DNA from: a virus
Strand: one strand, 5' to 3'
Length of the DNA: 64,000 bases
IMG/VR virus record: IMGVR_UViG_3300014720_000015
Coordinates: 62,001-126,000 of that record
Position 1 is the first letter of the stretch, and every line of letters starts with the position of its first letter. A program made the position numbers and the translations under genes. Of the stretch, positions 1-64,000 are shown in pieces. The notes beneath the pieces were generated by a model. That model made no database searches and had not been told where the DNA came from. It was given only the letters and a program-made list of their open reading frames with translations.

Positions 1-2
1 AA

Positions 3-1628
3 ACCAATTTTGCAAATACATTACCAATGCCAAATCTTTGGTTTCAAATCACAGGAACTGGTGCAACAGCAAGTGATATTGTTGTTGATAGAGATTTACC
101 AAACCTAAGCGGTGACTGTGGTACAACACAGGTAATTGTTTATCCAAGTGGCCAAGTTTGGGATATTTATGGTAGCAATACTGCGCCATATTGGGATAAT
201 GGTACACTAAGTTTTGATAGTTGCTGTGGTGTGTCATGTAGTGATGTGCCTATTTGGAATATGAATAACGTTTGGTGTGAAGACCCTGCTGGTTTTGACT
301 CTGGAACGACTTATGAACACTATTGGGATTTTGGTTCATTTGATTATTTAGGTCAAAAATATCCATATTTCTGGTATGATTGTGAAGAAGACCCAACGTT
401 AAATGATATTCTTTGTGAAGTACCAGGTCAATCAGTTTTAGATACCGTTAGAAAATCCATATCAATACTACATTACACAAATAATACGGTGTCAAATGTT
501 TATGGTGAATTCTTTTATATAGATACAACAAATAATAAAACATTGACATTAGATATGCCAGATATAATGTACCACAGAAGAAATTATTCAACTGGTTCTG
601 GTACAATAATGGGTATGCGTTTCATTGCAAGTGGTGCGACACAATTGGTACCTAATAGTCAAATTGAATATGTTCCTTTGATTGAAGACCCAACTAAAGT
701 ATCTGGTGTACCACAACAAGTCGGTAGAGTATTCCCACAACTTAAAATGGTTGTTATTGATGATGATGAAATTGTTATGGCAATGTCATATAAAGCGAAT
801 AGAAATTGGACATTACCACCATTGGCTGCAAATCTAAAGGCACCAGCATCGTCATCAACTGGCGGTACATTACCTTCAGATAGAACAATGTATATTACAT
901 ATATTTTGGATAATGATTTAAGTGGTGCAACAACAACAGGTATAACAACACCTATAAATTGTCAATATTATACCAAAATGACAAATACAACACCAACATC
1001 TAAAGATGTTGAATTCAGAATATCTGAGGTTGATTTGTTACCTTATATGAGAAAGGTTGAAGACCCATCGTATGACGGTTTAGGTTTCTATGCTAGAAAC
1101 TTTAAAGTATTATGGCAAATTGTTGAGAATCCAGAAGATAGACCATTAACAAACCAATGGAATGTGTATGATTTTACATCAACAGCTATAACAACCAATG
1201 CTGGTGAAACAATTGACCCTGTTGCTTTGGAAAATCAAAATCCAACAACGAACGGTTTCTTGATTGACCAGAACGTTGCGACTGGTAGCACACAATATTT
1301 TAATATAATCAATACGTTGAATCTACCACTGAATTCAAATTCATCTGGATTACAGTTTGGTGATGAAAGATTCTTTTATGGTAATCTTAATACATTCATA
1401 GGTGCAACAATATACAAAACAATATTCAGAGTTACGGTAGATGCCAATCAATTTAATTTTACCAGTAATCCAACTAGAACAACCGACCCTAATCAACCTG
1501 ATATAAGGGTTAGTGAAGTTGGTGTATACGATTCAAACAGGGAATTGGTTGTTGTCGGTAAATTAAGTAAACCAGTCTTATTAACAGACTCAGACGTAAT
1601 AACACTTGAACTTTCAATCGATTTTTAA
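3..1628 (+). CDS. Tail/baseplate structural protein, 5' end outside window
   Basis: The frame is open to the left edge, so the true start lies upstream; the first internal ATG is at 27. About 540 residues are visible, rich in Thr, Asn, Gly and Ser as in phage fibre or baseplate proteins. The last ~40 residues contain the module DIRVSEVGVYDSNRELVVVG, which resembles the next gene's C-terminus and the 'SE-G-x-Y/F-D' block of phage tail-collar fibre proteins. The next gene starts directly after this stop codon, so the two are co-expressed. I infer a virion structural role; the exact T4 counterpart cannot be assigned. Confidence 0.7.
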   Translation, partial: TNFANTLPMPNLWFQITGTGATASDIVVDRDLPNLSGDCGTTQVIVYPSGQVWDIYGSNTAPYWDNGTLSFDSCCGVSCSDVPIWNMNNVWCEDPAGFDSGTTYEHYWDFGSFDYLGQKYPYFWYDCEEDPTLNDILCEVPGQSVLDTVRKSISILHYTNNTVSNVYGEFFYIDTTNNKTLTLDMPDIMYHRRNYSTGSGTIMGMRFIASGATQLVPNSQIEYVPLIEDPTKVSGVPQQVGRVFPQLKMVVIDDDEIVMAMSYKANRNWTLPPLAANLKAPASSSTGGTLPSDRTMYITYILDNDLSGATTTGITTPINCQYYTKMTNTTPTSKDVEFRISEVDLLPYMRKVEDPSYDGLGFYARNFKVLWQIVENPEDRPLTNQWNVYDFTSTAITTNAGETIDPVALENQNPTTNGFLIDQNVATGSTQYFNIINTLNLPLNSNSSGLQFGDERFFYGNLNTFIGATIYKTIFRVTVDANQFNFTSNPTRTTDPNQPDIRVSEVGVYDSNRELVVVGKLSKPVLLTDSDVITLELSIDF

Positions 1629-2825
1629 ATGGGATTCAATAATTCAACAACAGTATTAACCGCTAAATTCACACCTTTGGGTAGACAAAGGTTAATAACT
1701 AGCACTAATAATCTAATCACTAAATTTTCATTAGGTGATTCAGATGCGAATTACAATGCAACACTAACTTTAAGTACAGGTGAAGTACCTGGTTATGGTG
1801 GTGACCTTACCAGTTCAAGCGGTGTGACAAATAACGGTGTTGCACAGAATACTGGGATTAAGAGTAATCTATTTTTATTAGGCTCAAACCCATATAAAAA
1901 TGTTGAAGCCAACTCTTCTAGATTGGTTGTCTCAAATGAAAGTATAGGTACAACAACAGTAACTGGAACCAGCCTTTCACATGATACCATTTATCTATCA
2001 GCTGGAACAACTGACAGTTTAGTGAATTTATATAACACCTTCAATTTACCAATAAGTAATTCTGAGAAACTAAGGTATACTGGAACAACGTTTAATCGTG
2101 GGGGTTGGGCTGACACAGCATTAAGTGGCTTTGCCACAGATAGAATATTGGTGATTGGGGTACCAAACGACCAATACGGTGACTTATTAGATGGTAAATC
2201 AATTAGATTGACAATATCTGGCACAACTGGTGGTACGTATAGTTTATATAGCACTTTCCAAAGAAAAACGACATCAGCCAGCGCTGATGATAATCAATAC
2301 GTTGAAACATCAGAACAAACAACATACTTCAACCCGAACTATGCGTTCATGTTCTCAGACCAAATTAAAAAACCTAACGGTGATGCTTCAAAATCATGGG
2401 CAACTGGTTACGGAACAATTAAACCGTTCTCGGCCAATGGTAAAGAAAGATATAATCTAAGAACTAACTCATCGCTTGGTTACACTGCCGATACAGCCGT
2501 TGGTATTGCATTTTTGGATAAAGGTTTCGTTGTTATAACAGACCCAACAATAGTTAACGATTTTACAGCGTCAAATGCCAGTGCATCCACATGCACGTTT
2601 AATAGTGTAGCCACTGTGGTAAATCAAGAAATAATCTGTATTGCTGGTAAAGGTGAATTTGGAAGTTCAAATAATAGAACGTTCACAAAGGGTGATGTTC
2701 CTAGAGTATCTGAAATCGGTTTATATGATGCGGCAAATAATCTTATTGCCTACGGTAAAACTAACCAACACATAACTAAAACTGTAAATGAACTTAAAGT
2801 ACTTGCTGTAAGAATATCAGTTTAA
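1629..2825 (+). CDS. Tail fibre/baseplate-like structural protein
   Basis: A 398-residue protein whose ATG abuts the stop of the preceding gene. It is Thr/Ser/Asn/Gly rich, without membrane segments. Its N-terminus (TVLTAKFTPLGRQRL) is typical of phage appendage proteins. The C-terminal ~40 residues (PRVSEIGLYDAANNLIAYGK, then a beta-strand end) align with the end of the upstream protein, so the pair shares a C-terminal assembly or attachment domain. The module resembles the tail-collar fibre family. The assignment as structural is inferred from composition and context. Confidence 0.65.
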   Translation: MGFNNSTTVLTAKFTPLGRQRLITSTNNLITKFSLGDSDANYNATLTLSTGEVPGYGGDLTSSSGVTNNGVAQNTGIKSNLFLLGSNPYKNVEANSSRLVVSNESIGTTTVTGTSLSHDTIYLSAGTTDSLVNLYNTFNLPISNSEKLRYTGTTFNRGGWADTALSGFATDRILVIGVPNDQYGDLLDGKSIRLTISGTTGGTYSLYSTFQRKTTSASADDNQYVETSEQTTYFNPNYAFMFSDQIKKPNGDASKSWATGYGTIKPFSANGKERYNLRTNSSLGYTADTAVGIAFLDKGFVVITDPTIVNDFTASNASASTCTFNSVATVVNQEIICIAGKGEFGSSNNRTFTKGDVPRVSEIGLYDAANNLIAYGKTNQHITKTVNELKVLAVRISV

Positions 2826-2872
2826 CTTTACATTAACTTAAACCCCATTATAATTAAAAAAAAAACGATATA

Positions 2873-3517
2873 ATGGAAGAAAGTAATTATGTGCTCGGAT
2901 TAGATATCAGTACCAAAACAATTGGTATCGCACTATTTGAGGATTTAGGTGATAGAGGTGAGTTGAAATTACTACACCATGTAGCACCTAAAGTTAAACC
3001 AACACCAAAGTCAAAACTTCAGGAACTTTGTGATAAAGCAAATATGTTTGAAGATGAATTCTTAAATAAGTATGCCGATATTGGTATTAGTCGAGTTATT
3101 ATTGAAGAACCACTGTTAAGGTCGAATAACGTATATACTGTTTCAACACTATTAAGATTTAATGGTATGATATGTCGTTCTGTTTATGAAACTTTAGGTG
3201 TTGTGCCAGAATTTATCTCATCATACGACTCAAGAGCTTATGGGTTTCCAGAATTATTACAAAAACGTAAGTTTAAGAAAAATGGTGAACCTTTAACCGA
3301 ACAAGCGATTAAAAAAAGTAATCCAGTACTATTCGGTGATTATCCGTATGATGTTGATAAGAAAAGTGTAATTTGGGAAAAAGTGGCTGAATTGGAACCG
3401 AAAGTTGTTTGGCTGTATGATAAAAAACAAATGTTGAAAAAGGAGAACTATGATATGGCTGACGCCTTCTGTTCGGTGAGAGGCTACATGAATAAAACTG
3501 GTAAATGGAAAATATAA
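2873..3517 (+). CDS. RuvC-like Holliday junction resolvase / RNase H-fold nuclease
   Basis: A 214-residue protein with an RNase H fold signature. It starts with GLDISTKTIGIALF (first catalytic Asp near residue 11), has IIEEPLLRSN near residue 77 (Glu after a beta strand), and ends with YDMADAFCSVRGY near residue 195, where the last acidic residues would complete the metal site. This is the layout of RuvC-type resolvases, including phage ones. In this phage it would resolve or debranch recombination intermediates before packaging, the job of T4 gp49. The stop overlaps the thioredoxin start (TAATG), so the genes are translationally coupled. Confidence 0.8.
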   Translation: MEESNYVLGLDISTKTIGIALFEDLGDRGELKLLHHVAPKVKPTPKSKLQELCDKANMFEDEFLNKYADIGISRVIIEEPLLRSNNVYTVSTLLRFNGMICRSVYETLGVVPEFISSYDSRAYGFPELLQKRKFKKNGEPLTEQAIKKSNPVLFGDYPYDVDKKSVIWEKVAELEPKVVWLYDKKQMLKKENYDMADAFCSVRGYMNKTGKWKI

Positions 3518-3834
3518 TGGCAATAGAAATAAAAGACGAAAACTTTGAAGAGTTAGTGTTAAAAAGTGATAAACCTGTAATGGTTGATTTTTTTGCATCA
3601 TGGTGCGGTCCTTGTAAGATACTTGGACCAATTGTCGATGAATTGGCAAAGGATTATGAGGAAACAGCTGTGATTGGTAAAATGAATGTGGAATCCAACG
3701 CACTAACACCGATGAAATATGGTATTAGAAATATACCAACAATTCTATTTTTTAAGGATGGTGAGGTTAAAGACATTCAAGTTGGTATGGTACCTAAAAA
3801 TGTCTTAGCAGCTAAAATCGATTCGTTAATGTAA
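3517..3834 (+). CDS. Thioredoxin
   Basis: A 105-residue thioredoxin with the classic active site FFASWCGPCKILGP (residues ~25-38), a cis-Pro segment RNIPTILFFKDG, and the usual length of the family. The start at 3517 overlaps the previous stop (TAATG); an in-frame ATG at 3505 would add four residues inside the resolvase gene and is less likely. It should supply reducing power, for example to a ribonucleotide reductase, like T4 NrdC, which also lies near recombination genes. Confidence 0.95.
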   Translation: MAIEIKDENFEELVLKSDKPVMVDFFASWCGPCKILGPIVDELAKDYEETAVIGKMNVESNALTPMKYGIRNIPTILFFKDGEVKDIQVGMVPKNVLAAKIDSLM

Positions 3835-3844
3835 TTATTTTTTG

Positions 3845-3852
3845 TATATTTG
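3845..3852 (+). promoter_or_regulatory. Bacteroidota-type -7 promoter element before primase
   Basis: TATATTTG followed by CGTT and then the ATG of the primase gene at 3857. With the start codon 4 nt after the element, the mRNA would begin at or very near the AUG. This fixes the primase start at 3857 and not at the upstream in-frame ATG at 3842. Confidence 0.75.
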
Positions 3853-3856
3853 CGTT

Positions 3857-4813
3857 ATGGTTTATTCCGTTACGCAAATATTAGAGTCAGTGCTTGGCAA
3901 CCCCCGTAAACATAATCACGGGGCTGGTCAGATTGCTTTTGACTGTCCCACTTGTTCTGAAGAAAAGGGTATGCAACAAGGTGATGGTAAGGGTAATCTA
4001 GAGGTAAATTATAAGAAAAACGTTTATAGATGCTGGGCTTGTTCTGGTTACAACAACACACACGGTAACCTATTTAAACTAATTAAAACTTATGGTAGTA
4101 AGAAAGATTTAGAAGACTATAAATTACTATTACCATCACTGGATTTTGATGAGGAAATCGTTACTCATAAAAATGAAGAGGTATTAAAATTACCAGAGGG
4201 TTATAAGAAATTATCAAAATGCACCACCAAAGACTACCTGTATGATAAGGTAATCAATTATCTTAAAAAAAGGGGTGTTACCGATAATATAATAAAACAC
4301 TACGATATTGGATATACCACAGTAGGTAAATACAATAACAGGATTATAATACCATCGTATGATGAATTTGGTGATTTGAATTATTTTGTCACTAGGTCAT
4401 TTGATTCTAAAGTTAAACCAAAATATTTAAATCCTGACGTTGACAAGCAATCTATAATTTTCAATCATGGTAAACTAAATTTTAATAGTACTATTTATTT
4501 GGTAGAAGGTACATTTGACCATATTGTAATACCAAATTCAATACCACTGTTGGGTAAATATGTGTCAGATAAGTTATGGGTTGAACTACAAAAAGCGAAT
4601 GGTTATATCGTAATATTATTAGATTCTGATGCTGTTGAAGACGCTATTAATATTTATAAGAAGTTAAATATTGGTAAGTTATACGGTAGAATTAAAATGA
4701 ATATACCTCCAGATGGACATGACCCAAGTACGATATATCAGAATTTAGGGGCTAAAGGTATAAAAATGTTAATTGAGAATAGCTATATACCTAGTGAGAG
4801 TAGAATCTATTGA
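3857..4813 (+). CDS. DNA primase with zinc finger and Toprim domain
   Basis: A 318-residue primase. The N-terminus holds a CHC2-type zinc-binding domain (FDCPTCSE near residue 27 and YRCWACSG near residue 58). The C-terminal half carries a Toprim domain with YLVEGTFDHI (catalytic Glu) and VILLDSDAVEDA (DxD). It makes RNA primers for phage replication, as T4 gp61 does, though the domain order is that of DnaG. The start is placed 4 nt after a promoter element. Its 3' end overlaps the opposite-strand acetyltransferase gene by 23 nt. Confidence 0.85.
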   Translation: MVYSVTQILESVLGNPRKHNHGAGQIAFDCPTCSEEKGMQQGDGKGNLEVNYKKNVYRCWACSGYNNTHGNLFKLIKTYGSKKDLEDYKLLLPSLDFDEEIVTHKNEEVLKLPEGYKKLSKCTTKDYLYDKVINYLKKRGVTDNIIKHYDIGYTTVGKYNNRIIIPSYDEFGDLNYFVTRSFDSKVKPKYLNPDVDKQSIIFNHGKLNFNSTIYLVEGTFDHIVIPNSIPLLGKYVSDKLWVELQKANGYIVILLDSDAVEDAINIYKKLNIGKLYGRIKMNIPPDGHDPSTIYQNLGAKGIKMLIENSYIPSESRIY

Positions 4814-5456
4814 GATTTTCGTTAAGCGTAGCTTTAATCCTTTTACGACCCTCACTCATAATACCCATATTAGATAATAATTCAACTTTGTTTTCGTCTG
4901 AAACATCTTTAGACATACATAAATCACCCAAATCATTAGAGAAGCACTCAATATTAGGTTCAGTTTTTAATTTTGACCATATTTTAGGTATTTCTTTATC
5001 ATTTTGGCGTCTACTAGGGCTACTATAAAGATGACCATAAATATCGATAAAACGCTTATATAATTTATAACCTAAACCCAAACCACGTAACTTATCACTA
5101 ATAGCTATGTGTGGTTGATATAACTCGTTCTTTGTCTCTTGAATATCAAAGGCAATACCTTTAGTTATACCACTAAAACCGTCTATAATGACTTTAAAGT
5201 TTATTGGTGAAGTTGAATTTAACGGTTCAAAATCAATTTTATCTATTGGTAAATCTCGCAACGATTTTTTATCATCATCAGAAATTTCAATTGGCTGAAC
5301 CATGCTGAATTTAGGTAGTTCCATCTCGTTTAAAGGTTTTCTTTTTTTGATATTAGATATTACAACCTTATCACCATCCCTCTCGACCCCAAACTCTCTA
5401 GGACTTAAGTTACGATAATATTCAACGTAATATTCTACTCTATCAAAATCTTCCAT
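4791..5456 (-). CDS. GNAT-like N-acetyltransferase
   Basis: A 221-residue protein on the minus strand, one of few genes on that strand. The segment PHIAISDKLRGLGLGYKLYK (residues ~115-134) matches GNAT motif A, with R-G-x-G-x-G as the acetyl-CoA pyrophosphate loop. The N-terminal half is not recognised. The substrate is unknown; T4-like phages acetylate host proteins, but that is only analogy. Upstream on the minus strand lies ACTATTTATATTTAA before the ATG, similar to the late-type promoter motif seen elsewhere in the window. Confidence 0.6.
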   Translation of the reverse strand: MEDFDRVEYYVEYYRNLSPREFGVERDGDKVVISNIKKRKPLNEMELPKFSMVQPIEISDDDKKSLRDLPIDKIDFEPLNSTSPINFKVIIDGFSGITKGIAFDIQETKNELYQPHIAISDKLRGLGLGYKLYKRFIDIYGHLYSSPSRRQNDKEIPKIWSKLKTEPNIECFSNDLGDLCMSKDVSDENKVELLSNMGIMSEGRKRIKATLNENLNRFYSH

Positions 5457-5493
5457 TTAAATATAAATAGTTGTAACATTGATTAAGTTATTG

Positions 5494-5501
5494 TATATTT
5501 G
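5494..5501 (+). promoter_or_regulatory. -7 promoter element before exonuclease gene
   Basis: TATATTTG, then TTGC, then the ATG at 5506. The same 8+4 spacing as before the primase gene decides the start in favour of 5506 over the in-frame ATG at 5479, which would lie upstream of the predicted transcription start. Confidence 0.7.
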
Positions 5502-5505
5502 TTGC

Positions 5506-7278
5506 ATGAATATGAATATTAAAATAGATGATAGACCTAAAGTCGATTTGGAACCTGTCAAACACGTATATATACATCGTGACACCAATGTGAAGTATAA
5601 ATCTGTTACAACAGTACTACAGATGGTCGAACCGCATTTTGATAGTCAAGGCGTTGCTGAGGCAATATATAGACAGAAAGATGAAGCCAAAAACCCCAAA
5701 TATATCGGGATGGATGTTGACCAAATATTGGATTATTGGCAAGAACTTAATGATACGGCAAACGAATACGGCACTCATGTTCATGAAACAATTGAAACAT
5801 ACCTTTTAAAACATAAACTTTGGTATCCAGAAGATGAATTACAAAAAAAGGTGATTGAGGGTTATGAGAGTTTAGAGGTTGATGAGGGTATAATGATGTA
5901 TCCAGAACGTATAATGTTTGCCGAAGAATATAACCTTGCTGGTACTGCGGATTTGGTTATTGATATTGATGATACTTTCTTCGATATAGGCGATTGGAAG
6001 GGGTTGGATGTCAATACACCAATATTTACCGATTCTGGCTGGAAGACTATGGGTACCATTACCACATCCGATATGGTATACGACATGGATGGTAATATGG
6101 TAAAGGTTTTGCATACATCTGAAATTAAAAATGTACCCTGTTATGGGATTAACTTTGATAATAACGAATATGTTATAGCTGACGAAGACCATCGATGGTT
6201 AATATCATTCTATAGGAATAAGAAATTTAGAGATGTCGTGATGACTACTAAAGAATTATTTGATTATCTGAATGCGTTAAATGAATCTGGTAAGAAGTGG
6301 AGTCATAAAATACCTAAAGTTAGAATGGCTAAACCTATACTGAATTTTGCGTTGAACCTACCTATTGACCCATATGTTTTAGGAGTATGGTTGGGTGATG
6401 GTCATTCGGTAGATAGTAAGATTACTAATATGCACGATAAAGTATGGGGGGAAATTGAAGATAGAGGTTATGCTTTAGGTGACGATGTTAGTCAGGGCGG
6501 GGCTGGCAAAGCCCAAACTAGAACAGTATTTGGTATGATGTCAAAATTAAGGGAATTGGGTTTACTTAAAAATAAACATATCCCAGATGTATATTTACAT
6601 TCCTCTTACGAACAGAGACTAGATTTATTAAGGGGTTTCATGGACGCGGATGGTTATTACCACCCAAACAGGAAGAGGTTTGTCATGAGTACAACCAGAG
6701 ACTGGCAAGTTGAGGCTTTCACTAAATTAGCGTCTAGTTTAGGTATTAAAATAACTACGATACGATTGACTAAAAAATTAAATGGTAAAGAATTTGAGGT
6801 CACTGACCTAAGTTTCACCACCGAAAATATTAACCCATTCTTAGTCAGAAATCAAACTGAGGTTGAGTACCCAAATAGAAATCATTCGGGGTTCAAGAAT
6901 ATTTTATCGGTTAATAAAGTTGACAGCGTACCAACTAGATGTATAGAAGTAGATAGCCTCACCAGCACCTTCTTATATGGTCACACTTTTTCAGTAACAC
7001 ATAACACAAATAAGGTCTTTAATTTCTGGAACCCATATGGTTTTGAGACGCTGTTAAAACCTTTTGACCACTTACAGAATTGTCAATGGTCGGTTTATAC
7101 ATTACAATTAAGTACATACGCTTATATGTATGAACTTGAGACTGGTAGGAAGTGTAGACATATATGGATTGGGTATTGGGACAAAGAAAAAGAAACTATG
7201 ACAAGAATTCCAATAATGTACCTCAAAACTGAGGCTAAGAAACTATTGGAAATGTATAAATACAAAACAATATTATAA
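5506..7278 (+). CDS. PD-(D/E)XK exonuclease interrupted by an intein
   Basis: A 590-codon gene. The extein parts (165 and 90 residues) join to a ~255-residue PD-(D/E)XK nuclease of the RecB/Cas4-like type: AGTADLVIDIDD gives the Asp of motif II and IGDWK+TNK gives the D-x-K of motif III. The intein of 335 residues sits exactly between the catalytic Lys and the following Thr, so the nuclease should be inactive until splicing. Homologues in T4-like phages of Bacteroidota are usually annotated only as exonuclease; a role in recombination or DNA processing is inferred from neighbours gp46/gp47. Confidence 0.8.
   Translation: MNMNIKIDDRPKVDLEPVKHVYIHRDTNVKYKSVTTVLQMVEPHFDSQGVAEAIYRQKDEAKNPKYIGMDVDQILDYWQELNDTANEYGTHVHETIETYLLKHKLWYPEDELQKKVIEGYESLEVDEGIMMYPERIMFAEEYNLAGTADLVIDIDDTFFDIGDWKGLDVNTPIFTDSGWKTMGTITTSDMVYDMDGNMVKVLHTSEIKNVPCYGINFDNNEYVIADEDHRWLISFYRNKKFRDVVMTTKELFDYLNALNESGKKWSHKIPKVRMAKPILNFALNLPIDPYVLGVWLGDGHSVDSKITNMHDKVWGEIEDRGYALGDDVSQGGAGKAQTRTVFGMMSKLRELGLLKNKHIPDVYLHSSYEQRLDLLRGFMDADGYYHPNRKRFVMSTTRDWQVEAFTKLASSLGIKITTIRLTKKLNGKEFEVTDLSFTTENINPFLVRNQTEVEYPNRNHSGFKNILSVNKVDSVPTRCIEVDSLTSTFLYGHTFSVTHNTNKVFNFWNPYGFETLLKPFDHLQNCQWSVYTLQLSTYAYMYELETGRKCRHIWIGYWDKEKETMTRIPIMYLKTEAKKLLEMYKYKTIL
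6001..7005 (+). other. Class 3 intein with LAGLIDADG endonuclease
   Basis: The intein begins GLDVNTPIFTDSGWKTMG and ends TFSVTHN before Thr+1. Position 1 is Gly, so the class 1 nucleophile is missing. The class 3 'WCT' set is present: Trp in block B (ADEDHRW), Cys in block F (TRCIEVDS) and Thr as the +1 extein residue. A homing endonuclease lies in the middle with two LAGLIDADG-type helices, LGVWLGDGH and LLRGFMDADGY, both keeping the catalytic Asp. So both splicing and homing look intact. Confidence 0.85.
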
Positions 7279-7291
7279 TACTGTGAATGAT

Positions 7292-7855
7292 ATGGAAACA
7301 ATAACGTTAAACTTAAAAAACCGAAATATTTTTTTATCTGAAGAAATTAACCAAGAAAGCGTTAGGGATGTAATTAAAGAAATTATAGAAATAAATGAAC
7401 GTGATGATTACTTAACAAAATATGGCGAATTACACTCGTTTGATTACGTTAGAAAACCAATAAACTTGTATGTCGATTCATTTGGTGGTAGCGCTTATCA
7501 ATGCCTTGGTTTAATAAGTGTCATGGAAAAATCGGTAACACCAATTCACACTATAGTTACTGGTGCAGCAATGAGTGCGGCCTTTATGATTTTAATTAAC
7601 GGACACAAACGTTTTGCTTATAGATTTTCAACACCATTATACCATCAAGTGTCATCTGGTGTTTGGGGTGAGTTAAAATATTTAGAAGACGGGGTTGACG
7701 AAGCACGAAGATTACAAAAATTGATTGAGAAGATGGTATTAGATAAAACACATATTACAAAAGAAAAATTAAAACAAGTCTATACAGAAAAAATCGATTG
7801 GTATATAACACCAAGTGAAGCTTTAAAGCTTAATATAATTGATGAAATAATTTAA
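7292..7855 (+). CDS. ClpP-like serine protease, first copy
   Basis: A ~187-residue ClpP/crotonase-fold protease. Motifs: LYVDSFGGSAYQ (oxyanion strand), TGAAMSAAF with the catalytic Ser, LYHQVSSG with the catalytic His, and DWYITPSEAL with the third triad residue. A GTG at 7283 would add three residues; ATG 7292 is preferred. It differs clearly from the second ClpP-like protein at 27.9 kb. A phage ClpP could process virion proteins or redirect host ClpX-type unfoldases; neither can be decided here. Confidence 0.8.
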   Translation: METITLNLKNRNIFLSEEINQESVRDVIKEIIEINERDDYLTKYGELHSFDYVRKPINLYVDSFGGSAYQCLGLISVMEKSVTPIHTIVTGAAMSAAFMILINGHKRFAYRFSTPLYHQVSSGVWGELKYLEDGVDEARRLQKLIEKMVLDKTHITKEKLKQVYTEKIDWYITPSEALKLNIIDEII

Positions 7856-7861
7856 TATCAT

Positions 7862-8671
7862 ATGGTAAAATATTTAATCCATCTTGCGGACATCCATGTT
7901 AGAACATATCGTTTTCATGACGAATATGAAGAGGTTTTTGAGAATTTATATGAAAAATGTAGAGAACTAACCAAAGACTACGAATATAATGAAGTTAGAA
8001 TCGTAATCGTTGGGGATATCTTACACCAAAAGATAACGATATCAAACGAATCTTTATTGGTTGTTTCCAAGTTCTTTAGGAAACTATCAGAAATAGCACC
8101 ATTAGTTGTTGTTGCTGGTAATCATGATTTATTAGAAAACAATATTGAAAGATTAGATAGTATCACACCAGTAATTGAGTTATTGGATAGCGATAAGATA
8201 AAATATTATAAAGAAAAGAAGTGTTATTTGGATGATAACATTGTTTGGTGTAACTATTCAATCTTTGAACATAATGAAAGACCTGATATTGAATCTGCCA
8301 GAACTGAATATGGTGATGATAAAACTTATGTCGGCTTATTTCATGCTCCAATAATAGGCGCTAAAACGGATTTGGGTTATACGTTTGATAGTGGTACGAG
8401 AGTAGATTTTTTCTCAGGTTGCGATATGGTACTATTAGGTGATATTCATAAACAACAAAAACTTGATTTCGATATACCAGTTGTTTATGTTGGTAGTCTC
8501 GTGCAACAGGACTTTGGCGAATCGGTATCAAACCATGGTTTCTTACTATGGGATATTCAAACTAAAACATATGAAGCCATTGAAGTTGATAACCCATATA
8601 AGTACTATCTATTTGAGGTCAATTCGATTGATGATATCGATAATGACGTTGAAGTTTTAAAAAACGCATAA
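7862..8671 (+). CDS. SbcD/Mre11-like nuclease subunit (T4 gp47-like)
   Basis: A 269-residue metallophosphoesterase. Metal-binding motifs in order: HLADIHV, VIVGDILHQK, VVAGNHDLLEN, LFHAPI and LLGDIHKQQK. This is the Mre11/SbcD arrangement. It is shorter than typical gp47 (about 340 residues), lacking much of the C-terminal cap. The gp46-like ATPase follows two small genes downstream. The pair should form the recombination nuclease that resects DNA ends in T4-like replication. Confidence 0.85.
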   Translation: MVKYLIHLADIHVRTYRFHDEYEEVFENLYEKCRELTKDYEYNEVRIVIVGDILHQKITISNESLLVVSKFFRKLSEIAPLVVVAGNHDLLENNIERLDSITPVIELLDSDKIKYYKEKKCYLDDNIVWCNYSIFEHNERPDIESARTEYGDDKTYVGLFHAPIIGAKTDLGYTFDSGTRVDFFSGCDMVLLGDIHKQQKLDFDIPVVYVGSLVQQDFGESVSNHGFLLWDIQTKTYEAIEVDNPYKYYLFEVNSIDDIDNDVEVLKNA

Positions 8672-8673
8672 AG

Positions 8674-9114
8674 ATGGAACTACCGAAAGACCTTAAAGAC
8701 CAAATTTGGCAGTATTGTATGGCTAACGATATTACTGACATAAACAAATTTATCATAGATTTGGTTAAAAGTGGGTTTACAATAGAAAAATATGGTTATG
8801 ACCCCAACGGCAGTAAGGTAGATACAAAAGTTGTTGAGAAAGAAGTAATCAAAGAGGTTATAAAGGAAGTGGTAAAAGAAGTTCCAGTTGAAAAGATTGT
8901 CAAAGTGTCTGATGATGAGGAAATTAATAAATTATTAAAGGAAATAAGTGACTTAAAAGACAAACATAGTGCCGAATTGTCAGAATATGATAAAACGGTT
9001 AAATCTTTGGAAGAAAAAATAACTGAATTAGAAACAAATAAGAATAAAACAACCCAAACCGACATTTATGGTGAAAGAGTTAAAGGTCGAATGGGTTCAA
9101 ATTTATTAGATTGA
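8674..9114 (+). CDS. Coiled-coil protein between gp47- and gp46-like genes
   Basis: A 146-residue protein of unknown function. Residues ~1-45 look like a small helical, possibly DNA-binding, head. Residues ~55-125 are a charged Val/Lys/Glu repeat region and a coiled coil (repeated VVxKEVxKEVxKEV pattern). It starts 2 nt after the gp47-like stop, so it belongs to the recombination operon. A bridging or scaffold role with gp46/gp47 is only a guess from position. Confidence 0.6.
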   Translation: MELPKDLKDQIWQYCMANDITDINKFIIDLVKSGFTIEKYGYDPNGSKVDTKVVEKEVIKEVIKEVVKEVPVEKIVKVSDDEEINKLLKEISDLKDKHSAELSEYDKTVKSLEEKITELETNKNKTTQTDIYGERVKGRMGSNLLD

Positions 9115-9117
9115 GAT

Positions 9118-9405
9118 ATGAGTAATACATTATCACCATACGGTAGAATAAAAGTATATTGGAATGATAGACCAGAAAACTATTCTAGGTCAAATAGAAA
9201 CACCATACGCAATAAGTTTGCTAAAAAGTATGGTATTGACAAAGATAAGGTTAAAGTGGTTTATAGACCCGTTAAAATGGATAATAAGGGTAATCTCGTC
9301 AAGTTGGATGGGGTTAAGATTGACAATATCGGTGATATAAACTACCAAAGACAATTATTCAAGGAGTGGCTTGAAAGGGAAAACAAAGATGTTGATTTTG
9401 ACTAA
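9118..9405 (+). CDS. Small conserved-looking protein in recombination operon
   Basis: A 95-residue, Lys/Asp/Asn-rich soluble protein of unknown function. It opens with SPYGRIKVYWNDRPENYSRS, and has an alternating charged middle. It is packed between the coiled-coil gene (3 nt gap) and the gp46-like gene (3 nt gap), so it is translated with the recombination subunits. No domain is recognised. Confidence 0.6.
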   Translation: MSNTLSPYGRIKVYWNDRPENYSRSNRNTIRNKFAKKYGIDKDKVKVVYRPVKMDNKGNLVKLDGVKIDNIGDINYQRQLFKEWLERENKDVDFD

Positions 9406-9408
9406 TTG

Positions 9409-11466
9409 ATGCGTTTGGATGATAAGGTTAATTCCGAATTGGATGTGGATGTTATCCAAAGTAACAATAAGAAGTGGGAATTTGAGTGGGTTATGGTTGA
9501 TAACTTTTTATCTTTTGGCGATAATAATTATTTTCCAATCAATAAATTTAATGGGTTAACAACAGTTACGTCAAACCCTCCCAACCAGGGTGGAAAATCG
9601 ACATTAATTATTGATGCGTTTAAATTTTTACTATTCGGCACTACCAGTAAGACCAATAAGAACGAACAGATATTCAATAGATATCGAGATAAGGATAGTT
9701 TGACCGTTAGGGGTTTAATGCGTATTGAGAATGAAGATGAGTTTATCATTGAACGAATGTTAACGAGAAACGGTAAAAAACATGGTGGTTGGTTAGTTAA
9801 AAATATTGTTAATTACTATAGGATACTTCCAGATGGCGAGGAAGATAAGATGAATGAAGAGGATTCAGTTCAGACCACCAAAAAAATACAAGAAACTGTC
9901 GGTAGTGTTGATGATTTTGATTTGGTTACTTTGGCAACAGGTAAGAATTTGGATTCATTAATTGATTTTTCTGTCACAGAAAACGGGAAAATATTTACAA
10001 AGTTCATTGGTCTTGAAATAATGGAGCATAAAGAAGCTATCGTTAGAAAGTTATATAATGAATTTCAGAAGACAATGAAATCCAACATGTATAACATTGT
10101 TGATTTGAATGAGCAACTTGAGTCAGATACTGAAAAACTTTCATTGACACAGGAGTTATTGGTACAAGCTGAAACCCTTAAAGCGTCAGCAAAGACCGAA
10201 TTGGATGATTTGGGTCAGCAAAAGATTGACTTGATTAATAGCAAGGAAAAAATTGATGAGAAGTTATCAATGAGTAACCCAGATAAGGTCACCAATGAAA
10301 TTGATGAGATAACAAAACTTGGTATCAAGTATAAGGAAAATCTTAAAGAGATAGTTGATTCAATTTCACAAATAGGTGAGGTCTTTTATGATGAATATAA
10401 AGAAAAACGTTTAAATGACGAGCTGAACAGTATCATAACAAAAATAGGTATTCGTCAAAACGATATAACAAAATATCAGAGAGATATATCATCTCTAAGA
10501 AACTCTGAAATATGTGGTACATGTAAAAGACCTTTGGAGGGTGTTGACAACACTGAAAATATCAAAGAACTTGAAAGCAACATCAAAACTGCTGAAAATG
10601 ACATAAAGGGTTTTGAAACAAGACGTTCCGAATTGAAAAGTGAAATAGATTCGATGAAAGAGTTTAAAGAATCTTTAAATAAGAAACAAAGACTTGAATT
10701 GGAACGAGATAGAATCAATGTAAAGTTAGATGAACTTAGAAATAAGTTGAAAGAACTGAATAATCTCAAGAAAGAATATGATTCCAATGCTAAAGCAATT
10801 GAATTCAATAAGAAGGTTGAAGCAAATGTCAGTTTTGTTAATTCAAAAATACAAATTAAGACACATGAACATGAGGAATTGGTTAGAAAGATTGAAAACA
10901 TCAAAAATGAAGTTACAACACTAACCAATAACATTCAGAACAATACGGCTTTAGTAAAACAGATTGAAAAGGAATTAAAAGCTGAGAAGTTGTATAAACT
11001 TTATATTGAGATGGTGGGCAAAAAAGGTGTTTCAAAGATTGTTTTACGTTCAGTTCTACCAATTATAAATTCAGAACTTGAAAGATTACTTGAAGGTGTA
11101 TGTGATTTTGATGTTGAAGTTAGGATGGATGACAAAAATGATGTACATTTGATGATATTGAAAGACGATGTTGAAGGTTTATTGAAATCAACCAGTGGTT
11201 TTGAACGAACGGTAAGTGGTGTTGCTTTAAGATGTGTGTTGGGTGTTGTATCAACATTACCGATGCCAAACTTCATAGCCTTTGACGAGGTGTTGGATAA
11301 GGTTGCGAATGAAAATATACCAAATATGAAACCATTATTTGATAAGATAAAAGACATGTATGATAAGGTGTTTATAATAACACACGATGATTTGGCCAGA
11401 GATTGGTCAGATAAAATAATAACAATTACAAAATCAGATAACGTATCAACGATAAATTATATCTGA
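9409..11466 (+). CDS. SbcC/Rad50-like ATPase (T4 gp46-like)
   Basis: A 685-residue SMC-type ATPase. The N-terminus has FLSFGDNNYF and the P-loop PPNQGGKSTLI (residues ~60-70). Long coiled coils flank a zinc hook CGTCKRP near residue 365. The C-terminal lobe has an ABC signature region (TSGFERTVSGVALR), Walker B FIAFDEVLDKV and a switch His in IITHDD. It pairs with the SbcD-like nuclease for end resection and replication-coupled recombination. The ATG at 9409 is chosen over the TTG at 9406. Confidence 0.9.
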   Translation: MRLDDKVNSELDVDVIQSNNKKWEFEWVMVDNFLSFGDNNYFPINKFNGLTTVTSNPPNQGGKSTLIIDAFKFLLFGTTSKTNKNEQIFNRYRDKDSLTVRGLMRIENEDEFIIERMLTRNGKKHGGWLVKNIVNYYRILPDGEEDKMNEEDSVQTTKKIQETVGSVDDFDLVTLATGKNLDSLIDFSVTENGKIFTKFIGLEIMEHKEAIVRKLYNEFQKTMKSNMYNIVDLNEQLESDTEKLSLTQELLVQAETLKASAKTELDDLGQQKIDLINSKEKIDEKLSMSNPDKVTNEIDEITKLGIKYKENLKEIVDSISQIGEVFYDEYKEKRLNDELNSIITKIGIRQNDITKYQRDISSLRNSEICGTCKRPLEGVDNTENIKELESNIKTAENDIKGFETRRSELKSEIDSMKEFKESLNKKQRLELERDRINVKLDELRNKLKELNNLKKEYDSNAKAIEFNKKVEANVSFVNSKIQIKTHEHEELVRKIENIKNEVTTLTNNIQNNTALVKQIEKELKAEKLYKLYIEMVGKKGVSKIVLRSVLPIINSELERLLEGVCDFDVEVRMDDKNDVHLMILKDDVEGLLKSTSGFERTVSGVALRCVLGVVSTLPMPNFIAFDEVLDKVANENIPNMKPLFDKIKDMYDKVFIITHDDLARDWSDKIITITKSDNVSTINYI

Positions 11467-11479
11467 TAGAAGAAATTAT

Positions 11480-12322
11480 GTGGAGATGGATAAAAGAATG
11501 CACTATGGGAATGAAACTGCGGTAACGTCATATTTTAAAGACATAAGAAAATATGATTTATTAACGAAAGAAGAAGAGATTGAATTAACCAATAAGATAA
11601 AAAATGGTGATGAAAAATCACTAAAAAAATTGATGGAATCCAATCTTAAGTTTGTGATAAGAATAGCAAAGGAATATCAAGGTAATGGACTACCATTAAG
11701 TGACCTTATAAGTGAGGGTAATTATGGTATGATGAAAGCTGCCAGCAAATTTGAGCCAGAAAAGGGTTATAGATTCATATCTTATGCCGTTTGGTGGATT
11801 AAACAATCGATATTACAGTCATTGAATGATAATTCAAGAATAGTTAGACTACCAACAAACGTTGTTAATAAAATAAGTACACTTAAAGCGCAAATCGAAA
11901 AGTTTGAACATGAAAATGAACGTGAACCAGTCTTTGGCGAAGTTCTATGTGAAGATGGTGATGTTTATGATTTTGAAACCTCACAGTATAGATTATACCT
12001 CAATGACTGTGTAAATGATGACGATAGCTCAACGGAATTCGGTGATTTACTATGTGCAGATGAGGAAAGAACCAGCTTTGATTTAGAAGAAGATAAACGG
12101 CTTAAGACCGAATTGGCCAATGTTTTATCTAAATTGGACGATAGAGAAGCTGAAATTCTAAAACTATATTTTGGTATCGACAGTGAGTTTGAACCAATGA
12201 CACTTGAAGCGATTGGTGATAGATATGATTTAACAAAAGAAAGGGTAAGGCAAATCAAAGAACGTGCAATTCTTAAACTAAGACACCACGCCAAAACACT
12301 CCATGATATTATTAATTCTTGA
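11480..12322 (+). CDS. RNA polymerase sigma factor, sigma-70 family
   Basis: A 280-residue sigma factor with all main regions: 1.2 (YFKDIRKYDLLTKEEEIELT), region 2 (MESNLKFVIRIAKEYQGNG, then RFISYAVWWIKQSI covering 2.3-2.4), region 3 (LPTNVVNKIST), and region 4 with a helix-turn-helix (LEAIGDRYDLTKERVRQIKE). GTG 11480 or ATG 11486 may be the start. Its place next to gp46/gp47 matches T4 gene 55, the late sigma factor, but this protein is full-length and resembles a Bacteroidota primary sigma factor. It may direct transcription from the ATATTTAT motif found before late genes. Confidence 0.9.
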   Translation: MEMDKRMHYGNETAVTSYFKDIRKYDLLTKEEEIELTNKIKNGDEKSLKKLMESNLKFVIRIAKEYQGNGLPLSDLISEGNYGMMKAASKFEPEKGYRFISYAVWWIKQSILQSLNDNSRIVRLPTNVVNKISTLKAQIEKFEHENEREPVFGEVLCEDGDVYDFETSQYRLYLNDCVNDDDSSTEFGDLLCADEERTSFDLEEDKRLKTELANVLSKLDDREAEILKLYFGIDSEFEPMTLEAIGDRYDLTKERVRQIKERAILKLRHHAKTLHDIINS

Positions 12323-12329
12323 TTTTTAG

Positions 12330-12337
12330 ATATTTAT
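12330..12337 (+). promoter_or_regulatory. Late-type ATATTTAT promoter motif
   Basis: ATATTTAT followed by ATATAAATA, 24 nt before the ATG at 12354. It marks the switch from replication genes to the late block. The motif recurs before many virion-type genes and differs from TATATTTG used by early-looking genes. Confidence 0.45.
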
Positions 12338-12353
12338 ATATAAATAGATAAAC

Positions 12354-13550
12354 ATGAAAATTAAGTATTTGGTGTGGTTGGGTGCCTTATTATTGGCATC
12401 ATGTGCAGCCATTATTTCGGTTAAAGGTCTGGCGTTACTATTTGGTGGCGGCATTATCCTATATTTCATATTTGGTACCATGGAAGGTATCAAGTTGATA
12501 ACTGCTGGGGTTGTTGAAAGATTCTGGTCAGCATTACCAACAACATTGAGAACATATCTGATTGGTGGTGTGGGTATTTTGATGTTAATAACCAGTTTGG
12601 GTATCTATGGATTTTTTAGTGGTAACTATCAAGGTGTTGCCGATAAATTGACCGTTGAGGATGGTAAAGTAGAACTTATAGAGAATAGAATTAAAGTATT
12701 TGAAGATAGAATAAGAACTAATAAGGAAAATATTGAAGGTAAGAAAGAAATTAGGTTGGGGTATAGTAATGAAAATTCTGAATTATCAAACAACCTTCAG
12801 TTCAGTCAAGGGATAACCGAAAACGGTAACCAATATAACTACTTGTCTAAAGACCAAAAAAATAATCAAAAAATAATAGAAAACAATAAGGAAAAGATTG
12901 ATAAATTAAATATTGAAATCGATGAATTATTGGAAACGAATACGACACTTTCGGATTCAATCATAGTAAATAAGGGTAAAATTAACGAAATTAGGTCAAA
13001 TAGTGATATAACTGCTGAAGTTGGTCCATTAAGATATTTGAGTGATATTACAGGTTTACCTATGGGTAAAGTTGTAAATATTCTAATGATGCTTATTGTG
13101 TTCGTATTTGACCCAATGGCAATCAGTTTAGTTATTTTGGCTAATAAGTTGGATGAACTCGATACTAAAAATAACACTAAACAACCAAAGATAAAAAAAG
13201 GTGAGTTAAAGGACACTGTGACATTTGAAAATCTTAAAACCGAAACCTTTGAGGACGAAGAAGAGATTGTTGACGTGGTATTACCAATCGTTCAACCAGA
13301 ACCAATAAATGAAGACCCGATAGTTGAACCAGAACCAATTAAAGAAGAACCTAAAGAAGAAAATGTAACCAATAATTTGGGTCATATTGGTAAAAAGATG
13401 TTACAGAAGTTGGTCAACCCGTCAGAACAAAAGCCAAAGAAACAACCAATTATCACCAAAGGTAAAATAACACAAGAGGATGTTCCTCAGATAAAAGAAG
13501 GGTTAAATAGAGGTTTTTCAGTTAACGTACCAGAAAGAAAAAAAAAATAA
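12354..13550 (+). CDS. Large membrane protein with coiled coil, late region
   Basis: A 398-residue membrane protein of unknown function. Hydrophobic segments lie at residues ~5-45 (two adjacent) and ~65-85, then a long charged coiled coil (residues ~95-215), another hydrophobic segment at ~235-260 (NILMMLIVFVFDPMAISLVI), and a soluble tail rich in Pro and Glu. LLASC near residue 17 resembles a lipobox, but the flanking segment looks transmembrane. It heads the late block and precedes an amidase-like gene, so a role in infection or lysis is possible. Confidence 0.65.
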   Translation: MKIKYLVWLGALLLASCAAIISVKGLALLFGGGIILYFIFGTMEGIKLITAGVVERFWSALPTTLRTYLIGGVGILMLITSLGIYGFFSGNYQGVADKLTVEDGKVELIENRIKVFEDRIRTNKENIEGKKEIRLGYSNENSELSNNLQFSQGITENGNQYNYLSKDQKNNQKIIENNKEKIDKLNIEIDELLETNTTLSDSIIVNKGKINEIRSNSDITAEVGPLRYLSDITGLPMGKVVNILMMLIVFVFDPMAISLVILANKLDELDTKNNTKQPKIKKGELKDTVTFENLKTETFEDEEEIVDVVLPIVQPEPINEDPIVEPEPIKEEPKEENVTNNLGHIGKKMLQKLVNPSEQKPKKQPIITKGKITQEDVPQIKEGLNRGFSVNVPERKKK

Positions 13551-14180
13551 ATGGATATTGACACTACCAGTTACGCTTTAAATGTTGACAACTTTAAAAA
13601 AAGTCAAACTAAGAAAAAACGTATAGTTATGGTTAATTCATACAATTACGGTATGAATCATTTCCATGGGTGGCAAAATAGGATTTGTGGTTCGTATGAT
13701 AAAGTAACACACTTCACTGTCACTAAAGATGGTAAGGTATATCAACACTTAGATACTGATTATACTACTAAATTAATTGGTAATCGATTAGATGACGATA
13801 TTATATCAATAACTTTAGAAAATGTTGGGTTTTTACGTTTAAAGATTGATGACGGTAATTTAGTTAATTGGTTGAACGATATTCATACGGATGACAACAT
13901 AACATTTAAGAAATGGCGAGGTTATGATTTTTGGGATAACTATACAAAAGAACAATTTAATGCTGTTTCCGATTTAGTCAGATATTTATGTAATAGATTC
14001 GATATCCCAAAAAAGGTTGTTGGACATGGAATCAAACTTGAAAACGCAAATACACTTGATGGTGTAATGTATCGAAGTAATTTTGATAGGTATTACTTGG
14101 ATTTATCAGCATCTTGGAATTTTGGTGAATTCAAAAATATAATTGAACAAAAAACTAATGAAAATGAAATCATTGATTAA
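13551..14180 (+). CDS. Amidase-2/PGRP-fold protein, probably degenerate
   Basis: A 209-residue protein with the amidase-2 fold pattern: THFTVTKDGKVYQHLDTDYT in the middle, a late helix YTKEQFNAVSDLVRYLCNRF, then VVGHGI. The His in VVGHG is kept, but the first zinc ligand (His in the usual IVIHHT block) is replaced (IVMVNSYNYG). It abuts the upstream membrane protein gene. Compare the intact paralogue at 19.25 kb. I infer a binding or structural role on peptidoglycan, not catalysis. Confidence 0.6.
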   Translation: MDIDTTSYALNVDNFKKSQTKKKRIVMVNSYNYGMNHFHGWQNRICGSYDKVTHFTVTKDGKVYQHLDTDYTTKLIGNRLDDDIISITLENVGFLRLKIDDGNLVNWLNDIHTDDNITFKKWRGYDFWDNYTKEQFNAVSDLVRYLCNRFDIPKKVVGHGIKLENANTLDGVMYRSNFDRYYLDLSASWNFGEFKNIIEQKTNENEIID

Positions 14181-14583
14181 CGAATACGACATCACAAAGA
14201 TGATGATTCAAAAAATAAACGAATCAAAATTAATTCGTGAACAGGAAGAAACTATTGATAACACACAAAGTCCTGATGGTCAAACAATAGAAGGTTCCAA
14301 TTTACAAGATGAAATAAAAAGATTCACGGATTATTTAGGTACTAATCGAGTGGACTTTAATGAGCTTAATATATATCCAAAAGAGAATAATGCGGTTTGG
14401 TCTGGTAAATTCACAAACGGAATTGAATGGCAAATATCAGTAAATGATGATTTGGTGTTAAATACTCAAGGAACACCAATTGATGACCCAGAAATGGAGT
14501 TAATTGAAAAACTAAAAAAATATTCAAGTGTTTGGGCTGAAGATTGGGCCAAAAAACTTAGAACAGACTATAAAAACGCTTAA
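14158..14583 (+). CDS. Putative head-internal protein with LxE-type cleavage sites
   Basis: A ~141-residue acidic protein, unknown function; starts at ATG 14158 or 14164 inside the end of the amidase-like gene. The N-terminus MKMKSLINE-YDITKM carries I-N-E, and INE/IRE recur in the next 25 residues (QKINESKLIREQEE). Such sites resemble T4 prohead protease sites. The C-terminal part (residues ~55-140) looks globular. Confidence 0.55.
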   Translation: MKMKSLINEYDITKMMIQKINESKLIREQEETIDNTQSPDGQTIEGSNLQDEIKRFTDYLGTNRVDFNELNIYPKENNAVWSGKFTNGIEWQISVNDDLVLNTQGTPIDDPEMELIEKLKKYSSVWAEDWAKKLRTDYKNA

Positions 14584-14596
14584 GTCGTTATACGTT

Positions 14597-14992
14597 ATGG
14601 TAGAAAAAACTGATTATACTAAATTATCATTAATAATGAATGGCGTTATGGCCTTGTTATTGGTTGGTACGTTAATTTATTTTTTGGTATTTCATGAATC
14701 ACCAGTAATTGAGAGATATCAAGCGGAAATAGCAACACTAAAAACTAAAAACGAGCAATTAATTAATGATTTTGATAAAATACAAAAAGAAAAAGAGATA
14801 TCAAAAAAAATAACAGAAAAACTTGATAAGGGGTTAGATAATATAACTAAAGAATTGAAAACCGTTAATTATGAAATTTATATACTCAATAAAAACAGGA
14901 ATAAAAAAGAGCCTTTTGTTAGTAATCTTCCTAATGACTCCATTGCTGGTGAATTCACAAAGTATTTACAACGGAGAAATCAAACGCGGTGA
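14597..14992 (+). CDS. Inner-membrane spanin-like protein
   Basis: A 131-residue protein with an N-in transmembrane segment (LIMNGVMALLLVGTLIYFLVF, residues ~11-31) followed by a periplasmic coiled coil and a basic tail. This is the build of i-spanins such as lambda Rz. The gene for a signal-peptide protein overlaps its 3' part in another frame by 122 nt, the nested arrangement typical of spanin pairs. Together they would fuse inner and outer membranes at lysis. Confidence 0.6.
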   Translation: MVEKTDYTKLSLIMNGVMALLLVGTLIYFLVFHESPVIERYQAEIATLKTKNEQLINDFDKIQKEKEISKKITEKLDKGLDNITKELKTVNYEIYILNKNRNKKEPFVSNLPNDSIAGEFTKYLQRRNQTR

Positions 14993-15398
14993 GATTTTAG
15001 GTACAAAAGATTCTATCGGTAATATATACATTCACATGCACATTGAAGACGCTAAGATATTCTTAACGGACTTATTGGATTATGAATTAATTGTTGATAG
15101 TATATTACCAGTATATGAAAAAAGAGACTCATTACAAAAGTCAGCAATCACATTAAACATACAGAAAATAACTGAACTACAAAAACAGAGTGAATTATGT
15201 GAAGAACAGAATCTTAAACTTAAAGGTGTCTTAAATAATTTAGAGGAAATAGGTACATTTAAAGATTTGACAATAGAAAATGTTGAGAAACAGGTAAAAA
15301 AGGAGAAGCTAAAGAAAACATTAGGTTTCATAGGTTCTGGTATTGGTGGTATAGGTATCGGAATAGTAGTTGGTTTCACCGTCTTTTATTTAAGATGA
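14871..15398 (+). CDS. Secreted coiled-coil protein, o-spanin-like partner
   Basis: A 175-residue protein with a signal peptide (SLLLVIFLMTPLLVNSQS), a central coiled coil (residues ~70-140) and a C-terminal hydrophobic segment (LGFIGSGIGGIGIGIVVGFT). It overlaps the i-spanin-like gene. No lipobox Cys follows the signal peptide, so it is not a classical lipoprotein o-spanin; the C-terminal segment may anchor it. It ends at a strong terminator. Confidence 0.55.
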   Translation: MKFIYSIKTGIKKSLLLVIFLMTPLLVNSQSIYNGEIKRGEILGTKDSIGNIYIHMHIEDAKIFLTDLLDYELIVDSILPVYEKRDSLQKSAITLNIQKITELQKQSELCEEQNLKLKGVLNNLEEIGTFKDLTIENVEKQVKKEKLKKTLGFIGSGIGGIGIGIVVGFTVFYLR

Positions 15399-15421
15399 CA
15401 CAAATAACATAATTAGAAAGA

Positions 15422-15447
15422 AACCTCACCGATTGGTGAGGTTTTTT
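15422..15447 (+). terminator. Intrinsic terminator
   Basis: AACCTCACC-gatt-GGTGAGGTT followed by a T run; nine perfect base pairs. It closes the lysis gene group. Confidence 0.9.
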
Positions 15448-15488
15448 TGTTTATTATTCATATTTACAGATATAATTATAATTGTATC

Positions 15489-15734
15489 ATGGCGAACGAA
15501 AAAATAACAGAGGCTATAACTAAAACCGATAAGTCGGAAATCAAGACCTACGTAATCAATTCTAAAGACCTTGAGGATAAAATTGAAAAAATCATTAAGG
15601 CTAAGTTGAAGAATAACAAGGAACTTGAAGATAAGGTTGTTGATATAACCAGAAATGTATTAACTCAATTGTATAAGAACCTTTGGGTTAAGAGAAATTT
15701 TTGGGCCAGTTCACTATCAAATAAATCAGCATAA
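15489..15734 (+). CDS. Small helical protein
   Basis: An 81-residue Lys/Glu-rich, likely helical protein of unknown function. TATAATTG lies 12 nt before the ATG (TATAATTG-TATC-ATG), the same spacing as other genes, so the start is 15489 and not an upstream in-frame ATG at 15447. Its stop overlaps the next start (TAATG). Confidence 0.6.
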   Translation: MANEKITEAITKTDKSEIKTYVINSKDLEDKIEKIIKAKLKNNKELEDKVVDITRNVLTQLYKNLWVKRNFWASSLSNKSA

Positions 15735-16981
15735 TGAAACGAATTAAGATAAACGAATCACAAGCAATCCTATTAAAAAAATTGGGTGCTAAAAAGAAAA
15801 AGCTAAAACTGACATCAGAACAGTTTAACCGATTATGTGAATCAAAACTTGGGGCTGAAGGTGTTGTGCATAATTTTAAAAACAATGCAACAAAATTTGG
15901 TATGGCACCCAATCAATTCAAAGAAGAGGTTGAAAGTGTAAATGCTAATGAATTAAAAAAAGCTGTTATTGAATTGTTAAGGTCGTCTTTAAGTGATTCA
16001 GAAGTTAAAGAAATTCCACCAATACTACAATCTTTAGGAATATCAATTGACGATATTAAAGACATCGCCACTGAAGAATTCATAATGGCTGAAGTAGAAA
16101 CTAAAAAAACCATCATTGATGAATTTGTTAATGAGTTATTAAATAGAACAAGCGTTAATGAAGGTGGTGGTGAAGAAATAAAACATTATCACCTGTTAAG
16201 CCATTTAAATGATTTACCAGATACAAGGGACGAAGTTGATTGGCAGAACGGCCCAAAATATTTAATTGACAGCATAACTGATGGTGATGCGAAAACTGTT
16301 GTTAGGGATAAAGAATTCTTTATTGGTAGAACATTTAAAACTCGTGCTGATAAAGTGATTAAAGAGATGGGGTATATTAAAAACTTTGCCAAAAAATTCG
16401 GTGAACTACCAGTATTTCAAATCGAGGGTAACAATATAAAGGTCGTTAACCCAAAATTCTTAGAATGGCGAGACGAATACATAAAAAATAAAGCGGGTGT
16501 GTTAGATAAATGGGGTACCACAGAATCTACTGGCGCAGCTTCAAGTGGTGCTTACGTTGGTCCGATGACTATGAGTAATAAAGTGTCTAAAAACTCACCT
16601 AGTGAAGAAATGAAAGAAATCATATCTGATTCAGATGAAGAATTCAGCGAAGATGACGTAATGGAATCCACTGGAGCAGCGTCAAACGCTACATATGATG
16701 CGCCTGGTTTTGCACCAACAAAGAAGGGTACAAAGATTGGACCGTATAAACAGAATATCGATGTATACCAAACAAATAAACTAACAAAGAATGAGGGTGT
16801 TGATAATACAACTAACTTAGATGCAACTTCTTGGCCAGATGGTGAATTTGTTGACTTTGATGATTGTGTTAAATTGAATAATAATAAGAAAGCTGAAAAT
16901 GGTGGTTGTAGTCAAGGTGATACTGGGGTTGTTAAATTAAGAAAAACCAAAAAATCGATAATATCAAACCAAAAAGGTTAA
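15734..16981 (+). CDS. Head core/internal-type protein with repeated ESTGAAS motif
   Basis: A 415-residue protein. Its N-terminus MKRIKINE-SQ ends in I-N-E, a possible prohead protease site. Two copies of (E)STGAAS-x-A-Y (residues ~265 and ~312) are followed by Gly/Pro-rich stretches seen in head-associated proteins of T4-like phages. Acidic clusters (SDSDEEFSEDD) support a scaffold/core nature. Function inferred from context with the next gene. Confidence 0.55.
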   Translation: MKRIKINESQAILLKKLGAKKKKLKLTSEQFNRLCESKLGAEGVVHNFKNNATKFGMAPNQFKEEVESVNANELKKAVIELLRSSLSDSEVKEIPPILQSLGISIDDIKDIATEEFIMAEVETKKTIIDEFVNELLNRTSVNEGGGEEIKHYHLLSHLNDLPDTRDEVDWQNGPKYLIDSITDGDAKTVVRDKEFFIGRTFKTRADKVIKEMGYIKNFAKKFGELPVFQIEGNNIKVVNPKFLEWRDEYIKNKAGVLDKWGTTESTGAASSGAYVGPMTMSNKVSKNSPSEEMKEIISDSDEEFSEDDVMESTGAASNATYDAPGFAPTKKGTKIGPYKQNIDVYQTNKLTKNEGVDNTTNLDATSWPDGEFVDFDDCVKLNNNKKAENGGCSQGDTGVVKLRKTKKSIISNQKG

Positions 16982-17007
16982 AATAAACCACTTTAATTAA
17001 TTAAAGC

Positions 17008-17015
17008 ATATTTAT
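17008..17015 (+). promoter_or_regulatory. Late-type ATATTTAT promoter motif
   Basis: ATATTTAT within CATATTTATAAATATAC, 25 nt before the ATG at 17033. Same motif as before 12354, 34215, 41668, 48837 and others. Confidence 0.45.
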
Positions 17016-17032
17016 AAATATACTTAAAAAAA

Positions 17033-18616
17033 ATGGATAAAGAACAATTAAAAAAGGTATTAAGGGAATCAACTCTTTCAGAAGTAAAAGCTGTTGGACT
17101 TGCCATCACTGATAAAGTGAAAGCTCAGGACAAAAAAGAGAATGATACTTATTATAAAGAAGTTGAGAAAAAGATGTCTGACTACGAGAAAGCGTCCACC
17201 TCTTCAATACCTGACGCAATAGAAGAACCCAAGTTCAATTATGATTATGAAGATGAGGTTGAATATCATGAAGACATGGAAATCCGTAATGGTATGGAAA
17301 TGTTGAATTATGATAGAAAACCATCAGAAAAATTCAGTCAAAGGGCGAAAGAAGCCATTGAGGGTTCATCAAATATGGGCAATAACCCAGAATGGGCAAA
17401 TGTGTTTCCAGAACAACAAGGTTTCACAGGTCCAGAATTCGGTAAAAAATTGGTTAAAACGATTGAGCGTTCAAAAGCGAAACGCGATGCCGCAACACCA
17501 ACATTTGACCAATTCGGTGATGATATCGAAGAAAAGAATGTGGGTGTGAATAAAACCAAAAGTGCTTATAAACCAAAAGTTACAAAAAAACCAGTAGCAA
17601 TACAAGAATCTAAAAAAATTAAATTGAATGAAGCTTTAACCGAAAAGGGTATTGCTTTAGTATCTAAATGGATTGATGAAAATGGCGCTAGAGGGGCTGG
17701 AATTAAATTGATTGATGCTATTTTGCGTAAAAAGATTGGGTTATCCAGTTCAGACCTTAGCGATTCAAGCACTTTTATGAATGGTTTAGATGCTGTTGAG
17801 GAAGCTTTGGATGAGAAAGATTTACAAGGTGCATATAACATAGCCAAAGAAACCGCACAAGAAATGATTGATGAAGAGGGTGAAGCATATGGTTTCATGG
17901 AAGAAGGTTCAGGTAGTAATAGTTTGGAAAGTGTTAAAGCCAAAGCTAAACAAGAATCTCGTGATTGCGGTTGTGCGCAACATGTAAATGAAAAATCAAA
18001 AGGTGTTTATGTTATAGAAGATTTTTATGATGCTGACACTACAGTTGCCAGCTTTGAGGATGGTAGACAATTAAACGAAAATAATAATAAATCAGAAATA
18101 AAAGAATCGACTAAAATGAAAAGATTAAAATTCAAAAAACCATTCAATGGTATTGAGACAGCACTTAAAGTGATTCCAGAATCATACAAAGTAGATAACA
18201 AAGTATTCGAAATGACCGATGGTAATGAACATTATAAAATTCGTTGGGAAGGTTCACTGAATGAAGGTACACCTGTTGTTTTGAACGCATACGATAAGAC
18301 TTTGGTTCAAGAATCAATGGATAAAATCAAACACCTTATGGGTTTCAAATCTGAAGAAACTTTGGGTAATCTTAAAGGTGCTCAACGAATTGAGGAAAAC
18401 AAAGTATTTGCTGATATGCTTAAAAAAACCAGAACTCTTATGACCGAGGGTGAAGCAAAACCAGATTTTTTGGATTTGGATAAAGACGGTGATAAAAGTG
18501 AACCAATGAAAGATGCCGCAAAGGACGCTGAAGAACCAGTTAAAGAAGAAGATACTATTGAGGAGGAAATTGTTGAAACTGTTGAAATTGATAAATCAAT
18601 TAAAGATTCTGAATAA
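17033..18616 (+). CDS. Acidic head core-type protein
   Basis: A 527-residue, very charged protein. The start MDKEQLKKVLRE-STLSE has L-R-E and L-S-E, possible prohead protease sites. Near the C-terminus, FLDLDKDGDKSEPM is a calcium-loop-like segment often seen in head proteins of T4-like marine phages. Internal Met-rich starts such as TKMKRLKFKKPFNG suggest several processed pieces. Likely part of the prohead core or a packaged protein; not proven. Confidence 0.55.
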   Translation: MDKEQLKKVLRESTLSEVKAVGLAITDKVKAQDKKENDTYYKEVEKKMSDYEKASTSSIPDAIEEPKFNYDYEDEVEYHEDMEIRNGMEMLNYDRKPSEKFSQRAKEAIEGSSNMGNNPEWANVFPEQQGFTGPEFGKKLVKTIERSKAKRDAATPTFDQFGDDIEEKNVGVNKTKSAYKPKVTKKPVAIQESKKIKLNEALTEKGIALVSKWIDENGARGAGIKLIDAILRKKIGLSSSDLSDSSTFMNGLDAVEEALDEKDLQGAYNIAKETAQEMIDEEGEAYGFMEEGSGSNSLESVKAKAKQESRDCGCAQHVNEKSKGVYVIEDFYDADTTVASFEDGRQLNENNNKSEIKESTKMKRLKFKKPFNGIETALKVIPESYKVDNKVFEMTDGNEHYKIRWEGSLNEGTPVVLNAYDKTLVQESMDKIKHLMGFKSEETLGNLKGAQRIEENKVFADMLKKTRTLMTEGEAKPDFLDLDKDGDKSEPMKDAAKDAEEPVKEEDTIEEEIVETVEIDKSIKDSE

Positions 18617-19248
18617 TGAAAAGAAACGGCAAATATAAAAGTATCTTAAAAGCCAATTTGATGTTGGAACAAAGATTCATCGGTAATGGTGAATCTTCTG
18701 TTTTAACTGAAGACGTTAATTTTGACACCACCAATATTGATGATATGGTTAAAGTCATAAACGGTAAAGACATATCTGTTAAACTCGAAGACGGTGTTGT
18801 AATAACAGGTAAACCAGAATTAAATAGAAATAGGTTATTTCAACTAAGTTTACCAATTAAAACCGAAAATGGTGATAAGTATTTTTCGTTTTACAACGGG
18901 AAATTTGCTATGGGTGGTAACGAAATAGTCGCTGGTATGAATGACGAGTCAAATGATTGGTTGAAAGCTGCAACTAAAGTTTATAGTTTAGCTGAAATGA
19001 AGATGTATCCAGAAAAGTTTGCCAAACACTCTGAAGAAGGTGAAAGACCAATCGTAATATTGAATACTGATGATTGGGCTGAAGAAGTAGGTAAATTAAT
19101 CATGAGTGGTTATAAAAATTCTATTGGTGTTGATTTAGATGTCAATAAACTACCAATGAGTCAATACGGTAAGTATCCTTTTATTATATACGTTAATGAT
19201 AAGAATAAGACTGTCGAGCATCGCGGTGAGCATACAGATTTAAAGTAG
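18616..19248 (+). CDS. Putative packaged/head protein, unknown fold
   Basis: A 210-residue protein whose ATG overlaps the previous stop (TAATG). N-terminus MKRNGKYKSILKANLMLE-QR is basic and ends in L-M-E, like a capsid-targeting peptide. The rest looks globular alpha/beta; no family recognised. It sits between a core-type protein and an amidase. Confidence 0.5.
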   Translation: MKRNGKYKSILKANLMLEQRFIGNGESSVLTEDVNFDTTNIDDMVKVINGKDISVKLEDGVVITGKPELNRNRLFQLSLPIKTENGDKYFSFYNGKFAMGGNEIVAGMNDESNDWLKAATKVYSLAEMKMYPEKFAKHSEEGERPIVILNTDDWAEEVGKLIMSGYKNSIGVDLDVNKLPMSQYGKYPFIIYVNDKNKTVEHRGEHTDLK

Positions 19249-19250
19249 TT

Positions 19251-19943
19251 GTGGAAATTATTGACCGAATATTAGAGGACGGGGAATACGTTAAAGAAAA
19301 AACCACAAAGAATACCATTTATCTTCATGCAACAGCTGGGTCACACAGAGCCGATTGGACCATTGATGGTTGGAATAGAGATAGAGACTCAAATAAGGGC
19401 AGAATACGTATAGCAACATCATTTGTTATTGGTGGTCTTGATAGAAACGGTAGCGATAAAGACAGTATGGATGGTAAAATCTATCGAGCCTTTGATGAAG
19501 ATTATTGGGCTTACCATTTGGGTCTTAAAACCAGTAACAATAAAAAACTTAATCAACAGTCCATAGGTATCGAAATATGTAATTATGGGCCGTTAACAAA
19601 GACCAAGGACGGTAAATTCCTTAATTATGTTAATTCAGTAATTGATGAATCACAGGTTTGTGATTTAGGTTTTAACTTCAGAGGATTTCAGTATTATCAA
19701 AAGTATACCGATAAACAGATACAAGCAGTTAAAGAACTAATGATATTTTTGAGTGAGAAATATGGTATTGATTTACGATGTGGTCTTGCTGAATATGCCG
19801 ATGAACCTAACGGAAAAGGTTTTGAAATAAATGACCACGCTCTGAATGGTGATTGGGGTGTATGGTCACACACATCAGTTAGAAAAGATAAATTTGATAT
19901 TTTTCCCCAACCAGAAATGATTGAAATGTTAAAAGCATTTTAA
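19251..19943 (+). CDS. N-acetylmuramoyl-L-alanine amidase (amidase-2 family)
   Basis: A 230-residue amidase with a GTG start two bases after the previous stop. Zinc ligands look complete: His in TIYLHATAGSH, His in WGVWSHTSVRKDKFDIFPQP with the following Asp. SIGIEICNYG and a helix QAVKELMIFLSEKYGI fit the family. It should cleave the stem peptide from the glycan in peptidoglycan. Late position suggests a lysin or virion-associated wall hydrolase. Confidence 0.85.
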   Translation: MEIIDRILEDGEYVKEKTTKNTIYLHATAGSHRADWTIDGWNRDRDSNKGRIRIATSFVIGGLDRNGSDKDSMDGKIYRAFDEDYWAYHLGLKTSNNKKLNQQSIGIEICNYGPLTKTKDGKFLNYVNSVIDESQVCDLGFNFRGFQYYQKYTDKQIQAVKELMIFLSEKYGIDLRCGLAEYADEPNGKGFEINDHALNGDWGVWSHTSVRKDKFDIFPQPEMIEMLKAF

Positions 19944-19989
19944 GTTTACAAATTGGGTTTATTGCATACATTCAGTTCATTATTAAATT

Positions 19990-20481
19990 ATGATGGACAT
20001 GAATAAATTCAACGAATTTTTCAATTATATACAGACACCGATATCAAAAGAAAGCATCTTAATGATATTCAATAACGAGGATATAATACACCAAAAATTG
20101 GTATTATATGGTGACTTTGTATTAACTTTATTTAAATTCTGTTTTGATACTTATATGGGTGATGATATAACCAATGAGGTACAACAATTAAATCATTATA
20201 ATTGGTGTTTTAAAAGAACTGTTGAGGCATTTGAAGCTGAGAATATAAAATTAGGTGACTTAAAGGACTTAAAGGAATATTATAGGGATTTTATGGTTGA
20301 AGTGTACTACTCAATGCCAGATAAGGAAAATAGTCAGGATAAAATTGATAATATCACATTATTTTGGAAACAGCTATTTGATTATAATACGACAAAAACA
20401 AAGGCTGATATCGATTGTCTGATATCAGTTTATAAGTTATTTGAAAAATCAATTGGTCAAAAATCTTTGTCCAAAACTTGA
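19990..20481 (+). CDS. Hypothetical helical protein
   Basis: A 163-residue, aromatic-rich, probably all-helical protein. No signal peptide or membrane segment and no recognised motif. It follows the amidase after a 46-nt gap and precedes a run of small genes. Confidence 0.6.
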   Translation: MMDMNKFNEFFNYIQTPISKESILMIFNNEDIIHQKLVLYGDFVLTLFKFCFDTYMGDDITNEVQQLNHYNWCFKRTVEAFEAENIKLGDLKDLKEYYRDFMVEVYYSMPDKENSQDKIDNITLFWKQLFDYNTTKTKADIDCLISVYKLFEKSIGQKSLSKT

Positions 20482-20511
20482 TTTTTCAAACTATTAAACT
20501 ATAATTAGGTC

Positions 20512-20742
20512 ATGAGAATATTTAGTATGGTTTTAAGTGGACTTGTCCATGAACAAGTTAAATTAGATAACGAGTTAGAACGTCTTGTTAATAATAAGAC
20601 ATTACATACCGATGATTTGGTTTCAATGATAAATGATGTTTTAGAAAAACAAGTTATCAACACAATGAAGATTCAAAAATGGCAAGAACTTCAGAAAACT
20701 GCGGTACAGCCAGAAAATAATTTAGAAACAAACAGTAAATAA
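20512..20742 (+). CDS. Small helical hypothetical protein
   Basis: A 76-residue protein, mostly helical with charged residues (LVHEQVKLDNELERLVNNK). Unknown function. It lies 1 nt upstream of the histone-like gene and may be co-translated with it. Confidence 0.55.
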   Translation: MRIFSMVLSGLVHEQVKLDNELERLVNNKTLHTDDLVSMINDVLEKQVINTMKIQKWQELQKTAVQPENNLETNSK

Positions 20743-20743
20743 A

Positions 20744-20923
20744 ATGAAAGCAGAATTTGCAAAAATAAAAGAAATCATAGCGTCCATTGATGAGGATGTC
20801 GAAAAGTTTTATGATAAGGATAATAAATCAGCTGGTATTAGAGTCAGAGTTGGTTTACAGGAAGTTAAAAAACTTGCCCAAAGTATTAGATTGAATATTT
20901 CACAAGTAAGAAAATCATTGTGA
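20744..20923 (+). CDS. Histone H1-like DNA-binding protein
   Basis: A 59-residue protein beginning MKAEFAKIKEIIASI, with FYDKDNKSAGIRVRVGLQEV and KKLAQSIR. This pattern (FY-x-K-x-N-K-x-A-G-x-R-V-R, then LQ-x-x-K-x-L-A-Q-x-I-R) is the N-terminal domain of the Hc1/H1-like proteins common in Bacteroidota. It should bind DNA; a phage copy could organise packaged or replicating phage DNA or disturb the host nucleoid. Its stop overlaps the next start (TGATG). Confidence 0.8.
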   Translation: MKAEFAKIKEIIASIDEDVEKFYDKDNKSAGIRVRVGLQEVKKLAQSIRLNISQVRKSL

Positions 20924-21132
20924 TGTTACTATTGGTAAATAAGATATTGATAATGTTATTGGTACTTTCAGTATTGAACGTATTAAGACATTCGTATTTT
21001 TTCATACAAGCGTTTATTATGACCAGACGAGGCGAACCTAGCAGGTATTCAATTGATAGTAAACAATTATTAATATTTGGTATCTCATTAGCGTTTATAA
21101 TAACATCTATTTTCACGGGTATTACCTTTTAA
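20923..21132 (+). CDS. Small two-helix membrane protein
   Basis: A 69-residue protein with two hydrophobic segments (residues ~2-25 and ~48-68) and a basic loop with TRRGEPSRYSID. Start overlaps the H1-like gene stop. Unknown function; size and topology would fit a small lysis or exclusion protein. Confidence 0.6.
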   Translation: MLLLVNKILIMLLVLSVLNVLRHSYFFIQAFIMTRRGEPSRYSIDSKQLLIFGISLAFIITSIFTGITF

Positions 21133-21143
21133 ACTTAATACAA

Positions 21144-21731
21144 ATGGCGATACAAGAAAGATTAGATGAACTAAGCCCATATGTTACGACAATAAGATAT
21201 GGTAAAACACCAATAGTTGAAGTTGAATTTCCATCCAGTTGGGGTGTACCAAAATCAGATGGGATACAATTCAAAGCTGTAAACGAACTTAAAGAATCAG
21301 ACACCTTACAGTGTGTGGCTTATTCTGAAGACCCAAAACATAATGTTGACTCATTATTGGATTTTATCGAACGAGCGATTAAGTTGAATAAGGAAAGAGA
21401 AATGAAGAATGAACTCTTCAAAGAGAAAGTATCTGAACTTAAAAATCTATTTAATAAAACTCAATTGACTAAACTTAAAGGTCTTAAATTTACCTTCCCA
21501 GAAGACTCTATTGAATTGGATACCAATTATGAATTGGATGATGAAACCGTTGTTGAATCCGATGAAAAAGAAACGGTTGTTGAACCAAAGGAAGCTGCAT
21601 CAAATAAACCAATCAATGAGGTCGTTGTTGAAGAACCTGTGAAGAATGGTAAACCAGTATTGGCAGATTTCAATGCACCACCATGCAAATGCAAAAATGG
21701 TGAGTCATGCCCATCTTGCATCGATTATTGA
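21144..21731 (+). CDS. Hypothetical protein with Cys-rich tail
   Basis: A 195-residue protein. Residues ~1-110 look globular; residues ~125-170 are an acidic Val/Glu/Pro linker; the end has C-K-C-x4-C-x2-C (PPCKCKNGESCPSCIDY), a possible metal-binding knot. Unknown function. Its 3' end overlaps the opposite-strand membrane protein gene by 7 nt. Confidence 0.6.
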   Translation: MAIQERLDELSPYVTTIRYGKTPIVEVEFPSSWGVPKSDGIQFKAVNELKESDTLQCVAYSEDPKHNVDSLLDFIERAIKLNKEREMKNELFKEKVSELKNLFNKTQLTKLKGLKFTFPEDSIELDTNYELDDETVVESDEKETVVEPKEAASNKPINEVVVEEPVKNGKPVLADFNAPPCKCKNGESCPSCIDY

Positions 21732-22081
21732 TTATTGAACGCCCGTTCAAAGGCTTCCTGTATTATGTGTATTAACCATACAATACCACCAGCAAACATA
21801 CCATCCAAAAATATCTTACCAACGAATAATAACATATCATAATTCATTGGTAAGAACATACCAATCTCTGTCATTGGTGTATTGATATTGAACTTCTGAA
21901 AAACCATCGATAGACCAAAACCAACCCAAACACTAAGACACATAGGGCAACTGAAAAGTTTTCCAAAGAACGTTGGGCTTTGCGCATCCCAAAAATCTCT
22001 CCAATTCTGAAAGATACTACCGAATACCAATATATTGGTTATTCCGTATGCTATTATACTGTAAACAAATATTAATTCCAT
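21725..22081 (-). CDS. DUF1360-like membrane protein
   Basis: A 118-residue membrane protein with three or four hydrophobic segments. The block LFSCPMCLSVWVGFGLS, with CPxC inside a membrane helix, resembles the DUF1360 family. No known biochemical function. Minus strand, convergent with the preceding gene and divergent from the Nudix gene. Confidence 0.6.
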   Translation of the reverse strand: MELIFVYSIIAYGITNILVFGSIFQNWRDFWDAQSPTFFGKLFSCPMCLSVWVGFGLSMVFQKFNINTPMTEIGMFLPMNYDMLLFVGKIFLDGMFAGGIVWLIHIIQEAFERAFNNQ

Positions 22082-22134
22082 CTCTTTAATCTTTGTTTAA
22101 ATGTATTTATAATATATGGATAAGTCAAGAAATT

Positions 22135-22569
22135 ATGATAAAAGACAAATTTAGGGAAATGATTTTTGAAAACGAAAAGCGAAAAGCTGTCGGTATTTTG
22201 GTTTTATGTAAAAAAACTGATAAAGTTTTGTTATTAAAAAGAAATTGTGAACCCCATAAGGGAAAATGGTCACTATTAAGCGGTGGTATCGATGAAGGTG
22301 AAACAAGAATGGCAGCATTAAAACGTGAAATAATGGAAGAAATCAAAGTTGATGCTGATGACAAAATTGATATCAAATATCGATATTCACAAGACATGGG
22401 TGATAAAATGTTCTATTATTACGAGGGCTTTACAAATGCGGAATTTAAATGTACATTAGACAATGAAAATAGTGACTATGGTTGGTTTGCCATTGATGAA
22501 CTACCAACACCGCTATACCCTAAAACAAAGGAGAAAATTGAAGAGCTATGTCAAAAAAACAAGAAGTAA
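22135..22569 (+). CDS. Nudix hydrolase with possible capsid-targeting N-terminus
   Basis: A 144-residue Nudix enzyme. The Nudix box is complete: GGIDEGETRMAALKREIMEE. It would hydrolyse a nucleoside diphosphate derivative; the substrate is unknown. The first 12 residues (MIKDKFREMIFE-NEKR) precede the domain and end in I-F-E, like the T4 capsid-targeting peptides cut by the prohead protease. GTATTTATAATATATGG lies ~30 nt upstream, the late-type motif. Confidence 0.85.
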   Translation: MIKDKFREMIFENEKRKAVGILVLCKKTDKVLLLKRNCEPHKGKWSLLSGGIDEGETRMAALKREIMEEIKVDADDKIDIKYRYSQDMGDKMFYYYEGFTNAEFKCTLDNENSDYGWFAIDELPTPLYPKTKEKIEELCQKNKK

Positions 22570-22850
22570 GTTTGGATGAATTATTGGAAATTACAAATAA
22601 ACAGACAAAGAACTTTATAAAAACACTTGAAGCTGAGGAAAAATTTGAACGTGTTGAGACTGAAGAGAATGTAATGCGTGAAATCATGGCTGATAGGCAG
22701 AATTCTGAACTAAAAAAACAATTATTCATTCAAGAAATAAGAAATGGTTTAGGTGAAGAGATAAAACAAAATCGTGGTGTTAGGCGAGTTGAGAAGTCTC
22801 GTTGGACCAAAATAAAAGAAAGTATCGAAGACTTTTTTCTCAAATTCTAA
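22548..22850 (+). CDS. Small coiled-coil hypothetical protein
   Basis: A 100-residue, highly charged helical protein. It overlaps the Nudix gene by 22 nt and its stop overlaps the next start (TAATG), so it is translationally coupled on both sides. No family recognised. Confidence 0.55.
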   Translation: MSKKQEVSLDELLEITNKQTKNFIKTLEAEEKFERVETEENVMREIMADRQNSELKKQLFIQEIRNGLGEEIKQNRGVRRVEKSRWTKIKESIEDFFLKF

Positions 22851-23098
22851 TGGTTATGAAAAATAAAATTAAAATGTTCACATATAATGATATTGTTGAG
22901 ACCATATCAGAGATTGTCAATAACGATAAGATACATAAAGAAGGTCTTACATTAAATTATGTTATAGATTCGCATAACCATAAAAAGTTGGACGAAACCT
23001 TATATTACAAGACAAACCCTAACGGTTCAGATTATGAATATACTGATATAATCGAGATTGAAATGGGTGGAATCAACGTGGTGATTACACACAATTAA
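22850..23098 (+). CDS. Small hypothetical protein
   Basis: An 82-residue protein. ATG 22850 overlaps the previous stop; an internal ATG at 22874 (MFTYNDIVE) is an alternative. The end (EMGGINVVITHN) forms beta strands. Unknown function. The gene is followed by a strong promoter for the next transcription unit. Confidence 0.55.
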   Translation: MVMKNKIKMFTYNDIVETISEIVNNDKIHKEGLTLNYVIDSHNHKKLDETLYYKTNPNGSDYEYTDIIEIEMGGINVVITHN

Positions 23099-23117
23099 TT
23101 TTTTTTTTTCAATAAAA

Positions 23118-23149
23118 TTTGCATTTTCGAAAAATGCGTTATATATTTG
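23118..23149 (+). promoter_or_regulatory. Strong two-part Bacteroidota promoter
   Basis: TTTGCATT (-33) and TATATTTG (-7) separated by 20 nt, ahead of the DUF2828 gene. One of the best matches to the host primary sigma consensus in the window. Confidence 0.8.
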
Positions 23150-23188
23150 TACCCAGATTCAAATTAATAATCATTAAAAACTTTAATT

Positions 23189-24631
23189 ATGGGATTAGTA
23201 GACGCATTAAGAACTAAGGATATGACAACCGAAAACGCTATGGCGACAAATTCAACCACATTGAACATGTGTGTTGACCTATTCTCCAGAGTAGGTGCTA
23301 TGAGAACACAATCAGATGCTGATTTGATTAATCTATTTGTCAAAGCGTTTGAGGAAGATGCTCTTACAGCTATGAAAGTTCTTTTCTGGGCTAGAGATAT
23401 TAGAGGTGGTGCTGGAGAAAGAAAAATCTTCAAGACAATCATAAGATATCTTGCCGACAACAGAACTGAAGTTATGGCTAAAAATGCCAATCTAATTTCA
23501 GAATATGGTAGATGGGATGACGTATTCGCATTGTTCGGTACCAAGCTTGAAGAAGTGGCCTTAAAAATGATTTCAACAGCGTTGAAGTCTGGTGATGGTC
23601 TCGCAGCAAAATGGTCACCACGACCAAATGGTACCAACCTTAAGAATCGTGCTATTGCAAATAAAATCATGAAGTATATGGGTCTTACGCCAAAGGCTTA
23701 TAGAAAAATGTTGGTTGCAGCAACCAATGTTGTTGAAACCAATATGTGCAATAGAGAATTTTCAGCAATTGATTATTCTAAAGTTCCATCTAAAGCAATG
23801 TCTGACTACGCTAGAGCATTCGGAAGAAATGACGGTGCTAGATATACTGAGTATCTTAACTCAGTTAATCGTGGCGAAGTTAAGATTAACACTGGTGCGG
23901 TATATCCGTACAACGTGATGAACATGTTACGTAATGGTAACAAAGCTGGTGCCAACACTATGTGGGACAACCTTCCTAATTATATGGAAAGTAATAACGA
24001 AAGACTATTACCAGTAGTTGACGTTTCAGGTTCCATGAGTTGTTCAGCTAGTGGCTCAGGTTCTATCACATGTATGGATGTTGCAATCAGCTTGGGTCTT
24101 TATATCTCAGAAAGAAATGTTGGCGAATTTAAAGACGCCTTCATAACTTTCTCAGCCAAACCAAAATTGCAATACCTTAAGGGTAACCTTAATGAAAGGT
24201 ATAATCAGTTACATCGCGCCCAGTGGGATATGAATACCAATATTGAAGCTGTGTTCCAATTAATTTTGGATAAGGCAAAGCAAAGTAATGTTCCTCAATC
24301 AGAAATGCCAACAATGGTGCTTATTTTGAGTGACATGCAATTTGATGCCGCAACAGGCTACGGTAGAGTCAGTAGTTGGAATCCAACTGCACAAGAAATG
24401 ATTAGGTCAATGTATGAGAATGCTGGTTATGAGATGCCTAAGTTGGTTTACTGGAACTTGAATGCAGGTAATAGTGATAGCCCAGTAAGTTTCAACGAAA
24501 CTCAAACTGCACTTGTCAGTGGATTTAGTCCATCATTACTTACCAATCTTTTGGAAGGTAAGGACATGACACCATACAGCATGATGATGAATGTAATCAG
24601 TTCATCAAGATATGATGCTGTTACGGTTTAA
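23189..24631 (+). CDS. DUF2828/TROVE-like protein with vWA MIDAS domain
   Basis: A 480-residue protein. The N-terminal ~290 residues are a helical-repeat domain (VLFWARDIRGGAGERKIFKT is typical of DUF2828 and TROVE proteins). The C-terminal part is a von Willebrand A domain with an intact MIDAS start LPVVDVSGSMSCS and later VLILSDMQFDA. This is the architecture of Ro60/Rsr, a ring protein that binds misfolded and Y RNAs. In bacteria Rsr is often linked to RNA repair genes, which this phage also carries. It has its own strong promoter and terminator. Confidence 0.75.
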   Translation: MGLVDALRTKDMTTENAMATNSTTLNMCVDLFSRVGAMRTQSDADLINLFVKAFEEDALTAMKVLFWARDIRGGAGERKIFKTIIRYLADNRTEVMAKNANLISEYGRWDDVFALFGTKLEEVALKMISTALKSGDGLAAKWSPRPNGTNLKNRAIANKIMKYMGLTPKAYRKMLVAATNVVETNMCNREFSAIDYSKVPSKAMSDYARAFGRNDGARYTEYLNSVNRGEVKINTGAVYPYNVMNMLRNGNKAGANTMWDNLPNYMESNNERLLPVVDVSGSMSCSASGSGSITCMDVAISLGLYISERNVGEFKDAFITFSAKPKLQYLKGNLNERYNQLHRAQWDMNTNIEAVFQLILDKAKQSNVPQSEMPTMVLILSDMQFDAATGYGRVSSWNPTAQEMIRSMYENAGYEMPKLVYWNLNAGNSDSPVSFNETQTALVSGFSPSLLTNLLEGKDMTPYSMMMNVISSSRYDAVTV

Positions 24632-24652
24632 TCAACTATCGTAGTTATTTTG

Positions 24653-24683
24653 AAAAGGTGGGAAATATTTCCCACCTTTTTTT
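24653..24683 (+). terminator. Intrinsic terminator
   Basis: AAAAGGTGGGAAAT directly followed by its reverse complement ATTTCCCACCTTTT and more T. It ends the single-gene DUF2828 unit. Confidence 0.9.
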
Positions 24684-24742
24684 GTTAACCCCTTTACTAA
24701 TTCGTTTTTTTTGTTTAGTGTTAACATATAAACGAATTAAAA

Positions 24743-25000
24743 ATGAAAATATTAGTAAAAAATAGTGATAAATTGTTGAGTACTATTCACGATTCTAAAA
24801 TAGTTAACGAGTACTTGGTTTATGTTTTGGATGATAACAATTCACCAATGTATGCTGAAGCTGTTTATGGCTCAACAGATAGAGATTCAACAATAAATAA
24901 AGTGTTTTTAACATACTTCAAAGACGAAAACGTTAAACTTTCAGATGTACTTGAAGAAGTTAAATTCGTAGATTTTATAAAAGACTTAAAAAATGAATGA
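24743..25000 (+). CDS. Small hypothetical protein
   Basis: An 85-residue alpha/beta protein (start MKILVKNSDKLLSTIHDSK). Unknown function. First of three small overlapping genes; its end overlaps the next gene by 8 nt. Confidence 0.55.
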   Translation: MKILVKNSDKLLSTIHDSKIVNEYLVYVLDDNNSPMYAEAVYGSTDRDSTINKVFLTYFKDENVKLSDVLEEVKFVDFIKDLKNE

Positions 25001-25262
25001 TTCTAAACACCCTTTAGTTCTCGTGTTTTATCTTTGCAGAGAATTATTACAAAACCAACGGATAGCAACAGAATTTGCAAATTCGGTTGATATGATGATT
25101 AAACAGAAAGGTTACGATGTTATGGCATTTTTCCTACCAACTGATGGTGAGGAACATATTGAGTGTTTAAATCCAGTACACTTAAGTGAACCAGATATGG
25201 AACATGTTTATAAAGTATTGGATGAGATTGCAACAGCCTTTGACATGAAAGAAAAGGAATGA
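24993..25262 (+). CDS. Small hypothetical protein
   Basis: An 89-residue protein with no recognised motif. ATG overlaps the previous gene by 8 nt and its stop overlaps the next start by 4 nt (ATGA). Member of a coupled three-gene set. Confidence 0.55.
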   Translation: MNDSKHPLVLVFYLCRELLQNQRIATEFANSVDMMIKQKGYDVMAFFLPTDGEEHIECLNPVHLSEPDMEHVYKVLDEIATAFDMKEKE

Positions 25263-25522
25263 TAGTTTTTGAGAAATATCATTATTTAGATTCTGGCGAA
25301 GTTAAAAAAATAAATGATGTTTCAGAATTTAAGGAAGGTGAACTATATTTTTCAGTAACAAAAAATCTGAGAAACCAAATAACTTTTAAAATATCGAAGT
25401 GCGTGGCTATTTCAAATGAGTTACCGTTCTTCGATGAGTTATATAGAAGCGTTGATTGGGCCAACTATAAACTGTTCAAGGAGAGACATGTCAAAGCCAA
25501 ATTAGAAGAATTCATGGTTTAG
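25259..25522 (+). CDS. Small hypothetical protein
   Basis: An 87-residue protein of mixed strands and helices, unknown function. Start overlaps the previous stop by 4 nt; 3' end overlaps the minus-strand gene by 11 nt. Confidence 0.55.
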   Translation: MIVFEKYHYLDSGEVKKINDVSEFKEGELYFSVTKNLRNQITFKISKCVAISNELPFFDELYRSVDWANYKLFKERHVKAKLEEFMV

Positions 25523-26171
25523 TTGTGGTTCTTCTAATCTTAGTCATAGGCCAATCAGTGTTTTCATGTATAACTTGATACATTATACCTATGTTTGGGT
25601 CAGCACAAGTACCCATAAAGATTATATCATTGGTCTTTATACTTTTTGATGTATCGTGAAGTTTATGGTGTAATCTTTGAGCCTCTTCCTTATTTTTACA
25701 GACCACCATATCAAAACGTTCTTCATTATGAATAACTAATTTATTATGAACAACAATGGCTTGTCTTAAATTTTTATAATTAGGTTTTGTGAACAATATT
25801 TTAACAATATCATGTATTGTTTTTCGGTTCTTTTTAGATGGATAACCATACAGCCAAAAGGTTTCTTCGATTTGAAATGGCGATGACTGCAAGGGTCTCC
25901 ATTTATCAAATAATAAAGGTTCTTCATATAGTTTACCGAATCTATCCCTTAATAATCTTGGTTGGTCATCCGATTCAGGCTCCTTAACCAAAAATAATTC
26001 GTAACTAACAGGCATAATCTTACCGTCATTTATGAATTTCTTTGGGAATGCGACATTAAGTGTATCGGCTTTTAGTTCGTTATAAGTTTCATATGCAAAT
26101 TCCTTTGTTTTATATTTGCAGAACCTACGAATGTACTTACCGTTACCAACTAAGATGACCTGATATTCCAT
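25512..26171 (-). CDS. Hypothetical protein, minus strand
   Basis: A 219-residue soluble protein with no recognised domain. The N-terminus (MEYQVILVGNGKYIRRFCKY) is basic and the C-terminus is Arg/Thr/Lys-rich (MTKIRRTTTKP). Its start region is divergent from the DnaJ gene. Confidence 0.55.
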   Translation of the reverse strand: MEYQVILVGNGKYIRRFCKYKTKEFAYETYNELKADTLNVAFPKKFINDGKIMPVSYELFLVKEPESDDQPRLLRDRFGKLYEEPLLFDKWRPLQSSPFQIEETFWLYGYPSKKNRKTIHDIVKILFTKPNYKNLRQAIVVHNKLVIHNEERFDMVVCKNKEEAQRLHHKLHDTSKSIKTNDIIFMGTCADPNIGIMYQVIHENTDWPMTKIRRTTTKP

Positions 26172-26218
26172 TGTTTTTTTTAATTTAATTTACATATATT
26201 TGTCAAAAAAGTGAACAT

Positions 26219-27217
26219 ATGGCCAATTACTATGATATATTGGGCGTTTCAAAAGAAGCGACTCAAGAGGAAATAAAAAAAAGTTATCGTAAATTAAGTA
26301 AGGAACATCATCCAGATAAAGGTGGTGATGAGGAAAAATTTAAAGAGATAGCTGAAGCATATTCAACACTTTCAGACCCTAAGAAACGTGCAGAATATGA
26401 CAATCCACCATCGTTTGGTAGGTCTATGGGGTTTGAAGAATTTTTCAGGCAAGCCAATAGACGACAACAATCTGATATACAACCAAATATCTATCATAGG
26501 GTTATCATAGATTTAAAAGATGTCTTAAACGGCAAGACAGTACCTATTAATTATAACTCATTTTCAAAATGTGGGACATGTAATGGTAATGGTGGTCATG
26601 AACCTGAAACATGTTCTTCCTGTGGTGGTAGTGGGGCACAAATAATCAATAACGGGTTTATGGTTATGCAAACAATGTGTCAAACGTGTAATGGTACTGG
26701 CACTACATATAAAAAACCATGTAACGATTGTTCATCTACTGGTAAAAAAAGCAAAACCAATAATGTTTCAATAACCATACCACCAAGTATTTTGAATGGT
26801 GAAAGATTAACGTATCAAGGCTATGGTAATGAGTTGAATAACGGTATGGTCGGAGCATTGATTGTGGAGGTATTTGTAAACGAGGACAAAGACTTTATGC
26901 GAAATCCAGATAACCCATTTGACGTTACCTATTTTATGGAATTAACATATCCAGAAGTGGTATTGGGTTGTGAGAAGATGGTACCAACAATATCTGGTTC
27001 AAAGATTAAATTAAAAGTACCAGAACTATCACATGATGGTAAAGTATTAAGAGTTAAGGGTCAAGGTTTCAAAAAACGACAAAGAGGTTTTGGTGTTTTA
27101 AATGAACGTGGTGATATGCACATATTATTAAACGTTAAATATCCTAATGAAATATCGGAAGAAGAAAAGGATTTATTGAATAAATTAAAAAACATCACCG
27201 ATTCACTTGACAGCTAA
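26219..27217 (+). CDS. DnaJ co-chaperone
   Basis: A 332-residue DnaJ. The J domain at residues 1-65 has the HPD motif ([13 protein letters not shown]). The zinc region has four CxxCxGxG-type repeats ([32 protein letters not shown]); the G/F linker is short. The C-terminal substrate-binding beta domains follow. It should stimulate host DnaK, possibly for phage protein folding or replication complexes. TATATTTG lies 24 nt before the ATG. Confidence 0.95.
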
Positions 27218-27273
27218 GGAATAATATTATATGTTTGCTAAAGTAATAACAAAAATAATTTAAAAATAAAAAA

Positions 27274-27699
27274 ATGGCGAAGTATTTTGATTTAATGGAA
27301 GACCTAGAAGGTTATTTTACAAGAGCATTTAGCAAAGCTGGACTTGAACGGGTTGTTAATTTAAGGGTTGTTGGTTGTCAAAACCAAAAGAACGTATATG
27401 AACCACCAAAAAAAGTTACTGGTGTATATAATTTCCTAACAAAAGAAGATATTGTAATCACAGTTAATGAGCAAGTCTTTGAGATGTTGGAAGAAAACCA
27501 CAGAGTTATGGTCGCTGAGGAAGCAATTGCTCATATCAGTTTTGATTTTGAAAAAGATAAACTGTCAATCGTTAAACCAGATTTCACAGCATTCAGCTTA
27601 ATGGTTAGCAAATACACTTTTGAAGAAGTCAAGAGACTTAAAGATGTTCTAAGAGAATTATCATCACAAAAAGAAGATTCTGAAGAAGTTAGAGTGTGA
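27274..27699 (+). CDS. Hypothetical protein
   Basis: A 141-residue alpha/beta protein of unknown function. VMVAEEAIAHISFDFEKDK has an EExxAH pattern faintly like a metallopeptidase helix but without a proper HExxH, so no enzyme call is made. It is translationally coupled with the next gene (stop and ATG overlap). Confidence 0.6.
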   Translation: MAKYFDLMEDLEGYFTRAFSKAGLERVVNLRVVGCQNQKNVYEPPKKVTGVYNFLTKEDIVITVNEQVFEMLEENHRVMVAEEAIAHISFDFEKDKLSIVKPDFTAFSLMVSKYTFEEVKRLKDVLRELSSQKEDSEEVRV

Positions 27700-27911
27700 T
27701 GAAAGGTAGTGTAATTAAAATGTTGGAATCTGAAATGCATTCCAGACGACAAAAGTCGTTGTTAAGTCTTAAACTACTAATGTCCAACCCCGTTGGAATT
27801 GGTGACCACTCAACAACAGACTTTTATGATAACTGTATTGAAGCGTTAGTTAATTTGGCTGAAGCTGATGACGCATTAGAAACCTTAAATAGATATAAAG
27901 ATGACTTATAA
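27699..27911 (+). CDS. Small conserved phage-type helical protein
   Basis: A 70-residue protein (KGSVIKMLESEMHSRRQK...NPVGIGDHST). This pattern recurs in small proteins of large T4-like phages, from memory only, without assigned function. It overlaps the ClpP-like gene by 11 nt. Confidence 0.6.
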   Translation: MKGSVIKMLESEMHSRRQKSLLSLKLLMSNPVGIGDHSTTDFYDNCIEALVNLAEADDALETLNRYKDDL

Positions 27912-28590
27912 TAACGATTTTAGCAATTATGCAATAAAGCACTTGAACATTAACCCGATGCAACTGCATTATTGGGAAAAACTTCAAGATAAACTATATG
28001 GACCTAATGCTTCATTAACACCATATATTACCGAAGAATCTGATAGAAGAGCCGTTCAGATGGATATCTTCTCCAGAATGCAAATGGAGAGAATTATCTG
28101 GGTTGCTGGCGTTGTAAATGATATGATGTCAACAATTGTTCAAGCACAGCTAATGTGGTTGGACACACAAGGTAACGATGATATTGTAATTCATTGTGAC
28201 ACCCCTGGTGGAAGCGTCAAGAGTGGGCTATCTATGGTCGATGTTATGAATTATGTTAGTTCTGATATTGTAACAATAAATACTGGAATGGCAGCATCGA
28301 TGGGTTCAGTTTTATTAGGTGCTGGAACAAAGGGGAAACGATATAGTTTACCACATTCAAAAGTAATGCTACACCAAGTTTCTGGAGGTATGTCAGGTGA
28401 GATACAGTCAATGAAAATCTCTTATATGGAAGCTGAAAAATATAATGAAGAGTTGTTTAGAATGCTCGGTGAATACTGTGATAAAGACCCAGAACAAGTT
28501 AAAAAAGATGCTGACCGAGATTTGTGGCTTACATCAGGTGAAGCCCTTGAATATGGTATTATTGATTCAATTATTAAGAATAAACAATAA
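27901..28590 (+). CDS. ClpP-like serine protease, second copy
   Basis: A 229-residue ClpP family protein: HCDTPGGSVKSG, catalytic Ser in GMAASMGSVLLGAGTKGKR, catalytic His in VMLHQVSGG and Asp in DRDLWLTSGEALEYGIID. This copy is closer to bacterial ClpP than the one at 7.3 kb. The two could form a mixed ring or act on different targets. It overlaps the preceding gene and its stop overlaps the next start. Confidence 0.85.
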   Translation: MTYNNDFSNYAIKHLNINPMQLHYWEKLQDKLYGPNASLTPYITEESDRRAVQMDIFSRMQMERIIWVAGVVNDMMSTIVQAQLMWLDTQGNDDIVIHCDTPGGSVKSGLSMVDVMNYVSSDIVTINTGMAASMGSVLLGAGTKGKRYSLPHSKVMLHQVSGGMSGEIQSMKISYMEAEKYNEELFRMLGEYCDKDPEQVKKDADRDLWLTSGEALEYGIIDSIIKNKQ

Positions 28591-28775
28591 TGTATATTAG
28601 CATAGCTGAAAAGTTATATAAAAAGGTTAATCCACATTCAAAAATGGATGTGCCGAGTAGTATTTATGTAACGACTGAAAAATGGTTTAAAGAATGGTTG
28701 GTAACAAAACCAACAGTTTTTAATGAAGAGGCGTTTTTTGTTTGGTGCATTAAAAATAAATCAGTATATTTATAA
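28590..28775 (+). CDS. Small hypothetical protein upstream of tmRNA
   Basis: A 61-residue protein of unknown function. Its ATG overlaps the ClpP-like stop. It ends 6 nt before the mature 5' end of tmRNA, so the tmRNA promoter must lie inside it or the two are co-transcribed; TATATTTAT lies at its 3' end. Confidence 0.5.
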   Translation: MYISIAEKLYKKVNPHSKMDVPSSIYVTTEKWFKEWLVTKPTVFNEEAFFVWCIKNKSVYL

Positions 28776-28781
28776 ATGAAT

Positions 28782-29150
28782 GGGTGTGACTGGATTTGAT
28801 TGCATGATGTTCTTTGATATAAGGAAGCACTGCGACTCAGGTTATAGCAGTACAAAATTTACTTGAGAATTATAAAAGGCGAAGATTTCGTTAATTATGA
28901 AAGATTCTTTGCTACTGAAGCAGAAGCTTTAGTGTAAGGGATGTTTGCACCAACAGCATAATAGGTGCCGAGTTAAGACAGCTTAACAAAACCTTTTTAG
29001 TTTATTGAGTTTTAAGGTCAATAAAATTTAATAACGGGTTTTCAAATTCCTGTAAAGATTTGATATTTCGTCAGATTAGAAAATGTGACTAAGCTTGTAG
29101 AAAGTATTATTGATGCGTGTAAGACGAGAGTTCGAATCTCTCCACATCCA
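28782..29150 (+). ncRNA. ssrA: tmRNA (ssrA)
   Basis: A 369-nt transfer-messenger RNA. The tRNA-like domain pairs GGGTGTG (28782) with CACATCC (29143-29149), and has a T arm GAGAG-TTCGAAT-CTCTC. GACTAAGC-TTGTAG before it is the conserved 3' region. The resume frame starts GGC GAA at 28878 and encodes a 19-residue tag, GEDFVNYERFFATEAEALV, ending at TAA 28937. Host-type Bacteroidota tags are shorter and end in LAA, so this tag is unusual. CCA is not encoded. A bidirectional terminator follows. Confidence 0.95.
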
Positions 29151-29168
29151 CACTGAACTTTTGTTCTT

Positions 29169-29221
29169 AAAAAATATGTCATGGTAAAATTATTTCAATG
29201 TAGTACCATGACATATTTTTT
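29169..29221. terminator. Bidirectional intrinsic terminator
   Basis: AAAAAATATGTCATGGTA and its complement TACCATGACATATTTTTT around a 17-nt loop. It ends tmRNA on the + strand and could end the tiny minus-strand ORF on the other. Confidence 0.85.
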
Positions 29222-29223
29222 AA

Positions 29224-29268
29224 TTATTTGCTTGGTTTTGGTTTTGGTTTACATCCACATCCTTTCAT
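29224..29268 (-). CDS. Putative 14-residue microprotein
   Basis: A minus-strand mini-ORF encoding MKGCGCKPKPKPSK. It lies between a terminator and a late-type motif (TATATTTATATATAAATA on its 5' side), so it has the parts of a gene. The CxC plus KP repeat composition is non-random. Too short to prove as coding. Confidence 0.3.
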   Translation of the reverse strand: MKGCGCKPKPKPSK

Positions 29269-29341
29269 TTTAGTTGATTTTTTGTAAATTGTTATTTATA
29301 TATAAATATAGGAAAATCAAAGGTTTTGTAAATAATTAAAA

Positions 29342-29551
29342 ATGTTCTTAAAAAAAAGGTATAATATAATCACTCGTAATTGGGATGTTATAACCAGATT
29401 AAGGTTATCTGAAACACCGAGAACCAACGAAATGGTTTATATTGAGAATACGGGTAAATACTATGTTGTTTTGAATGTGATACATCGGGAAACATTCTTA
29501 TTGAATACCACGTATATTGTTGTTGAAGAATTAAATGAGAGAAAAAAGTAA
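29342..29551 (+). CDS. Small basic hypothetical protein
   Basis: A 69-residue beta-rich basic protein of unknown function. TATTTATATATAAATATAGG (late-type motif) lies ~50 nt upstream and is shared in the other orientation by the minus-strand mini-ORF. Confidence 0.5.
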   Translation: MFLKKRYNIITRNWDVITRLRLSETPRTNEMVYIENTGKYYVVLNVIHRETFLLNTTYIVVEELNERKK

Positions 29552-29582
29552 TTTTTGATTTGCATATATTGAATATTTAATG

Positions 29583-29590
29583 TATATTTG
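29583..29590 (+). promoter_or_regulatory. -7 promoter element before RNA element and initiator tRNA
   Basis: TATATTTG with TTTGCATATATTG about 30 nt upstream. It would drive the structured RNA at 29618 and the initiator-type tRNA. Confidence 0.7.
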
Positions 29591-29617
29591 TATCAGAAAT
29601 TAAGAAACAGAAATTAA

Positions 29618-29674
29618 AGAGAGATTTCAGCAAAATTTAGACAATACAATTGAGATGTAAAAAAAGTCTCTCTG
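29618..29674 (+). ncRNA. Recurrent 'TTCAGCAAA' structured RNA element, copy 1
   Basis: AGAGAGA...TCTCTCT closes a hairpin whose 5' side is followed by TTTCAGCAAAATTT. Similar elements (stem, then TTCAGCAAAT, then closing stem) lie at 46298, 52509 and 58571, each just after a TATATTTG promoter. Function unknown. Confidence 0.45.
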
Positions 29675-29687
29675 TTTATTATTATAT

Positions 29688-29775
29688 CGCGGGAATGAAG
29701 GCTGGTAGTGATGCCTCGGTAGTCTCATAAGCTACCAACCGTAAAGGTGTGAAAGTGCGATTCTTTCTCCCGCAA
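29688..29775 (+). tRNA. Initiator-type tRNA-Met (CAT) with long variable arm
   Basis: Acceptor CGCGGGA/TCCCGCA with a C1-A72 mismatch, the hallmark of initiator tRNA. Anticodon loop CTCATAA on a 6-bp stem GGTAGT/GCTACC. T arm GAAAG-TGCGATT-CTTTC. The variable region contains a small hairpin (ACC-GTAAA-GGT), unusual for an initiator. CCA not encoded. Confidence 0.75.
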
Positions 29776-29809
29776 CAACGGTATTGATAAACCCAGTAAT
29801 AACAGAAAT

Positions 29810-30064
29810 ATGGCAAAGAGAAAGAAACCTATGACTAAAGACGAACATAACAAAGAAGCTCAAAGATTATTGGGTTTATCTGATGTTATGCATTCGTTGC
29901 CTACTGCTTGGTATTTTGATTGGAATGGAAGTGAGCCTCCAAGAATATTTGATTCCGATGGTAGGTGTGTATGTGTTTTAAGTACAGGCACATTTAGCGG
30001 TGCTTACGAAACTGAACAGATTATTGCAAATGCAAAACGATTGCTTTATGGCAATGATGCATAA
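29810..30064 (+). CDS. Cassette-like small ORF 1
   Basis: An 84-residue protein, unknown function (MAKRKKPMTKDEHNKEAQ at its start). It is the first of about seven small genes with a less AT-rich composition, separated by imperfect hairpins flanked by TAAC/GTTA, as in integron gene cassettes. Confidence 0.55.
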   Translation: MAKRKKPMTKDEHNKEAQRLLGLSDVMHSLPTAWYFDWNGSEPPRIFDSDGRCVCVLSTGTFSGAYETEQIIANAKRLLYGNDA

Positions 30065-30109
30065 CGTTAAAGCATTGGTGTCTGTTTGGGCATCAAGGCT
30101 TAAAAGTTC
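30061..30109 (+). repeat. attC-like imperfect hairpin 1
   Basis: AACGTTAAAGCATTGGTG and CATCAAGGCTTAAAAGTT are imperfect inverted repeats (about 14 of 18 pairs), directly after the stop of the first cassette-like ORF. Confidence 0.45.
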
Positions 30110-30132
30110 AAATTAACAACTAAAAGATATAT

Positions 30133-30339
30133 ATGCAACAAGACCAGATTACTTCCGTCAGCCAAAATAGCACCAATGCAGTGTTAAATGAAGGGCGAAA
30201 ATATTGGTATGTAGTTGAAACTACTGCTTGTGTTTTGTGTGGTAGAGAAAAAAATAACCGTTATCGTGTTTATGAAGAACCAAAGCCTGAACAAAAGCGC
30301 ATTTGGAAAGATGATGCCTGTGGCGAGCATTTCATGTAG
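30133..30339 (+). CDS. Cassette-like small ORF 2, CxxC protein
   Basis: A 68-residue protein with TACVLCGREKN (CxxC) and CGEHF near the end, a possible zinc site. Unknown function. Followed by the clearest attC-like hairpin. Confidence 0.5.
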   Translation: MQQDQITSVSQNSTNAVLNEGRKYWYVVETTACVLCGREKNNRYRVYEEPKPEQKRIWKDDACGEHFM

Positions 30340-30346
30340 CTTTTCA

Positions 30347-30441
30347 TTTAACGGTTTGGCTAAGAAGCGTAGCCATGCAATCACGCTTCAAAATTGGCAC
30401 TACACTTTATTGGCTATGCTTTTTAGCCGTTGTTATGTGCC
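30347..30441 (+). repeat. attC-like imperfect hairpin 2
   Basis: GGCTAAGAAGCGTAGCC and GGCTATGCTTTTTAGCC pair at 15 of 17 positions. The outer ends are TTTAACGG and CCGTTGTTATG. This is the geometry of an integron attC site. GTTATGTGCC at its end (30432) is inverted as GGCACATAAC at the end of the next cassette. Confidence 0.6.
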
Positions 30442-30456
30442 GTTATTATTCGCAAG

Positions 30457-30663
30457 ATGAAAGCAGAAACGAAAAAAATATTAAAAGAACAAGGCAAACT
30501 TGACCTTTATACAGATGAACGATTTGAGCAAGTTAAAGCTGTAATGAAACACGGAATGACCAAAGACGCTTGGTTAAAGAATTATCTATCCCTAGACTCA
30601 CTAAACAAGGCTCAATGGTGTGCAGACCACTTGGTCAAGTTTGTTGAAGGTGGTTATTTATAA
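30457..30663 (+). CDS. Cassette-like small ORF 3
   Basis: A 68-residue helical protein (MKAETKKILKEQGKLDLYTD start). Unknown function. The cassette is bounded by inverted GTTATGTGCC (30432) and GGCACATAAC (30665). Confidence 0.55.
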   Translation: MKAETKKILKEQGKLDLYTDERFEQVKAVMKHGMTKDAWLKNYLSLDSLNKAQWCADHLVKFVEGGYL

Positions 30664-30664
30664 T

Positions 30665-30719
30665 GGCACATAACGTCTGATGATAAACAATCGTTTTAAT
30701 GTTGTTTATCATTTGTTAT
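30665..30719 (+). repeat. attC-like imperfect hairpin 3
   Basis: ATGATAAACAA and TTGTTTATCAT are perfect inverted repeats, flanked by CATAACG and TTGTTATA. Directly follows the third cassette ORF. Confidence 0.6.
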
Positions 30720-30758
30720 ATTTAGTTGAAATTTTTTTTACTTTTAAAAAAAGAAGTT

Positions 30759-30932
30759 ATGACAGAAATCAATAAATCAAAACTCTACTTAATTCTAACT
30801 GTGATGGTTGGATTTACACTTGTCAATATAATTAAAGATAATAATTGGGTAGGTTATTTACTCTCATTAGTAGTATTTCCACTGATAACTTGGGGTTTGA
30901 TAGAACTTCTTTTTAAATATAAATCAAAATAA
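30759..30932 (+). CDS. Cassette-like small membrane protein
   Basis: A 57-residue protein with two hydrophobic helices (LYLILTVMVGFTLVNII and YLLSLVVFPLITWGLIELLF). Unknown function. Confidence 0.5.
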   Translation: MTEINKSKLYLILTVMVGFTLVNIIKDNNWVGYLLSLVVFPLITWGLIELLFKYKSK

Positions 30933-31014
30933 ATTTTAATTGAATATAATGGGAGTGGCTATGTGTAGTGCCGACCTTGAATAAATTACTACACTAACTA
31001 AAAAGATTAAAGCA

Positions 31015-31257
31015 ATGAGTAAAAAGAAAAAGAACAAAAAAGAGAATAAGGCATTACATATAGGTGGTGTTAGCGGTAGTTCTATTCCAGAACCACCCAA
31101 ACCACCACTAAATAGAGTTATTCGAGAAGGTGTAGGGCATTTTTGTACAAATTGCGGTAGTACAATGCCCAGAAGTGGATTTTTAATGTTGTTTGGAGAA
31201 AGATACTGTGATAACAACAAATGCCCAAATAGTAAACCAGTAAAGAATTACCGCTAA
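31015..31257 (+). CDS. Cassette-like zinc-ribbon-type protein
   Basis: An 80-residue protein with a basic, Pro-rich N-terminus and a C-terminal FCTNCGSTMPRSG...YCDNNKCPN four-Cys site. Unknown function. Its stop is followed by GCTAACGG, an attC-like end. Confidence 0.5.
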   Translation: MSKKKKNKKENKALHIGGVSGSSIPEPPKPPLNRVIREGVGHFCTNCGSTMPRSGFLMLFGERYCDNNKCPNSKPVKNYR

Positions 31258-31284
31258 CGGTTCACAAATAAAGAAAGTAGCGAT

Positions 31285-31527
31285 ATGAGAGACGAAATAG
31301 ATAAAATACTCGGTGAATTAGTTAGAAAGGAAATAAGCGAAGCCCAAGCGATTGATAAGCTATATTCTTTATTTGATGTTAGCACACGTAAATCTTTGGA
31401 AAGTAAAACCAAGATTATCACAGATATAAACCAATGGAGCGAAATACTATTGGCTTACAGACACAAAATAAGAGAGCGACCACTTTGGGCAATGATAGCA
31501 GACATAAACAACAGAACAACGGATTAA
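31285..31527 (+). CDS. Cassette-like small ORF
   Basis: An 80-residue helical protein (RDEIDKILGELVRKEISEAQ) of unknown function, followed by the longest attC-like hairpin. Confidence 0.5.
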   Translation: MRDEIDKILGELVRKEISEAQAIDKLYSLFDVSTRKSLESKTKIITDINQWSEILLAYRHKIRERPLWAMIADINNRTTD

Positions 31528-31535
31528 TTATGTGT

Positions 31536-31670
31536 GCTAACGTATTTGTATATGAAACGTGGCTGATAAGAACACGGAACTTGTCGAAGCGTACTGAACT
31601 AAATTAAATGCCGTGCATGGTCAAATAAGCCGTACAACAGCCATGTTTTATATACTTTGTTGTGCGCAGT
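31536..31670 (+). repeat. attC-like imperfect hairpin 4
   Basis: GTATATGAAACGTGGCTG and CAGCCATGTTTTATATAC pair at 15 of 18 positions around a ~72-nt centre. GTTGTGCGCA at its end is inverted as TGCGCACAAC (31936) after the next ORF, so each cassette is bounded by matching ends. Confidence 0.6.
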
Positions 31671-31676
31671 TATATT

Positions 31677-31934
31677 ATGGAGTTTAAAAAACTTACATCA
31701 GAAAATTTGCCTGAACCAAACAAATTGATTTGGATTAAACGAAAAAAAGGAAGCATATACTTAGGGTATAGAGAAGACAAACCTATCGCAACTAATGAAG
31801 ACGCAAGTAGAGATTGTTTTTGGTATGCAAACCCAAGCCATTCAATGTTAATGGCGGATGAAAGACAGTTGCGATTCAGGTATAATTTTTCAGACGTTAC
31901 AGTTGATTCATGGGCAGAGGTTGATTTACCTTAA
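31677..31934 (+). CDS. Cassette-like small ORF, last
   Basis: An 85-residue protein (MEFKKLTSENLPEPNKLIWI) resembling small cassette-type or restriction-associated ORFs, but no family can be named. Bounded by GTTGTGCGCA and TGCGCACAAC. Confidence 0.55.
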   Translation: MEFKKLTSENLPEPNKLIWIKRKKGSIYLGYREDKPIATNEDASRDCFWYANPSHSMLMADERQLRFRYNFSDVTVDSWAEVDLP

Positions 31935-32115
31935 TTGCGCACAACTAGAATATATAAACAATTACAATAAATCAAGTTCAAAATGAATGAAAAGGGCTGT
32001 TCAACTTTAAAGATTTGTGAAAAGAAATTTAATTATCTAAACTATTCAGAGAAAACTAAAATAACTTTTGATATACAAAAAAAATTCTGTATATTTGCAC
32101 AATAATTAAAAAAAA

Positions 32116-32745
32116 ATGATTATAGGTATAAATGGCACCATAGGTGCTGGTAAGGATTTTTTTGCTGAAACACTGGCTGAGTTTAGTTCAAAACCAGTTG
32201 AAAGACATGCGTTTGCTGATAAATTAAGGTTGATTACTGAACAGTTGACTGGTTATGATATGACCATGACCCATGAACCTAACAAACCCTTCTATAATCC
32301 AGTTTATAACTATACACAAGATGATAAAAATGTATATTTGGATATGTGGGGTAAAACCGTTGGTCAAATATTACAACAACTCGGTACTGAAGCTTTACGA
32401 GATAATTTTGATACTGACGTTTGGGTAAAGTCATTATTCGCTTCTGTTGGCAAAGAAGCTTTGGCTAAAGACCATATATTAGTGATACCAGATGTTAGAT
32501 TCCCCAATGAAGCTGATTACATTCTAAGTCAAGGCGGTCTCTTAATTAAAATTACAGGTGACCCCATGGGTGTCAGAGCCAAAAGTAATAGGGATTTAAA
32601 TCACCCATCTGAAACAGCCTTAAATAATTATGATAAATTTACCGATATTATTGAAAATGATATTGCCAATGTTGAAGTGTTCAACGAAAAAGTTAGAGCA
32701 TTTATGTTTAAACATGGGGTTTCCGTAGCCAGTTGCTACGCATAG
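32116..32745 (+). CDS. Deoxynucleoside monophosphate kinase (T4 gp1-like)
   Basis: A 209-residue kinase. P-loop GINGTIGAGKDFFAE at residues 4-18; VGQILQQLGTEALRDNF and VIPDVRFPNEADYI are the typical gp1-type motifs. It phosphorylates dNMPs for phage DNA synthesis. TATATTTG lies upstream at 32090. A terminator follows. Confidence 0.9.
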   Translation: MIIGINGTIGAGKDFFAETLAEFSSKPVERHAFADKLRLITEQLTGYDMTMTHEPNKPFYNPVYNYTQDDKNVYLDMWGKTVGQILQQLGTEALRDNFDTDVWVKSLFASVGKEALAKDHILVIPDVRFPNEADYILSQGGLLIKITGDPMGVRAKSNRDLNHPSETALNNYDKFTDIIENDIANVEVFNEKVRAFMFKHGVSVASCYA

Positions 32746-32773
32746 ATAGAAAAAAACTATTCATAGTTTTTTC

Positions 32774-32805
32774 AAGGTCAAACCATGAGGTTTGGCCTTT
32801 TTTTT
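32774..32805 (+). terminator. Intrinsic terminator
   Basis: AAGGTCAAACC-atga-GGTTTGGCCTT with a T run. Confidence 0.9.
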
Positions 32806-32840
32806 GTTATATTTGTGAACTATTTAATTAAAAAGAACTG

Positions 32841-34019
32841 ATGTTTAAAAAATTAATAAAAGAACAATTACTATTGGAAGCGGAAGAAGTCCGTATACCC
32901 TTTAAAATGGACATACCTGAAGATATTAGGAAGATACAGAAAGTATTCAAAGCTAATGGTAAAGAATTATATTTGGTCGGTGGTTCTGTTAGGGATGCTT
33001 TATTGGGTAAACCTATAAAGGATTATGATTTAGCAACTGAAGCCAAACCTGATGAGGTTATTAAAATGCTTAAAGGAAAACCATTTATAACAAATATAAT
33101 AGAAACTGGTAAATCTTTTGGTGTTATAAACGCATTAACTGACAATGATGAGTATGAGATTGCCACTTTTAGGTCTGAATCGGGATACGAAGATTCTAGA
33201 AGACCTTCAAGTGTTGAATTCACTGATATAGCAACAGATGTTGCCCGAAGAGATTTAACCGTTAACGCATTATTCTATGATTTGGATACCAATGAGGTTG
33301 TTGACCTTGTTGGTGGAATTGAAGACCTTAAAAAAGGTATTATTCGAACGGTTGGTGACCCATCTGAACGATTTGAAGAGGACAAGCTAAGAGTGTTAAG
33401 AGCTATTAGATTTGCCGCAAGATTCGGTAGTGAGGTTGATGAGAAGATAGACCAATTACTAAGTAAAGGTATTGATTTATCAGCAATTTCTGGTGAGCGC
33501 ATTAGAGATGAATTCATCAAAGGAATCAAGACATCCAAATCAACTGTTAATTTCTTATCGATGTTGGATAAATATGATTTGTTCAATGCTATATTTCCTA
33601 ACGTTAAAATCAATAAGAATTTCATAGAGAGTAATGACTCAGAGTTGGTAATTGCCAGCTTATTGTTACCACTTATAACTATAAGTGACATATCTCAAAT
33701 CGAAAAGAAATTAAATGCGTTGAAATACTCAACACAAGAAATACGTGATATAACAGCTTTAATGTTATTGACTCAATTTGAACCAGATGAAATTGTACCA
33801 ATGAAAAAGAAACTACAACTAAGTAGTTTATCTGATGAACAGATTAAAACTTTTGCTTCACTAATGAACTTGGATGCTAATCTAATTGACAAATTATTGC
33901 AATTCAAGTTATCGGTAAGTGGGCAAGATGTTATGAAACAATTCAATATCAAAGGACCAGAGGTCGGTAAAGTAATCAATCAAATTGAGGTCGAAAAATT
34001 CAAAAAAACACTCAATTAA
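32841..34019 (+). CDS. CCA tRNA nucleotidyltransferase, possible capsid-targeting N-terminus
   Basis: A 392-residue class II nucleotidyltransferase. LYLVGGSVRDALLGKPIKDY has the GG-S-VRD motif, followed by D-Y-D catalytic residues, ARRDLTVNALFYD and FEEDKLRVLRAIRFAARF. It should add CCA to tRNA 3' ends, which fits because none of the phage tRNAs encodes CCA. About 22 residues precede the domain; MFKKLIKEQLLLE-AEEV is basic and ends in L-L-E, like a prohead-protease-cut packaging peptide. So it may be delivered with the DNA. Poly(A) polymerase activity is an alternative. Confidence 0.85.
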   Translation: MFKKLIKEQLLLEAEEVRIPFKMDIPEDIRKIQKVFKANGKELYLVGGSVRDALLGKPIKDYDLATEAKPDEVIKMLKGKPFITNIIETGKSFGVINALTDNDEYEIATFRSESGYEDSRRPSSVEFTDIATDVARRDLTVNALFYDLDTNEVVDLVGGIEDLKKGIIRTVGDPSERFEEDKLRVLRAIRFAARFGSEVDEKIDQLLSKGIDLSAISGERIRDEFIKGIKTSKSTVNFLSMLDKYDLFNAIFPNVKINKNFIESNDSELVIASLLLPLITISDISQIEKKLNALKYSTQEIRDITALMLLTQFEPDEIVPMKKKLQLSSLSDEQIKTFASLMNLDANLIDKLLQFKLSVSGQDVMKQFNIKGPEVGKVINQIEVEKFKKTLN

Positions 34020-34186
34020 AGTCTAAAAGGACAAATATTGAAAATATTGACATGCAAACCTAAATATATAACTAAGTTAAGTTATTGATTATTAATAACT
34101 TAAATAGTTAAATGTTTGATTATTTTTGACACAGTAGCCAATTAAAACGAAAATAGTTAAATAACGGTCTATTACAATTAACCTAT

Positions 34187-34194
34187 ATATTTAT
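34187..34194 (+). promoter_or_regulatory. Late-type ATATTTAT promoter motif
   Basis: ATATTTAT, 28 nt before the ATG at 34215. The preceding intergenic stretch (34020-34186) holds no convincing gene. Confidence 0.4.
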
Positions 34195-34214
34195 AAAAGT
34201 AATATACAGGAATT

Positions 34215-34826
34215 ATGGGAGATTTATTAGATAGTTTATTGACTGGTGGTGTTGGTGTTGCTTTAATAGGTTTGTTGGGCAATATAATACTATGGTATTT
34301 GAACAGCAATAAACGCCAAAAGACTACTCAGACCATATCATCTGATTTTATAAATGTTTCAGAGTTTCAAGAAGCTATTGATAGGGTTTTAAGTGATACT
34401 GGTGTTCAAAGAATATTATTAATGAAAACCGAGGACGGTGGTGGAAAACCAAGATTAGGTACTCATTTATATGCCAGTGTATTATATGAAGGTTATAAAC
34501 ACCCTTTAAATTCAGTTAAAAATGATTATCAAAGACTTCTGGTTGATGATATTTATGTTAAGATGTTGAGCGATATAGGTCCAACCACATCAAATAAATT
34601 ATTGGTAAGTCGAATGAAAGACGGTATCTTAAAAAAGATATACCAAAGAGAAACGATTGTTTATTCGGAAGTTCATTATATTGGTGAGACTGATGATGCT
34701 TTCTTTTACATTAGTTTTGCGACAACCGATAATGATGATAGATTTGATGAACCTAATGATAGGGTCGAGATTGAAATTGCTGTAAGTAAAATAAGAGTGA
34801 TATTTGAAGGAATAAAAAACAAATGA
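34215..34826 (+). CDS. Membrane-anchored protein with GAF-like domain
   Basis: A 203-residue protein with one N-terminal membrane helix (TGGVGVALIGLLGNIILWYL) and a soluble alpha/beta domain (residues ~45-200) containing VQRILLMKTEDGGGKP, like the first strands of a GAF/sensor fold. Overlaps the next gene by 4 nt; the two look like distant paralogues. Confidence 0.5.
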   Translation: MGDLLDSLLTGGVGVALIGLLGNIILWYLNSNKRQKTTQTISSDFINVSEFQEAIDRVLSDTGVQRILLMKTEDGGGKPRLGTHLYASVLYEGYKHPLNSVKNDYQRLLVDDIYVKMLSDIGPTTSNKLLVSRMKDGILKKIYQRETIVYSEVHYIGETDDAFFYISFATTDNDDRFDEPNDRVEIEIAVSKIRVIFEGIKNK

Positions 34827-35392
34827 ATACGTTACCGATTTTTATTATTATCATTTTGATAATAGCCAATGCTTGGTTCATATATAAAAACTTTATAGAA
34901 AGAACTAAAAGTACACCTATCTTAAATTGTGTTAAAGATATAGCTTTGGTTTATGACCTCATAAACTATATTGTGGAAAAAACCAACATCGATAAAGTGA
35001 GTATATGGAAATTACATCACGATATGGATTCACCATATATGGATGTTGTGTATGAAACCAATAATGATGGCACTGAAAAGTTAACGGTCAAACGTGGCGA
35101 GATACTAATAGAGGATTCTATAGTTGACAAACTAAAACCGTTGGATATTGGTGAAGAAATAACCATAATAACTGAAGAATTATTTGATGGTGACAAAAAG
35201 AAAGATTTAATATTGGATAAAATTAAATGGTCGAAGATGAGAAAAATAGCCGAAAGTGACACTGCGTTGTATTTTGTTGGTTTACATTTCTTTGAATTCG
35301 ATAAACCATTAACTAAGGGTGAAAAAATAATAACTACTAGAACCGTAAATAAAATAATCTCAATATTCGAAAAACATAAGGAAGATTTGTGA
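34823..35392 (+). CDS. Membrane-anchored protein, paralogue-like partner
   Basis: A 189-residue protein with an N-terminal membrane helix (LPIFIIIILIIANAWFIYKN) and a soluble domain with KVSIWKLHHDMDSPYMDVVY, the same order of strands as the upstream partner. Translation coupled by a 4-nt overlap. Function unknown. Confidence 0.5.
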   Translation: MNTLPIFIIIILIIANAWFIYKNFIERTKSTPILNCVKDIALVYDLINYIVEKTNIDKVSIWKLHHDMDSPYMDVVYETNNDGTEKLTVKRGEILIEDSIVDKLKPLDIGEEITIITEELFDGDKKKDLILDKIKWSKMRKIAESDTALYFVGLHFFEFDKPLTKGEKIITTRTVNKIISIFEKHKEDL

Positions 35393-35437
35393 TAACCAAA
35401 TATTATTACTATATTTGTACAAACAAATTAAATTAAT

Positions 35438-35602
35438 ATGTTAAAAAAGGGGAAAAAATTACAATTCAAAGACAGAGTAGAGTTAATCATCAAAGCGTCA
35501 AACAATCGAAACACTGGGATGGTTATGACAGAAAATAACGAATATTCGACAGACTTCATTATGCGATGGTTAGATTTTGGTTTTGTTAAACTAATTGATT
35601 GA
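35438..35602 (+). CDS. Small hypothetical protein
   Basis: A 54-residue protein starting MLKKGKKLQFKDRVELIIKA. TATATTTG lies ~27 nt before the ATG. The start FKDRVELI-x-K and the overall pattern suggest a short SH3-like beta domain; unknown function. Confidence 0.5.
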   Translation: MLKKGKKLQFKDRVELIIKASNNRNTGMVMTENNEYSTDFIMRWLDFGFVKLID

Positions 35603-35622
35603 AAAAAAAAAATAATAAAAAA

Positions 35623-35654
35623 TTTGCATTACATCTAAAACTTTTATATATTTG
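35623..35654 (+). promoter_or_regulatory. Promoter of tRNA operon 1
   Basis: TTTGCATT (-33) and TATATTTG (35647-35654), 21 nt before the leader ORF. The same arrangement precedes tRNA operons 2, 3 and 4. Confidence 0.8.
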
Positions 35655-35675
35655 TACCATATTTAATAAAAAGCT

Positions 35676-35762
35676 ATGAAAACTATGAGCATACATATGA
35701 ATTCGATTAATTGGAGACGCAGTAGCGCCACCATGGTCGGTTATGCTCATAACTTTAGTTGA
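35676..35762 (+). CDS. Leader peptide of tRNA operon 1 (His/Trp/Ser/Ile/Asn/Met/Arg)
   Basis: A 28-codon ORF, MKTMSIHMNSINWRRSS followed by ATMVGYAHNFS. Codons 4-17 (ATG AGC ATA CAT ATG AAT TCG, then ATT AAT TGG AGA CGC AGT AGC) use only Met, Ser, Ile, His, Asn, Trp and Arg. These are exactly the isotypes of the ten tRNAs that follow, down to both Arg, both Ser and both Ile codon boxes. RNA segment 1 ATGAGCATA (35685-35693) pairs with segment 2 TATGCTCAT (35742-35750). GGTCGG (35735-35740) can pair with CCGACC in the terminator. Confidence 0.85.
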   Translation: MKTMSIHMNSINWRRSSATMVGYAHNFS

Positions 35763-35789
35763 TTTAAATTATAAAACTAAGAAATGAAG

Positions 35790-35817
35790 AACCCGACCTT
35801 AAACAGTCGGGTTTTTT
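35790..35817 (+). terminator. Attenuator terminator of tRNA operon 1
   Basis: AACCCGAC...GTCGGGTTTTTT hairpin with T run between the leader ORF and tRNA-His. Its 5' arm (CCGACC, 35793-35798) is complementary to GGTCGG in the leader, so antiterminator and terminator exclude each other. Confidence 0.85.
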
Positions 35818-35827
35818 GTTTTTATAT

Positions 35828-35914
35828 GGTCTGGTTAGCCCGTAACAGGTTAGCGGAACGGGTTGTGACCCCGTGGTAGAAATACCCCAATCGGTTCGAG
35901 TCCGATACCAGACC
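35828..35914 (+). tRNA. tRNA-His (GTG)
   Basis: G-1 plus acceptor GTCTGGT/ACCAGAC with C73, the His identity pair. Anticodon loop TTGTGAC on ACGGG/CCCGT. T arm ATCGG-TTCGAGT-CCGAT. CCA not encoded. Confidence 0.9.
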
Positions 35915-35938
35915 CAGAATATTATCTTCGGATAATAT

Positions 35939-35949
35939 GTTCTTTGACA
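35939..35949 (+). promoter_or_regulatory. boxA-like antitermination element
   Basis: GTTCTTTGACA preceded by a hairpin ATATTATC-TTCG-GATAATAT. It matches the boxA-like sequence of Bacteroidota rRNA leaders (compare E. coli TGCTCTTTAACA). Copies lie in other RNA operons of this phage. Confidence 0.55.
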
Positions 35950-35965
35950 TATTAATATTAAACAC

Positions 35966-36037
35966 ACAGACATGGTGTAATTGGAAGCATAATTGACTCC
36001 AAATCAATTGGTTAGGGTTCGAGGCCTTATGTCTGTG
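35966..36037 (+). tRNA. tRNA-Trp (CCA)
   Basis: Acceptor ACAGACA/TGTCTGT, G73. Anticodon loop CTCCAAA on ATTGA/TCAAT. D arm GTGT...GCAT. Confidence 0.9.
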
Positions 36038-36049
36038 CAAATAATTTAT

Positions 36050-36137
36050 GGTGAGGCAAGCCAATTGGTGGTGGCCGCTATTTGCTAGGTAGTTAGGAGT
36101 AACCAGTCTCGTAAGGGTTCAACTCCCTTCCTCACCG
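36050..36137 (+). tRNA. tRNA-Ser (GCT)
   Basis: Acceptor GGTGAGG/CCTCACC, G73. Anticodon loop TTGCTAG. Long variable region as expected for Ser. T arm AAGGG-TTCAACT-CCCTT. Confidence 0.85.
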
Positions 36138-36154
36138 CGATAAAATTATATAAT

Positions 36155-36244
36155 GGAGGCGCCCAGTTGACAGAGGTACACCGTCTTGAAAACGGCTAGG
36201 TCAGTGATGAGCTGATGTAAGAGTTGGACTCTCTTCGTCTCCGC
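36155..36244 (+). tRNA. tRNA-Ser (TGA)
   Basis: Acceptor GGAGGCG/CGTCTCC, G73. Anticodon loop CTTGAAA on CCGT/ACGG. Long variable arm. Confidence 0.85.
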
Positions 36245-36252
36245 CATAAATT

Positions 36253-36343
36253 CGACCTGTAGCAGCCAAACCTGATAAGTTTGAGAACTGTAGCTGGTAT
36301 CTTGAGATAACATCAAACATTGGTTCGAATCCAATCAGGTCGA
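36253..36343 (+). tRNA. tRNA-Ile-like (GAT) with non-standard arm order
   Basis: Acceptor CGACCTG/CAGGTCG, A73; T arm ATTGG-TTCGAAT-CCAAT. The anticodon arm CAAAC-CTGATAA-GTTTG starts only 7 nt after the acceptor stem, leaving no room for a D arm. Between the anticodon and T arms there are ~35 nt with a D-loop-like GTAGCTGGTA. The loop CTGATAA is typical of Ile(GAT), and ATT appears in the leader peptide. Confidence 0.65.
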
Positions 36344-36448
36344 CATCAACCATCAATGCCTCTCTTTGAAGCACACTTTTGATATCTGATGAAAACTAGT
36401 TAGTAGTCAGACAGAGTTACAAGATTCTCTAGGGTAAAAATCTTTCTT

Positions 36449-36538
36449 GGTGCGGTACCGATGGAAGCTTATATCTTCTATACTCGTAATGGCATGTTGA
36501 GATAACATCAAATATTGGTTCGAATCCAATCCGCACTA
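36449..36538 (+). tRNA. tRNA-Ile-like (TAT) with non-standard arm order
   Basis: Acceptor GGTGCGG/CCGCACT, A73. Anticodon arm GGAAG-CTTATAT-CTTCT begins 7 nt after the acceptor stem, as in the GAT gene upstream. About 34 nt, including the stem ATGTT-gagat-AACAT, separate it from the T arm. The 3' part TTGAGATAACATCAAA is shared with the GAT gene. ATA is present in the leader. Confidence 0.6.
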
Positions 36539-36552
36539 CATTAAATTAAAAT

Positions 36553-36624
36553 TCTGGTGTAGCTCAGAGGCAGAGCACTTGTCTGTTAAACAAGTGGTCG
36601 TGATATCGTAATTCACCACCAGAG
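36553..36624 (+). tRNA. tRNA-Asn (GTT)
   Basis: Acceptor TCTGGTG/CACCAGA, G73. D arm GCTC-AGAGGCA-GAGC. Anticodon loop CTGTTAA on CTTGT/ACAAG. Confidence 0.9.
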
Positions 36625-36630
36625 CAATCA

Positions 36631-36702
36631 TTGCGAGTCTTAATGGTAAAGAGCCTCCTCTCATAAGGGAAGCCAAATCGGTTCAATTCCGATACTCGCA
36701 AC
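36631..36702 (+). tRNA. tRNA-Met (CAT), elongator or Ile2
   Basis: Acceptor TTGCGAG/CTCGCAA. Anticodon loop CTCATAA. T arm ATCGG-TTCAATT-CCGAT. Met fits three ATG codons in the leader, but a lysidine-type Ile(CAT) cannot be excluded. Confidence 0.85.
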
Positions 36703-36716
36703 GTTAAAATTAAAAT

Positions 36717-36796
36717 GGCGACATAGCCGAGCGTAGCTACGAACTACGTAATCGTAATCGGAGCGGAGGATGTGGGTTCGAATCCCTCTGTCGTCA
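36717..36796 (+). tRNA. tRNA-Arg (ACG)
   Basis: Acceptor GGCGACA/TGTCGTC, A73. Anticodon loop CTACGTA on ACGAA/ATCGT with one mismatch. T arm with TTCGAAT and one mismatch. Decodes CGC in the leader. Confidence 0.75.
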
Positions 36797-36803
36797 CATT
36801 TCT

Positions 36804-36875
36804 GGCACTATGATGTAAATGGAAGCATCTCAATCTTCTAAATTGAGTGTAAAAGTTCGAATCTTTTTAGTGTCA
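36804..36875 (+). tRNA. tRNA-Arg (TCT)
   Basis: Acceptor GGCACTA/TAGTGTC, A73. Anticodon loop CTTCTAA on TCAAT/ATTGA. Decodes AGA in the leader. Last tRNA of operon 1. Confidence 0.9.
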
Positions 36876-36924
36876 CTTTTTTTTTTGATTATTTTTTTGT
36901 ATATTTATTTGTATATTTATTATT

Positions 36925-37161
36925 ATGATGAATCTTTGGGTTATAGTCGGTTTTGGTTTATATTACCTTATCAAAGGGGTGGTATGGGTTATCGTTGATG
37001 TATCATATTTTAAAACGAAATATGATAATCCATTACAACCAGTTTTTAATATTATTTTTTGGCCAATATTCTCAACAAGAAGAACTATAATTCAAATTAC
37101 ATCATGGTTTAAATCCAGAAAAAATGCAAAATCTAAAAGTGAAATTAAAGGAAGGTCTTAA
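36925..37161 (+). CDS. Small membrane protein
   Basis: A 78-residue protein with two hydrophobic stretches (WVIVGFGLYYLIKGVVWVIV and VFNIIFWPIF) and a basic tail. ATATTTAT lies exactly 12 nt before the ATG (ATATTTAT-TATT-ATG). Overlaps the next gene by 38 nt. Confidence 0.55.
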   Translation: MMNLWVIVGFGLYYLIKGVVWVIVDVSYFKTKYDNPLQPVFNIIFWPIFSTRRTIIQITSWFKSRKNAKSKSEIKGRS

Positions 37162-37426
37162 ATTTGGCGGTAATATATATGACTATTTTTCTTTTGAAAA
37201 AGGTGGAAAAAATATCTTAGTCAGTAAGGAAGGTATTCTTGGTCATGACAACCAATTAATTACATGGTCTGATATTGAAGCTTTGAAGAAAATATATGAT
37301 AAAAAAGATATTGCCGAGGGGTGAGGAGATAAAATATTCTTAAACCATGACGATGATGGTTTAAGTGATGACGTTAAAATGTTATTATATTTAAGGTTCC
37401 CAGAGAAATCTAAATTTGAAAAATAA
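37124..37426 (+). pseudogene. Small protein gene with in-frame TGA (broken or read through)
   Basis: The ORF runs 66 codons to TGA at 37322-37324, then continues in the same frame for 33 more codons that look protein-like (GDKIFLNHDDDGLSDDVKML, ending FEK) to TAA at 37424. Either a nonsense mutation truncates the protein to 66 residues, or the TGA (context GGG-TGA-GGA) is read through. Function unknown. Confidence 0.5.
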
Positions 37427-37462
37427 TTTGTATATTTACATTTAAGTGTATATATTTGTGCT

Positions 37463-38365
37463 ATGGAAAAAAATCGTCTAGGATATATGGTAACAAGACC
37501 AGACCAAAAACTCACCATAATGAGAGGAATTTCAGGGTCAGGTAAAAGCACTAGGGCAAAAGAATTGGTCGGGAGCGGTGTAATTCACTCAACTGATGAT
37601 GTAATATCTTCTATGGGTAATTATAATGATATTTTTGCTGATATGATAACCCGTAAAGATTTTTCAAACTTACAAAAGGCGCACCAAACAAATTTAAGAA
37701 ATGCCATTAACTCAATGAAGAATGGTATAACACCAGTCATTATAGATAACACTAATTTAGCGCCATGGGAATCTAAAGCTTATGTCAAAGCCGCATTGGA
37801 AATGGGTTTTGATGATAAGAATATAGAGATAGTGAATGTTGGTACTGGTGGTGCTTCAGCTGAAGAATTAGCGAAAAGGAATACTCATGGTGTCCCATTG
37901 GATAAAATCAAAGCGATGATTGATAAGTATAACGCTAATAAAGACATTACGATTGATGATATTCTTAAAGAAACCAAAAAAGATAAATCCGATAAGGTTT
38001 TGTATTCAGCTGTTGTTTTAGATGAAAAATCCAAAAACGAGCTGTTAGCTAAGTTTGACATACCTGAAGGTTGGAAAACCTTTGCGCATCATATGACGAT
38101 AGTTTTCGGTAAAGGTTTACCAGAAGACATGAAATCTGATTTAGGTAAAACCGTTACATTGACAGTTAAAGAGTTGGGAATTTCTGATATGGCAATAGCC
38201 GTTAAGGTTGATGGATACCCATCAACCAATAACATACCACATATAACAATGGCTGTTAATGTTAACGAGGGTGGAAAACCTGTAATGTCAAATCAAATTA
38301 CAAATTGGAAACCAGTTAAAAATTTCAATATTACTGGTACCGTAACAGAAGTTAAAGCAAATTAA
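37463..38365 (+). CDS. Polynucleotide kinase fused to 2H phosphoesterase-like domain
   Basis: A 300-residue two-domain protein. Residues ~15-175: P-loop kinase of the PNK type, with MRGISGSGKSTRAKEL and VIIDNTNLAPWE. Residues ~185-300: two H-x-T motifs, HHMTIVFGKG and NIPHITMAVN, as in 2H (LigT-like) cyclic phosphodiesterases. The combination is found in tRNA splicing/repair enzymes such as fungal Trl1. It would heal RNA ends (5' phosphorylation, 2',3'-cyclic phosphate opening) for the Rnl1-type ligase at 40.5 kb. TATATTTG-TGCT-ATG precedes it. Confidence 0.85.
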   Translation: MEKNRLGYMVTRPDQKLTIMRGISGSGKSTRAKELVGSGVIHSTDDVISSMGNYNDIFADMITRKDFSNLQKAHQTNLRNAINSMKNGITPVIIDNTNLAPWESKAYVKAALEMGFDDKNIEIVNVGTGGASAEELAKRNTHGVPLDKIKAMIDKYNANKDITIDDILKETKKDKSDKVLYSAVVLDEKSKNELLAKFDIPEGWKTFAHHMTIVFGKGLPEDMKSDLGKTVTLTVKELGISDMAIAVKVDGYPSTNNIPHITMAVNVNEGGKPVMSNQITNWKPVKNFNITGTVTEVKAN

Positions 38366-38375
38366 TTAATTAATA

Positions 38376-38621
38376 ATGTTAGAAAGAATTTTAGAAATGT
38401 ATCCTGACGATACGTTTTTGGTTGCTGATGGTTTTAATGAGGCAATCATTGGTGTTGATGAATCAAGCATGCGATTGATTTATTCTGTCGAAAAATGTAT
38501 AGATATCTTAGTTGAAGATGATGAAATGTTGTTAGAACAAGCAATAGAATACTTTGATTTCAATGTCAGAGGTTCCTATGTTGGTGAGCAAACACCAATT
38601 TTTTGTGAAGATTGTTTTTAA
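38376..38621 (+). CDS. Small acidic hypothetical protein
   Basis: An 81-residue acidic protein with a C-terminal FCEDCF (CxxC). Unknown function. Lies within the RNA-repair gene group, 10 nt after the PNK gene. Confidence 0.55.
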   Translation: MLERILEMYPDDTFLVADGFNEAIIGVDESSMRLIYSVEKCIDILVEDDEMLLEQAIEYFDFNVRGSYVGEQTPIFCEDCF

Positions 38622-38662
38622 TAGTCAAAAATATTTTTATATCTTTGACCAAAATTAATAAT

Positions 38663-39148
38663 ATGACTGAACAGTTAGAAATCGAAAGAAAATATTTACT
38701 AAAATATAATCCACTTAATTTGGGAGAGTTTGATAATCTATTGCAGATAACACAATTATACTTACCAAAGGATGAGAATGGTTATACTGTAAGATACAGA
38801 TATATCACAGACACTAATGACAAAGTAACTTATGTTAAAACGCTTAAAAAATATGTAAGTGATATGGTCTGTGAGGAGATAGAGTGTGAGGTTAACAAAG
38901 AAGAGTATGAATTGGCTGAGAGTAAAGCTGTAAGTCAGATTGTTAAGTTACGTTATGAATTTAAAAATGATGATTTAATTTGGCAAATTGATAATTTTGT
39001 GAATATTAAGATGGTATTGGCTGAGGTTGAATTGCCAAGCGAAAACCACGCATTTCAAATACCAGAGATACTAGAAGAGGCTATTGTAGCTGAAGTAACA
39101 GGCATCAATGGTTTTAGTAATGAAAGTTTAGCAATGTTTTTAGAGTGA
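38663..39148 (+). CDS. CYTH domain phosphohydrolase
   Basis: A 161-residue CYTH protein: LEIERKYLLK gives the ExExK signature at the start, YTVRYRYI and YVKTLKKY give the tunnel basic residues, EEIECEV and LAEVELP the acidic strands. Members hydrolyse triphosphates (thiamine triphosphate, RNA 5'-triphosphate, polyphosphate). In this neighbourhood an RNA 5'-end activity is attractive but unproven. The in-frame upstream ATG at 38612 is not used. Stop overlaps the next start. Confidence 0.85.
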   Translation: MTEQLEIERKYLLKYNPLNLGEFDNLLQITQLYLPKDENGYTVRYRYITDTNDKVTYVKTLKKYVSDMVCEEIECEVNKEEYELAESKAVSQIVKLRYEFKNDDLIWQIDNFVNIKMVLAEVELPSENHAFQIPEILEEAIVAEVTGINGFSNESLAMFLE

Positions 39149-39819
39149 TGTTTATATTAGGTGATATACATGGTAATTTTAACTATCTAAGGTATTTGAT
39201 TAAAACCATAGGTAATAAAGGCCCTATTATCCAAGTTGGTGATTTTGGTATGAATAATAATATCAAAAACATGGAAACCATCTTGGAGGGTCTAAATAAC
39301 TTATTGGGTGAGAACAATAATAAACTATATGTGATTCGTGGTAATCATGATAACCCTTATTTTTGGCAAGGGAATCACATATATGATAATATCGAATTAT
39401 TACCAGATTATACAATAAAAGAAATCGAAGGTAAAAGGATGTTCTTTGTTGGTGGTGCTATTAGCATCGATAGAAAGGTTAATCCATATTATTGGCATGA
39501 TGAGGTTTTCGTATATGATAAAGAAAAAACTTTCGAAGCCCGTAATATAGACATCGTGGTTACTCATACTGCACCGAATTACGTATTTCCATTGGGTATA
39601 AATGATTTGGTTAGACATTTTGCACAAGATGACCCTAATCTTATAACTGAACTATATATTGAAAGGGAACAAATGGCTGAGATGTGTGATATGTTGATGT
39701 TCAATAATAACATCACTCACCATTTTTATGGTCATTTCCATGCTGATGAGATAACACAATATAAAACATGTGAATTTAGATGCGTTGGAATTAATAATAC
39801 ATACGATTTAAGAGTTTAA
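39148..39819 (+). CDS. Metallophosphoesterase
   Basis: A 223-residue calcineurin-like phosphoesterase: FILGDIHGN, IIQVGDFGMN, VIRGNHDNPYF, VVTHTAPNYV and HHFYGHFHAD. Start at ATG 39148 overlaps the CYTH stop. Substrate unknown; position between CYTH and SAK-type phosphatase genes suggests nucleic acid or nucleotide end processing. Confidence 0.85.
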   Translation: MFILGDIHGNFNYLRYLIKTIGNKGPIIQVGDFGMNNNIKNMETILEGLNNLLGENNNKLYVIRGNHDNPYFWQGNHIYDNIELLPDYTIKEIEGKRMFFVGGAISIDRKVNPYYWHDEVFVYDKEKTFEARNIDIVVTHTAPNYVFPLGINDLVRHFAQDDPNLITELYIEREQMAEMCDMLMFNNNITHHFYGHFHADEITQYKTCEFRCVGINNTYDLRV

Positions 39820-39841
39820 AAGAATATTTAAATATAAAAAT

Positions 39842-40450
39842 ATGATGAACTCAACAATCAAAAAAAACTTAAGAAAAATGTTATTGGAAGATGTAACAGG
39901 TCCAACTAAATTATATGTGTTTGATTTTGACGCTACTCTTGTGGATACACCATTACCAGAAGTTGGTAGACGTATCTGGAAAGAAAAGTATGGATTTGAT
40001 TTCCCATCAAAATCAGCTGATGAAGTTGAAAAAAACAAAAAAATAACTGGTTGGTGGGGTAGAAAAGAAAGTTTGGATATGGATACCTTTGACATGCCAA
40101 TGATTCCAGAGGTAAAAAGTGCTTATGATTCAGTAAAAAATAACCCTGATGTCATGAAAGTAATGTTAACTGGTAGACGTGGAAACTTATCAGATGAGGT
40201 TAAAAAAATATTGGATGATAAAGGTTTAAAGTTTGATATGTATCTTTTTAATAATAAAAGTGATACTTTAACAGCAAAATTGGATTATCTGAACGATATT
40301 TTAACCAATAATCCTAATATTAAAGACGTAACTCTTTTTGATGATAGAACTGAACATATACCAACGTTTCAAAAATGGGGTGATGATTTGGTTGCGAATG
40401 GTCGGTTGAATGATTTCGTTATGAACCACATCCAATCAAATCATCATTAA
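39842..40450 (+). CDS. SAK-type HAD phosphatase with possible packaging peptide
   Basis: A 202-residue HAD enzyme. LYVFDFDATLVDTPLPEVGR, GWWGRKESLD, MLTGRRGN and LFDDRTEHIPTFQ match the 'Swiss Army Knife RNA repair-like' HAD family (HAD_SAK). The nucleophile Asp and acid Asp (DFDAT) are present. A 3'-phosphatase role would complete end healing with PNK. The first 16 residues, MMNSTIKKNLRKMLLE-DV, are basic and end in L-L-E, like T4 capsid-targeting peptides. ATATTTAAATAT precedes the start. Confidence 0.75.
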   Translation: MMNSTIKKNLRKMLLEDVTGPTKLYVFDFDATLVDTPLPEVGRRIWKEKYGFDFPSKSADEVEKNKKITGWWGRKESLDMDTFDMPMIPEVKSAYDSVKNNPDVMKVMLTGRRGNLSDEVKKILDDKGLKFDMYLFNNKSDTLTAKLDYLNDILTNNPNIKDVTLFDDRTEHIPTFQKWGDDLVANGRLNDFVMNHIQSNHH

Positions 40451-40474
40451 TATTTGTAAGTTCAATTTTTTTCG

Positions 40475-40482
40475 TATATTTG
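40475..40482 (+). promoter_or_regulatory. -7 promoter element before RNA ligase
   Basis: TATATTTG, 29 nt before the ATG at 40504. Supports 40504 over the in-frame ATG at 40480, which lies within the promoter. Confidence 0.65.
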
Positions 40483-40503
40483 TATCCTAAATTAAAAGAT
40501 ACA

Positions 40504-41634
40504 ATGGAATTAGCTATAGTTAAATACATAAAAGAACACGGATTAAGTAAAGCGTTAAACGACTTCAAACTTAAGATTCGTGTGTATGATAAAAAAATAT
40601 GTATTAAATATGACCAGATTGAATCTCCATTTGGTAATAGAGAGGTTGAAGAGTGTAGAGGTATTGTATTAGAAAAAGATACATGGAAGGTCATGTGTCT
40701 TGGTCTAACCAAGTTTTATAATTCAGCTGAAGGTCATGCCGCTACAATAGATTGGTCAACGGCCAGAATCCAAACTAAGTTGGATGGTACCTGCATTAAC
40801 TTATATTATGATTGGCATAAAAATCGTTGGTTTGCTGCCACTACTGGTACCGCTGAAGGTGAAGGTGAGGTTAATAATAGACTTAACACATCATTCAACG
40901 ATTTGTTTTGGGAAACCATTTATAACTTTACAGATTATGATAATTTCACTGAAGCGTTAGATGTCGATAATACCTATGTGTTTGAGTTAACAACACCGTA
41001 TAACATAGTAGTAACACCACATGCAACTTCTAGTGTTACGTTGTTAACTGTTAGGGATTTAAAAACGTTAGATGAATACTCAAAGAATGATGTGATTCAA
41101 ATAGCTGATTGGTTAGGTGTTCCATATGTTGAAGAACATGAACTTAATAAAGGTAATTTTGATTATCTTATAAAGACATTCGAACAGATGCCCTATGATA
41201 ATGAAGGTTATGTTGTTGTTGATGGTAATTTTAACAGAGTTAAGGTTAAAAATCCAGCATATGTCGCTGTACACCATTTAAAAAATGGGACAGAAGCCCA
41301 CCATATCATGGAAGTCATAAAAACTAATGAGATTGAAGAATATGTTGCGACATTCCGTGAAAGAGAAGACGAGGTTAGGTCATTACATCAAAATTATAAT
41401 GAATTAACTGATAAGTTATACTCATCATGGGAAGCTTTAAACCAATTTAGACCAAAAGATATAACCAAAGAAGAAAGAAAATTATTTGCTAATAAGGTTT
41501 TTGATATAGCAGATTCAAATGATTTAAAATCTTTCACTGGTTTATTCTTCGGATTAAACGATGGTAAAGTTAAAACCATACCAGATTATCTACGTCAAAT
41601 GGATAACAAAAAACTATATGCCCTACTAACATAG
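40504..41634 (+). CDS. RNA ligase, T4 Rnl1 family
   Basis: A 376-residue ligase, almost the length of T4 RnlA (374). Motif I is RIQTKLDGTCINLYYD with the nucleotidyl Lys; motif IV NEGYVVVDGN; motif V RVKVKNPAYVAVHHL. In T4, Rnl1 with PNK repairs tRNA cut by the host PrrC nuclease. The same task is likely here, with PNK-2H, HAD_SAK and CCA-adding enzyme encoded nearby. A terminator overlaps its 3' end. Confidence 0.92.
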   Translation: MELAIVKYIKEHGLSKALNDFKLKIRVYDKKICIKYDQIESPFGNREVEECRGIVLEKDTWKVMCLGLTKFYNSAEGHAATIDWSTARIQTKLDGTCINLYYDWHKNRWFAATTGTAEGEGEVNNRLNTSFNDLFWETIYNFTDYDNFTEALDVDNTYVFELTTPYNIVVTPHATSSVTLLTVRDLKTLDEYSKNDVIQIADWLGVPYVEEHELNKGNFDYLIKTFEQMPYDNEGYVVVDGNFNRVKVKNPAYVAVHHLKNGTEAHHIMEVIKTNEIEEYVATFREREDEVRSLHQNYNELTDKLYSSWEALNQFRPKDITKEERKLFANKVFDIADSNDLKSFTGLFFGLNDGKVKTIPDYLRQMDNKKLYALLT

Positions 41635-41651
41635 GGCATATTCTTTTTTTT
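41617..41651 (+). terminator. Intrinsic terminator
   Basis: TATGCCCTA-ctaaca-TAGGGCATA followed by a T run; includes the RNA ligase stop codon. Confidence 0.85.
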
Positions 41652-41655
41652 AGTG

Positions 41656-41663
41656 ATATTTAT
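41656..41663 (+). promoter_or_regulatory. Late-type ATATTTAT promoter motif
   Basis: ATATTTAT-TATT-ATG: the motif starts exactly 12 nt before the start codon at 41668, directly after a terminator. Confidence 0.5.
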
Positions 41664-41667
41664 TATT

Positions 41668-42342
41668 ATGAATAGAATTAAAACTCGTTTATCCGAAGAG
41701 TTAACTTTTGACTTAATTGAACAAATGATTGGTGAGGATTACCCATCAACATTTGATATGGGTGAATTCAAAACATTAAACTCATTTAAAAAACGTATTG
41801 ACTATTGTAATAAACATCTGAAAAGAATCAGCTCTGGTTCATCTAGAGTTGTTTTCATGATTGACAATGAAAAGGTTTTGAAGTTAGCCAAGAACCAAAA
41901 AGGTTTAGCTCAAAACGAAGTTGAAATACAATATGGTAATGAAGGTTATTTAGAGAATATTGTTGCCAAAGTCTATGATTATGATGAGAATAATTTGTGG
42001 TTGGAAATGCAATTGGCTAAGAAACTAACAAAATCTAATTTTAAACAGATAACTGGGTTTAATTTCGATGATTTTGCCACTGCTGTACATAACTATGGGG
42101 TTGAATCTGGAAACGCTGGTAGATACGCTCAAAAGAGACAGATAGACTCAAAAATCGTTGAAGCTATGTGGGAAGATGAATTCGTTTACGGTATTTTTGA
42201 TTTCATAGGAAACTACAGTATACCTGCTGGCGATTTGACTAGGTTAAATTCTTATGGTGTTGTCACCGAGAATGGCGTGGATAGAGTTGTTATTATTGAT
42301 TATGGTTTAACACATGACGTGTACCAATCATTCTATTCTTGA
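41668..42342 (+). CDS. Protein-kinase-fold-like protein, possibly packaged
   Basis: A 224-residue protein. SSGSSRVVFMIDNEKVLKLA resembles a kinase glycine loop and the ATP-binding Lys (VLKLA); VVIIDYGLTHDV resembles the metal-binding D-F/Y-G. It is a candidate small kinase or pseudokinase. The N-terminus MNRIKTRLSE-ELTFD has L-S-E and later L-I-E, possible prohead protease sites. Start at 41668 is set by the late-type motif. Confidence 0.5.
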   Translation: MNRIKTRLSEELTFDLIEQMIGEDYPSTFDMGEFKTLNSFKKRIDYCNKHLKRISSGSSRVVFMIDNEKVLKLAKNQKGLAQNEVEIQYGNEGYLENIVAKVYDYDENNLWLEMQLAKKLTKSNFKQITGFNFDDFATAVHNYGVESGNAGRYAQKRQIDSKIVEAMWEDEFVYGIFDFIGNYSIPAGDLTRLNSYGVVTENGVDRVVIIDYGLTHDVYQSFYS

Positions 42343-42344
42343 TT

Positions 42345-42491
42345 TCACCGACCTTGACCAACGTATTTTTTCTTATAATTCTTCGAGGATTTAAGATTAG
42401 AACTTTTCTTTTTTGAATGAACATTTGGTCGTTTAACTTTTGGTTTTTCCAAAAGTTGCGAAGTATTGGTATTAGAACTTTTTTTTGCCAT
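42345..42491 (-). CDS. Very basic small protein
   Basis: A 48-residue Lys/Ser-rich protein (MAKKSSNTNTSQLLEKPKVK, ending KKKYVGQGR). Minus strand, convergent with the kinase-like gene. ACTATTTATTA lies upstream on its strand. Could bind nucleic acid or be packaged. An upstream in-frame ATG would extend it to 60 residues. Confidence 0.5.
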   Translation of the reverse strand: MAKKSSNTNTSQLLEKPKVKRPNVHSKKKSSNLKSSKNYKKKYVGQGR

Positions 42492-42550
42492 TTTATAATT
42501 TTTTTTAATAAATAGTTGATTTTCCAAAAAAAATATGTTTAATTTGTATT

Positions 42551-42796
42551 ATGGAAAAGAACAGTGATAATTATTGGGTGAACGTTTCTAATGATTTAGG
42601 TTTAGAAACCAGTTCGGGGTACAGGAAATTATTCTTACACCAAAAACATTATAGTAACAAACCTGAAAAAAGAGGTCAATTTTTTGAAGGGGATATATAT
42701 GTCCATATCGAAAAAGCGATTGAGGCTATTAAATTAGCGGAACAAGAAATAAAAGAAAAATATAATATTAAAGATGATAATAGCGAAAGTTTTTAA
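42551..42796 (+). CDS. Small hypothetical protein
   Basis: An 81-residue soluble protein (start MEKNSDNYWVNVSNDLG), unknown function. Overlaps the next gene by 23 nt. Confidence 0.55.
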   Translation: MEKNSDNYWVNVSNDLGLETSSGYRKLFLHQKHYSNKPEKRGQFFEGDIYVHIEKAIEAIKLAEQEIKEKYNIKDDNSESF

Positions 42797-42977
42797 ATTA
42801 ACGCAAGACGCGAAACCTAGAAAAGACTTTGATTTTAAAAAGGGTCAAGAGTTTGAAATTGTTATGAACGTTGTTTATATGAATGGATTTCCAGTACCTA
42901 GAGAATTGCAAAGTCTATTTTACAATTGGATAATTACTAACGAAAATCTATTCAAAGATGATACACGCCAGTGGTAG
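42774..42977 (+). CDS. Small hypothetical protein
   Basis: A 67-residue protein with beta-rich start (MIIAKVFKLTQDAKPRKDF). Unknown function. Overlaps both neighbours (23 and 20 nt), so the three genes are coupled. Confidence 0.5.
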   Translation: MIIAKVFKLTQDAKPRKDFDFKKGQEFEIVMNVVYMNGFPVPRELQSLFYNWIITNENLFKDDTRQW

Positions 42978-43695
42978 TACATGGACAGCTAAAACAGCTT
43001 ACGATTGGTGCTTGGAAGATAATATTAGAATCCTAAACATCGATGATTGGTTTGATTCATCTGATGATGAATTAACAAACATATATGATTATCATGTTAG
43101 GCCATATACACGTAAAGAGTTTGATGAGCGAATTAAACGTTGTAAGGTTAAACGAAATTCTAGGGCTAGAAAAATGGAAGAATTTCTGGAACTTAGAATG
43201 TATGGCTTCGTTATATACCAACTAAGCGGCATCCAAAAGGGTATTCAATTTCAACATGCTGTTACAGAATATGAACGGCATGTACCAGAAGATTTAAGAC
43301 CACAATATGAACGTTGGGCTGATAAATGGAAAACCAGCATAGTATTGAATGGTGGAACAACAAATGATTGTTATATTGATTCTGGTACGATGCAGAAATA
43401 TTATAATGAGTTATTGGATAATGGTATCTTTGTTCAAGAATTTAATGAACCTGATTTGAACGATTCAATGACAGCGTTTTGTTTCATAACGGACGAAAGG
43501 GTATTTGATAGAAATACATATGAGGATTTTCAGCCAACACCATTCACATGGAAAGAAAACCATAAACCAAACGAGGCAACTTATATGGAATGGGAGAAGA
43601 TGGAAAGAGAAAATTATGAAAAATGGATTGAAAAAGTTGGTGGACAACAAAATGCGTTTTTAAGGTCATTTTTAAAAGATAAAAAACTTGCATAG
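42958..43695 (+). CDS. Possible peptidyl-tRNA hydrolase 2-like protein
   Basis: A 245-residue protein. The middle part, SIVLNGGTTNDCYIDSGTMQ then FVQEFNEPDLNDSMTAFCFI, resembles the PTH2-like domain proteins of large phages (a strand, a long helix, then EPDL and a final strand). The flanking N- and C-terminal parts are charged helices. Assignment is tentative. It directly precedes the split tRNA gene. Confidence 0.4.
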   Translation: MIHASGSTWTAKTAYDWCLEDNIRILNIDDWFDSSDDELTNIYDYHVRPYTRKEFDERIKRCKVKRNSRARKMEEFLELRMYGFVIYQLSGIQKGIQFQHAVTEYERHVPEDLRPQYERWADKWKTSIVLNGGTTNDCYIDSGTMQKYYNELLDNGIFVQEFNEPDLNDSMTAFCFITDERVFDRNTYEDFQPTPFTWKENHKPNEATYMEWEKMERENYEKWIEKVGGQQNAFLRSFLKDKKLA

Positions 43696-43710
43696 TTAAA
43701 AGATAATTTA

Positions 43711-43718
43711 TATATTTG
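43711..43718 (+). promoter_or_regulatory. -7 promoter element before split tRNA
   Basis: TATATTTG with CTTGCATAG upstream (-33); 25 nt before the 5' half of the interrupted tRNA. Confidence 0.7.
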
Positions 43719-43735
43719 TATTGTAATAATTAAAA

Positions 43736-44386
43736 GGTGAGGTAGCTCAGTGGTAGAGCACGTAATTTGGTTAATCTGATTGAAAAGATTACATTCAGCA
43801 AATTTAATATTAGCCTCTTAAGCACTTTACTAATTCTTAACATATTTATTATAAAAGGATAAATATGAAAAAGAAATGTACTGTATGTAAAGAAGAAAAA
43901 AAATTAACGGATTTTAATAAAAATGCTGGTAGAAAAGATGGTTTACAAAGTGAGTGTCGAGAATGTGGTAAAGTTCGCTCAAAAAAACATTATGAAAAAA
44001 ACAAAACTAAAATAATAGAGCAGGTTAATTTGGCTAGAGACAAGAGAGTAAACGAACATCGGGAGAAATTTTATAACATCTTATGTGAGTCCTCTTGTAT
44101 TGATTGTGGAAACACGAATCCACTGGTTTTAGAATTTGACCACGTAGATACTGATGGTAAAATACATGGGTTAAGTAAAATGGTTCATGATGGTTATTCT
44201 TGGGAAAATATATTAAAAGAAATTGATAAGTGTGAATGTCGATGTGCTAATTGTCATAGAATTAAAACAGCAACCGAACAAAATTGGTATAAATACAAGT
44301 TTTTAAAATTACAAAATAATGATTGTACTAATCTTTAATAGTTATGTTAACTTCGTGGTCGCAGCGTTCGAATCCTGCCCTCACCG
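43736..44386 (+). tRNA. Interrupted tRNA (Thr GGT-like) containing an HNH gene
   Basis: The 5' part GGTGAGGTAGCTCAGTGG has acceptor, D arm (GCTC...GAGC) and the start of an anticodon arm with TTTGGT. The 3' part, ending CCTCACC-G at 44386, has TGGTC, a T arm with TTCGAAT and an acceptor that pairs with GGTGAGG over all 7 bp. About 580 nt with an HNH gene separate them, in the anticodon loop region. T-stem and anticodon-stem mismatches suggest the tRNA may be decayed. A group I intron is plausible but its core was not identified. Confidence 0.65.
43865..44338 (+). CDS. HNH homing-type endonuclease inside tRNA
   Basis: A 157-residue HNH protein. N-terminal CTVCKEEKKLTDFNKN and CRECG form a zinc-binding segment; SCIDCGNTNPLVLEFDHVDT and CRCANCHRIKTA form the HNH core with its own zinc Cys. 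ATATTTAT lies 23 nt upstream. Located inside a tRNA gene, it probably mobilises the intervening sequence. Confidence 0.85.
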   Translation: MKKKCTVCKEEKKLTDFNKNAGRKDGLQSECRECGKVRSKKHYEKNKTKIIEQVNLARDKRVNEHREKFYNILCESSCIDCGNTNPLVLEFDHVDTDGKIHGLSKMVHDGYSWENILKEIDKCECRCANCHRIKTATEQNWYKYKFLKLQNNDCTNL

Positions 44387-44404
44387 CATTTAAAGAAATA
44401 TAAT

Positions 44405-44572
44405 ATGTTAAAATCTATATTACAATTCACGGCTGATTACATCATCTCTACTTTAGAGATGATTAACAAAGAAGGTGCTGACAAAAACCAAAAAGAGTTT
44501 GAAATGGTTATGTCCGTTGGTTTAATGTTAGACTTCTATAGTCAAACATTGTTTAATATTGAATTAGATTAA
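44405..44572 (+). CDS. Small hypothetical protein
   Basis: A 55-residue helical protein starting MLKSILQFTADYIISTLEM. Unknown function. It follows the split tRNA and is coupled to the next gene. Confidence 0.5.
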   Translation: MLKSILQFTADYIISTLEMINKEGADKNQKEFEMVMSVGLMLDFYSQTLFNIELD

Positions 44573-44573
44573 T

Positions 44574-44885
44574 TTGAAATCCATTAATCAAATATTCCGA
44601 TATAATACCGCCTTATTGGATGAACCAGAGGTTCAAGAATTGGTTGATTATTGCAAAGAACTTGAAGATGAGGTTGTTGAACTAAGACAATCTGACGTTA
44701 GCACTATGGAAAACAAATTAGCTGAAGTCGTTCGTGATATATATCACAGCATTAACAAAACAATTCAAGAGGACGAAGAAGCTATAAGATTCAAAGAAAC
44801 CGATAGGGTAGATTTTAATGAAGCGGTTTTGAATCTTAGAAAATTTTTGATTAAATTTGCAACCGATAACCAATTCAATTTTTAA
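44574..44885 (+). CDS. Coiled-coil hypothetical protein
   Basis: A 103-residue helical, acidic protein; likely TTG start 1 nt after the previous stop (an ATG at 44702 would cut it by 43 residues). Unknown function. Confidence 0.5.
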   Translation: MKSINQIFRYNTALLDEPEVQELVDYCKELEDEVVELRQSDVSTMENKLAEVVRDIYHSINKTIQEDEEAIRFKETDRVDFNEAVLNLRKFLIKFATDNQFNF

Positions 44886-44887
44886 AA

Positions 44888-45901
44888 ATGGGTGGCAGAG
44901 CAATAAAGACAGCGTATACAAGACGTTACCAAAAGGAAGAGTATATCAAACTCACTTCTGAGGTTCTTAGGAAAATCCGAAGGTTTTTTTACAAAGCCGA
45001 AATACCAAGATATTATCATACAAAAGAAAGTTTTGGTGATATGGATATTTTGGTTTCAATGAAAGGTTATTCTGGTAATATAAGAGAATTGATAACCGAA
45101 CAGTTTAAACCAAATGAGATATATCACAATGGTAACTGTTGGTCATTTGATTATAAAGAATTTCAGATTGACCTTATAACCACTTCTGAAGACCATTTTG
45201 ATTCATACTTAAGCTACCTTTCATTCAACGACCTCGGCAATTATCTGGGAAGATTGGCTCATCATATGGGTGGTAGATATGGTGCTGAAGGTTTTTGGAT
45301 AACATATTACTATAAGGACACCAAACATAAGATAATGGTCAGCAAAGACCAAGAAAAGATTTATGAGTTCTTAGGGTTGGATTTTAACAGATGGTTAAAA
45401 GGTTTTGAAACTTTGGATGAGATATTTCAATTCATTTCTGAATCACCATATTTCAATTGGACCAAATTCCAGTTGGATGAACTTAATCGAATTAATCGCG
45501 AAAGAAACCTTAAAAGAGTATCCTATATGGCGTTTTTAGATTGGATTGATAAGAATGTTGCTGATGATAACCATAAGTACGAACATAATCTTTCTGATAT
45601 TGAACTATATAGAAGAATCGATTATTTCTTTCCAGACGCAAAAATCTTTGATGAAATCGCTAGAATTGAATATGAGGTGTCAAAAAGCAAATATGCATCC
45701 GTATTATTCAACGGTAAGCACATCATCGATAAATTTGGTCTTGAAGGTAAAGAATTGGGTCAGGCAATTGGTGGTTTTAAAGACTATATTAATGACCAAT
45801 TTGGCGATTTCACAGAAATCACAATAAAGTTTGGTACTGATAATATGTTAGAAGAGTTTGACTATTATTATAACGGAACTTGCGTGGTTAACAAAGATTA
45901 G
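44888..45901 (+). CDS. Pol-beta-type nucleotidyltransferase
   Basis: A 337-residue protein. ESFGDMDILVSM gives the D-x-D of the Pol-beta nucleotidyltransferase fold and FQIDLITT the third acidic residue. The C-terminal part (VLFNGKHIIDKFGLEGKELG) resembles the tail domain of tRNA nucleotidyltransferases. It may modify tRNA or other RNA ends. One of several nucleotidyltransferase-fold genes in this phage. Confidence 0.7.
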   Translation: MGGRAIKTAYTRRYQKEEYIKLTSEVLRKIRRFFYKAEIPRYYHTKESFGDMDILVSMKGYSGNIRELITEQFKPNEIYHNGNCWSFDYKEFQIDLITTSEDHFDSYLSYLSFNDLGNYLGRLAHHMGGRYGAEGFWITYYYKDTKHKIMVSKDQEKIYEFLGLDFNRWLKGFETLDEIFQFISESPYFNWTKFQLDELNRINRERNLKRVSYMAFLDWIDKNVADDNHKYEHNLSDIELYRRIDYFFPDAKIFDEIARIEYEVSKSKYASVLFNGKHIIDKFGLEGKELGQAIGGFKDYINDQFGDFTEITIKFGTDNMLEEFDYYYNGTCVVNKD

Positions 45902-46212
45902 TCGTAGAAACAATTGTTCTCCTTTAAAAAGCTGATGAGTTCATCAGCTTTTTTTGCTTCATCAAGAAACGAAAAAACTTGTTCATTGGTTAAATCAAAC
46001 CATTCACCTTTAGCTCGATTCATAAAGAATTTTCTATGTAGCATCCCCTCAATCTTTCTATAATTCTCAGATTCGTATTGGTTAATTAGGATTATTTCAT
46101 TTGGATTACCTGTTTGCAATTCCTTCAAACGGGAATTAACATTGTTTTTTGTTATTCCAATTTTGTATCTCGGATTATCCACAAACTCACCTAAAAGATA
46201 TACTGTTCCCAT
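45898..46212 (-). CDS. GIY-YIG family nuclease (T5orf172/MUG113-like)
   Basis: A 104-residue protein: VYLLGEFVDNPRYKIGITKN is the GIY-YIG variant core, with R in SRLKELQTGNP and a Glu in YRKIEGMLHRKF. TATAATTG-ATAT-ATG lies upstream on the minus strand. Free-standing mobile nuclease or nucleic acid-processing enzyme. Overlaps the convergent neighbour by 4 nt. Confidence 0.75.
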   Translation of the reverse strand: MGTVYLLGEFVDNPRYKIGITKNNVNSRLKELQTGNPNEIILINQYESENYRKIEGMLHRKFFMNRAKGEWFDLTNEQVFSFLDEAKKADELISFLKENNCFYD

Positions 46213-46286
46213 ATATCAATTATAATTACAGCTGATTAAAAGTGAATTTTTTTTCAAAAAGACTTGCATTATTAGAAAACATGTTA

Positions 46287-46294
46287 TATATTTG
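46287..46294 (+). promoter_or_regulatory. Promoter of tRNA operon 2
   Basis: TATATTTG with CTTGCATT ~23 nt upstream; about 195 nt before the leader ORF, with an RNA element between. Sequence from CTTGCATTATTAGAAAACAT onward is nearly identical to the promoter of operon 4. Confidence 0.8.
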
Positions 46295-46297
46295 TAC

Positions 46298-46426
46298 TGT
46301 AAATGAATAAAGATTCGTTACAGCAACAAATTTTTATTTATGAAAGGAGAGATTTGGGGTGTGCCAGTCACACTGACCAAATCAAAGAGTGATAACCTGA
46401 AGTTATCAGAATCTGTTTCATTTACA
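46298..46426 (+). ncRNA. Recurrent structured RNA element, copy 2
   Basis: Outer stem TGTAAATGA/TCATTTACA and inner stem AGATTC/GAATCT, with CAGCAACAAAT after the 5' strand. It has an extra hairpin GATTTGG...CCAAATC. The outer stem is shared with the copy at 58571. It contains a 32-codon ORF (46340-46438) of doubtful reality. Confidence 0.5.
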
Positions 46427-46489
46427 TTTTTAATATAAAGAATAACTTTTTGTAAATTAACAACTATTTAATTAATAATAGAAAAAACT

Positions 46490-46573
46490 ATGAATACAGT
46501 AGTAAACACTTTAGTCTTAAACCTATGTCTCTTGGTCGTGGAACCGAGATGGTCGGACTATTGTGTTAACTGA
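46490..46573 (+). CDS. Leader peptide of tRNA operon 2 (Cys/Val/Leu)
   Basis: A 27-codon ORF: MNTVVNTLVLNLCLLVVEP then RWSDYCVN. Codons 4-17 hold five Val, five Leu and one Cys (11 of 14). The Leu codons TTA, TTA, CTA, CTC and TTG cover the three Leu tRNAs (TAA, TAG, CAA) that follow. RNA arms AACAC..TAGTC (46505-46516) pair with GACTA..GTGTT (46556-46567). GGTCGG (46551-46556) can pair with CCGACC in the terminator. Confidence 0.85.
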   Translation: MNTVVNTLVLNLCLLVVEPRWSDYCVN

Positions 46574-46599
46574 TGAATTGTTAATAACACAAAAAGGGT

Positions 46600-46633
46600 A
46601 ACCCGACCATAGCAATATGAGTCGGGTTTTTTG
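46600..46633 (+). terminator. Attenuator terminator of tRNA operon 2
   Basis: AACCCGAC-...-GTCGGGTTTTTT. The 5' arm CCGACC (46603-46608) is complementary to GGTCGG at the end of the leader ORF. Confidence 0.85.
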
Positions 46634-46643
46634 TTTTTTATCG

Positions 46644-46654
46644 GTTCTTTGAAA
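46644..46654 (+). promoter_or_regulatory. boxA-like antitermination element
   Basis: GTTCTTTGAAA between the attenuator and tRNA-Cys. Confidence 0.5.
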
Positions 46655-46664
46655 TAAAATAATT

Positions 46665-46739
46665 GAAGGTGTGGGTGAGTTGGAATTAGCCACATGACTG
46701 CAAATCATGTTTACGTCAGTTCGAATCTGACCATCTTCT
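46665..46739 (+). tRNA. tRNA-Cys (GCA)
   Basis: Acceptor GAAGGTG/CATCTTC, T73. Anticodon loop CTGCAAA on CATGA/TCATG. CCA not encoded. Confidence 0.9.
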
Positions 46740-46746
46740 CAAGTAA

Positions 46747-46818
46747 GCCCCAGTGGTGTAATGGTTAGCGCTCCGTTTTTACATGGCGGGAGAACTGGTT
46801 CGATTCCAGTCTGGGGTA
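46747..46818 (+). tRNA. tRNA-Val (TAC)
   Basis: Acceptor GCCCCAG/CTGGGGT, A73. Anticodon loop TTTACAT on CCGTT/GGCGG (two wobble pairs). T arm ACTGG-TTCGATT-CCAGT. Confidence 0.8.
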
Positions 46819-46827
46819 CAAAAAAAT

Positions 46828-46905
46828 GCGGGTATGCGGAAAGTTTGGTGAAGCCGAGCAGTCTTAGGAACTGCTGATTTGGGGGTTCGACTCCCTCTAC
46901 CCGTA
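46828..46905 (+). tRNA. tRNA-Leu (TAG)
   Basis: Acceptor GCGGGTA/TACCCGT, A73. Anticodon loop CTTAGGA on GCAGT/ACTGC. Variable region of intermediate length. Confidence 0.85.
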
Positions 46906-46930
46906 CAGATAATGAGTTAATAAATTAATT

Positions 46931-47170
46931 ATGCGTGAAATTAAAAAAGTTGCATGGGATAAGTTCATTGAAACAATGGATTATGATTCTGACGTAAACA
47001 ACTTCAAGTATGACTTCAAATACATGACCAAAAACCATGGTAATGCCTTTATAGAATACTGTAAAAGTATGTGGGAAGCGAACGAAGGTATTCAAACAGA
47101 AGAAGAGTTTATGACGATGAACGCTAATATGCCAAAAGGCTTTTTTGATAAGGTAGTTAAGGGGAAGTGA
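46931..47170 (+). CDS. Small protein whose end overlaps a tRNA
   Basis: A 79-residue protein (REIKKVAWDKFIETMDYDSD start) of unknown function lying inside tRNA operon 2. Its last codons and stop (GGGGAAG-TGA) are the first 10 nt of tRNA-Leu(TAA), so processing of that tRNA would cut the mRNA. Confidence 0.6.
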   Translation: MREIKKVAWDKFIETMDYDSDVNNFKYDFKYMTKNHGNAFIEYCKSMWEANEGIQTEEEFMTMNANMPKGFFDKVVKGK

Positions 47171-47238
47171 TGGAAAGCTGGTGAAGCCTCTTTGACTTAA
47201 AATCAAAGGATATACGGGTTCGACTCCCGTCTTCCCTA
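47161..47238 (+). tRNA. tRNA-Leu (TAA)
   Basis: Acceptor GGGGAAG/CTTCCCT, A73. Anticodon loop CTTAAAA on TTTGA/TCAAA. Nearly identical to the next tRNA outside the acceptor and anticodon arms. 5' end overlaps a CDS. Confidence 0.9.
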
Positions 47239-47248
47239 CTAAAAATTT

Positions 47249-47326
47249 GGGCGAGTGATGGAAAGCTGGTGAAGCCTCTTTACCTCAAAAGTAAAGGATA
47301 TACGGGTTCGATTCCCGTCTTGCCCA
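47249..47326 (+). tRNA. tRNA-Leu (CAA)
   Basis: Acceptor GGGCGAG/CTTGCCC, A73. Anticodon loop CTCAAAA on TTTAC/GTAAA. A duplicate of the TAA gene with changed anticodon. Confidence 0.9.
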
Positions 47327-47386
47327 CATTAATTAAATTTTAGTACATTTGTAGAATTACTAAACTATTTATTATAAAGTTCGCAA

Positions 47387-48082
47387 ATGACCAAAGTTTC
47401 AATAGTGATACCATCATATAATGAGGAGAATTACATAGATGGTATTTTAGATTCAATATACAATTCCGACATCAAATATCCATTTGAGGTTATTGTTGCA
47501 GACTCATCAACAGATAATACTAGACAGATAATCAAAAACCATTATCCTGATGTTAAGATTGTTAAAGGTGGTAATGTTTCTCAAGCTAGGAACAATGGTG
47601 CGAAAAAGGCAAAGGGTGATTATATTATATTCATTGATGCGGATATAACCTTTGATGATAAAAAATTGATTAACAAGGCTGTTAAGAAGTTAAAAAAAGG
47701 TTATCATATGGTTACAACGAAACTTAAATGTCGTAATAACACAATTGCTCATAATATTTATAAAGTGTGTAATTTCATACAACTATTTTCGGTTGTTGAA
47801 GGTATGCCATTTTCCACAGGTTGTTTTATGGCTGTGGATAAAAAGAAGTTCTTTGAGTTGGGTGGGTTTGATGAGACTTTGCATTTTGCCGAGGATTATC
47901 ATTTATCACGAAAGATTAAAAGACGCAAGTTTTGGATTCTAATTAAAACGGGTGTATATACTGATGATAGGCGTTTCCAAAAGATGGGTTATTTTGGTTT
48001 AATGAAAGAATTCATTCGCATAATGCGAAACAGATATAAGAATGATGACGAGTTTAGAAAAGATATTGGTTATTGGTCATGA
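47387..48082 (+). CDS. Glycosyltransferase family 2
   Basis: A 231-residue GT-A enzyme: VSIVIPSYNEENYIDGIL, EVIVADSSTDNT, and YIIFIDADITF with the D-x-D metal motif; FAEDYHLSRKIKRR is the acceptor-site EDxxLxR-like motif. It probably modifies host surface glycans or phage DNA/proteins. TATTTATTATAAAG lies upstream. Its stop overlaps the start of the LpxH-like gene. Confidence 0.85.
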   Translation: MTKVSIVIPSYNEENYIDGILDSIYNSDIKYPFEVIVADSSTDNTRQIIKNHYPDVKIVKGGNVSQARNNGAKKAKGDYIIFIDADITFDDKKLINKAVKKLKKGYHMVTTKLKCRNNTIAHNIYKVCNFIQLFSVVEGMPFSTGCFMAVDKKKFFELGGFDETLHFAEDYHLSRKIKRRKFWILIKTGVYTDDRRFQKMGYFGLMKEFIRIMRNRYKNDDEFRKDIGYWS

Positions 48083-48822
48083 GTAAAAAAACCACTGAAT
48101 GGAGAACAATAGTTTTAAGTGACATTCACTTAGGTATTAGAGAATCAAAAGCGGAAGAAGTTGTAAAATTTTTAAATCAAAATAAAGCTGAGACATTAAT
48201 ATTGAATGGCGATATAATCGATGGTTGGGCTTTAAAACGGGGAAGTAAATGGAAGGATAAGCACACCAAGTGCATTAAGAAGTTTTTCAGGTTAGCACAA
48301 AAAGAAAGTGAGGTTTATTGGGTTAGAGGTAACCATGATGACTTTTTAGATGATTTTTTACCGTTTGAGTCAAAAATCAATGGTATAACGGTTTTAAAGG
48401 AAATGGATTATATCGGTGCAAACGGGAACCGCTATTTGATTACACATGGTGACATCTTTGATGTTTTCATAACTAAAATGGGTTGGTTAGCCAAAATAGG
48501 TTCAATAGGTTATGATTTGGCACTATGGTTCAACTATTGGTACAATGAATGGAGAAAGTGGAGAGGTTTGCCGTATTTGTCTGTGAGTAAAATGATTAAA
48601 GATAGTGTTAAGCAAGCAGTTAAATTTGTAACGGATTTTGAAAATTATATAACGTCAGTCGCTAAGAAAAAAGGTTATGATGGTGTTATCTGTGGACATA
48701 TACATCAACCAGAGAAAAAGAACATTAATGATATTGAATATCTGAATAGTGGTGATTGGGTGGAAAACCTTTCTTGTTTGGTTGAAGATTTTGATGGTAA
48801 TTGGAATGTTGTCTACTTCTGA
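48079..48822 (+). CDS. LpxH-like UDP-2,3-diacylglucosamine-type phosphoesterase
   Basis: A 247-residue metallophosphoesterase: VLSDIHLGIRES, LILNGDIIDGWALKRG, WVRGNHDDFLDDFLPF, YLITHGDIFDVF and VICGHIHQPEKK. This is the pattern of the UDP-2,3-diacylglucosamine hydrolase family of lipid A synthesis. Coupled with the glycosyltransferase gene (ATGA), it suggests alteration of the cell envelope, perhaps receptor masking. Confidence 0.75.
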   Translation: MSKKTTEWRTIVLSDIHLGIRESKAEEVVKFLNQNKAETLILNGDIIDGWALKRGSKWKDKHTKCIKKFFRLAQKESEVYWVRGNHDDFLDDFLPFESKINGITVLKEMDYIGANGNRYLITHGDIFDVFITKMGWLAKIGSIGYDLALWFNYWYNEWRKWRGLPYLSVSKMIKDSVKQAVKFVTDFENYITSVAKKKGYDGVICGHIHQPEKKNINDIEYLNSGDWVENLSCLVEDFDGNWNVVYF

Positions 48823-48824
48823 CC

Positions 48825-48832
48825 ATATTTAT
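48825..48832 (+). promoter_or_regulatory. Late-type ATATTTAT promoter motif
   Basis: ATATTTAT-TGTT-ATG: exactly 12 nt from motif start to the ATG at 48837. Confidence 0.5.
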
Positions 48833-48836
48833 TGTT

Positions 48837-49946
48837 ATGAGGCAAGATATTAGAAAATCTTTACGTGAACAACTTAACGAAACCATTAAAAAACAAAATG
48901 GTAAGTATGTTGTATATCCAAAAAAGGGTGGTAAACGATTAGGTACTCACGACACTAAAGAGAAAGCACTTAAACAGCTGGCCGCGATTGAAATCAATAA
49001 AGCTAAACACTTAGAAGAAATATTGAATGAGGTTGACCTATCCACATTCAAAATGAACGACACCCTTAATTCTGAAATATGGGATGGTGGTAAAATTAAA
49101 GAAGACATACGTAAAGTATTATTAAAAATCGCAAACGATTATTGGGATTCATTGGAACTTGGTTTCACATATGATGATGTAACAATGACTGGTAGTTTGG
49201 CGAATTATAATTGGTCAAAGTATTCAGATATTGACCTACATATAGTATTTGATGTGAACCAACTTGAAGGTGACCCTGAATTGATTAAAGATTTATTGGA
49301 TACCAAAACCAGAAAATGGAATTCTGACCATGACATAACGGTTAAAGGTTTTGATGTCGAACTTTATCTACAGGATAAAGACGAACCACATCATTCAACA
49401 GGTGTCTACTCAATTACTGATAATGCTTGGGTTAAAGAACCAATAAAAGACATAGTTGAATTGGATAGACCAACAATCGAGAAAAAATACGATACAATAA
49501 TCAAACGTATTGAAGACATCGAAAAGGATTTTAAAAAAGGTGATGACTTAGACGGTGTAATTGATGATATTACCAAACTGAAAGAACGAATCAGAAAAAT
49601 GCGAAAATCTGGTTTAGAAACTGGTGGTGAGTTTTCACCAACAAACATTGTGTTTAAACTTTTAAGACGAAATGAATTTATGGGTAAATTGAATGATATA
49701 CAAACTCAAGCATACGATAAATCAGTCACCATAACTGAAAACGATGAAAAGAAACGAATATCTGTTGGTTATCTAAAAGGTTTAAAAAAGAACACAACCA
49801 ATAGAAGTGGTGAAAAGGTTTTAAGTGGTTGGATTAATAAAGCTGGTAAGGATGAGTTCATATTTCTAACGCAAAGACAATATCAGTTATTACAGGACAT
49901 CAAATTAGGTGGTCCAAAACCATCTTTCTACGGGACAAAAAACTAA
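48837..49946 (+). CDS. Nucleotidyltransferase-fold protein, possibly packaged
   Basis: A 369-residue protein. TMTGSLANYNWSKYSDIDLH carries the G-S and D-x-D of the Pol-beta nucleotidyltransferase fold; VKGFDVELYLQD gives the third acidic residue. A basic helical region and a C-terminal domain follow. N-terminus MRQDIRKSLREQLNE-TIKK is basic and ends in L-N-E, like a capsid-targeting peptide. Its targets are unknown; AMP or CMP transfer to host protein or RNA is possible. Confidence 0.65.
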   Translation: MRQDIRKSLREQLNETIKKQNGKYVVYPKKGGKRLGTHDTKEKALKQLAAIEINKAKHLEEILNEVDLSTFKMNDTLNSEIWDGGKIKEDIRKVLLKIANDYWDSLELGFTYDDVTMTGSLANYNWSKYSDIDLHIVFDVNQLEGDPELIKDLLDTKTRKWNSDHDITVKGFDVELYLQDKDEPHHSTGVYSITDNAWVKEPIKDIVELDRPTIEKKYDTIIKRIEDIEKDFKKGDDLDGVIDDITKLKERIRKMRKSGLETGGEFSPTNIVFKLLRRNEFMGKLNDIQTQAYDKSVTITENDEKKRISVGYLKGLKKNTTNRSGEKVLSGWINKAGKDEFIFLTQRQYQLLQDIKLGGPKPSFYGTKN

Positions 49947-49967
49947 TTTCATTTTTTTTTTGAAAAA

Positions 49968-50000
49968 ACTTGCATAGTTAATAAGTCTTTTGTATATTTG
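49968..50000 (+). promoter_or_regulatory. Promoter of tRNA operon 3
   Basis: CTTGCATAG (-33 region) and TATATTTG (49993-50000), 31 nt before the leader ORF. The following ATATTTAATTAATAAGAG leader is shared with operons 1, 2 and 4 in part. Confidence 0.8.
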
Positions 50001-50030
50001 CACCATATTTAATTAATAAGAGAAAAAACT

Positions 50031-50123
50031 ATGAAAACTTTTAACGACATATTTGCTTTCAACTTTGCCGCATTCGCAGCGGAGGAGGATGATTGTGTTT
50101 ACAATCCGAAGGATTTGTCGTAA
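50031..50123 (+). CDS. Leader peptide of tRNA operon 3 (Phe/Glu/Asp/Ala)
   Basis: A 30-codon ORF: MKTFNDIFAFNFAAFAAEED then DCVYNPKDLS. Codons 4-21 hold Phe x5, Ala x5, Glu x2 and Asp x3 (15 of 18). The tRNAs that follow are Phe, Glu, Asp and Ala. All four Ala codons and both Phe and Asp codons occur. RNA arm ACGACA (50044-50049) pairs with TGTCGT (50116-50121). ATCCGAAGG (50104-50112) can pair with CCTTCGGAT of the terminator over 9 bp. Confidence 0.85.
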   Translation: MKTFNDIFAFNFAAFAAEEDDCVYNPKDLS

Positions 50124-50150
50124 CTAAAAGTCAAATAAAAAACGATAAGA

Positions 50151-50182
50151 AACCCTTCGGATATCCGAAGGGTTTTTTTTTT
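50151..50182 (+). terminator. Attenuator terminator of tRNA operon 3
   Basis: AACCCTTCGGAT/ATCCGAAGGGTT with a run of T. Its 5' arm (50154-50162) is complementary to ATCCGAAGG in the leader ORF. Confidence 0.9.
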
Positions 50183-50189
50183 GATGTAT

Positions 50190-50262
50190 GTGGTGGTTAC
50201 CAAGTTGGTCAAGGTGTCGCTCTGAAAAAGCGATAATGTTGGTTCGATTCCAACCCATCACA
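50190..50262 (+). tRNA. tRNA-Phe (GAA)
   Basis: Acceptor GTGGTGG/CCATCAC, A73. Anticodon loop CTGAAAA on TCGCT/AGCGA. T arm GTTGG-TTCGATT-CCAAC. Confidence 0.9.
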
Positions 50263-50268
50263 CAAAAC

Positions 50269-50341
50269 GGTCCGTTCGACAAGTGGTTTAAGTCACCGCT
50301 CTTTCACAGCGGAGTCATGGGTTCAAATCCCATACGGACTA
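50269..50341 (+). tRNA. tRNA-Glu (TTC)
   Basis: Acceptor GGTCCGT/ACGGACT, A73. Anticodon loop CTTTCAC on CCGCT/AGCGG. T arm ATGGG-TTCAAAT-CCCAT. Confidence 0.9.
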
Positions 50342-50395
50342 CTGAAAATATAGAGTTTTAAAGCCTTTTGACAATCTGGAAAGACGGATATTAAC

Positions 50396-50468
50396 GGACG
50401 CGAGGTGTTGTTGGTAACATACGGCCCTGTCACGGCTGAGATTGCGGGTTCAACCCCCGTGGCGTCCG
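50396..50468 (+). tRNA. tRNA-Asp (GTC)
   Basis: Acceptor GGACGC/GCGTCC with a seventh-pair mismatch, G73. Anticodon loop CTGTCAC on CGGCC/GGCTG. T arm GCGGG-TTCAACC-CCCGT. Confidence 0.9.
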
Positions 50469-50493
50469 CCTAGACATATTTTTGGCACTTATT

Positions 50494-50566
50494 GTGGTGT
50501 TAGTTAAGCTGGCTATAATACTGCCCTTGCAAGGCGGAGTCATCGGTTCGAGGCCGATACGCTACA
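50494..50566 (+). tRNA. tRNA-Ala (TGC)
   Basis: Acceptor GTGGTGT/ACGCTAC, A73 (two wobble pairs). Anticodon loop CTTGCAA on CTGCC/GGCGG. T arm ATCGG-TTCGAGG-CCGAT. The usual G3-U70 pair of Ala is present. Confidence 0.9.
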
Positions 50567-50585
50567 CTTTAAAATATTTATTATT

Positions 50586-51026
50586 GTGGCGAACAATAAT
50601 AAAAAATATCATTATATATACAAAACAACCTGTCAGGTAACTGGTAAATATTATATTGGTATACATTCAACCAGTGACCTTAACGATGGGTATATTGGTT
50701 CAGGTGTTTTGTTGAAACATTCGGTGAAGAAATATGGTGTTGAAAATCATGTCAATGAAATATTAGCTTTTGCTGATAATCGAAAAATATTATCTGAAAT
50801 CGAAAAAACTATTGTAACTGGTGATATATTAAAAGATTCCAAATGTTTAAACCTCAAAGAAGGTGGTGATGGTGGTTACATGTCAAGCAAAGAATCAAGA
50901 ACATTAGCTAAATCAAAGAAACGAAAAAATCGATATAGAATTAAGAACCATAAGTCTAAAAACAAAAGTAAATCTAACAAGATTAAGAAAAAAACATCTA
51001 GGAAAAATAAACGTAAAAGAAAATAG
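50586..51026 (+). CDS. GIY-YIG homing-type endonuclease
   Basis: A 146-residue protein with GTG start. YHYIYKTTCQVTGKYYIGIH is the GIY-YIG core, with YIGSGVLLKHSVKKYG and an E in LSEIEKTIV, as in T4 Seg proteins. The C-terminal ~40 residues are almost all Lys, Arg, Asn and Ser, a DNA-binding tail. ATATTTAT-TATT-GTG precedes the start. Free-standing in a tRNA region. Confidence 0.8.
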   Translation: MANNNKKYHYIYKTTCQVTGKYYIGIHSTSDLNDGYIGSGVLLKHSVKKYGVENHVNEILAFADNRKILSEIEKTIVTGDILKDSKCLNLKEGGDGGYMSSKESRTLAKSKKRKNRYRIKNHKSKNKSKSNKIKKKTSRKNKRKRK

Positions 51027-51050
51027 ATTTGCATAGTTAAAAATATTTTG

Positions 51051-51058
51051 TATATTTG
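51051..51058 (+). promoter_or_regulatory. -7 promoter element
   Basis: TATATTTG-TACC-ATG; 12 nt from element start to the ATG at 51063, with TTTGCATAG upstream. Confidence 0.75.
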
Positions 51059-51062
51059 TACC

Positions 51063-51830
51063 ATGCAAAATGAGACAATCAATAAAGAGTTGATAATAGG
51101 TTCAACAGCAATGAGGTATCATTTCCCTGACTTTAATAGGGAACCAAAAGATATCGACATTGCTGTTGAATCAACTGAAGGTCTTAAAACCACCAGAGAG
51201 GTTGAGTATTTGGAAAATCCAATTTTATTCAAGCATATCTCAGATGGTCAGAAGTATATTGACCCGAATATGTTATTGACACTTAAGATGTCTCATTTAT
51301 TTTTCAACATCAATTGGGATAAACATATGTGGGATGTGCAGTTCTTATTGAAAAAGGGTTGTCAATATGATTATAATCTGTTATTGGAGTTATATGATTA
51401 TTGGAAAGATTTTCACCCAAGACATAGAAGGAGCAATCTTAATATGACAAAGGATGAATTTTTCACTAACGCTATCAATTATGATGAACATGAGCATGAC
51501 CATTTACATACATTAATCAATCCAGAACCAACATATCAAAAAATATTGGTTGACGGTAAGGACGTTGAAATATCTGAAGATAAATTCAATGGGTTATCAT
51601 TAAATGAGAAACTTGATGTTATTAGGGAAGAAGTGTATGTTATGGCTTATGAACGGTATAAGAATAAACATTATTTGATTGCATATTCAAAGATGTTAAA
51701 GAAGTTCATCATGCAACATGCGCCAATATGGATGTTCCCATTTGTTGTTGAAAATTATTTAAAAATCAATAGAGCCGAAATCAATTTTATTAACTTAATT
51801 AAAAATCAATTAAACTATGAACTTAACTGA
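51063..51830 (+). CDS. Nucleotidyltransferase-fold hypothetical protein
   Basis: A 255-residue protein. LIIGSTAMRYHFPDFNREPK followed by DIDIAV matches the G-S...D-x-D strand-helix-strand of nucleotidyltransferase fold proteins (MNT-like). The rest is helical with His-rich DEHEHDHLH. Substrate unknown. Start set by the promoter. It overlaps the next gene by 14 nt. Confidence 0.6.
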   Translation: MQNETINKELIIGSTAMRYHFPDFNREPKDIDIAVESTEGLKTTREVEYLENPILFKHISDGQKYIDPNMLLTLKMSHLFFNINWDKHMWDVQFLLKKGCQYDYNLLLELYDYWKDFHPRHRRSNLNMTKDEFFTNAINYDEHEHDHLHTLINPEPTYQKILVDGKDVEISEDKFNGLSLNEKLDVIREEVYVMAYERYKNKHYLIAYSKMLKKFIMQHAPIWMFPFVVENYLKINRAEINFINLIKNQLNYELN

Positions 51831-52053
51831 AATTAACAAATTATTACATAATGTTAACGGACTCGAAATAGCTGAGTCCAGAACACCTTATGATTATGAC
51901 GATGACCAATCATGTTATGAGGTTAAAAAATTATCTGATAAATTATATATTAAATTAGACTACTACAGAGATTCCTATGGATATAAGGAATTGATTGGTA
52001 TACAGTTCGTTGAACCAACGGAAGTTAAAATAACAAAATTTGAATCACTTTAA
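51817..52053 (+). CDS. Small hypothetical protein
   Basis: A 78-residue alpha/beta protein (MNLTEINKLLHNVNGLEIAE start). Unknown function; translationally coupled to the preceding gene. Confidence 0.55.
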   Translation: MNLTEINKLLHNVNGLEIAESRTPYDYDDDQSCYEVKKLSDKLYIKLDYYRDSYGYKELIGIQFVEPTEVKITKFESL

Positions 52054-52066
52054 AATTAGAAAAAAA

Positions 52067-52447
52067 ATGGAAAAATTAACATTCTCAGAATTAATGACGG
52101 AAATTGAAGCTACCTTTGGTGACGTTTCAGAATTTGCTCATGATGGTTTTTACTACATCACGGTACCAAATGATTTCATGCCAGAACTTGATAGTGACTA
52201 TGAGTCTAGAAAGCAACGAAGAGAGGAATATCTTAAAACGACTAAATTTGGTACCGTAAATGTTGTTGACCAACACGGTGGTGAAGGTGAAGGTGAAGAA
52301 TGGTACATTGTATACCATTTTGTTGACCATGATGTTTATGTCAGAGTTGATGGTTGGTATCAATCATACCATGGTACTGAATTTGACGGTTGGGGTTCTT
52401 GCCGTGAAGTTAGACCGCAACAAAGAATGGTAACTTTTTATGAATAA
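52067..52447 (+). CDS. Hypothetical protein
   Basis: A 126-residue acidic, Trp/Tyr-rich, beta-type protein (EEWYIVYHFVDHDVYVRVDG). ATG 52067 follows an A-rich stretch; an upstream in-frame start at 52040 is less likely. No family recognised. Confidence 0.55.
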   Translation: MEKLTFSELMTEIEATFGDVSEFAHDGFYYITVPNDFMPELDSDYESRKQRREEYLKTTKFGTVNVVDQHGGEGEGEEWYIVYHFVDHDVYVRVDGWYQSYHGTEFDGWGSCREVRPQQRMVTFYE

Positions 52448-52472
52448 ATTTGCACAATTAAAATATAATTTG

Positions 52473-52495
52473 TATATTTGTATTGTTCTTTGAAA
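52473..52495 (+). promoter_or_regulatory. Promoter plus boxA-like element
   Basis: TATATTTG (52473-52480) with TTTGCACAA upstream, then GTTCTTTGAAA (52485-52495), a boxA-like site, ahead of the RNA element. Confidence 0.6.
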
Positions 52496-52508
52496 TTAAA
52501 ACATTAAA

Positions 52509-52573
52509 GGTTCATTTCAGCAAATTCGTATTAACATCAAATTTTTTCTTTGAAGCAGTTAGAAACGTGAACC
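52509..52573 (+). ncRNA. Recurrent structured RNA element, copy 3
   Basis: GGTTCA...TGAACC closing stem with TTTCAGCAAATT after the 5' strand. Downstream lies the left side of the TnpB element, so an RNA gene may have been interrupted by the insertion. Confidence 0.45.
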
Positions 52574-52688
52574 TGAAACTTACATAGAAAGTGGGTGGGA
52601 TGAAAGCGACAATAACAACATTAATTCAATAAATGTAAATAAATTTTATATTTTCTTTAAACTTTTTAATTTTTCTACATATTTATAT

Positions 52689-53870
52689 ATGATGTTGAAA
52701 GCTTTTAAATATAGACTTAATCCGACTGAAGAACAAAAAGTTCTTCTGAATAAGCATATTGGTGCTTCTAGGTTTATATATAATTTAGCGTTGGAAACCA
52801 AACAAATAGCTTATGCTGGCAATAAACATAATCTTTCTTGTTTTGAACTGCATTCACAACTAAAAGAATTGAAAGAAGAATTGTCTTGGTTAAAGGAAAT
52901 TAATTCACAATCATTACAGCAAAGTATAACTAATTTAGATAAAGCATATACCGCTTTTTTTAAAGGTCAAAATTCATTTCCTAAGTATAAAAAGAAATCT
53001 AATGGTGGTAGTTTTAACATACCACAAAGAGTAAAAGTAGAAAATAATAAATTAATTATACCTAAATTCACAAAGAAAAATGGGTTAGATATTATATTAC
53101 ATAGACCACTTAAAGGTGAAATAAGACAAGCAACAATATCTAAAACACCCACAGGTAAGTATTTTGTTTCCATTCTTTGTGAAACTGGTGAACAATGTAA
53201 ACCTAAATCTAAGATAAAAGAAGAAACTACTATTGGTATAGACTTAGGAATTAAAGATTTCGTAATAACATCAGATGGTGAAGTATTTGATAACCCTAAG
53301 CACTTACGTAAAGCACAATCTAAATTAAAATACATACAGAGTAAGTATAGTAAAAATAAAGGAAAAAGAACAAAACAAAAATTAGCAAAGTTACATGAAA
53401 AAGTAACAAATAAAAGAAAAGATTATTTGCATAAAATATCTTCTAAACTGGTTCGTGAGAACCAAACAATCAGTTTAGAAAATCTTGCTGTAAGTAATAT
53501 GATTAAAAATCATAATTTAGCACAAGCAATATCAGATGTAAGTTGGTCAACTTTTGTTAATATGTTAGAATATAAGTCTGAATGGTATGGAACAAATATA
53601 CTTAAGATAGGTAGATTTGAACCATCATCAAAGACATGTTCTAACTGTGGTTATATTAATAAAGAACTAACGTTAAAAGATAGAGAATGGACTTGTGTTA
53701 ACTGTAATACTGAACATGATAGGGATATAAATGCGGCAATTAATATTAAAAATTTTAGTTTAAGAAATATTTTGTCAGGAACTGACAGAAAAAATCATGA
53801 CGAACTGCCCACGTTAGTGGGAGTGCTGACTCATGAAGCCCAACCCATCGCCTCTGGCGTGGGTGGGTAG
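52689..53870 (+). CDS. tnpB: TnpB RNA-guided nuclease (IS200/IS605 family)
   Basis: A 393-residue TnpB. The N-terminus (LKAFKYRLNPTEEQKVLLNK) is typical. The RuvC residues are intact: Asp in IGIDLGIKDFVITS, Glu in ISLENLAVS, Asp in HDRDINAAIN. A zinc finger (CSNCGYINKE, CVNCNTEH) lies between. No tnpA transposase is nearby, so mobility may depend on another element or on homing. ATATTTAT lies just upstream. The 3' end overlaps the predicted guide-RNA scaffold. Confidence 0.92.
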   Translation: MMLKAFKYRLNPTEEQKVLLNKHIGASRFIYNLALETKQIAYAGNKHNLSCFELHSQLKELKEELSWLKEINSQSLQQSITNLDKAYTAFFKGQNSFPKYKKKSNGGSFNIPQRVKVENNKLIIPKFTKKNGLDIILHRPLKGEIRQATISKTPTGKYFVSILCETGEQCKPKSKIKEETTIGIDLGIKDFVITSDGEVFDNPKHLRKAQSKLKYIQSKYSKNKGKRTKQKLAKLHEKVTNKRKDYLHKISSKLVRENQTISLENLAVSNMIKNHNLAQAISDVSWSTFVNMLEYKSEWYGTNILKIGRFEPSSKTCSNCGYINKELTLKDREWTCVNCNTEHDRDINAAINIKNFSLRNILSGTDRKNHDELPTLVGVLTHEAQPIASGVGG

Positions 53871-53875
53871 TTCAC
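53790..53875 (+). ncRNA. Putative TnpB right end / omega-RNA scaffold
   Basis: CCCAACCCA...TGGGTGGG with inner CGCC/GGCG forms a hairpin at 53839-53867, followed by GTAGTTCAC, a typical right end of this family. The guide would be read from ~53876 (CGACCTCTCGAAG...). From ~53790 to 53870 it overlaps the tnpB coding end, as in known TnpB loci. Confidence 0.5.
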
Positions 53876-54051
53876 CGACCTCTCGAAGACCGATTGTTAT
53901 TGTGGTGATTGCGCATTGAATCACAAGAAAGACCGTAATGGCTCCCCTTCTTTTTTTTTTAACATATTTATAATAAATAAGAATTCGATAGTATCATATA
54001 TTAGATGATTAAATCGAATTGATATTAAATAATAATTCATGGAAAATACTG

Positions 54052-54303
54052 ATGGTGACAGTAAACAGAAAGATAGCAACGATTTGTCTAATTCTAGCGA
54101 CTTGGACAAACCCATTCGGGTTCGATGTGGCGTTTGCATCGATAATGAGTTGGACAGGGGATTATTGGACTACAACTTTAATTTTCTATTGCCTATCGGC
54201 TCTGTTCTTTGGCTTATTTTTCTATTTCTCTAAAATAAACCCTTTATTATATTTTAGAGAAAAACTAAGAAATACTTTGAATACGATTAAAAAGATACTT
54301 TAA
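54052..54303 (+). CDS. Small membrane protein
   Basis: An 83-residue protein with two or three hydrophobic segments (IATICLILATWTNPFGFDVA; TTLIFYCLSALFFGLFFYF) and a basic tail. Seen as a type in other large phages from memory. A different frame starting at 54039 is also open for 64 codons but is less convincing. Confidence 0.55.
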   Translation: MVTVNRKIATICLILATWTNPFGFDVAFASIMSWTGDYWTTTLIFYCLSALFFGLFFYFSKINPLLYFREKLRNTLNTIKKIL

Positions 54304-54345
54304 ATGTCAATTTGACAGGAAAACCTATATGGTTTAAAATTTGTG

Positions 54346-54353
54346 TATATTTG
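54346..54353 (+). promoter_or_regulatory. -7 promoter element
   Basis: TATATTTG, 25 nt before the ATG at 54371. Confidence 0.65.
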
Positions 54354-54370
54354 TAAAAAATAAAAATACT

Positions 54371-54901
54371 ATGAAAAAAAACGATGACGATTTCTTTGGT
54401 GATATGTTCGGTGACGGATTTGATGATGATTTTATAAGAGGTTTTGGTGGTTTCGGTTCATTCCTTAAAGGGTTTAGGGAACACCACTTCAACGACAAAG
54501 AAGATTTGGGTGAACCAGATTCAGTAAGGGAGTTTAAACAAGATGGTCACACTTTTATTGAAAAAATATGGAATACACCAACAGGTAAAGTTAAAATCAT
54601 TGAGTCAACCAACATTAACATTGAGAATGATGATTTTGATATTGAAAGTATAACAGATTATGATTCATTGGGTATTAATATGAATGATATTGAAGACTTC
54701 TTTTCATTTGTTAGCGGGATGGGTTCGGCTAATAGGAAACCTTTTAAAAATCGAGAAATAACCAAAGAAGAAAAACTTGACCTATTGACTACCAAGTTGC
54801 AGTATTGTGTTGATACCGAAAACTATGAAAGAGCTGCTAGACTTAGAGATATGATAGCTGAACTTAAAGAAGAAAAAAATTCAGAAAAAAGTGAAAAATA
54901 A
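54371..54901 (+). CDS. Acidic protein with UVR-type motif
   Basis: A 176-residue protein. The N-terminus is Asp/Phe/Gly-rich (DDDFFGDMFGDGFDDDF). The C-terminus LQYCVDTENYERAARLRDMI is a UVR motif, the helical hairpin shared by UvrB, UvrC and ClpC-type proteins and their partners. It may bind a host repair or protease complex. Own promoter. Confidence 0.65.
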   Translation: MKKNDDDFFGDMFGDGFDDDFIRGFGGFGSFLKGFREHHFNDKEDLGEPDSVREFKQDGHTFIEKIWNTPTGKVKIIESTNINIENDDFDIESITDYDSLGINMNDIEDFFSFVSGMGSANRKPFKNREITKEEKLDLLTTKLQYCVDTENYERAARLRDMIAELKEEKNSEKSEK

Positions 54902-54925
54902 TTTGGTGATATGAAAAATAATCAC

Positions 54926-54951
54926 TATATTTGTATCATCGTTCTTTGACA
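54926..54951 (+). promoter_or_regulatory. Promoter plus boxA-like element of structured RNA region
   Basis: TATATTTG (54926-54933) followed by GTTCTTTGACA (54941-54951), the boxA-like element of rRNA-type leaders. Confidence 0.65.
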
Positions 54952-54957
54952 ATATTA

Positions 54958-55390
54958 TAAAGGTAGGCCGATAGCAGTTTAATGGCGAGGCAGCATCGTC
55001 CACATTTCAGGTTGCCACCATGCAACTGGTGCTGAGTGTGTAGGCCACCTATTTAGAATTATGGTTGTTTGGTACAAGTTAAGTTGAAATTGCTTTTATG
55101 AAAACTAAAAATTTCACCGAGGCCATCAACCGTAACATATTTTGACTCATCCAATTGGTTTTATAATATTAAAATTCATCTGTTTCAGCAGACAGTACTT
55201 TCAGTTATGAAGTTCCGAAAAGAGATGGTCTGGAGCTGCCATCAAAGTATAGCCCGACACCAAAGGGCGTTGTCTGTTTGAAAGTGTGGTTACCATTAAC
55301 TCAAAATGGCATCTGGTACACCTAGTAATATGATTACTGTGAAAGGGATTCAGATTAACTGCATCCTCCTGTGGTGGGAGGCAGATGATA
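54958..55390 (+). ncRNA. Large structured non-coding RNA region
   Basis: About 430 nt without a credible ORF but dense in complementary arms: AGGTAGGCC/GGCCACCT, CAGCA/TGCTG, GTTGC/GCAAC, TGAAATT/AATTTCA, GATGG/CCATC, GCCC/GGGC, AGTAAT/ATTACT and CCTCC/GGAGG. CAGACA and ACTTTCA pair with TGTCTG and TGAAAGT in crossing order, a possible pseudoknot. It follows a promoter with boxA and precedes tRNA-like genes. Reminiscent of large ornate phage RNAs, class not identified. Confidence 0.5.
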
Positions 55391-55397
55391 ATTTCAT

Positions 55398-55527
55398 AGT
55401 CAGGTGGCGGAATTGGTAGACGCTAAAAAAGATAATGGTGTAGATTACACAAGATTGAGGAATTAAGTTTCCAAAGGTATCGGGAAAATATAACTACACT
55501 GTACAGGTTCGAATCCTGTCCTGACTA
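55398..55527 (+). tRNA. tRNA-Leu-like RNA with expanded centre (1)
   Basis: Acceptor AGTCAGG/CCTGACT, A73; D arm GCG-GAATTGGTAGA-CGC; T arm ACAGG-TTCGAAT-CCTGT. Between D and T arms lie ~79 nt in place of ~32, with hairpins GTGTA/TACAC and GGAA/TTCC (loop with TTAAG) and the pair GTGTAG/CTACAC. Not a standard tRNA. Confidence 0.5.
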
Positions 55528-55658
55528 CAATTCAATTGACGTTAAAACCATATACAATGGGAGTCACCGATGTGTCTAAGTTAGAGGTACACTAACACAA
55601 ATCACATTGACAACAGTTATCGGAGAGGAAATGGAAACCCTCATTGAATTTTTTAAAC

Positions 55659-55789
55659 GGTCAGTCGGTGTATTGGCGAAACACAGATTGGTAACAAGTG
55701 TCGGTAATCAAGACGGGTGAGTAACGCGTAATAAGCCCTGAGAGAAAAACACACCTCATCTTATAAAGGTTCGAATCCTTTACTGACCA
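55659..55789 (+). tRNA. tRNA-like RNA with expanded centre (2), 16S-like segment
   Basis: Acceptor GGTCAGT/ACTGACC, A73; D arm GTGT-ATTGGCGAA-ACAC; T arm AAAGG-TTCGAAT-CCTTT. The centre is ~80 nt and includes GACGGGTGAGTAACGCGTAA (55712-55731), which matches a conserved stretch of bacterial 16S rRNA. Function unknown. Confidence 0.45.
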
Positions 55790-55849
55790 CAAGCCGTTTT
55801 TTAGTCCTCGTCCTATGAGACTATTGTTTAACGAGATGAAACAAATGTT

Positions 55850-55985
55850 GTATAAAGGGGTTTAGGTAAGTTTTCCAGAAAACTGTGGTCCTTTTCCTTA
55901 CCGAAGGAGTTTTCAGACCTAAACTCAAAACTCAAACGACAGTAAAGAAGTAGGGACAAACGGGAGCGGCTTACTCCCGTCCCGA
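55850..55985 (+). ncRNA. Structured RNA segment between tRNA-like genes
   Basis: GTTTAGGT...ACCTAAAC encloses AGTTTT-ccag-AAAACT; then GGGAG-cggctta-CTCCC with outer ACG/CGT. No ORF. Probably part of the same RNA operon. Confidence 0.4.
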
Positions 55986-55989
55986 ATAT

Positions 55990-56092
55990 AGTCAGGTGGC
56001 GGAATTGGTAGACGCATAATACCCTACATTGTGGGTAAAAGAATAAGGTCATTAGATGATACTTCATATAGGTTCGAATCCTGTCCTGACTA
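55990..56092 (+). tRNA. tRNA-Leu-like RNA with expanded centre (3)
   Basis: Its first ~25 nt (AGTCAGGTGGCGGAATTGGT...) and last ~25 nt are the same as in the RNA at 55398, but the centre (52 nt) differs, with TACCC/GGGTA and TCAT/ATGA hairpins. No standard anticodon arm found. Confidence 0.45.
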
Positions 56093-56165
56093 CGAGCTTA
56101 AAACTAAAACTGAATGGTTGTCAGTTTTCGGTTCCGCTTTGTTTTACGGGGGTTCGAATCCTTCA

Positions 56166-56207
56166 AGATTGGTTGGCATAGGTGGGTTCGACTCCCACCC
56201 CAATCTA
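56166..56207 (+). ncRNA. tRNA-like minihelix (acceptor plus T arm)
   Basis: AGATTGG/CCAATCT with a T arm GTGGG-TTCGACT-CCCAC and only ~9 nt between acceptor and T arm. No D or anticodon arm. A second such form lies at 56680. Confidence 0.4.
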
Positions 56208-56245
56208 AATTTAATTTTAAAATTTAAAAACATAAAAAAGATAAT

Positions 56246-56632
56246 ATGACATTAACCGTAGTTTTTTTAGTTCTTATAACCCATTGGTTTGCTGATTTTG
56301 TGTTACAAACTGATAAACAAGCTAAAGGTAAAAGTAATAATTGGCGTGACTTATTAGCGCATACCAGTACATATAGTTCGGTATGGTTACTTGTTAGTTG
56401 TATACTTTTTGGTTTAATGTCAGGTGGACACACAACTAATTGGTACGTATTGAATTCAATAATGTTCACCTTAATCACATTTATATCACATACAGTTACT
56501 GATTATTTTACTAGCAGACTAAACTCAAGGTTGTGGGCAAAAGGTGACGTGCATAATTTTTTTGTTAGCGTTGGTTTTGACCAAGTATTACATTATGTAC
56601 AATTGTTTTTAACCTTAATGCTACTGTTGTGA
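56246..56632 (+). CDS. DUF3307 membrane protein
   Basis: A 128-residue protein with four hydrophobic segments. LITHWFADFVLQTDKQAKGK, HTVTDYFTSRLNSRLW and VGFDQVLHYVQLF are the conserved DUF3307 blocks with His/Asp in membrane helices. Function unknown; found in many phages and bacteria. Confidence 0.8.
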   Translation: MTLTVVFLVLITHWFADFVLQTDKQAKGKSNNWRDLLAHTSTYSSVWLLVSCILFGLMSGGHTTNWYVLNSIMFTLITFISHTVTDYFTSRLNSRLWAKGDVHNFFVSVGFDQVLHYVQLFLTLMLLL

Positions 56633-56647
56633 AATCAAAAAAATTAC

Positions 56648-56655
56648 TATATTTG
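56648..56655 (+). promoter_or_regulatory. -7 promoter element before tRNA-like RNAs
   Basis: TATATTTG, 25-30 nt before the minihelix RNA. Confidence 0.65.
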
Positions 56656-56679
56656 TAAGGTGATTAAAGAAAAAATGTT

Positions 56680-56722
56680 CGATAGGAGTACCTGTCCTAG
56701 CGGTTCGTAACCGCCCTATTGA
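56680..56722 (+). ncRNA. tRNA-like minihelix (acceptor plus T arm)
   Basis: CGATAGG/CCTATTG acceptor, T arm GCGG-TTCGTAA-CCGC, and a 13-nt linker AGTACCTGTCCTA. CCTGTCC in the linker is complementary to GGACAGG at 56764-56770 in the next RNA, so the two may interact. Confidence 0.4.
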
Positions 56723-56730
56723 ATTATAAA

Positions 56731-56821
56731 AACCAAATTAGGAAAGTTACTTGTGGAAAGGACGGACAGGAGGGTGGCCAATACGTAAGGCCTTTGGGGT
56801 TCGAATCCCACGGTTTGGTTT
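56731..56821 (+). tRNA. tRNA-like RNA, Arg (ACG)-like loop
   Basis: Ends AACCAAA/TTTGGTT pair; T-loop TTCGAAT; GGCC-AATACGTAA-GGCC could be an anticodon arm with ACG, similar to the loop of tRNA-Arg(ACG) in operon 1. D arm unclear. May be degenerate. Confidence 0.35.
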
Positions 56822-56832
56822 TTAATAATATT

Positions 56833-56920
56833 GGTTGTGCGGACGCAATGGGCCGTAAACGGTGCAAATCCGTTTAATCAGAGGTGAGAAGCCTCAAGTG
56901 GTTCGTAGCCACCACAACCA
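56833..56920 (+). tRNA. tRNA-like RNA with variable arm
   Basis: Acceptor GGTTGTG/CACAACC, A73; T arm GTGG-TTCGTAG-CCAC; arm AAACGG-TGCAAAT-CCGTTT; variable hairpin GAGG-TGAGAAG-CCTC. Position 33 is not T in the simplest fold, so the isotype is unclear. Confidence 0.45.
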
Positions 56921-56985
56921 CAAAATTAATTTAATATGGGTTTTTTAGCCAAAGGTAAACGAACTGAAAAAAAAAAACATAATTA

Positions 56986-57276
56986 ATGAACAAACTATTA
57001 GCAAGATTAAAAATTGCATTTGATGCATTATTCAATCGTGACCGAATGATGGTCGTATACGTTACCGAAGAAGAATTGACAGGACTATTATCTGGTTCTG
57101 AGGATAGTTTTGAGATGGCAATAACCTACTTTGGGCTGACCGAAGAAATGACAAGATTAATTTTAAGTCACTTAGGTGATAATATCGATAGAGATAAGGA
57201 ATGGGAACGGCTACATGAAAAATACGAGCAATATAAAATCGATAAAGATTTAGAAAAATTCGTTGGTAAATATTAA
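56986..57276 (+). CDS. Hypothetical protein
   Basis: A 96-residue acidic helical protein (NKLLARLKIAFDALFNRDRM start). Unknown function. First of a run of four small genes. Confidence 0.55.
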   Translation: MNKLLARLKIAFDALFNRDRMMVVYVTEEELTGLLSGSEDSFEMAITYFGLTEEMTRLILSHLGDNIDRDKEWERLHEKYEQYKIDKDLEKFVGKY

Positions 57277-57277
57277 C

Positions 57278-57787
57278 ATGAGCTTCAATAATCCAAATCA
57301 TAATGACATAATTAGGTCTAAACCAAAAGACCCATTAAATATGTTAAAGTTTTATTCTAAATCTTACAATAATTTAGCAAAATACGCGGCCAGTCGTAAA
57401 TTAAACCGAAAAGTTAATTTAGATGATTATCAAGTAATTTTTGATGAATTCGTAAAAGACTGGGCTTTCAATCTTATACATAAACCTAAATTAAGAATTA
57501 TACATAAAAAATTAGCTAATCCCGTTTGGTCGTTTGGTTGTTCAATAGGTATCAACGTTCAAGACAGTAGCCGAGAATTTGTAAGAACGATAAACCCTAA
57601 ATTTGAAAAGGTTTTTGAACATAATTATGCTGCATATATCATTAGATACAATCATTTTGATACATATAAAAAATATGCTAGAGAAAATCTAAAGCAATTT
57701 AAATATCGAAAAAGAAGACATTACTTAAGCCCATGGGAAGCTAATCCAGAAAGATGGGCAATTAATAATGTATCAGACAATTTTTAA
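57278..57787 (+). CDS. Basic hypothetical protein
   Basis: A 169-residue, Lys/Arg/Tyr-rich protein (KKYARENLKQFKYRKRRHYL). Unknown function; composition suggests nucleic acid binding. Starts 1 nt after the preceding stop. Confidence 0.55.
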   Translation: MSFNNPNHNDIIRSKPKDPLNMLKFYSKSYNNLAKYAASRKLNRKVNLDDYQVIFDEFVKDWAFNLIHKPKLRIIHKKLANPVWSFGCSIGINVQDSSREFVRTINPKFEKVFEHNYAAYIIRYNHFDTYKKYARENLKQFKYRKRRHYLSPWEANPERWAINNVSDNF

Positions 57788-57797
57788 AATTAAAAAC

Positions 57798-58310
57798 ATG
57801 AAAATAGAAGAATTAAGTTTTTATTTACCGTTTGGGTTATTAGTGGAGTGCCCTTATGATAGTTTTGAAAACATACAGCTATTAACTGGGTTAGCCAAAT
57901 CAGAATTTGAAACTACATACATTGATGTATTAAATATTGATACATTTAAATCACCTGTTGGTAATTATTTTGCGTGGGACGGTGAGAATAATTACGCTAA
58001 GTTTGAGGTTAAACCATTACTATTACCAAAAAGTTATTTGTTGGATGAAATAACTGTTAATGGTGAGACTAATCATCGAATATATTTTATGGTTGAAGGA
58101 AATAGTAATTGCTGTGATGCTCATCGTGAGTGGTTAGAAACCTTTATCGATAATCCAACTCATGGTACCATGTTATTTCATGCACCATTTTTTGTTTTCA
58201 GAGAACTATTATCAGAAAAAATTGATATATTTGGTTTAATTGATTCAGGTGAAGCTATAGATGTAACTAAATTAGAACATAATCCATATGAGTACCAAAA
58301 ACAAGTTTGA
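57798..58310 (+). CDS. Hypothetical protein
   Basis: A 170-residue mixed alpha/beta protein with EGNSNCCDAHREWLETFIDN in the middle (CC-x-A-H, possible metal site). No family recognised. Overlaps the next gene by 23 nt. Confidence 0.55.
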   Translation: MKIEELSFYLPFGLLVECPYDSFENIQLLTGLAKSEFETTYIDVLNIDTFKSPVGNYFAWDGENNYAKFEVKPLLLPKSYLLDEITVNGETNHRIYFMVEGNSNCCDAHREWLETFIDNPTHGTMLFHAPFFVFRELLSEKIDIFGLIDSGEAIDVTKLEHNPYEYQKQV

Positions 58311-58518
58311 CCATAAATATTTTGAAGATTATGACAGTCAACCAATCGGAACCGCACAAAAATGTGAGATATGTCAAAAAACACCATTCTACTTGTATTA
58401 TACCAGTAGAGATATTTTTAACATAAATCATTGTTATAACTGTAATATAAGTGATTGGAAACCAAGAAGTTATTGGTCAAAATTGAAAAGATTAATATGG
58501 TTATGGTTAGAAAATTAA
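58288..58518 (+). CDS. Small zinc-binding-type protein
   Basis: A 76-residue protein with CEICQKTPF and HCYNCNIS, two CxxC pairs forming a likely zinc site, and a Trp/Lys-rich tail. Unknown function. Confidence 0.55.
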   Translation: MSTKNKFDHKYFEDYDSQPIGTAQKCEICQKTPFYLYYTSRDIFNINHCYNCNISDWKPRSYWSKLKRLIWLWLEN

Positions 58519-58560
58519 TTTTTTTTTTTCAAAAGACTTGCATTATTAGAAAACATGTTA

Positions 58561-58568
58561 TATATTTG
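58561..58568 (+). promoter_or_regulatory. Promoter of tRNA operon 4
   Basis: TATATTTG with CTTGCATTATTAGAAAACAT upstream, almost the same sequence as the promoter of operon 2. Confidence 0.8.
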
Positions 58569-58570
58569 TT

Positions 58571-58651
58571 CTGTAAATGATTTGAAGATTCACTTCAGCA
58601 AATTTTAAACTTTATATTTGGATAAAAGAAACTGAATCTGTTTTATTTACA
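58571..58651 (+). ncRNA. Recurrent structured RNA element, copy 4
   Basis: Outer stem TGTAAATGA/TTATTTACA, inner stem AGATTC/GAATCT, then CTTCAGCAAATTT with CAAAT/ATTTG as a further pair. Lies between promoter and leader ORF of operon 4, as in operon 2. Confidence 0.5.
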
Positions 58652-58698
58652 AAAAAATAAACTTTTTAAAACTTAACCATATTTAATTAAAAGAAGTA

Positions 58699-58797
58699 AT
58701 GAAAACTTATACGACATATCAAGGAAAACAGTATCCGCAAGGCACGAAGCCGAGCGAACTGGGCATGTCGTATCTAAACTCATTGTTCTTCTTATGA
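58699..58797 (+). CDS. Leader peptide of tRNA operon 4 (Pro/Gln/Tyr/Thr/Gly/Lys)
   Basis: A 32-codon ORF: MKTYTTYQGKQYPQGTKP then SELGMSYLNSLFFL. Codons 2-18 use only Lys, Thr, Tyr, Gln, Gly and Pro, the six isotypes of the six tRNAs that follow. RNA arm TACGACAT (58710-58717) pairs with ATGTCGTA (58765-58772). CTGGGC (58759-58764) can pair with GCCCAG of the terminator. Confidence 0.85.
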   Translation: MKTYTTYQGKQYPQGTKPSELGMSYLNSLFFL

Positions 58798-58825
58798 TAG
58801 GATAAAAGTATAATAACGATAAGGC

Positions 58826-58861
58826 AAGCCCAGAGGATTAAAAACCTTCTGGGCTTTTTTG
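58826..58861 (+). terminator. Attenuator terminator of tRNA operon 4
   Basis: AAGCCCAGAGG...CCTTCTGGGCTTTTTT. The 5' arm GCCCAG is complementary to CTGGGC in the leader ORF. Confidence 0.9.
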
Positions 58862-58898
58862 TTGCTTGAATTTTAACAACATAAAAAATAAAATTCGT

Positions 58899-58909
58899 GT
58901 TCTTTGACA
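58899..58909 (+). promoter_or_regulatory. boxA-like antitermination element
   Basis: GTTCTTTGACA after the attenuator of operon 4 and before tRNA-Pro. Confidence 0.55.
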
Positions 58910-58995
58910 TCGTGGTAATGAAAAAAAAATAAAACTAGGCGCGGGGGCATTGGAAGCCTCAGTCGGCTGCTGGGAAAAATAATGGGATAGTATAA

Positions 58996-59070
58996 CGGGA
59001 GGTTATGCAGATGGCTATACAACGGTACCTTGGACGTATCGGTTCGTGGGTTCGAATCCCACTCTCCCGA
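58996..59070 (+). tRNA. tRNA-Pro (TGG)
   Basis: Acceptor CGGGAGG/TCTCCCG, A73. Anticodon loop CTTGGAC on GGTAC/GTATC. T arm GTGGG-TTCGAAT-CCCAC. A hairpin ATCCCGACAA/TTGTCGGGAT follows, perhaps for processing. Confidence 0.9.
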
Positions 59071-59107
59071 CATTAATCCCGACAAATTGTCGGGATAATA
59101 ATTAAAT

Positions 59108-59180
59108 TGCCCTGTGGTGTAATTGGGAACACGTCTGTTTTTGAAGCAGAAGAGTCTAGGTTCGAGACCTAGCGGGGCAA
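59108..59180 (+). tRNA. tRNA-Gln (TTG)
   Basis: Acceptor TGCCCTG/CGGGGCA, A73. Anticodon loop TTTTGAA on TCTGT/GCAGA. T arm CTAGG-TTCGAGA-CCTAG. Confidence 0.9.
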
Positions 59181-59256
59181 CTTGACTTTAGAGATAAAGC
59201 GTGATGTCATATTATAGATAACGCACAGGCTCTAATTATAAAAATAATACAAAATA

Positions 59257-59329
59257 GGGGAATCGCCCAGGGTTGGTCGGACGCTCTGTAAAAGCGAACC
59301 GCAATATAGTTCGAGTCTATTGTTCCCCA
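59257..59329 (+). tRNA. tRNA-Tyr (GTA)
   Basis: Acceptor GGGGAAT/GTTCCCC, A73. Anticodon loop CTGTAAA on ACGCT/AGCG. The variable region is shorter than in usual bacterial tRNA-Tyr. Confidence 0.88.
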
Positions 59330-59337
59330 CAATTAAT

Positions 59338-59409
59338 GCACCCATAGTTTAGTTGGGAAAACGGTAGATTTGTAATCTTCAGTCCTCAGTTCAAGCCTGA
59401 GTGGGTGCT
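59338..59409 (+). tRNA. tRNA-Thr (TGT)
   Basis: Acceptor GCACCCA/TGGGTGC, T73. Anticodon loop TTTGTAA. T arm CTCAG-TTCAAGC-CTGAG. Confidence 0.9.
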
Positions 59410-59424
59410 CAGTTGATTTTTTTT

Positions 59425-59495
59425 GCCGCATAGGTGTTACGGCAGCACATCTGACTTCCAATCAGAAGGCGAGAGTTCGACTCTCTCATGCGGCT
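59425..59495 (+). tRNA. tRNA-Gly (TCC)
   Basis: Acceptor GCCGCAT/ATGCGGC, T73. Anticodon loop CTTCCAA on TCTGA/TCAGA. T arm GAGAG-TTCGACT-CTCTC. Confidence 0.9.
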
Positions 59496-59506
59496 CCATT
59501 TTAAAT

Positions 59507-59581
59507 TCCCTCATAGGTTCAATTGGTTTAGACTACTTAACTTTTAATTAAGGGGTGCTGGTTCGAGTCCAGCTGGGGGAA
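59507..59581 (+). tRNA. tRNA-Lys (TTT)
   Basis: Acceptor TCCCTCA/TGGGGGA, A73. Anticodon loop CTTTTAA on CTTAA/TTAAG. T arm GCTGG-TTCGAGT-CCAGC. Last tRNA of operon 4. Confidence 0.9.
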
Positions 59582-59623
59582 CAAAAATTTGTTTATTAAT
59601 AAAATAATTTATATATTTGCTCT

Positions 59624-60034
59624 ATGAAAGATTTAATTAACATTCAATTACAATATAGTGCCGATGTCGCGGAGACAATACAAAAGATACAAGAATTCAC
59701 TTATCGTTGCCAATCCTTTTTCTATGGTCGTAAAATGACTAAGGAACGGAAAATGGAATTCATGACCAATTGGTTAAACAGTATCTTTCACGACAGAGAG
59801 GCCCGAATTATTTTCAGTGAAGAAGTTTGGCAACCTACCGACCCATCCAGCATAGCAAACATTGTACTGTTAGATGCTGGGACTAGAAATATAGGAATTA
59901 ATGGCGTATTTCATGTTTTAATAGATTTTAGGGAAGAAGAAGTCGGTGTAATAAGATTCGGGGGAACTAACCAACCCTTAGACAAAATTAATATTTTTAA
60001 TGTTACTTACAAATATATCAGACCAAAAGATTAA
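59624..60034 (+). CDS. Hypothetical protein
   Basis: A 136-residue protein, helical N-half and beta C-half, no recognised family. TATATTTG-CTCT-ATG: the element begins 12 nt before the start, implying a leaderless mRNA. Confidence 0.6.
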   Translation: MKDLINIQLQYSADVAETIQKIQEFTYRCQSFFYGRKMTKERKMEFMTNWLNSIFHDREARIIFSEEVWQPTDPSSIANIVLLDAGTRNIGINGVFHVLIDFREEEVGVIRFGGTNQPLDKINIFNVTYKYIRPKD

Positions 60035-60101
60035 CTGAATTTAACTGTCACGTAGTCAAAAAAAAAATGTTATTTTTGTATTGTTAACTAAAACTACTTT
60101 T

Positions 60102-60302
60102 ATGACAAAAACAGAATTGATACAGTACAAAAAGGCTACGGCACTAAACGCCATACGAAAACTATATCATCCAAAAACCAAACATTCGTTTACGTACTAT
60201 GAAGGTGAGGGGAGTAAGATGGAACAGATAAGCTATGAAGTTGAGTTCATCGTTCAGCAACTTGAAAAGGATTTAGAAGAAATCAAAAACAATAATAAAT
60301 AA
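60102..60302 (+). CDS. Small hypothetical protein
   Basis: A 66-residue charged protein starting MTKTELIQYKKATALNAIRK. Unknown function. The in-frame upstream start at 60081 is less likely because ATTTTTGTATTG promoter-like sequence lies there. Confidence 0.55.
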   Translation: MTKTELIQYKKATALNAIRKLYHPKTKHSFTYYEGEGSKMEQISYEVEFIVQQLEKDLEEIKNNNK

Positions 60303-60317
60303 TTAAACAACAAACAA

Positions 60318-60899
60318 ATGAAAAATACTTATTTTATTTCAGACCCGCATTTCGGGCACAAAAATATTATTAAATACGCTAATAGACCATTTGAGTCTGT
60401 TGATAATATGAATGAAACCATAATCAAAAACTGGAATAATCTTATTAAGCCGAATGATGAGGTATATATTCTTGGTGATGTCAGTTTGACAAATCAAGAA
60501 GAAACCAATAAGATTCTTAACAGACTTAACGGTAGGTTATATCTGATTAAAGGTAACCATGAGAAGAGCGTTATGTCCAGCAAAGAAAATCGTGATAGAT
60601 TTGAATGGATTAAGGATTACTACGAGTTAAAGTATGAATACAATGGTAAACGTAATATGATTGTAATGTGTCATTATGCCATGAGAGTCTGGAATAAGTC
60701 ACATCACGGTTCATACCACCTTTATGGACACTCACATGACTCATTGGAATATGAACAATGGGGGAAAAGCATGGACGTTGGTATTGATAGTGCTGCCAGA
60801 ATATTAGGCGAATATAGACCATTCACTTTTGATGAGATTGATGGTATTCTCAGTCAAAGAGTCTCGAAGGAAATTGACCATCATGTAGCGGCAAGCTAA
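60318..60899 (+). CDS. Metallophosphoesterase
   Basis: A 193-residue calcineurin-like phosphoesterase of the small phage/YfcE-related type: YFISDPHFGHKNIIKYANRP, VYILGDVSL, LYLIKGNHE, VMCHYAM and LYGHSHD. Substrate unknown. Third or fourth phosphoesterase in the window, not closely similar to the others. Confidence 0.85.
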   Translation: MKNTYFISDPHFGHKNIIKYANRPFESVDNMNETIIKNWNNLIKPNDEVYILGDVSLTNQEETNKILNRLNGRLYLIKGNHEKSVMSSKENRDRFEWIKDYYELKYEYNGKRNMIVMCHYAMRVWNKSHHGSYHLYGHSHDSLEYEQWGKSMDVGIDSAARILGEYRPFTFDEIDGILSQRVSKEIDHHVAAS

Positions 60900-60962
60900 A
60901 ATTAATTTAATGGTTGCCGTTACAAACGAATAATTATTAATAACGGTAAATGTTAAATTAAA

Positions 60963-61562
60963 ATGGAAAGAGTTTTTAAAACAAAGCAAGGTGAAATTGT
61001 TGACGTTATTCAACACACAAAGGACATTTTAGCTGGTCAAAAAGCTATTGGTAACAAAGTTAAAATTTTCATCGGTACAGACTCACAGGACAAGGGCAGT
61101 AAATCAACTTACGCGACCTGTATTTGTTATTGGTACGGTAATGACGTTGAGGTTAAAAAAGGTGAATTTGAATTTAATGGTTATGGTGTTCATTATATAT
61201 ATACCAAAGAAAACATCGCAAGATTAAGGGATACATTTTCAAGGTTATATAAGGAAACCGAATATACCATGGAAATTGCTGAATGGTTTCAAAAAGAATT
61301 CCCTTTATGTGATATAACAATAGATTTGGATTATAATGTTAAACCTAATGCAAAAAGCAACATGCTTGTTGCGGCAACCAAAGGTTGGGCTGAATCAATG
61401 GGTTTGAAAGCGAATATTAAACTTGATTGGGAAGACGACAATACTAAATACATGGTTCAAGTGGCAACCAAAGCCGCTGATAGAGAATGTAGAGGTGGTG
61501 GTAGTAAATCCAGTAATAGAAAAAAATATAGGAAAGAAAAAAAAACCACCAAAAGAACATAA
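60963..61562 (+). CDS. RNase H-like protein (DUF458/YkuK-related)
   Basis: A 199-residue protein. IFIGTDSQDKGSKSTYATCI, DITIDLDYN and LVAATKGWAESMGL match the RNase H-fold YkuK/DUF458 family with acidic residues in place. A Lys/Arg-rich C-tail follows. Possibly an RNase or nuclease. Terminator follows. Confidence 0.7.
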   Translation: MERVFKTKQGEIVDVIQHTKDILAGQKAIGNKVKIFIGTDSQDKGSKSTYATCICYWYGNDVEVKKGEFEFNGYGVHYIYTKENIARLRDTFSRLYKETEYTMEIAEWFQKEFPLCDITIDLDYNVKPNAKSNMLVAATKGWAESMGLKANIKLDWEDDNTKYMVQVATKAADRECRGGGSKSSNRKKYRKEKKTTKRT

Positions 61563-61563
61563 C

Positions 61564-61596
61564 AAAAAAGATTGGAAAATCCAATCTTTTTTTTTT
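61564..61596 (+). terminator. Intrinsic terminator
   Basis: AAAAAAGATTGGA...TCCAATCTTTTTT with a T run just after the DUF458 stop. Confidence 0.9.
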
Positions 61597-61653
61597 GCAA
61601 CATAATTTACTTTTAATCGTTTTGTATTACACTGTATTACAAAAATAAAGATT

Positions 61654-62478
61654 ATGAAGTTAAAAGAATTCGCAAAAAAGGTTAATGGTGTTGGTTTTAT
61701 TGATAAGTCAAATAAAGTTTATGAAGCGCATAATGATGTTTATGACATTTTGGAAGCTCATCGTTTTGTTCAGATAGTTAGTAGTAGGCATGTTGGTGCT
61801 ACGAATATATTGAGTAACTATTGTGTTAATTTTTTGGTTAACAATAATTCAAGTCGTAATGTACTATATATTGCACATCCAAATATGATTGCGTCTAAAT
61901 TTTTTTTTAAAGGTATAAGCGAAAAGCTCAAAAAATATTATGGTGAACAGGTTTATGGCGATTTTGTAACCACGGATAAGTTATCGGAAATTATTGTTAA
62001 TGGTAATTCGTTAAGATTATATTCTGATGTTGGTGTCAAAAGAGACTCTCTTTATGGTATTATTTTTGACAATTTTGAATTCATTAAGGGTGCTGATAAA
62101 CATTATCATGATATTATCGGTTTAATTTCAAACGTTCCAGAATCCAGAGTGATAATATGTGGTAAAACACCAGAATATCTGGGGGTTTTTAAATTAAAGA
62201 CCATACATTGGTCTGAGATTGAATTTTTTGATTCTAAGTGGCGTAAAGATAGGATTAAAAGTATAGGTGAGGACGCTTTTGACGCGGAATTTAATAATCT
62301 ATCGCCAACATATGGGGGTACTAAAGTTAAACAAGTTAATAAGTCAACAAAAGACAAAACACTTCAAGTTAGGGTCGATGCTGATATGTATACTTCGATT
62401 GCCGTTCATTTAATGAATAACGATTTAACATTATCGGATTATATCAGAGGCTTAATCGAATCTGATTTGAAAAAATAG
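61654..62478 (+). CDS. Degenerate terminase-like ATPase fused to ribbon-helix-helix
   Basis: A 274-residue protein. The order of blocks follows the T4 gp17 ATPase domain: FVQIVSSRHVGATNILSNYC at the Walker A place, NVLYIAHPNMIASKFFFKGI, YGIIFDNFEFIKGADKHYHD at Walker B, SRVIICGKTPEY and DSKWRKDRIKSIGEDAF. But the P-loop Lys is missing (GATN in place of GKTT) and Walker B is changed (DNFE). The C-terminal ~45 residues (LQVRVDADMYTSIAVHLMNN, then a helix) look like a ribbon-helix-helix DNA-binding domain. Likely a regulator or decoy, not a motor. Confidence 0.6.
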   Translation: MKLKEFAKKVNGVGFIDKSNKVYEAHNDVYDILEAHRFVQIVSSRHVGATNILSNYCVNFLVNNNSSRNVLYIAHPNMIASKFFFKGISEKLKKYYGEQVYGDFVTTDKLSEIIVNGNSLRLYSDVGVKRDSLYGIIFDNFEFIKGADKHYHDIIGLISNVPESRVIICGKTPEYLGVFKLKTIHWSEIEFFDSKWRKDRIKSIGEDAFDAEFNNLSPTYGGTKVKQVNKSTKDKTLQVRVDADMYTSIAVHLMNNDLTLSDYIRGLIESDLKK

Positions 62479-62501
62479 TTGTATTATTCAAATTTGATTT
62501 A

Positions 62502-62509
62502 TATATTTG
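62502..62509 (+). promoter_or_regulatory. -7 promoter element
   Basis: TATATTTG-TGAC-ATG, 12 nt from element to the start codon at 62514. Confidence 0.7.
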
Positions 62510-62513
62510 TGAC

Positions 62514-62768
62514 ATGAAAAATATAGTAGTAGTAGATATTGATACGGATAGAAAGGATAAACCATTGATTGTTGGTAAGACGGAGGATTTTGTTTTATCA
62601 GAGGATGTTAATGAGCGCAAGGCACAATTATTTGAGGATATTAAGACTTTAACCGAAGGTTTGGCTCAGTTGATTAGGTTATCAGATTTGAATGGTTTTC
62701 ATAAGAAAGAAATCTTGATTGATGCTGTAATCAAACACTTAAATCTCGACCCAAATGCCGATAAATAA
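62514..62768 (+). CDS. Small hypothetical protein
   Basis: An 84-residue protein with a beta start (MKNIVVVDIDTDRKDKPLIV) and helical end. Unknown function; overlaps the HNH gene by 14 nt. Confidence 0.55.
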   Translation: MKNIVVVDIDTDRKDKPLIVGKTEDFVLSEDVNERKAQLFEDIKTLTEGLAQLIRLSDLNGFHKKEILIDAVIKHLNLDPNADK

Positions 62769-63045
62769 TTGTGAACTTTGTGATAGGGAAAGGGAACTAA
62801 CCTTTCATCACTTGATTCCCAAGAAAGTACATTCCAGAAAATCGGTGAAAAAAATGCATAGCAAAGAAGTTATGCATAATTCTGGTATATTTGTTTGTGA
62901 TGATTGTCATAGGGCGATTCACAAGTTTTTTGACCACATCACTTTAGCTAGAGAATATTATTCGAAAGAATTGTTGCAACTAAGCAAAAAAATTGCTACA
63001 TTTGTATCATGGTTGAAAAAACAAGACAAAAGGGTGAAACTATGA
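62755..63045 (+). CDS. HNH endonuclease-like protein
   Basis: A 96-residue HNH protein: NCELCDRERELTFHHLIPKK and FVCDDCHRAIHKFFDH give the zinc Cys pairs, HH and final H-x3-H of the HNH fold. Small size fits a free-standing phage nuclease, perhaps linked to packaging or DNA degradation. Overlaps the thioesterase gene by 37 nt. Confidence 0.75.
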   Translation: MPINNCELCDRERELTFHHLIPKKVHSRKSVKKMHSKEVMHNSGIFVCDDCHRAIHKFFDHITLAREYYSKELLQLSKKIATFVSWLKKQDKRVKL

Positions 63046-63413
63046 AATTAATAGCAACGCATGTTGTTAAGAATTTTAATTTGGGTGTTCATGGAAATCT
63101 ATTCGGTGGTACAATTTTGTCATGGATAGATGAGGCTGGTGCTGTATATGCATCTGAAGAGGCATGTTCCACTAACATGGTAACTGTTGCGATGGATAAG
63201 GTTGAATTCATCAAACCAGTGAAGTTAGGTAGAATGGTTAAGATATATGGTGATACAGTTAAATTAGGTAACACGTCAATAACGGTGGCAATTGAAGCTA
63301 GGGTTTACAATCCCCATAATGATAAAGAATCATTGGTTTGCAAAACAAATATTACGTTTGTTAGAATCGATGCTGATGGTTCACCAATTCCAATCGTAAA
63401 AATTAATAAATAA
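63009..63413 (+). CDS. Acyl-CoA thioesterase, hotdog fold
   Basis: A 134-residue hotdog enzyme of the YciA/BFIT type: GNLFGGTILSWIDEAGAVYA holds the catalytic Asp helix, followed by MVTVAMDKVEFIKPVKLGRM. It should hydrolyse acyl-CoA. TACATTTG-TATC-ATG sets the start at 63009; an internal ATG at 63042 is possible. Unusual for a phage; may alter host lipid or acyl-CoA pools. Confidence 0.85.
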   Translation: MVEKTRQKGETMKLIATHVVKNFNLGVHGNLFGGTILSWIDEAGAVYASEEACSTNMVTVAMDKVEFIKPVKLGRMVKIYGDTVKLGNTSITVAIEARVYNPHNDKESLVCKTNITFVRIDADGSPIPIVKINK

Positions 63414-63616
63414 TGTCAGATAAAATAGAAATAACAAGAGAGTTTTTTGTGAAAATTTTAGTTGAAAAACTAACTAATATAAACGAAAATCTTTGTGAGG
63501 TTGACGAAATACTCTATAACGAAACACATAATAATAGCGGTGATTTATTTGATGAGTGGCAAAAAATACGTGAAGCAACCTTAGAAATTGAAGAATTAAT
63601 TGATGCACTTAAATAA
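63413..63616 (+). CDS. Small hypothetical protein
   Basis: A 67-residue acidic helical protein (LVEKLTNINENLCEVDEILY). ATG overlaps the thioesterase stop (TAATG). Unknown function. Confidence 0.55.
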   Translation: MSDKIEITREFFVKILVEKLTNINENLCEVDEILYNETHNNSGDLFDEWQKIREATLEIEELIDALK

Positions 63617-63624
63617 TAATTGAT

Positions 63625-64000
63625 ATGAAAGAAGAAAAATTTTATTCACAGGAAGAGATTGATGAAACAATCGCTAAGTTAAGAGATATTAGAAACACGT
63701 CAGATTTCACACATAAACAATATTGGGATTTACATGATGTGATTCAAGATTCATATCATTTCTCAGAAGAAGACTTTATTGAGTATGACTATATTCGTGA
63801 TAATATGTCATATTCGGATGTCACTGATTATTTAGATTATATGTCTGAAAGTAACTTACGTAATTTATTTGCTGAATATGGTTTTGAAGAGGGTTTTAAA
63901 GGTGAATCTATTAAGACTTTGGATGATGAATATAGGGTAAAGCTATTAACAAAGCTATTTAAGTACTTTACATCAACCAGAGAATTGGAGTCTTTTCTTG
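63625..64000 (+). CDS. Hypothetical protein, 3' end outside window
   Basis: An open frame from ATG 63625 to the right edge (125 codons). Very acidic and Tyr-rich (YSQEEIDETIAKLRDIRNTS; YDYIRDNMSYSDVTDYLDYM). No family recognised. Confidence 0.6.
   Translation, partial: MKEEKFYSQEEIDETIAKLRDIRNTSDFTHKQYWDLHDVIQDSYHFSEEDFIEYDYIRDNMSYSDVTDYLDYMSESNLRNLFAEYGFEEGFKGESIKTLDDEYRVKLLTKLFKYFTSTRELESFL

Follow-up and report, generated by a model that had tools for sequence, protein, structure and literature searches.

A hairpin-cassette array in a phage genome as a probable member of an integron-like system with its own recombinase

The ability of a tyrosine recombinase to recombine single-stranded sites in folded form has been tied in the literature to the extra domain of the integron integrase IntI. 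This IntI-specific domain is located near the C-terminus and has been named as a feature distinguishing IntI (PMC9024848). The folded recombining strand of attC has extrahelical (bulged) bases along one of its sides, and the α-I2 helix of VchIntIA contacts the DNA around one of them, G20″ (PMC3053210). Integrons and CALINs are also known in phages, with attC sites of bacterial type and IntI (Qi et al. 2023, PMC9892861). Here we analyzed a different kind of array, located in a 64,000-nucleotide stretch (the window) that covers positions 62001–126000 of a 162,536-bp IMG/VR virus record. Judged by comparison with related loci, it is likely one array of a phage-encoded integron-like system with its own recombinase and attI-like site. 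We found no description of such a phage system in the literature searched, which left preprints and most subscription journals outside its scope.

The cassette array and its insertion site

The array spans window positions 29777–31945 and contains seven cassettes, each with one small ORF and one hairpin (Table 1). This agrees with the initial annotation, which had counted about seven small-ORF units; the three hairpins and both pairs of cassette ends that it quoted are all present in the window. The array region is flanked by one tRNA-like gene on the left and one dNMP-kinase gene (from 32116) on the right. All cassettes are of the same layout: behind AAC comes one imperfect hairpin, then GTT with a box X, one small ORF, and finally X′ with AAC. 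The cassette ends are complementary in six of the seven, the exception being C4, whose end has decayed (AAT). The hairpin loop of C4, CGTTTTAAT, is common to many phage cassettes. The ORFs had been described as separated by hairpins; each cassette does have its hairpin, but several ORFs begin within it, so the hairpins are not purely intergenic.

The cassette pattern is real and beyond chance. In 100 dinucleotide-preserving shuffles of 29776–31960, AAC-hairpin-GTT sites scoring at least 30 occurred at a mean of 0.01 per shuffle and none reached 35; the real array has sites of 43, 40, 32 and 31. The distinct composition first proposed for the array holds in part: the GC content is not distinct (0.348 versus 0.327, z 1.27), leaving a foreign GC signature unsupported, but the array stands out in its dinucleotide signature (as extreme in 3.2% of windows), which supports the proposal weakly. 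The cassette ORFs of the window gave no significant match to Pfam and only marginal matches to PHROG.

Table 1. Features of the array region (window coordinates; cassette ends are given as left/right)
Feature	Positions	Strand	Hairpin site	ORF	Ends and remarks
tRNA-like gene	29690–29773	+			cloverleaf, CAU in anticodon loop; 3′ end marks the left insertion border
Whole inserted element	29777–32107	+			array, attI-like site and recombinase remnant; right border approximate
Cassette C1	29777–30065	+	29777–29887	ORF1 29810–30064, 84 aa, start within hairpin	GTTATGCAT/ATGCATAAC; left AAC 29777–29779
Cassette C2	30066–30352	+	30063–30185	ORF2 30133–30339, 68 aa	GTTAAATG/CATTTAAC
Cassette C3	30353–30674	+	30350–30434, score 43	ORF3 30457–30663, 68 aa	GTTATGTGCC/GGCACATAAC
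Cassette C4	30675–30950	+	30672–30717	ORF4 30759–30932, 57 aa	GTTATATTTAG/ATATAAT (decayed)
Cassette C5	30951–31258	+	~30951–31071, two G.T pairs	ORF5 31015–31257, 80 aa, start within hairpin	GTTAGCGGTA/TACCGCTAAC
Cassette C6	31259–31541	+	31256–31380	ORF6 31285–31527, 80 aa, start within hairpin	GTTAGCACAC/GTGTGCTAAC
Cassette C7	31542–31945	+	31539–31661, score 40	ORF7 31677–31934, 85 aa	GTTGTGCGCA/TGCGCACAAC
attI-like site	31932–31956	+			AATTGCGCACAAC followed by TAGAATATATA; part from AAC onward 31943–31956
Tyrosine-recombinase remnant	31983–32060	+			N-terminal 26 codons

No integrase had been visible to the initial annotation. However, immediately downstream of the array lies the truncated start of one tyrosine-recombinase gene, which is 80.8% identical over 26 aa to the recombinase of another phage locus, L038 (tblastn, E 2.5e-8); the open frame extends to 32105 with no further similarity. 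As read from this truncated gene, the recombinase of the window copy is dead and the copy is a remnant. Because of the truncation, the array in the window would be fixed unless another recombinase acts in trans.

The related phage L170 carries the empty site. It aligns to window positions 28564–29776 and then to 32108–34004, lacking the ~2.3 kb in between, and its junction reads CTCCCGCAAC followed by TATTAAAA. The dNMP kinase of L170 is 89% identical at the amino acid level; another phage, L171, likewise has no array. The tRNA-like gene at the left border is conserved in L170 and has four arms by RNA fold; neither ARAGORN nor Rfam called it. By these alignments, the whole element is a recent insertion behind the tRNA-like gene in this lineage, and since L170 has the empty site and L171 has no array, it probably entered after the split from L170. 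Loss of the element from both L170 and L171 is a less simple alternative.

A search for sites scoring at least 32 across the 162.5-kb record identified two further arrays, at 36960–38940 (G000:C1, L005) and 140960–143530 (L008), both outside the window. The only strong AAC-hairpin-GTT site of the record outside the arrays is one terminator-like hairpin at window positions 15406–15451 (AAAGAAACCTCACC...GGTGAGGTTTTTTT). In all three arrays, the last AAC is directly followed by one attI-like TAG(N)ATATATA sequence. The array at 37.0–38.9 kb has no recombinase and begins behind a protein gene. Immediately behind the third array (141.0–143.5 kb), and oriented as the array is, lies the gene of one tyrosine recombinase, which is internally deleted and 199 aa long. 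This deleted copy is the sole PF00589 gene found in the record, which is a fragment. As the recombinase in the window is a remnant and the other copy is internally deleted, this phage may no longer shuffle its cassettes.

The record and window also encode 20 tRNA genes, one tmRNA, ClpP, one DnaJ-like protein and the dNMP kinase. The tRNA genes form four clusters (35829–36876, 46665–47327, 50190–50567 and 58996–59582). The tmRNA gene, directly upstream of the array region (28782–29153), was identified by RF00023 (58.6 bits, E 1.6e-21) and was not listed by ARAGORN.

The recombinase, the attI-like site and the hairpins in other phages

Relatives of the recombinase are present in at least 166 IMG/VR contigs; the alignment query gave 282. 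Among 68 non-redundant loci, 66 have one attI-like site preceding the recombinase gene, ~40–110 bp from the matched start. The site consists of one variable part ending in AAC, followed directly by TATTATATATA; the consensus of 66 distinct sites is ATTGnnnATAAC followed by TATTATATATA. At least 12 of the 14 positions match in 55 loci (random expectation, 0.45%). Strong hairpins lie within 2.5 kb upstream of the recombinase in 41 of the 45 loci with enough sequence; on the downstream side, over the same distance, they occur in 1 of 43. Thirteen phage records of 64–465 kb each have the array-adjacent gene as their sole PF00589 gene (split in two in one record), and in none of the 13 does any gene exceed the curated cut-off of the IntI model TIGR02249.

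Among 80 loci from bacterial genomes, only L090, on a 150-kb contig binned as Methylophaga (PAJP01000008.1), shows both attI and hairpins. L091 (JACMLU010000006.1, Flavobacterium bin) encodes a recombinase within the phage clade; its upstream sequence is cut off. Both contigs carry the clade recombinase together with genes of phage protein families, and may be misbinned phage contigs. The 462-kb uncultured phage LR756500.1 (L001) contains one long array of the same hairpin cassettes at 401118–407203; its partial recombinase match is distant from the array, at 48602–48781. On plasmid NZ_CP104336.1, tet(X3) is immediately preceded by a recombinase (L258, 6043–6708) that shares 49.6% identity with the phage enzymes. 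This tet(X3)-linked recombinase is carried on Acinetobacter baumannii plasmids and is a possible sign of transfer from Bacteroidota. Judging by the relatives of the recombinase and by promoter-like sequences, the phages would be expected to infect Bacteroidota.

The intact phage recombinases are 263–269 aa in size (~265 aa). Seven intact proteins scored 131–161 bits against TIGR02249 (cut-off 265), 162–183 bits against NF040815, recomb_XerA_Arch (cut-off 220), and 114–153 bits against the XerC/XerD-type models TIGR02224 and TIGR02225 (cut-off ~330), below the threshold in every case. In all proteins, TIGR02249 positions from ~180–207 to 254 are unmatched, i.e. the IntI extra domain is missing. 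The closest solved structures are the XerA-type 4a8e (E 4e-48) and IntI4, 2a3v (E 3.5e-38), of which residues 180–259 find no counterpart in the phage recombinase. Foldseek with the AlphaFold model (mean pLDDT 83, pTM 0.61) also ranked 4a8e first, followed by IntI4; we hold the predicted domain arrangement with modest confidence. In the tree, the phage-array enzymes form one clade with L090 and L091 on a long branch (support 100/100), apart from the Bacteroidota Xer-like enzymes and from IntI1, which is represented by one long row, its sequence matching annotated intI1 genes at 100%.

The cassettes are strongly polar. Among the cassette ORFs, 186 read toward attI and only 2 away from it, with 26 undecided. 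At the same threshold, 211 strong hairpins were found on the coding strand versus 1 on the complement. With both strands scored alike, 96% of 134 stems have G.T at the pair located 15 nt before GTT; G.T pairs also occur at 10 nt (46%) and 12 nt (19%) before GTT, and the remaining stem positions are mostly 85–99% Watson-Crick. The stems appear bulge-free, as seen by a finder that scores ungapped stems only and to which bulges are not directly visible. The fixed, strand-defining G.T mark may play the part of the extrahelical bases of attC without bulges. Since the α-I2 helix of VchIntIA contacts DNA around extrahelical G20″, the missing extra domain and the missing bulges are coherent with each other.

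These features bear on the possibility that the array is a CALIN, in which standard attC cassettes of bacterial origin would be moved in trans by IntI of the host and the adjacent recombinase would be unrelated. Phage CALINs do exist, IntI1 recombined five of the six sites assayed (Qi et al. 2023, PMC9892861), and the boxes here fit the AAC...GTT pattern. However, a phage recombinase adjoins the array and a conserved attI is present in nearly every locus, IntI is missing from the 13 phage records at the curated cut-off, the stems appear bulge-free, and the ORFs are inverted. We therefore regard this explanation as improbable. Action of host enzymes in trans on the array is possible.

Mobility and content of the cassettes

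Comparison of loci established the cassette as the unit of exchange and AAC as its exact border. The analysis covered 218 chained cassettes. Complementarity over 6 nt between the ends of a cassette was present in 94 of 177 adjacent strong sites, compared to 2 of 237 for the two boxes within one hairpin site and 14 of 874 among sites that are not adjacent. The complementary ends suggest that the units were once circles. The same cassette units recur in L015, L037 and L038, mostly with 99.6–100% identity, in different orders: A-B′-C-D-attI in L038, E-F-G-H-B-C-D-attI in L037, and A-D-E-F-G-H-B in L015, where B′ is 94% identical to B. The recombinase N-termini of L015 and L038 clearly differ. L024 and L084 have 315 bp in common at 100% identity, with different neighbours and with borders at AAC, and one cassette that is internal in L015 abuts attI in L050; thus, the hairpin travels with the ORF 3′ of it. 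The C5 cassette has homologues within hairpin cassettes of unrelated contigs, and not just in related phages devoid of hairpins: the one in L181 is 84% identical, cassette-sized, with intact AAC ends and a different following hairpin, and others are present in L182 and L183. As the contigs are metagenomic, some rearrangements could be assembly artefacts, yet they recur in independent contigs.

The recent insertion of the entire element at the tRNA-like gene might suggest that the recombinase integrates the element behind tRNA-like or other sites only, the cassettes spreading by another route. We consider this rather more doubtful than a CALIN: the attI-like site is found at the array end and not at both ends of the element, cassettes individually abut attI, and the array at 37 kb begins behind a protein gene. 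Homologous recombination between shared hairpins, with no site-specific step, could draw on the near identity of some hairpins between cassettes, e.g. GATGATAAACAATCGTTTTAATG. It would leave the complementary cassette ends unexplained, however, and the borders lie at AAC even where the flanking hairpins differ (L024/L084) or attI replaces the hairpin (L015/L050), making it very improbable.

Several ORFs start within the hairpin, and the right arm with the GTT box is translated as one leader peptide, for example LLGLSDV and ALHIGGVSG here and, elsewhere among phages, LNISDV. The bodies of homologous ORFs can be joined to different hairpins and leaders, as is the case for ORF5 and its counterpart in L025 (9130–9381). 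Starts within hairpins may, and probably do, help translation initiation, and the hairpins may have this or another RNA role in addition. If the hairpins served only as terminators, processing signals or translation leaders set between small phage genes of the ordinary kind, this would account for the better folding of the coding strand and the translated right arms. However, the complementary boxes are located beyond the hairpin and pair with each other over the gene between them, and the mobility of the units, with exact AAC borders and with C5 in other surroundings in L181, largely refutes this least credible explanation of all.

The 214 cassette proteins form 174 clusters, of which 156 contain a single member. 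Few of the 115 representatives surveyed had matches; these include DNA methyltransferases (about four), one restriction-alleviation protein of the Lar type, one RNA ligase and one exonuclease. This content is no more than suggestive of a counter-defence role, the matches being too few to prove it.

Proposed mechanism and comparison with known systems

We propose that the ~265-aa XerA-like recombinase encoded right after the array would be the acting enzyme and would recombine the attC-like hairpin sites with one attI-like site. The coding strand would fold during replication or entry; this strand is proposed as the substrate because its hairpins are stable with G.T wobbles, which become C.A mismatches on the other strand. 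The recombinase would then act on the folded coding strand and join hairpin and attI at AAC. Use of attI as the insertion site is suggested by the cassette borders and the reordered shared cassettes; new cassettes would be added beside the recombinase gene, and existing ones could be lost or reordered. That the system works like an integron is indicated by the attI-like site, the hairpins upstream, and identical cassettes reordered and joined exactly at AAC.

More broadly, we lean toward the view that phages own a class of integron, with a small recombinase lacking the IntI extra domain and with folded coding-strand hairpins that carry a fixed G.T. On this view, the recombination of hairpin cassettes would have emerged, or been retained, outside the IntI family, and the arrays would be a shuffling store, common to large phages, of small, mostly uncharacterised, perhaps counter-defence genes. 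Such a widespread phage system, which follows the cassette logic of integrons but has no extra domain, makes the requirements of hairpin recombination and the origin of integrons testable. It also provides a route by which large phages could rapidly exchange small accessory genes. Tools based on IntI and attC models may miss such arrays; the attI-like site and the recombinase together provide a simple DNA signature to find hundreds of uncharacterised phage genes.

Like integrons (IntI, attI and attC, including sedentary chromosomal ones), the phage system has arrays of single-ORF cassettes, imperfect hairpin sites of variable sequence with AAC and GTT boxes, complementary cassette ends, and tandem mobile cassettes that are shared and reordered. 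One attI lies at the array end beside the tyrosine recombinase gene, which, like intI, has its transcription directed away from the array, and from attI outward the layout, attI/GTT...AAC-hairpin/GTT..., is that of an integron. The integron-like reading of the initial annotation thus stands for architecture and behaviour; it does not extend to an IntI integron with standard attC sites. Different from integrons, the phage recombinase is under the IntI cut-off and lacks the extra domain, the hairpins of the coding strand carry fixed G.T wobble(s) and appear to lack extrahelical bases, the cassette ORFs read toward attI instead of away from it, and the attI has its own consensus. The IntI score, the missing domain, the absent bulges and the ORF polarity rule out a canonical integron.

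Compared to the arrays of Qi et al. 2023 (PMC9892861), those described here are likewise located in phage genomes, which in that study are partly virulent, and likewise carry DNA methyltransferases. In that study, whose attC sites were identified by HattCI/IntegronFinder, IntI-type integrons occur in temperate phages and integrase-less arrays in virulent ones, whereas here a dedicated phage recombinase adjoins the array in most loci. By sequence and fold, the phage recombinase is best matched by the XerA/XerC/XerD-type enzymes (NF040815; PDB 4a8e and 5hxy); different from these, it falls under the family cut-off and is linked to cassette arrays and one attI-like site.
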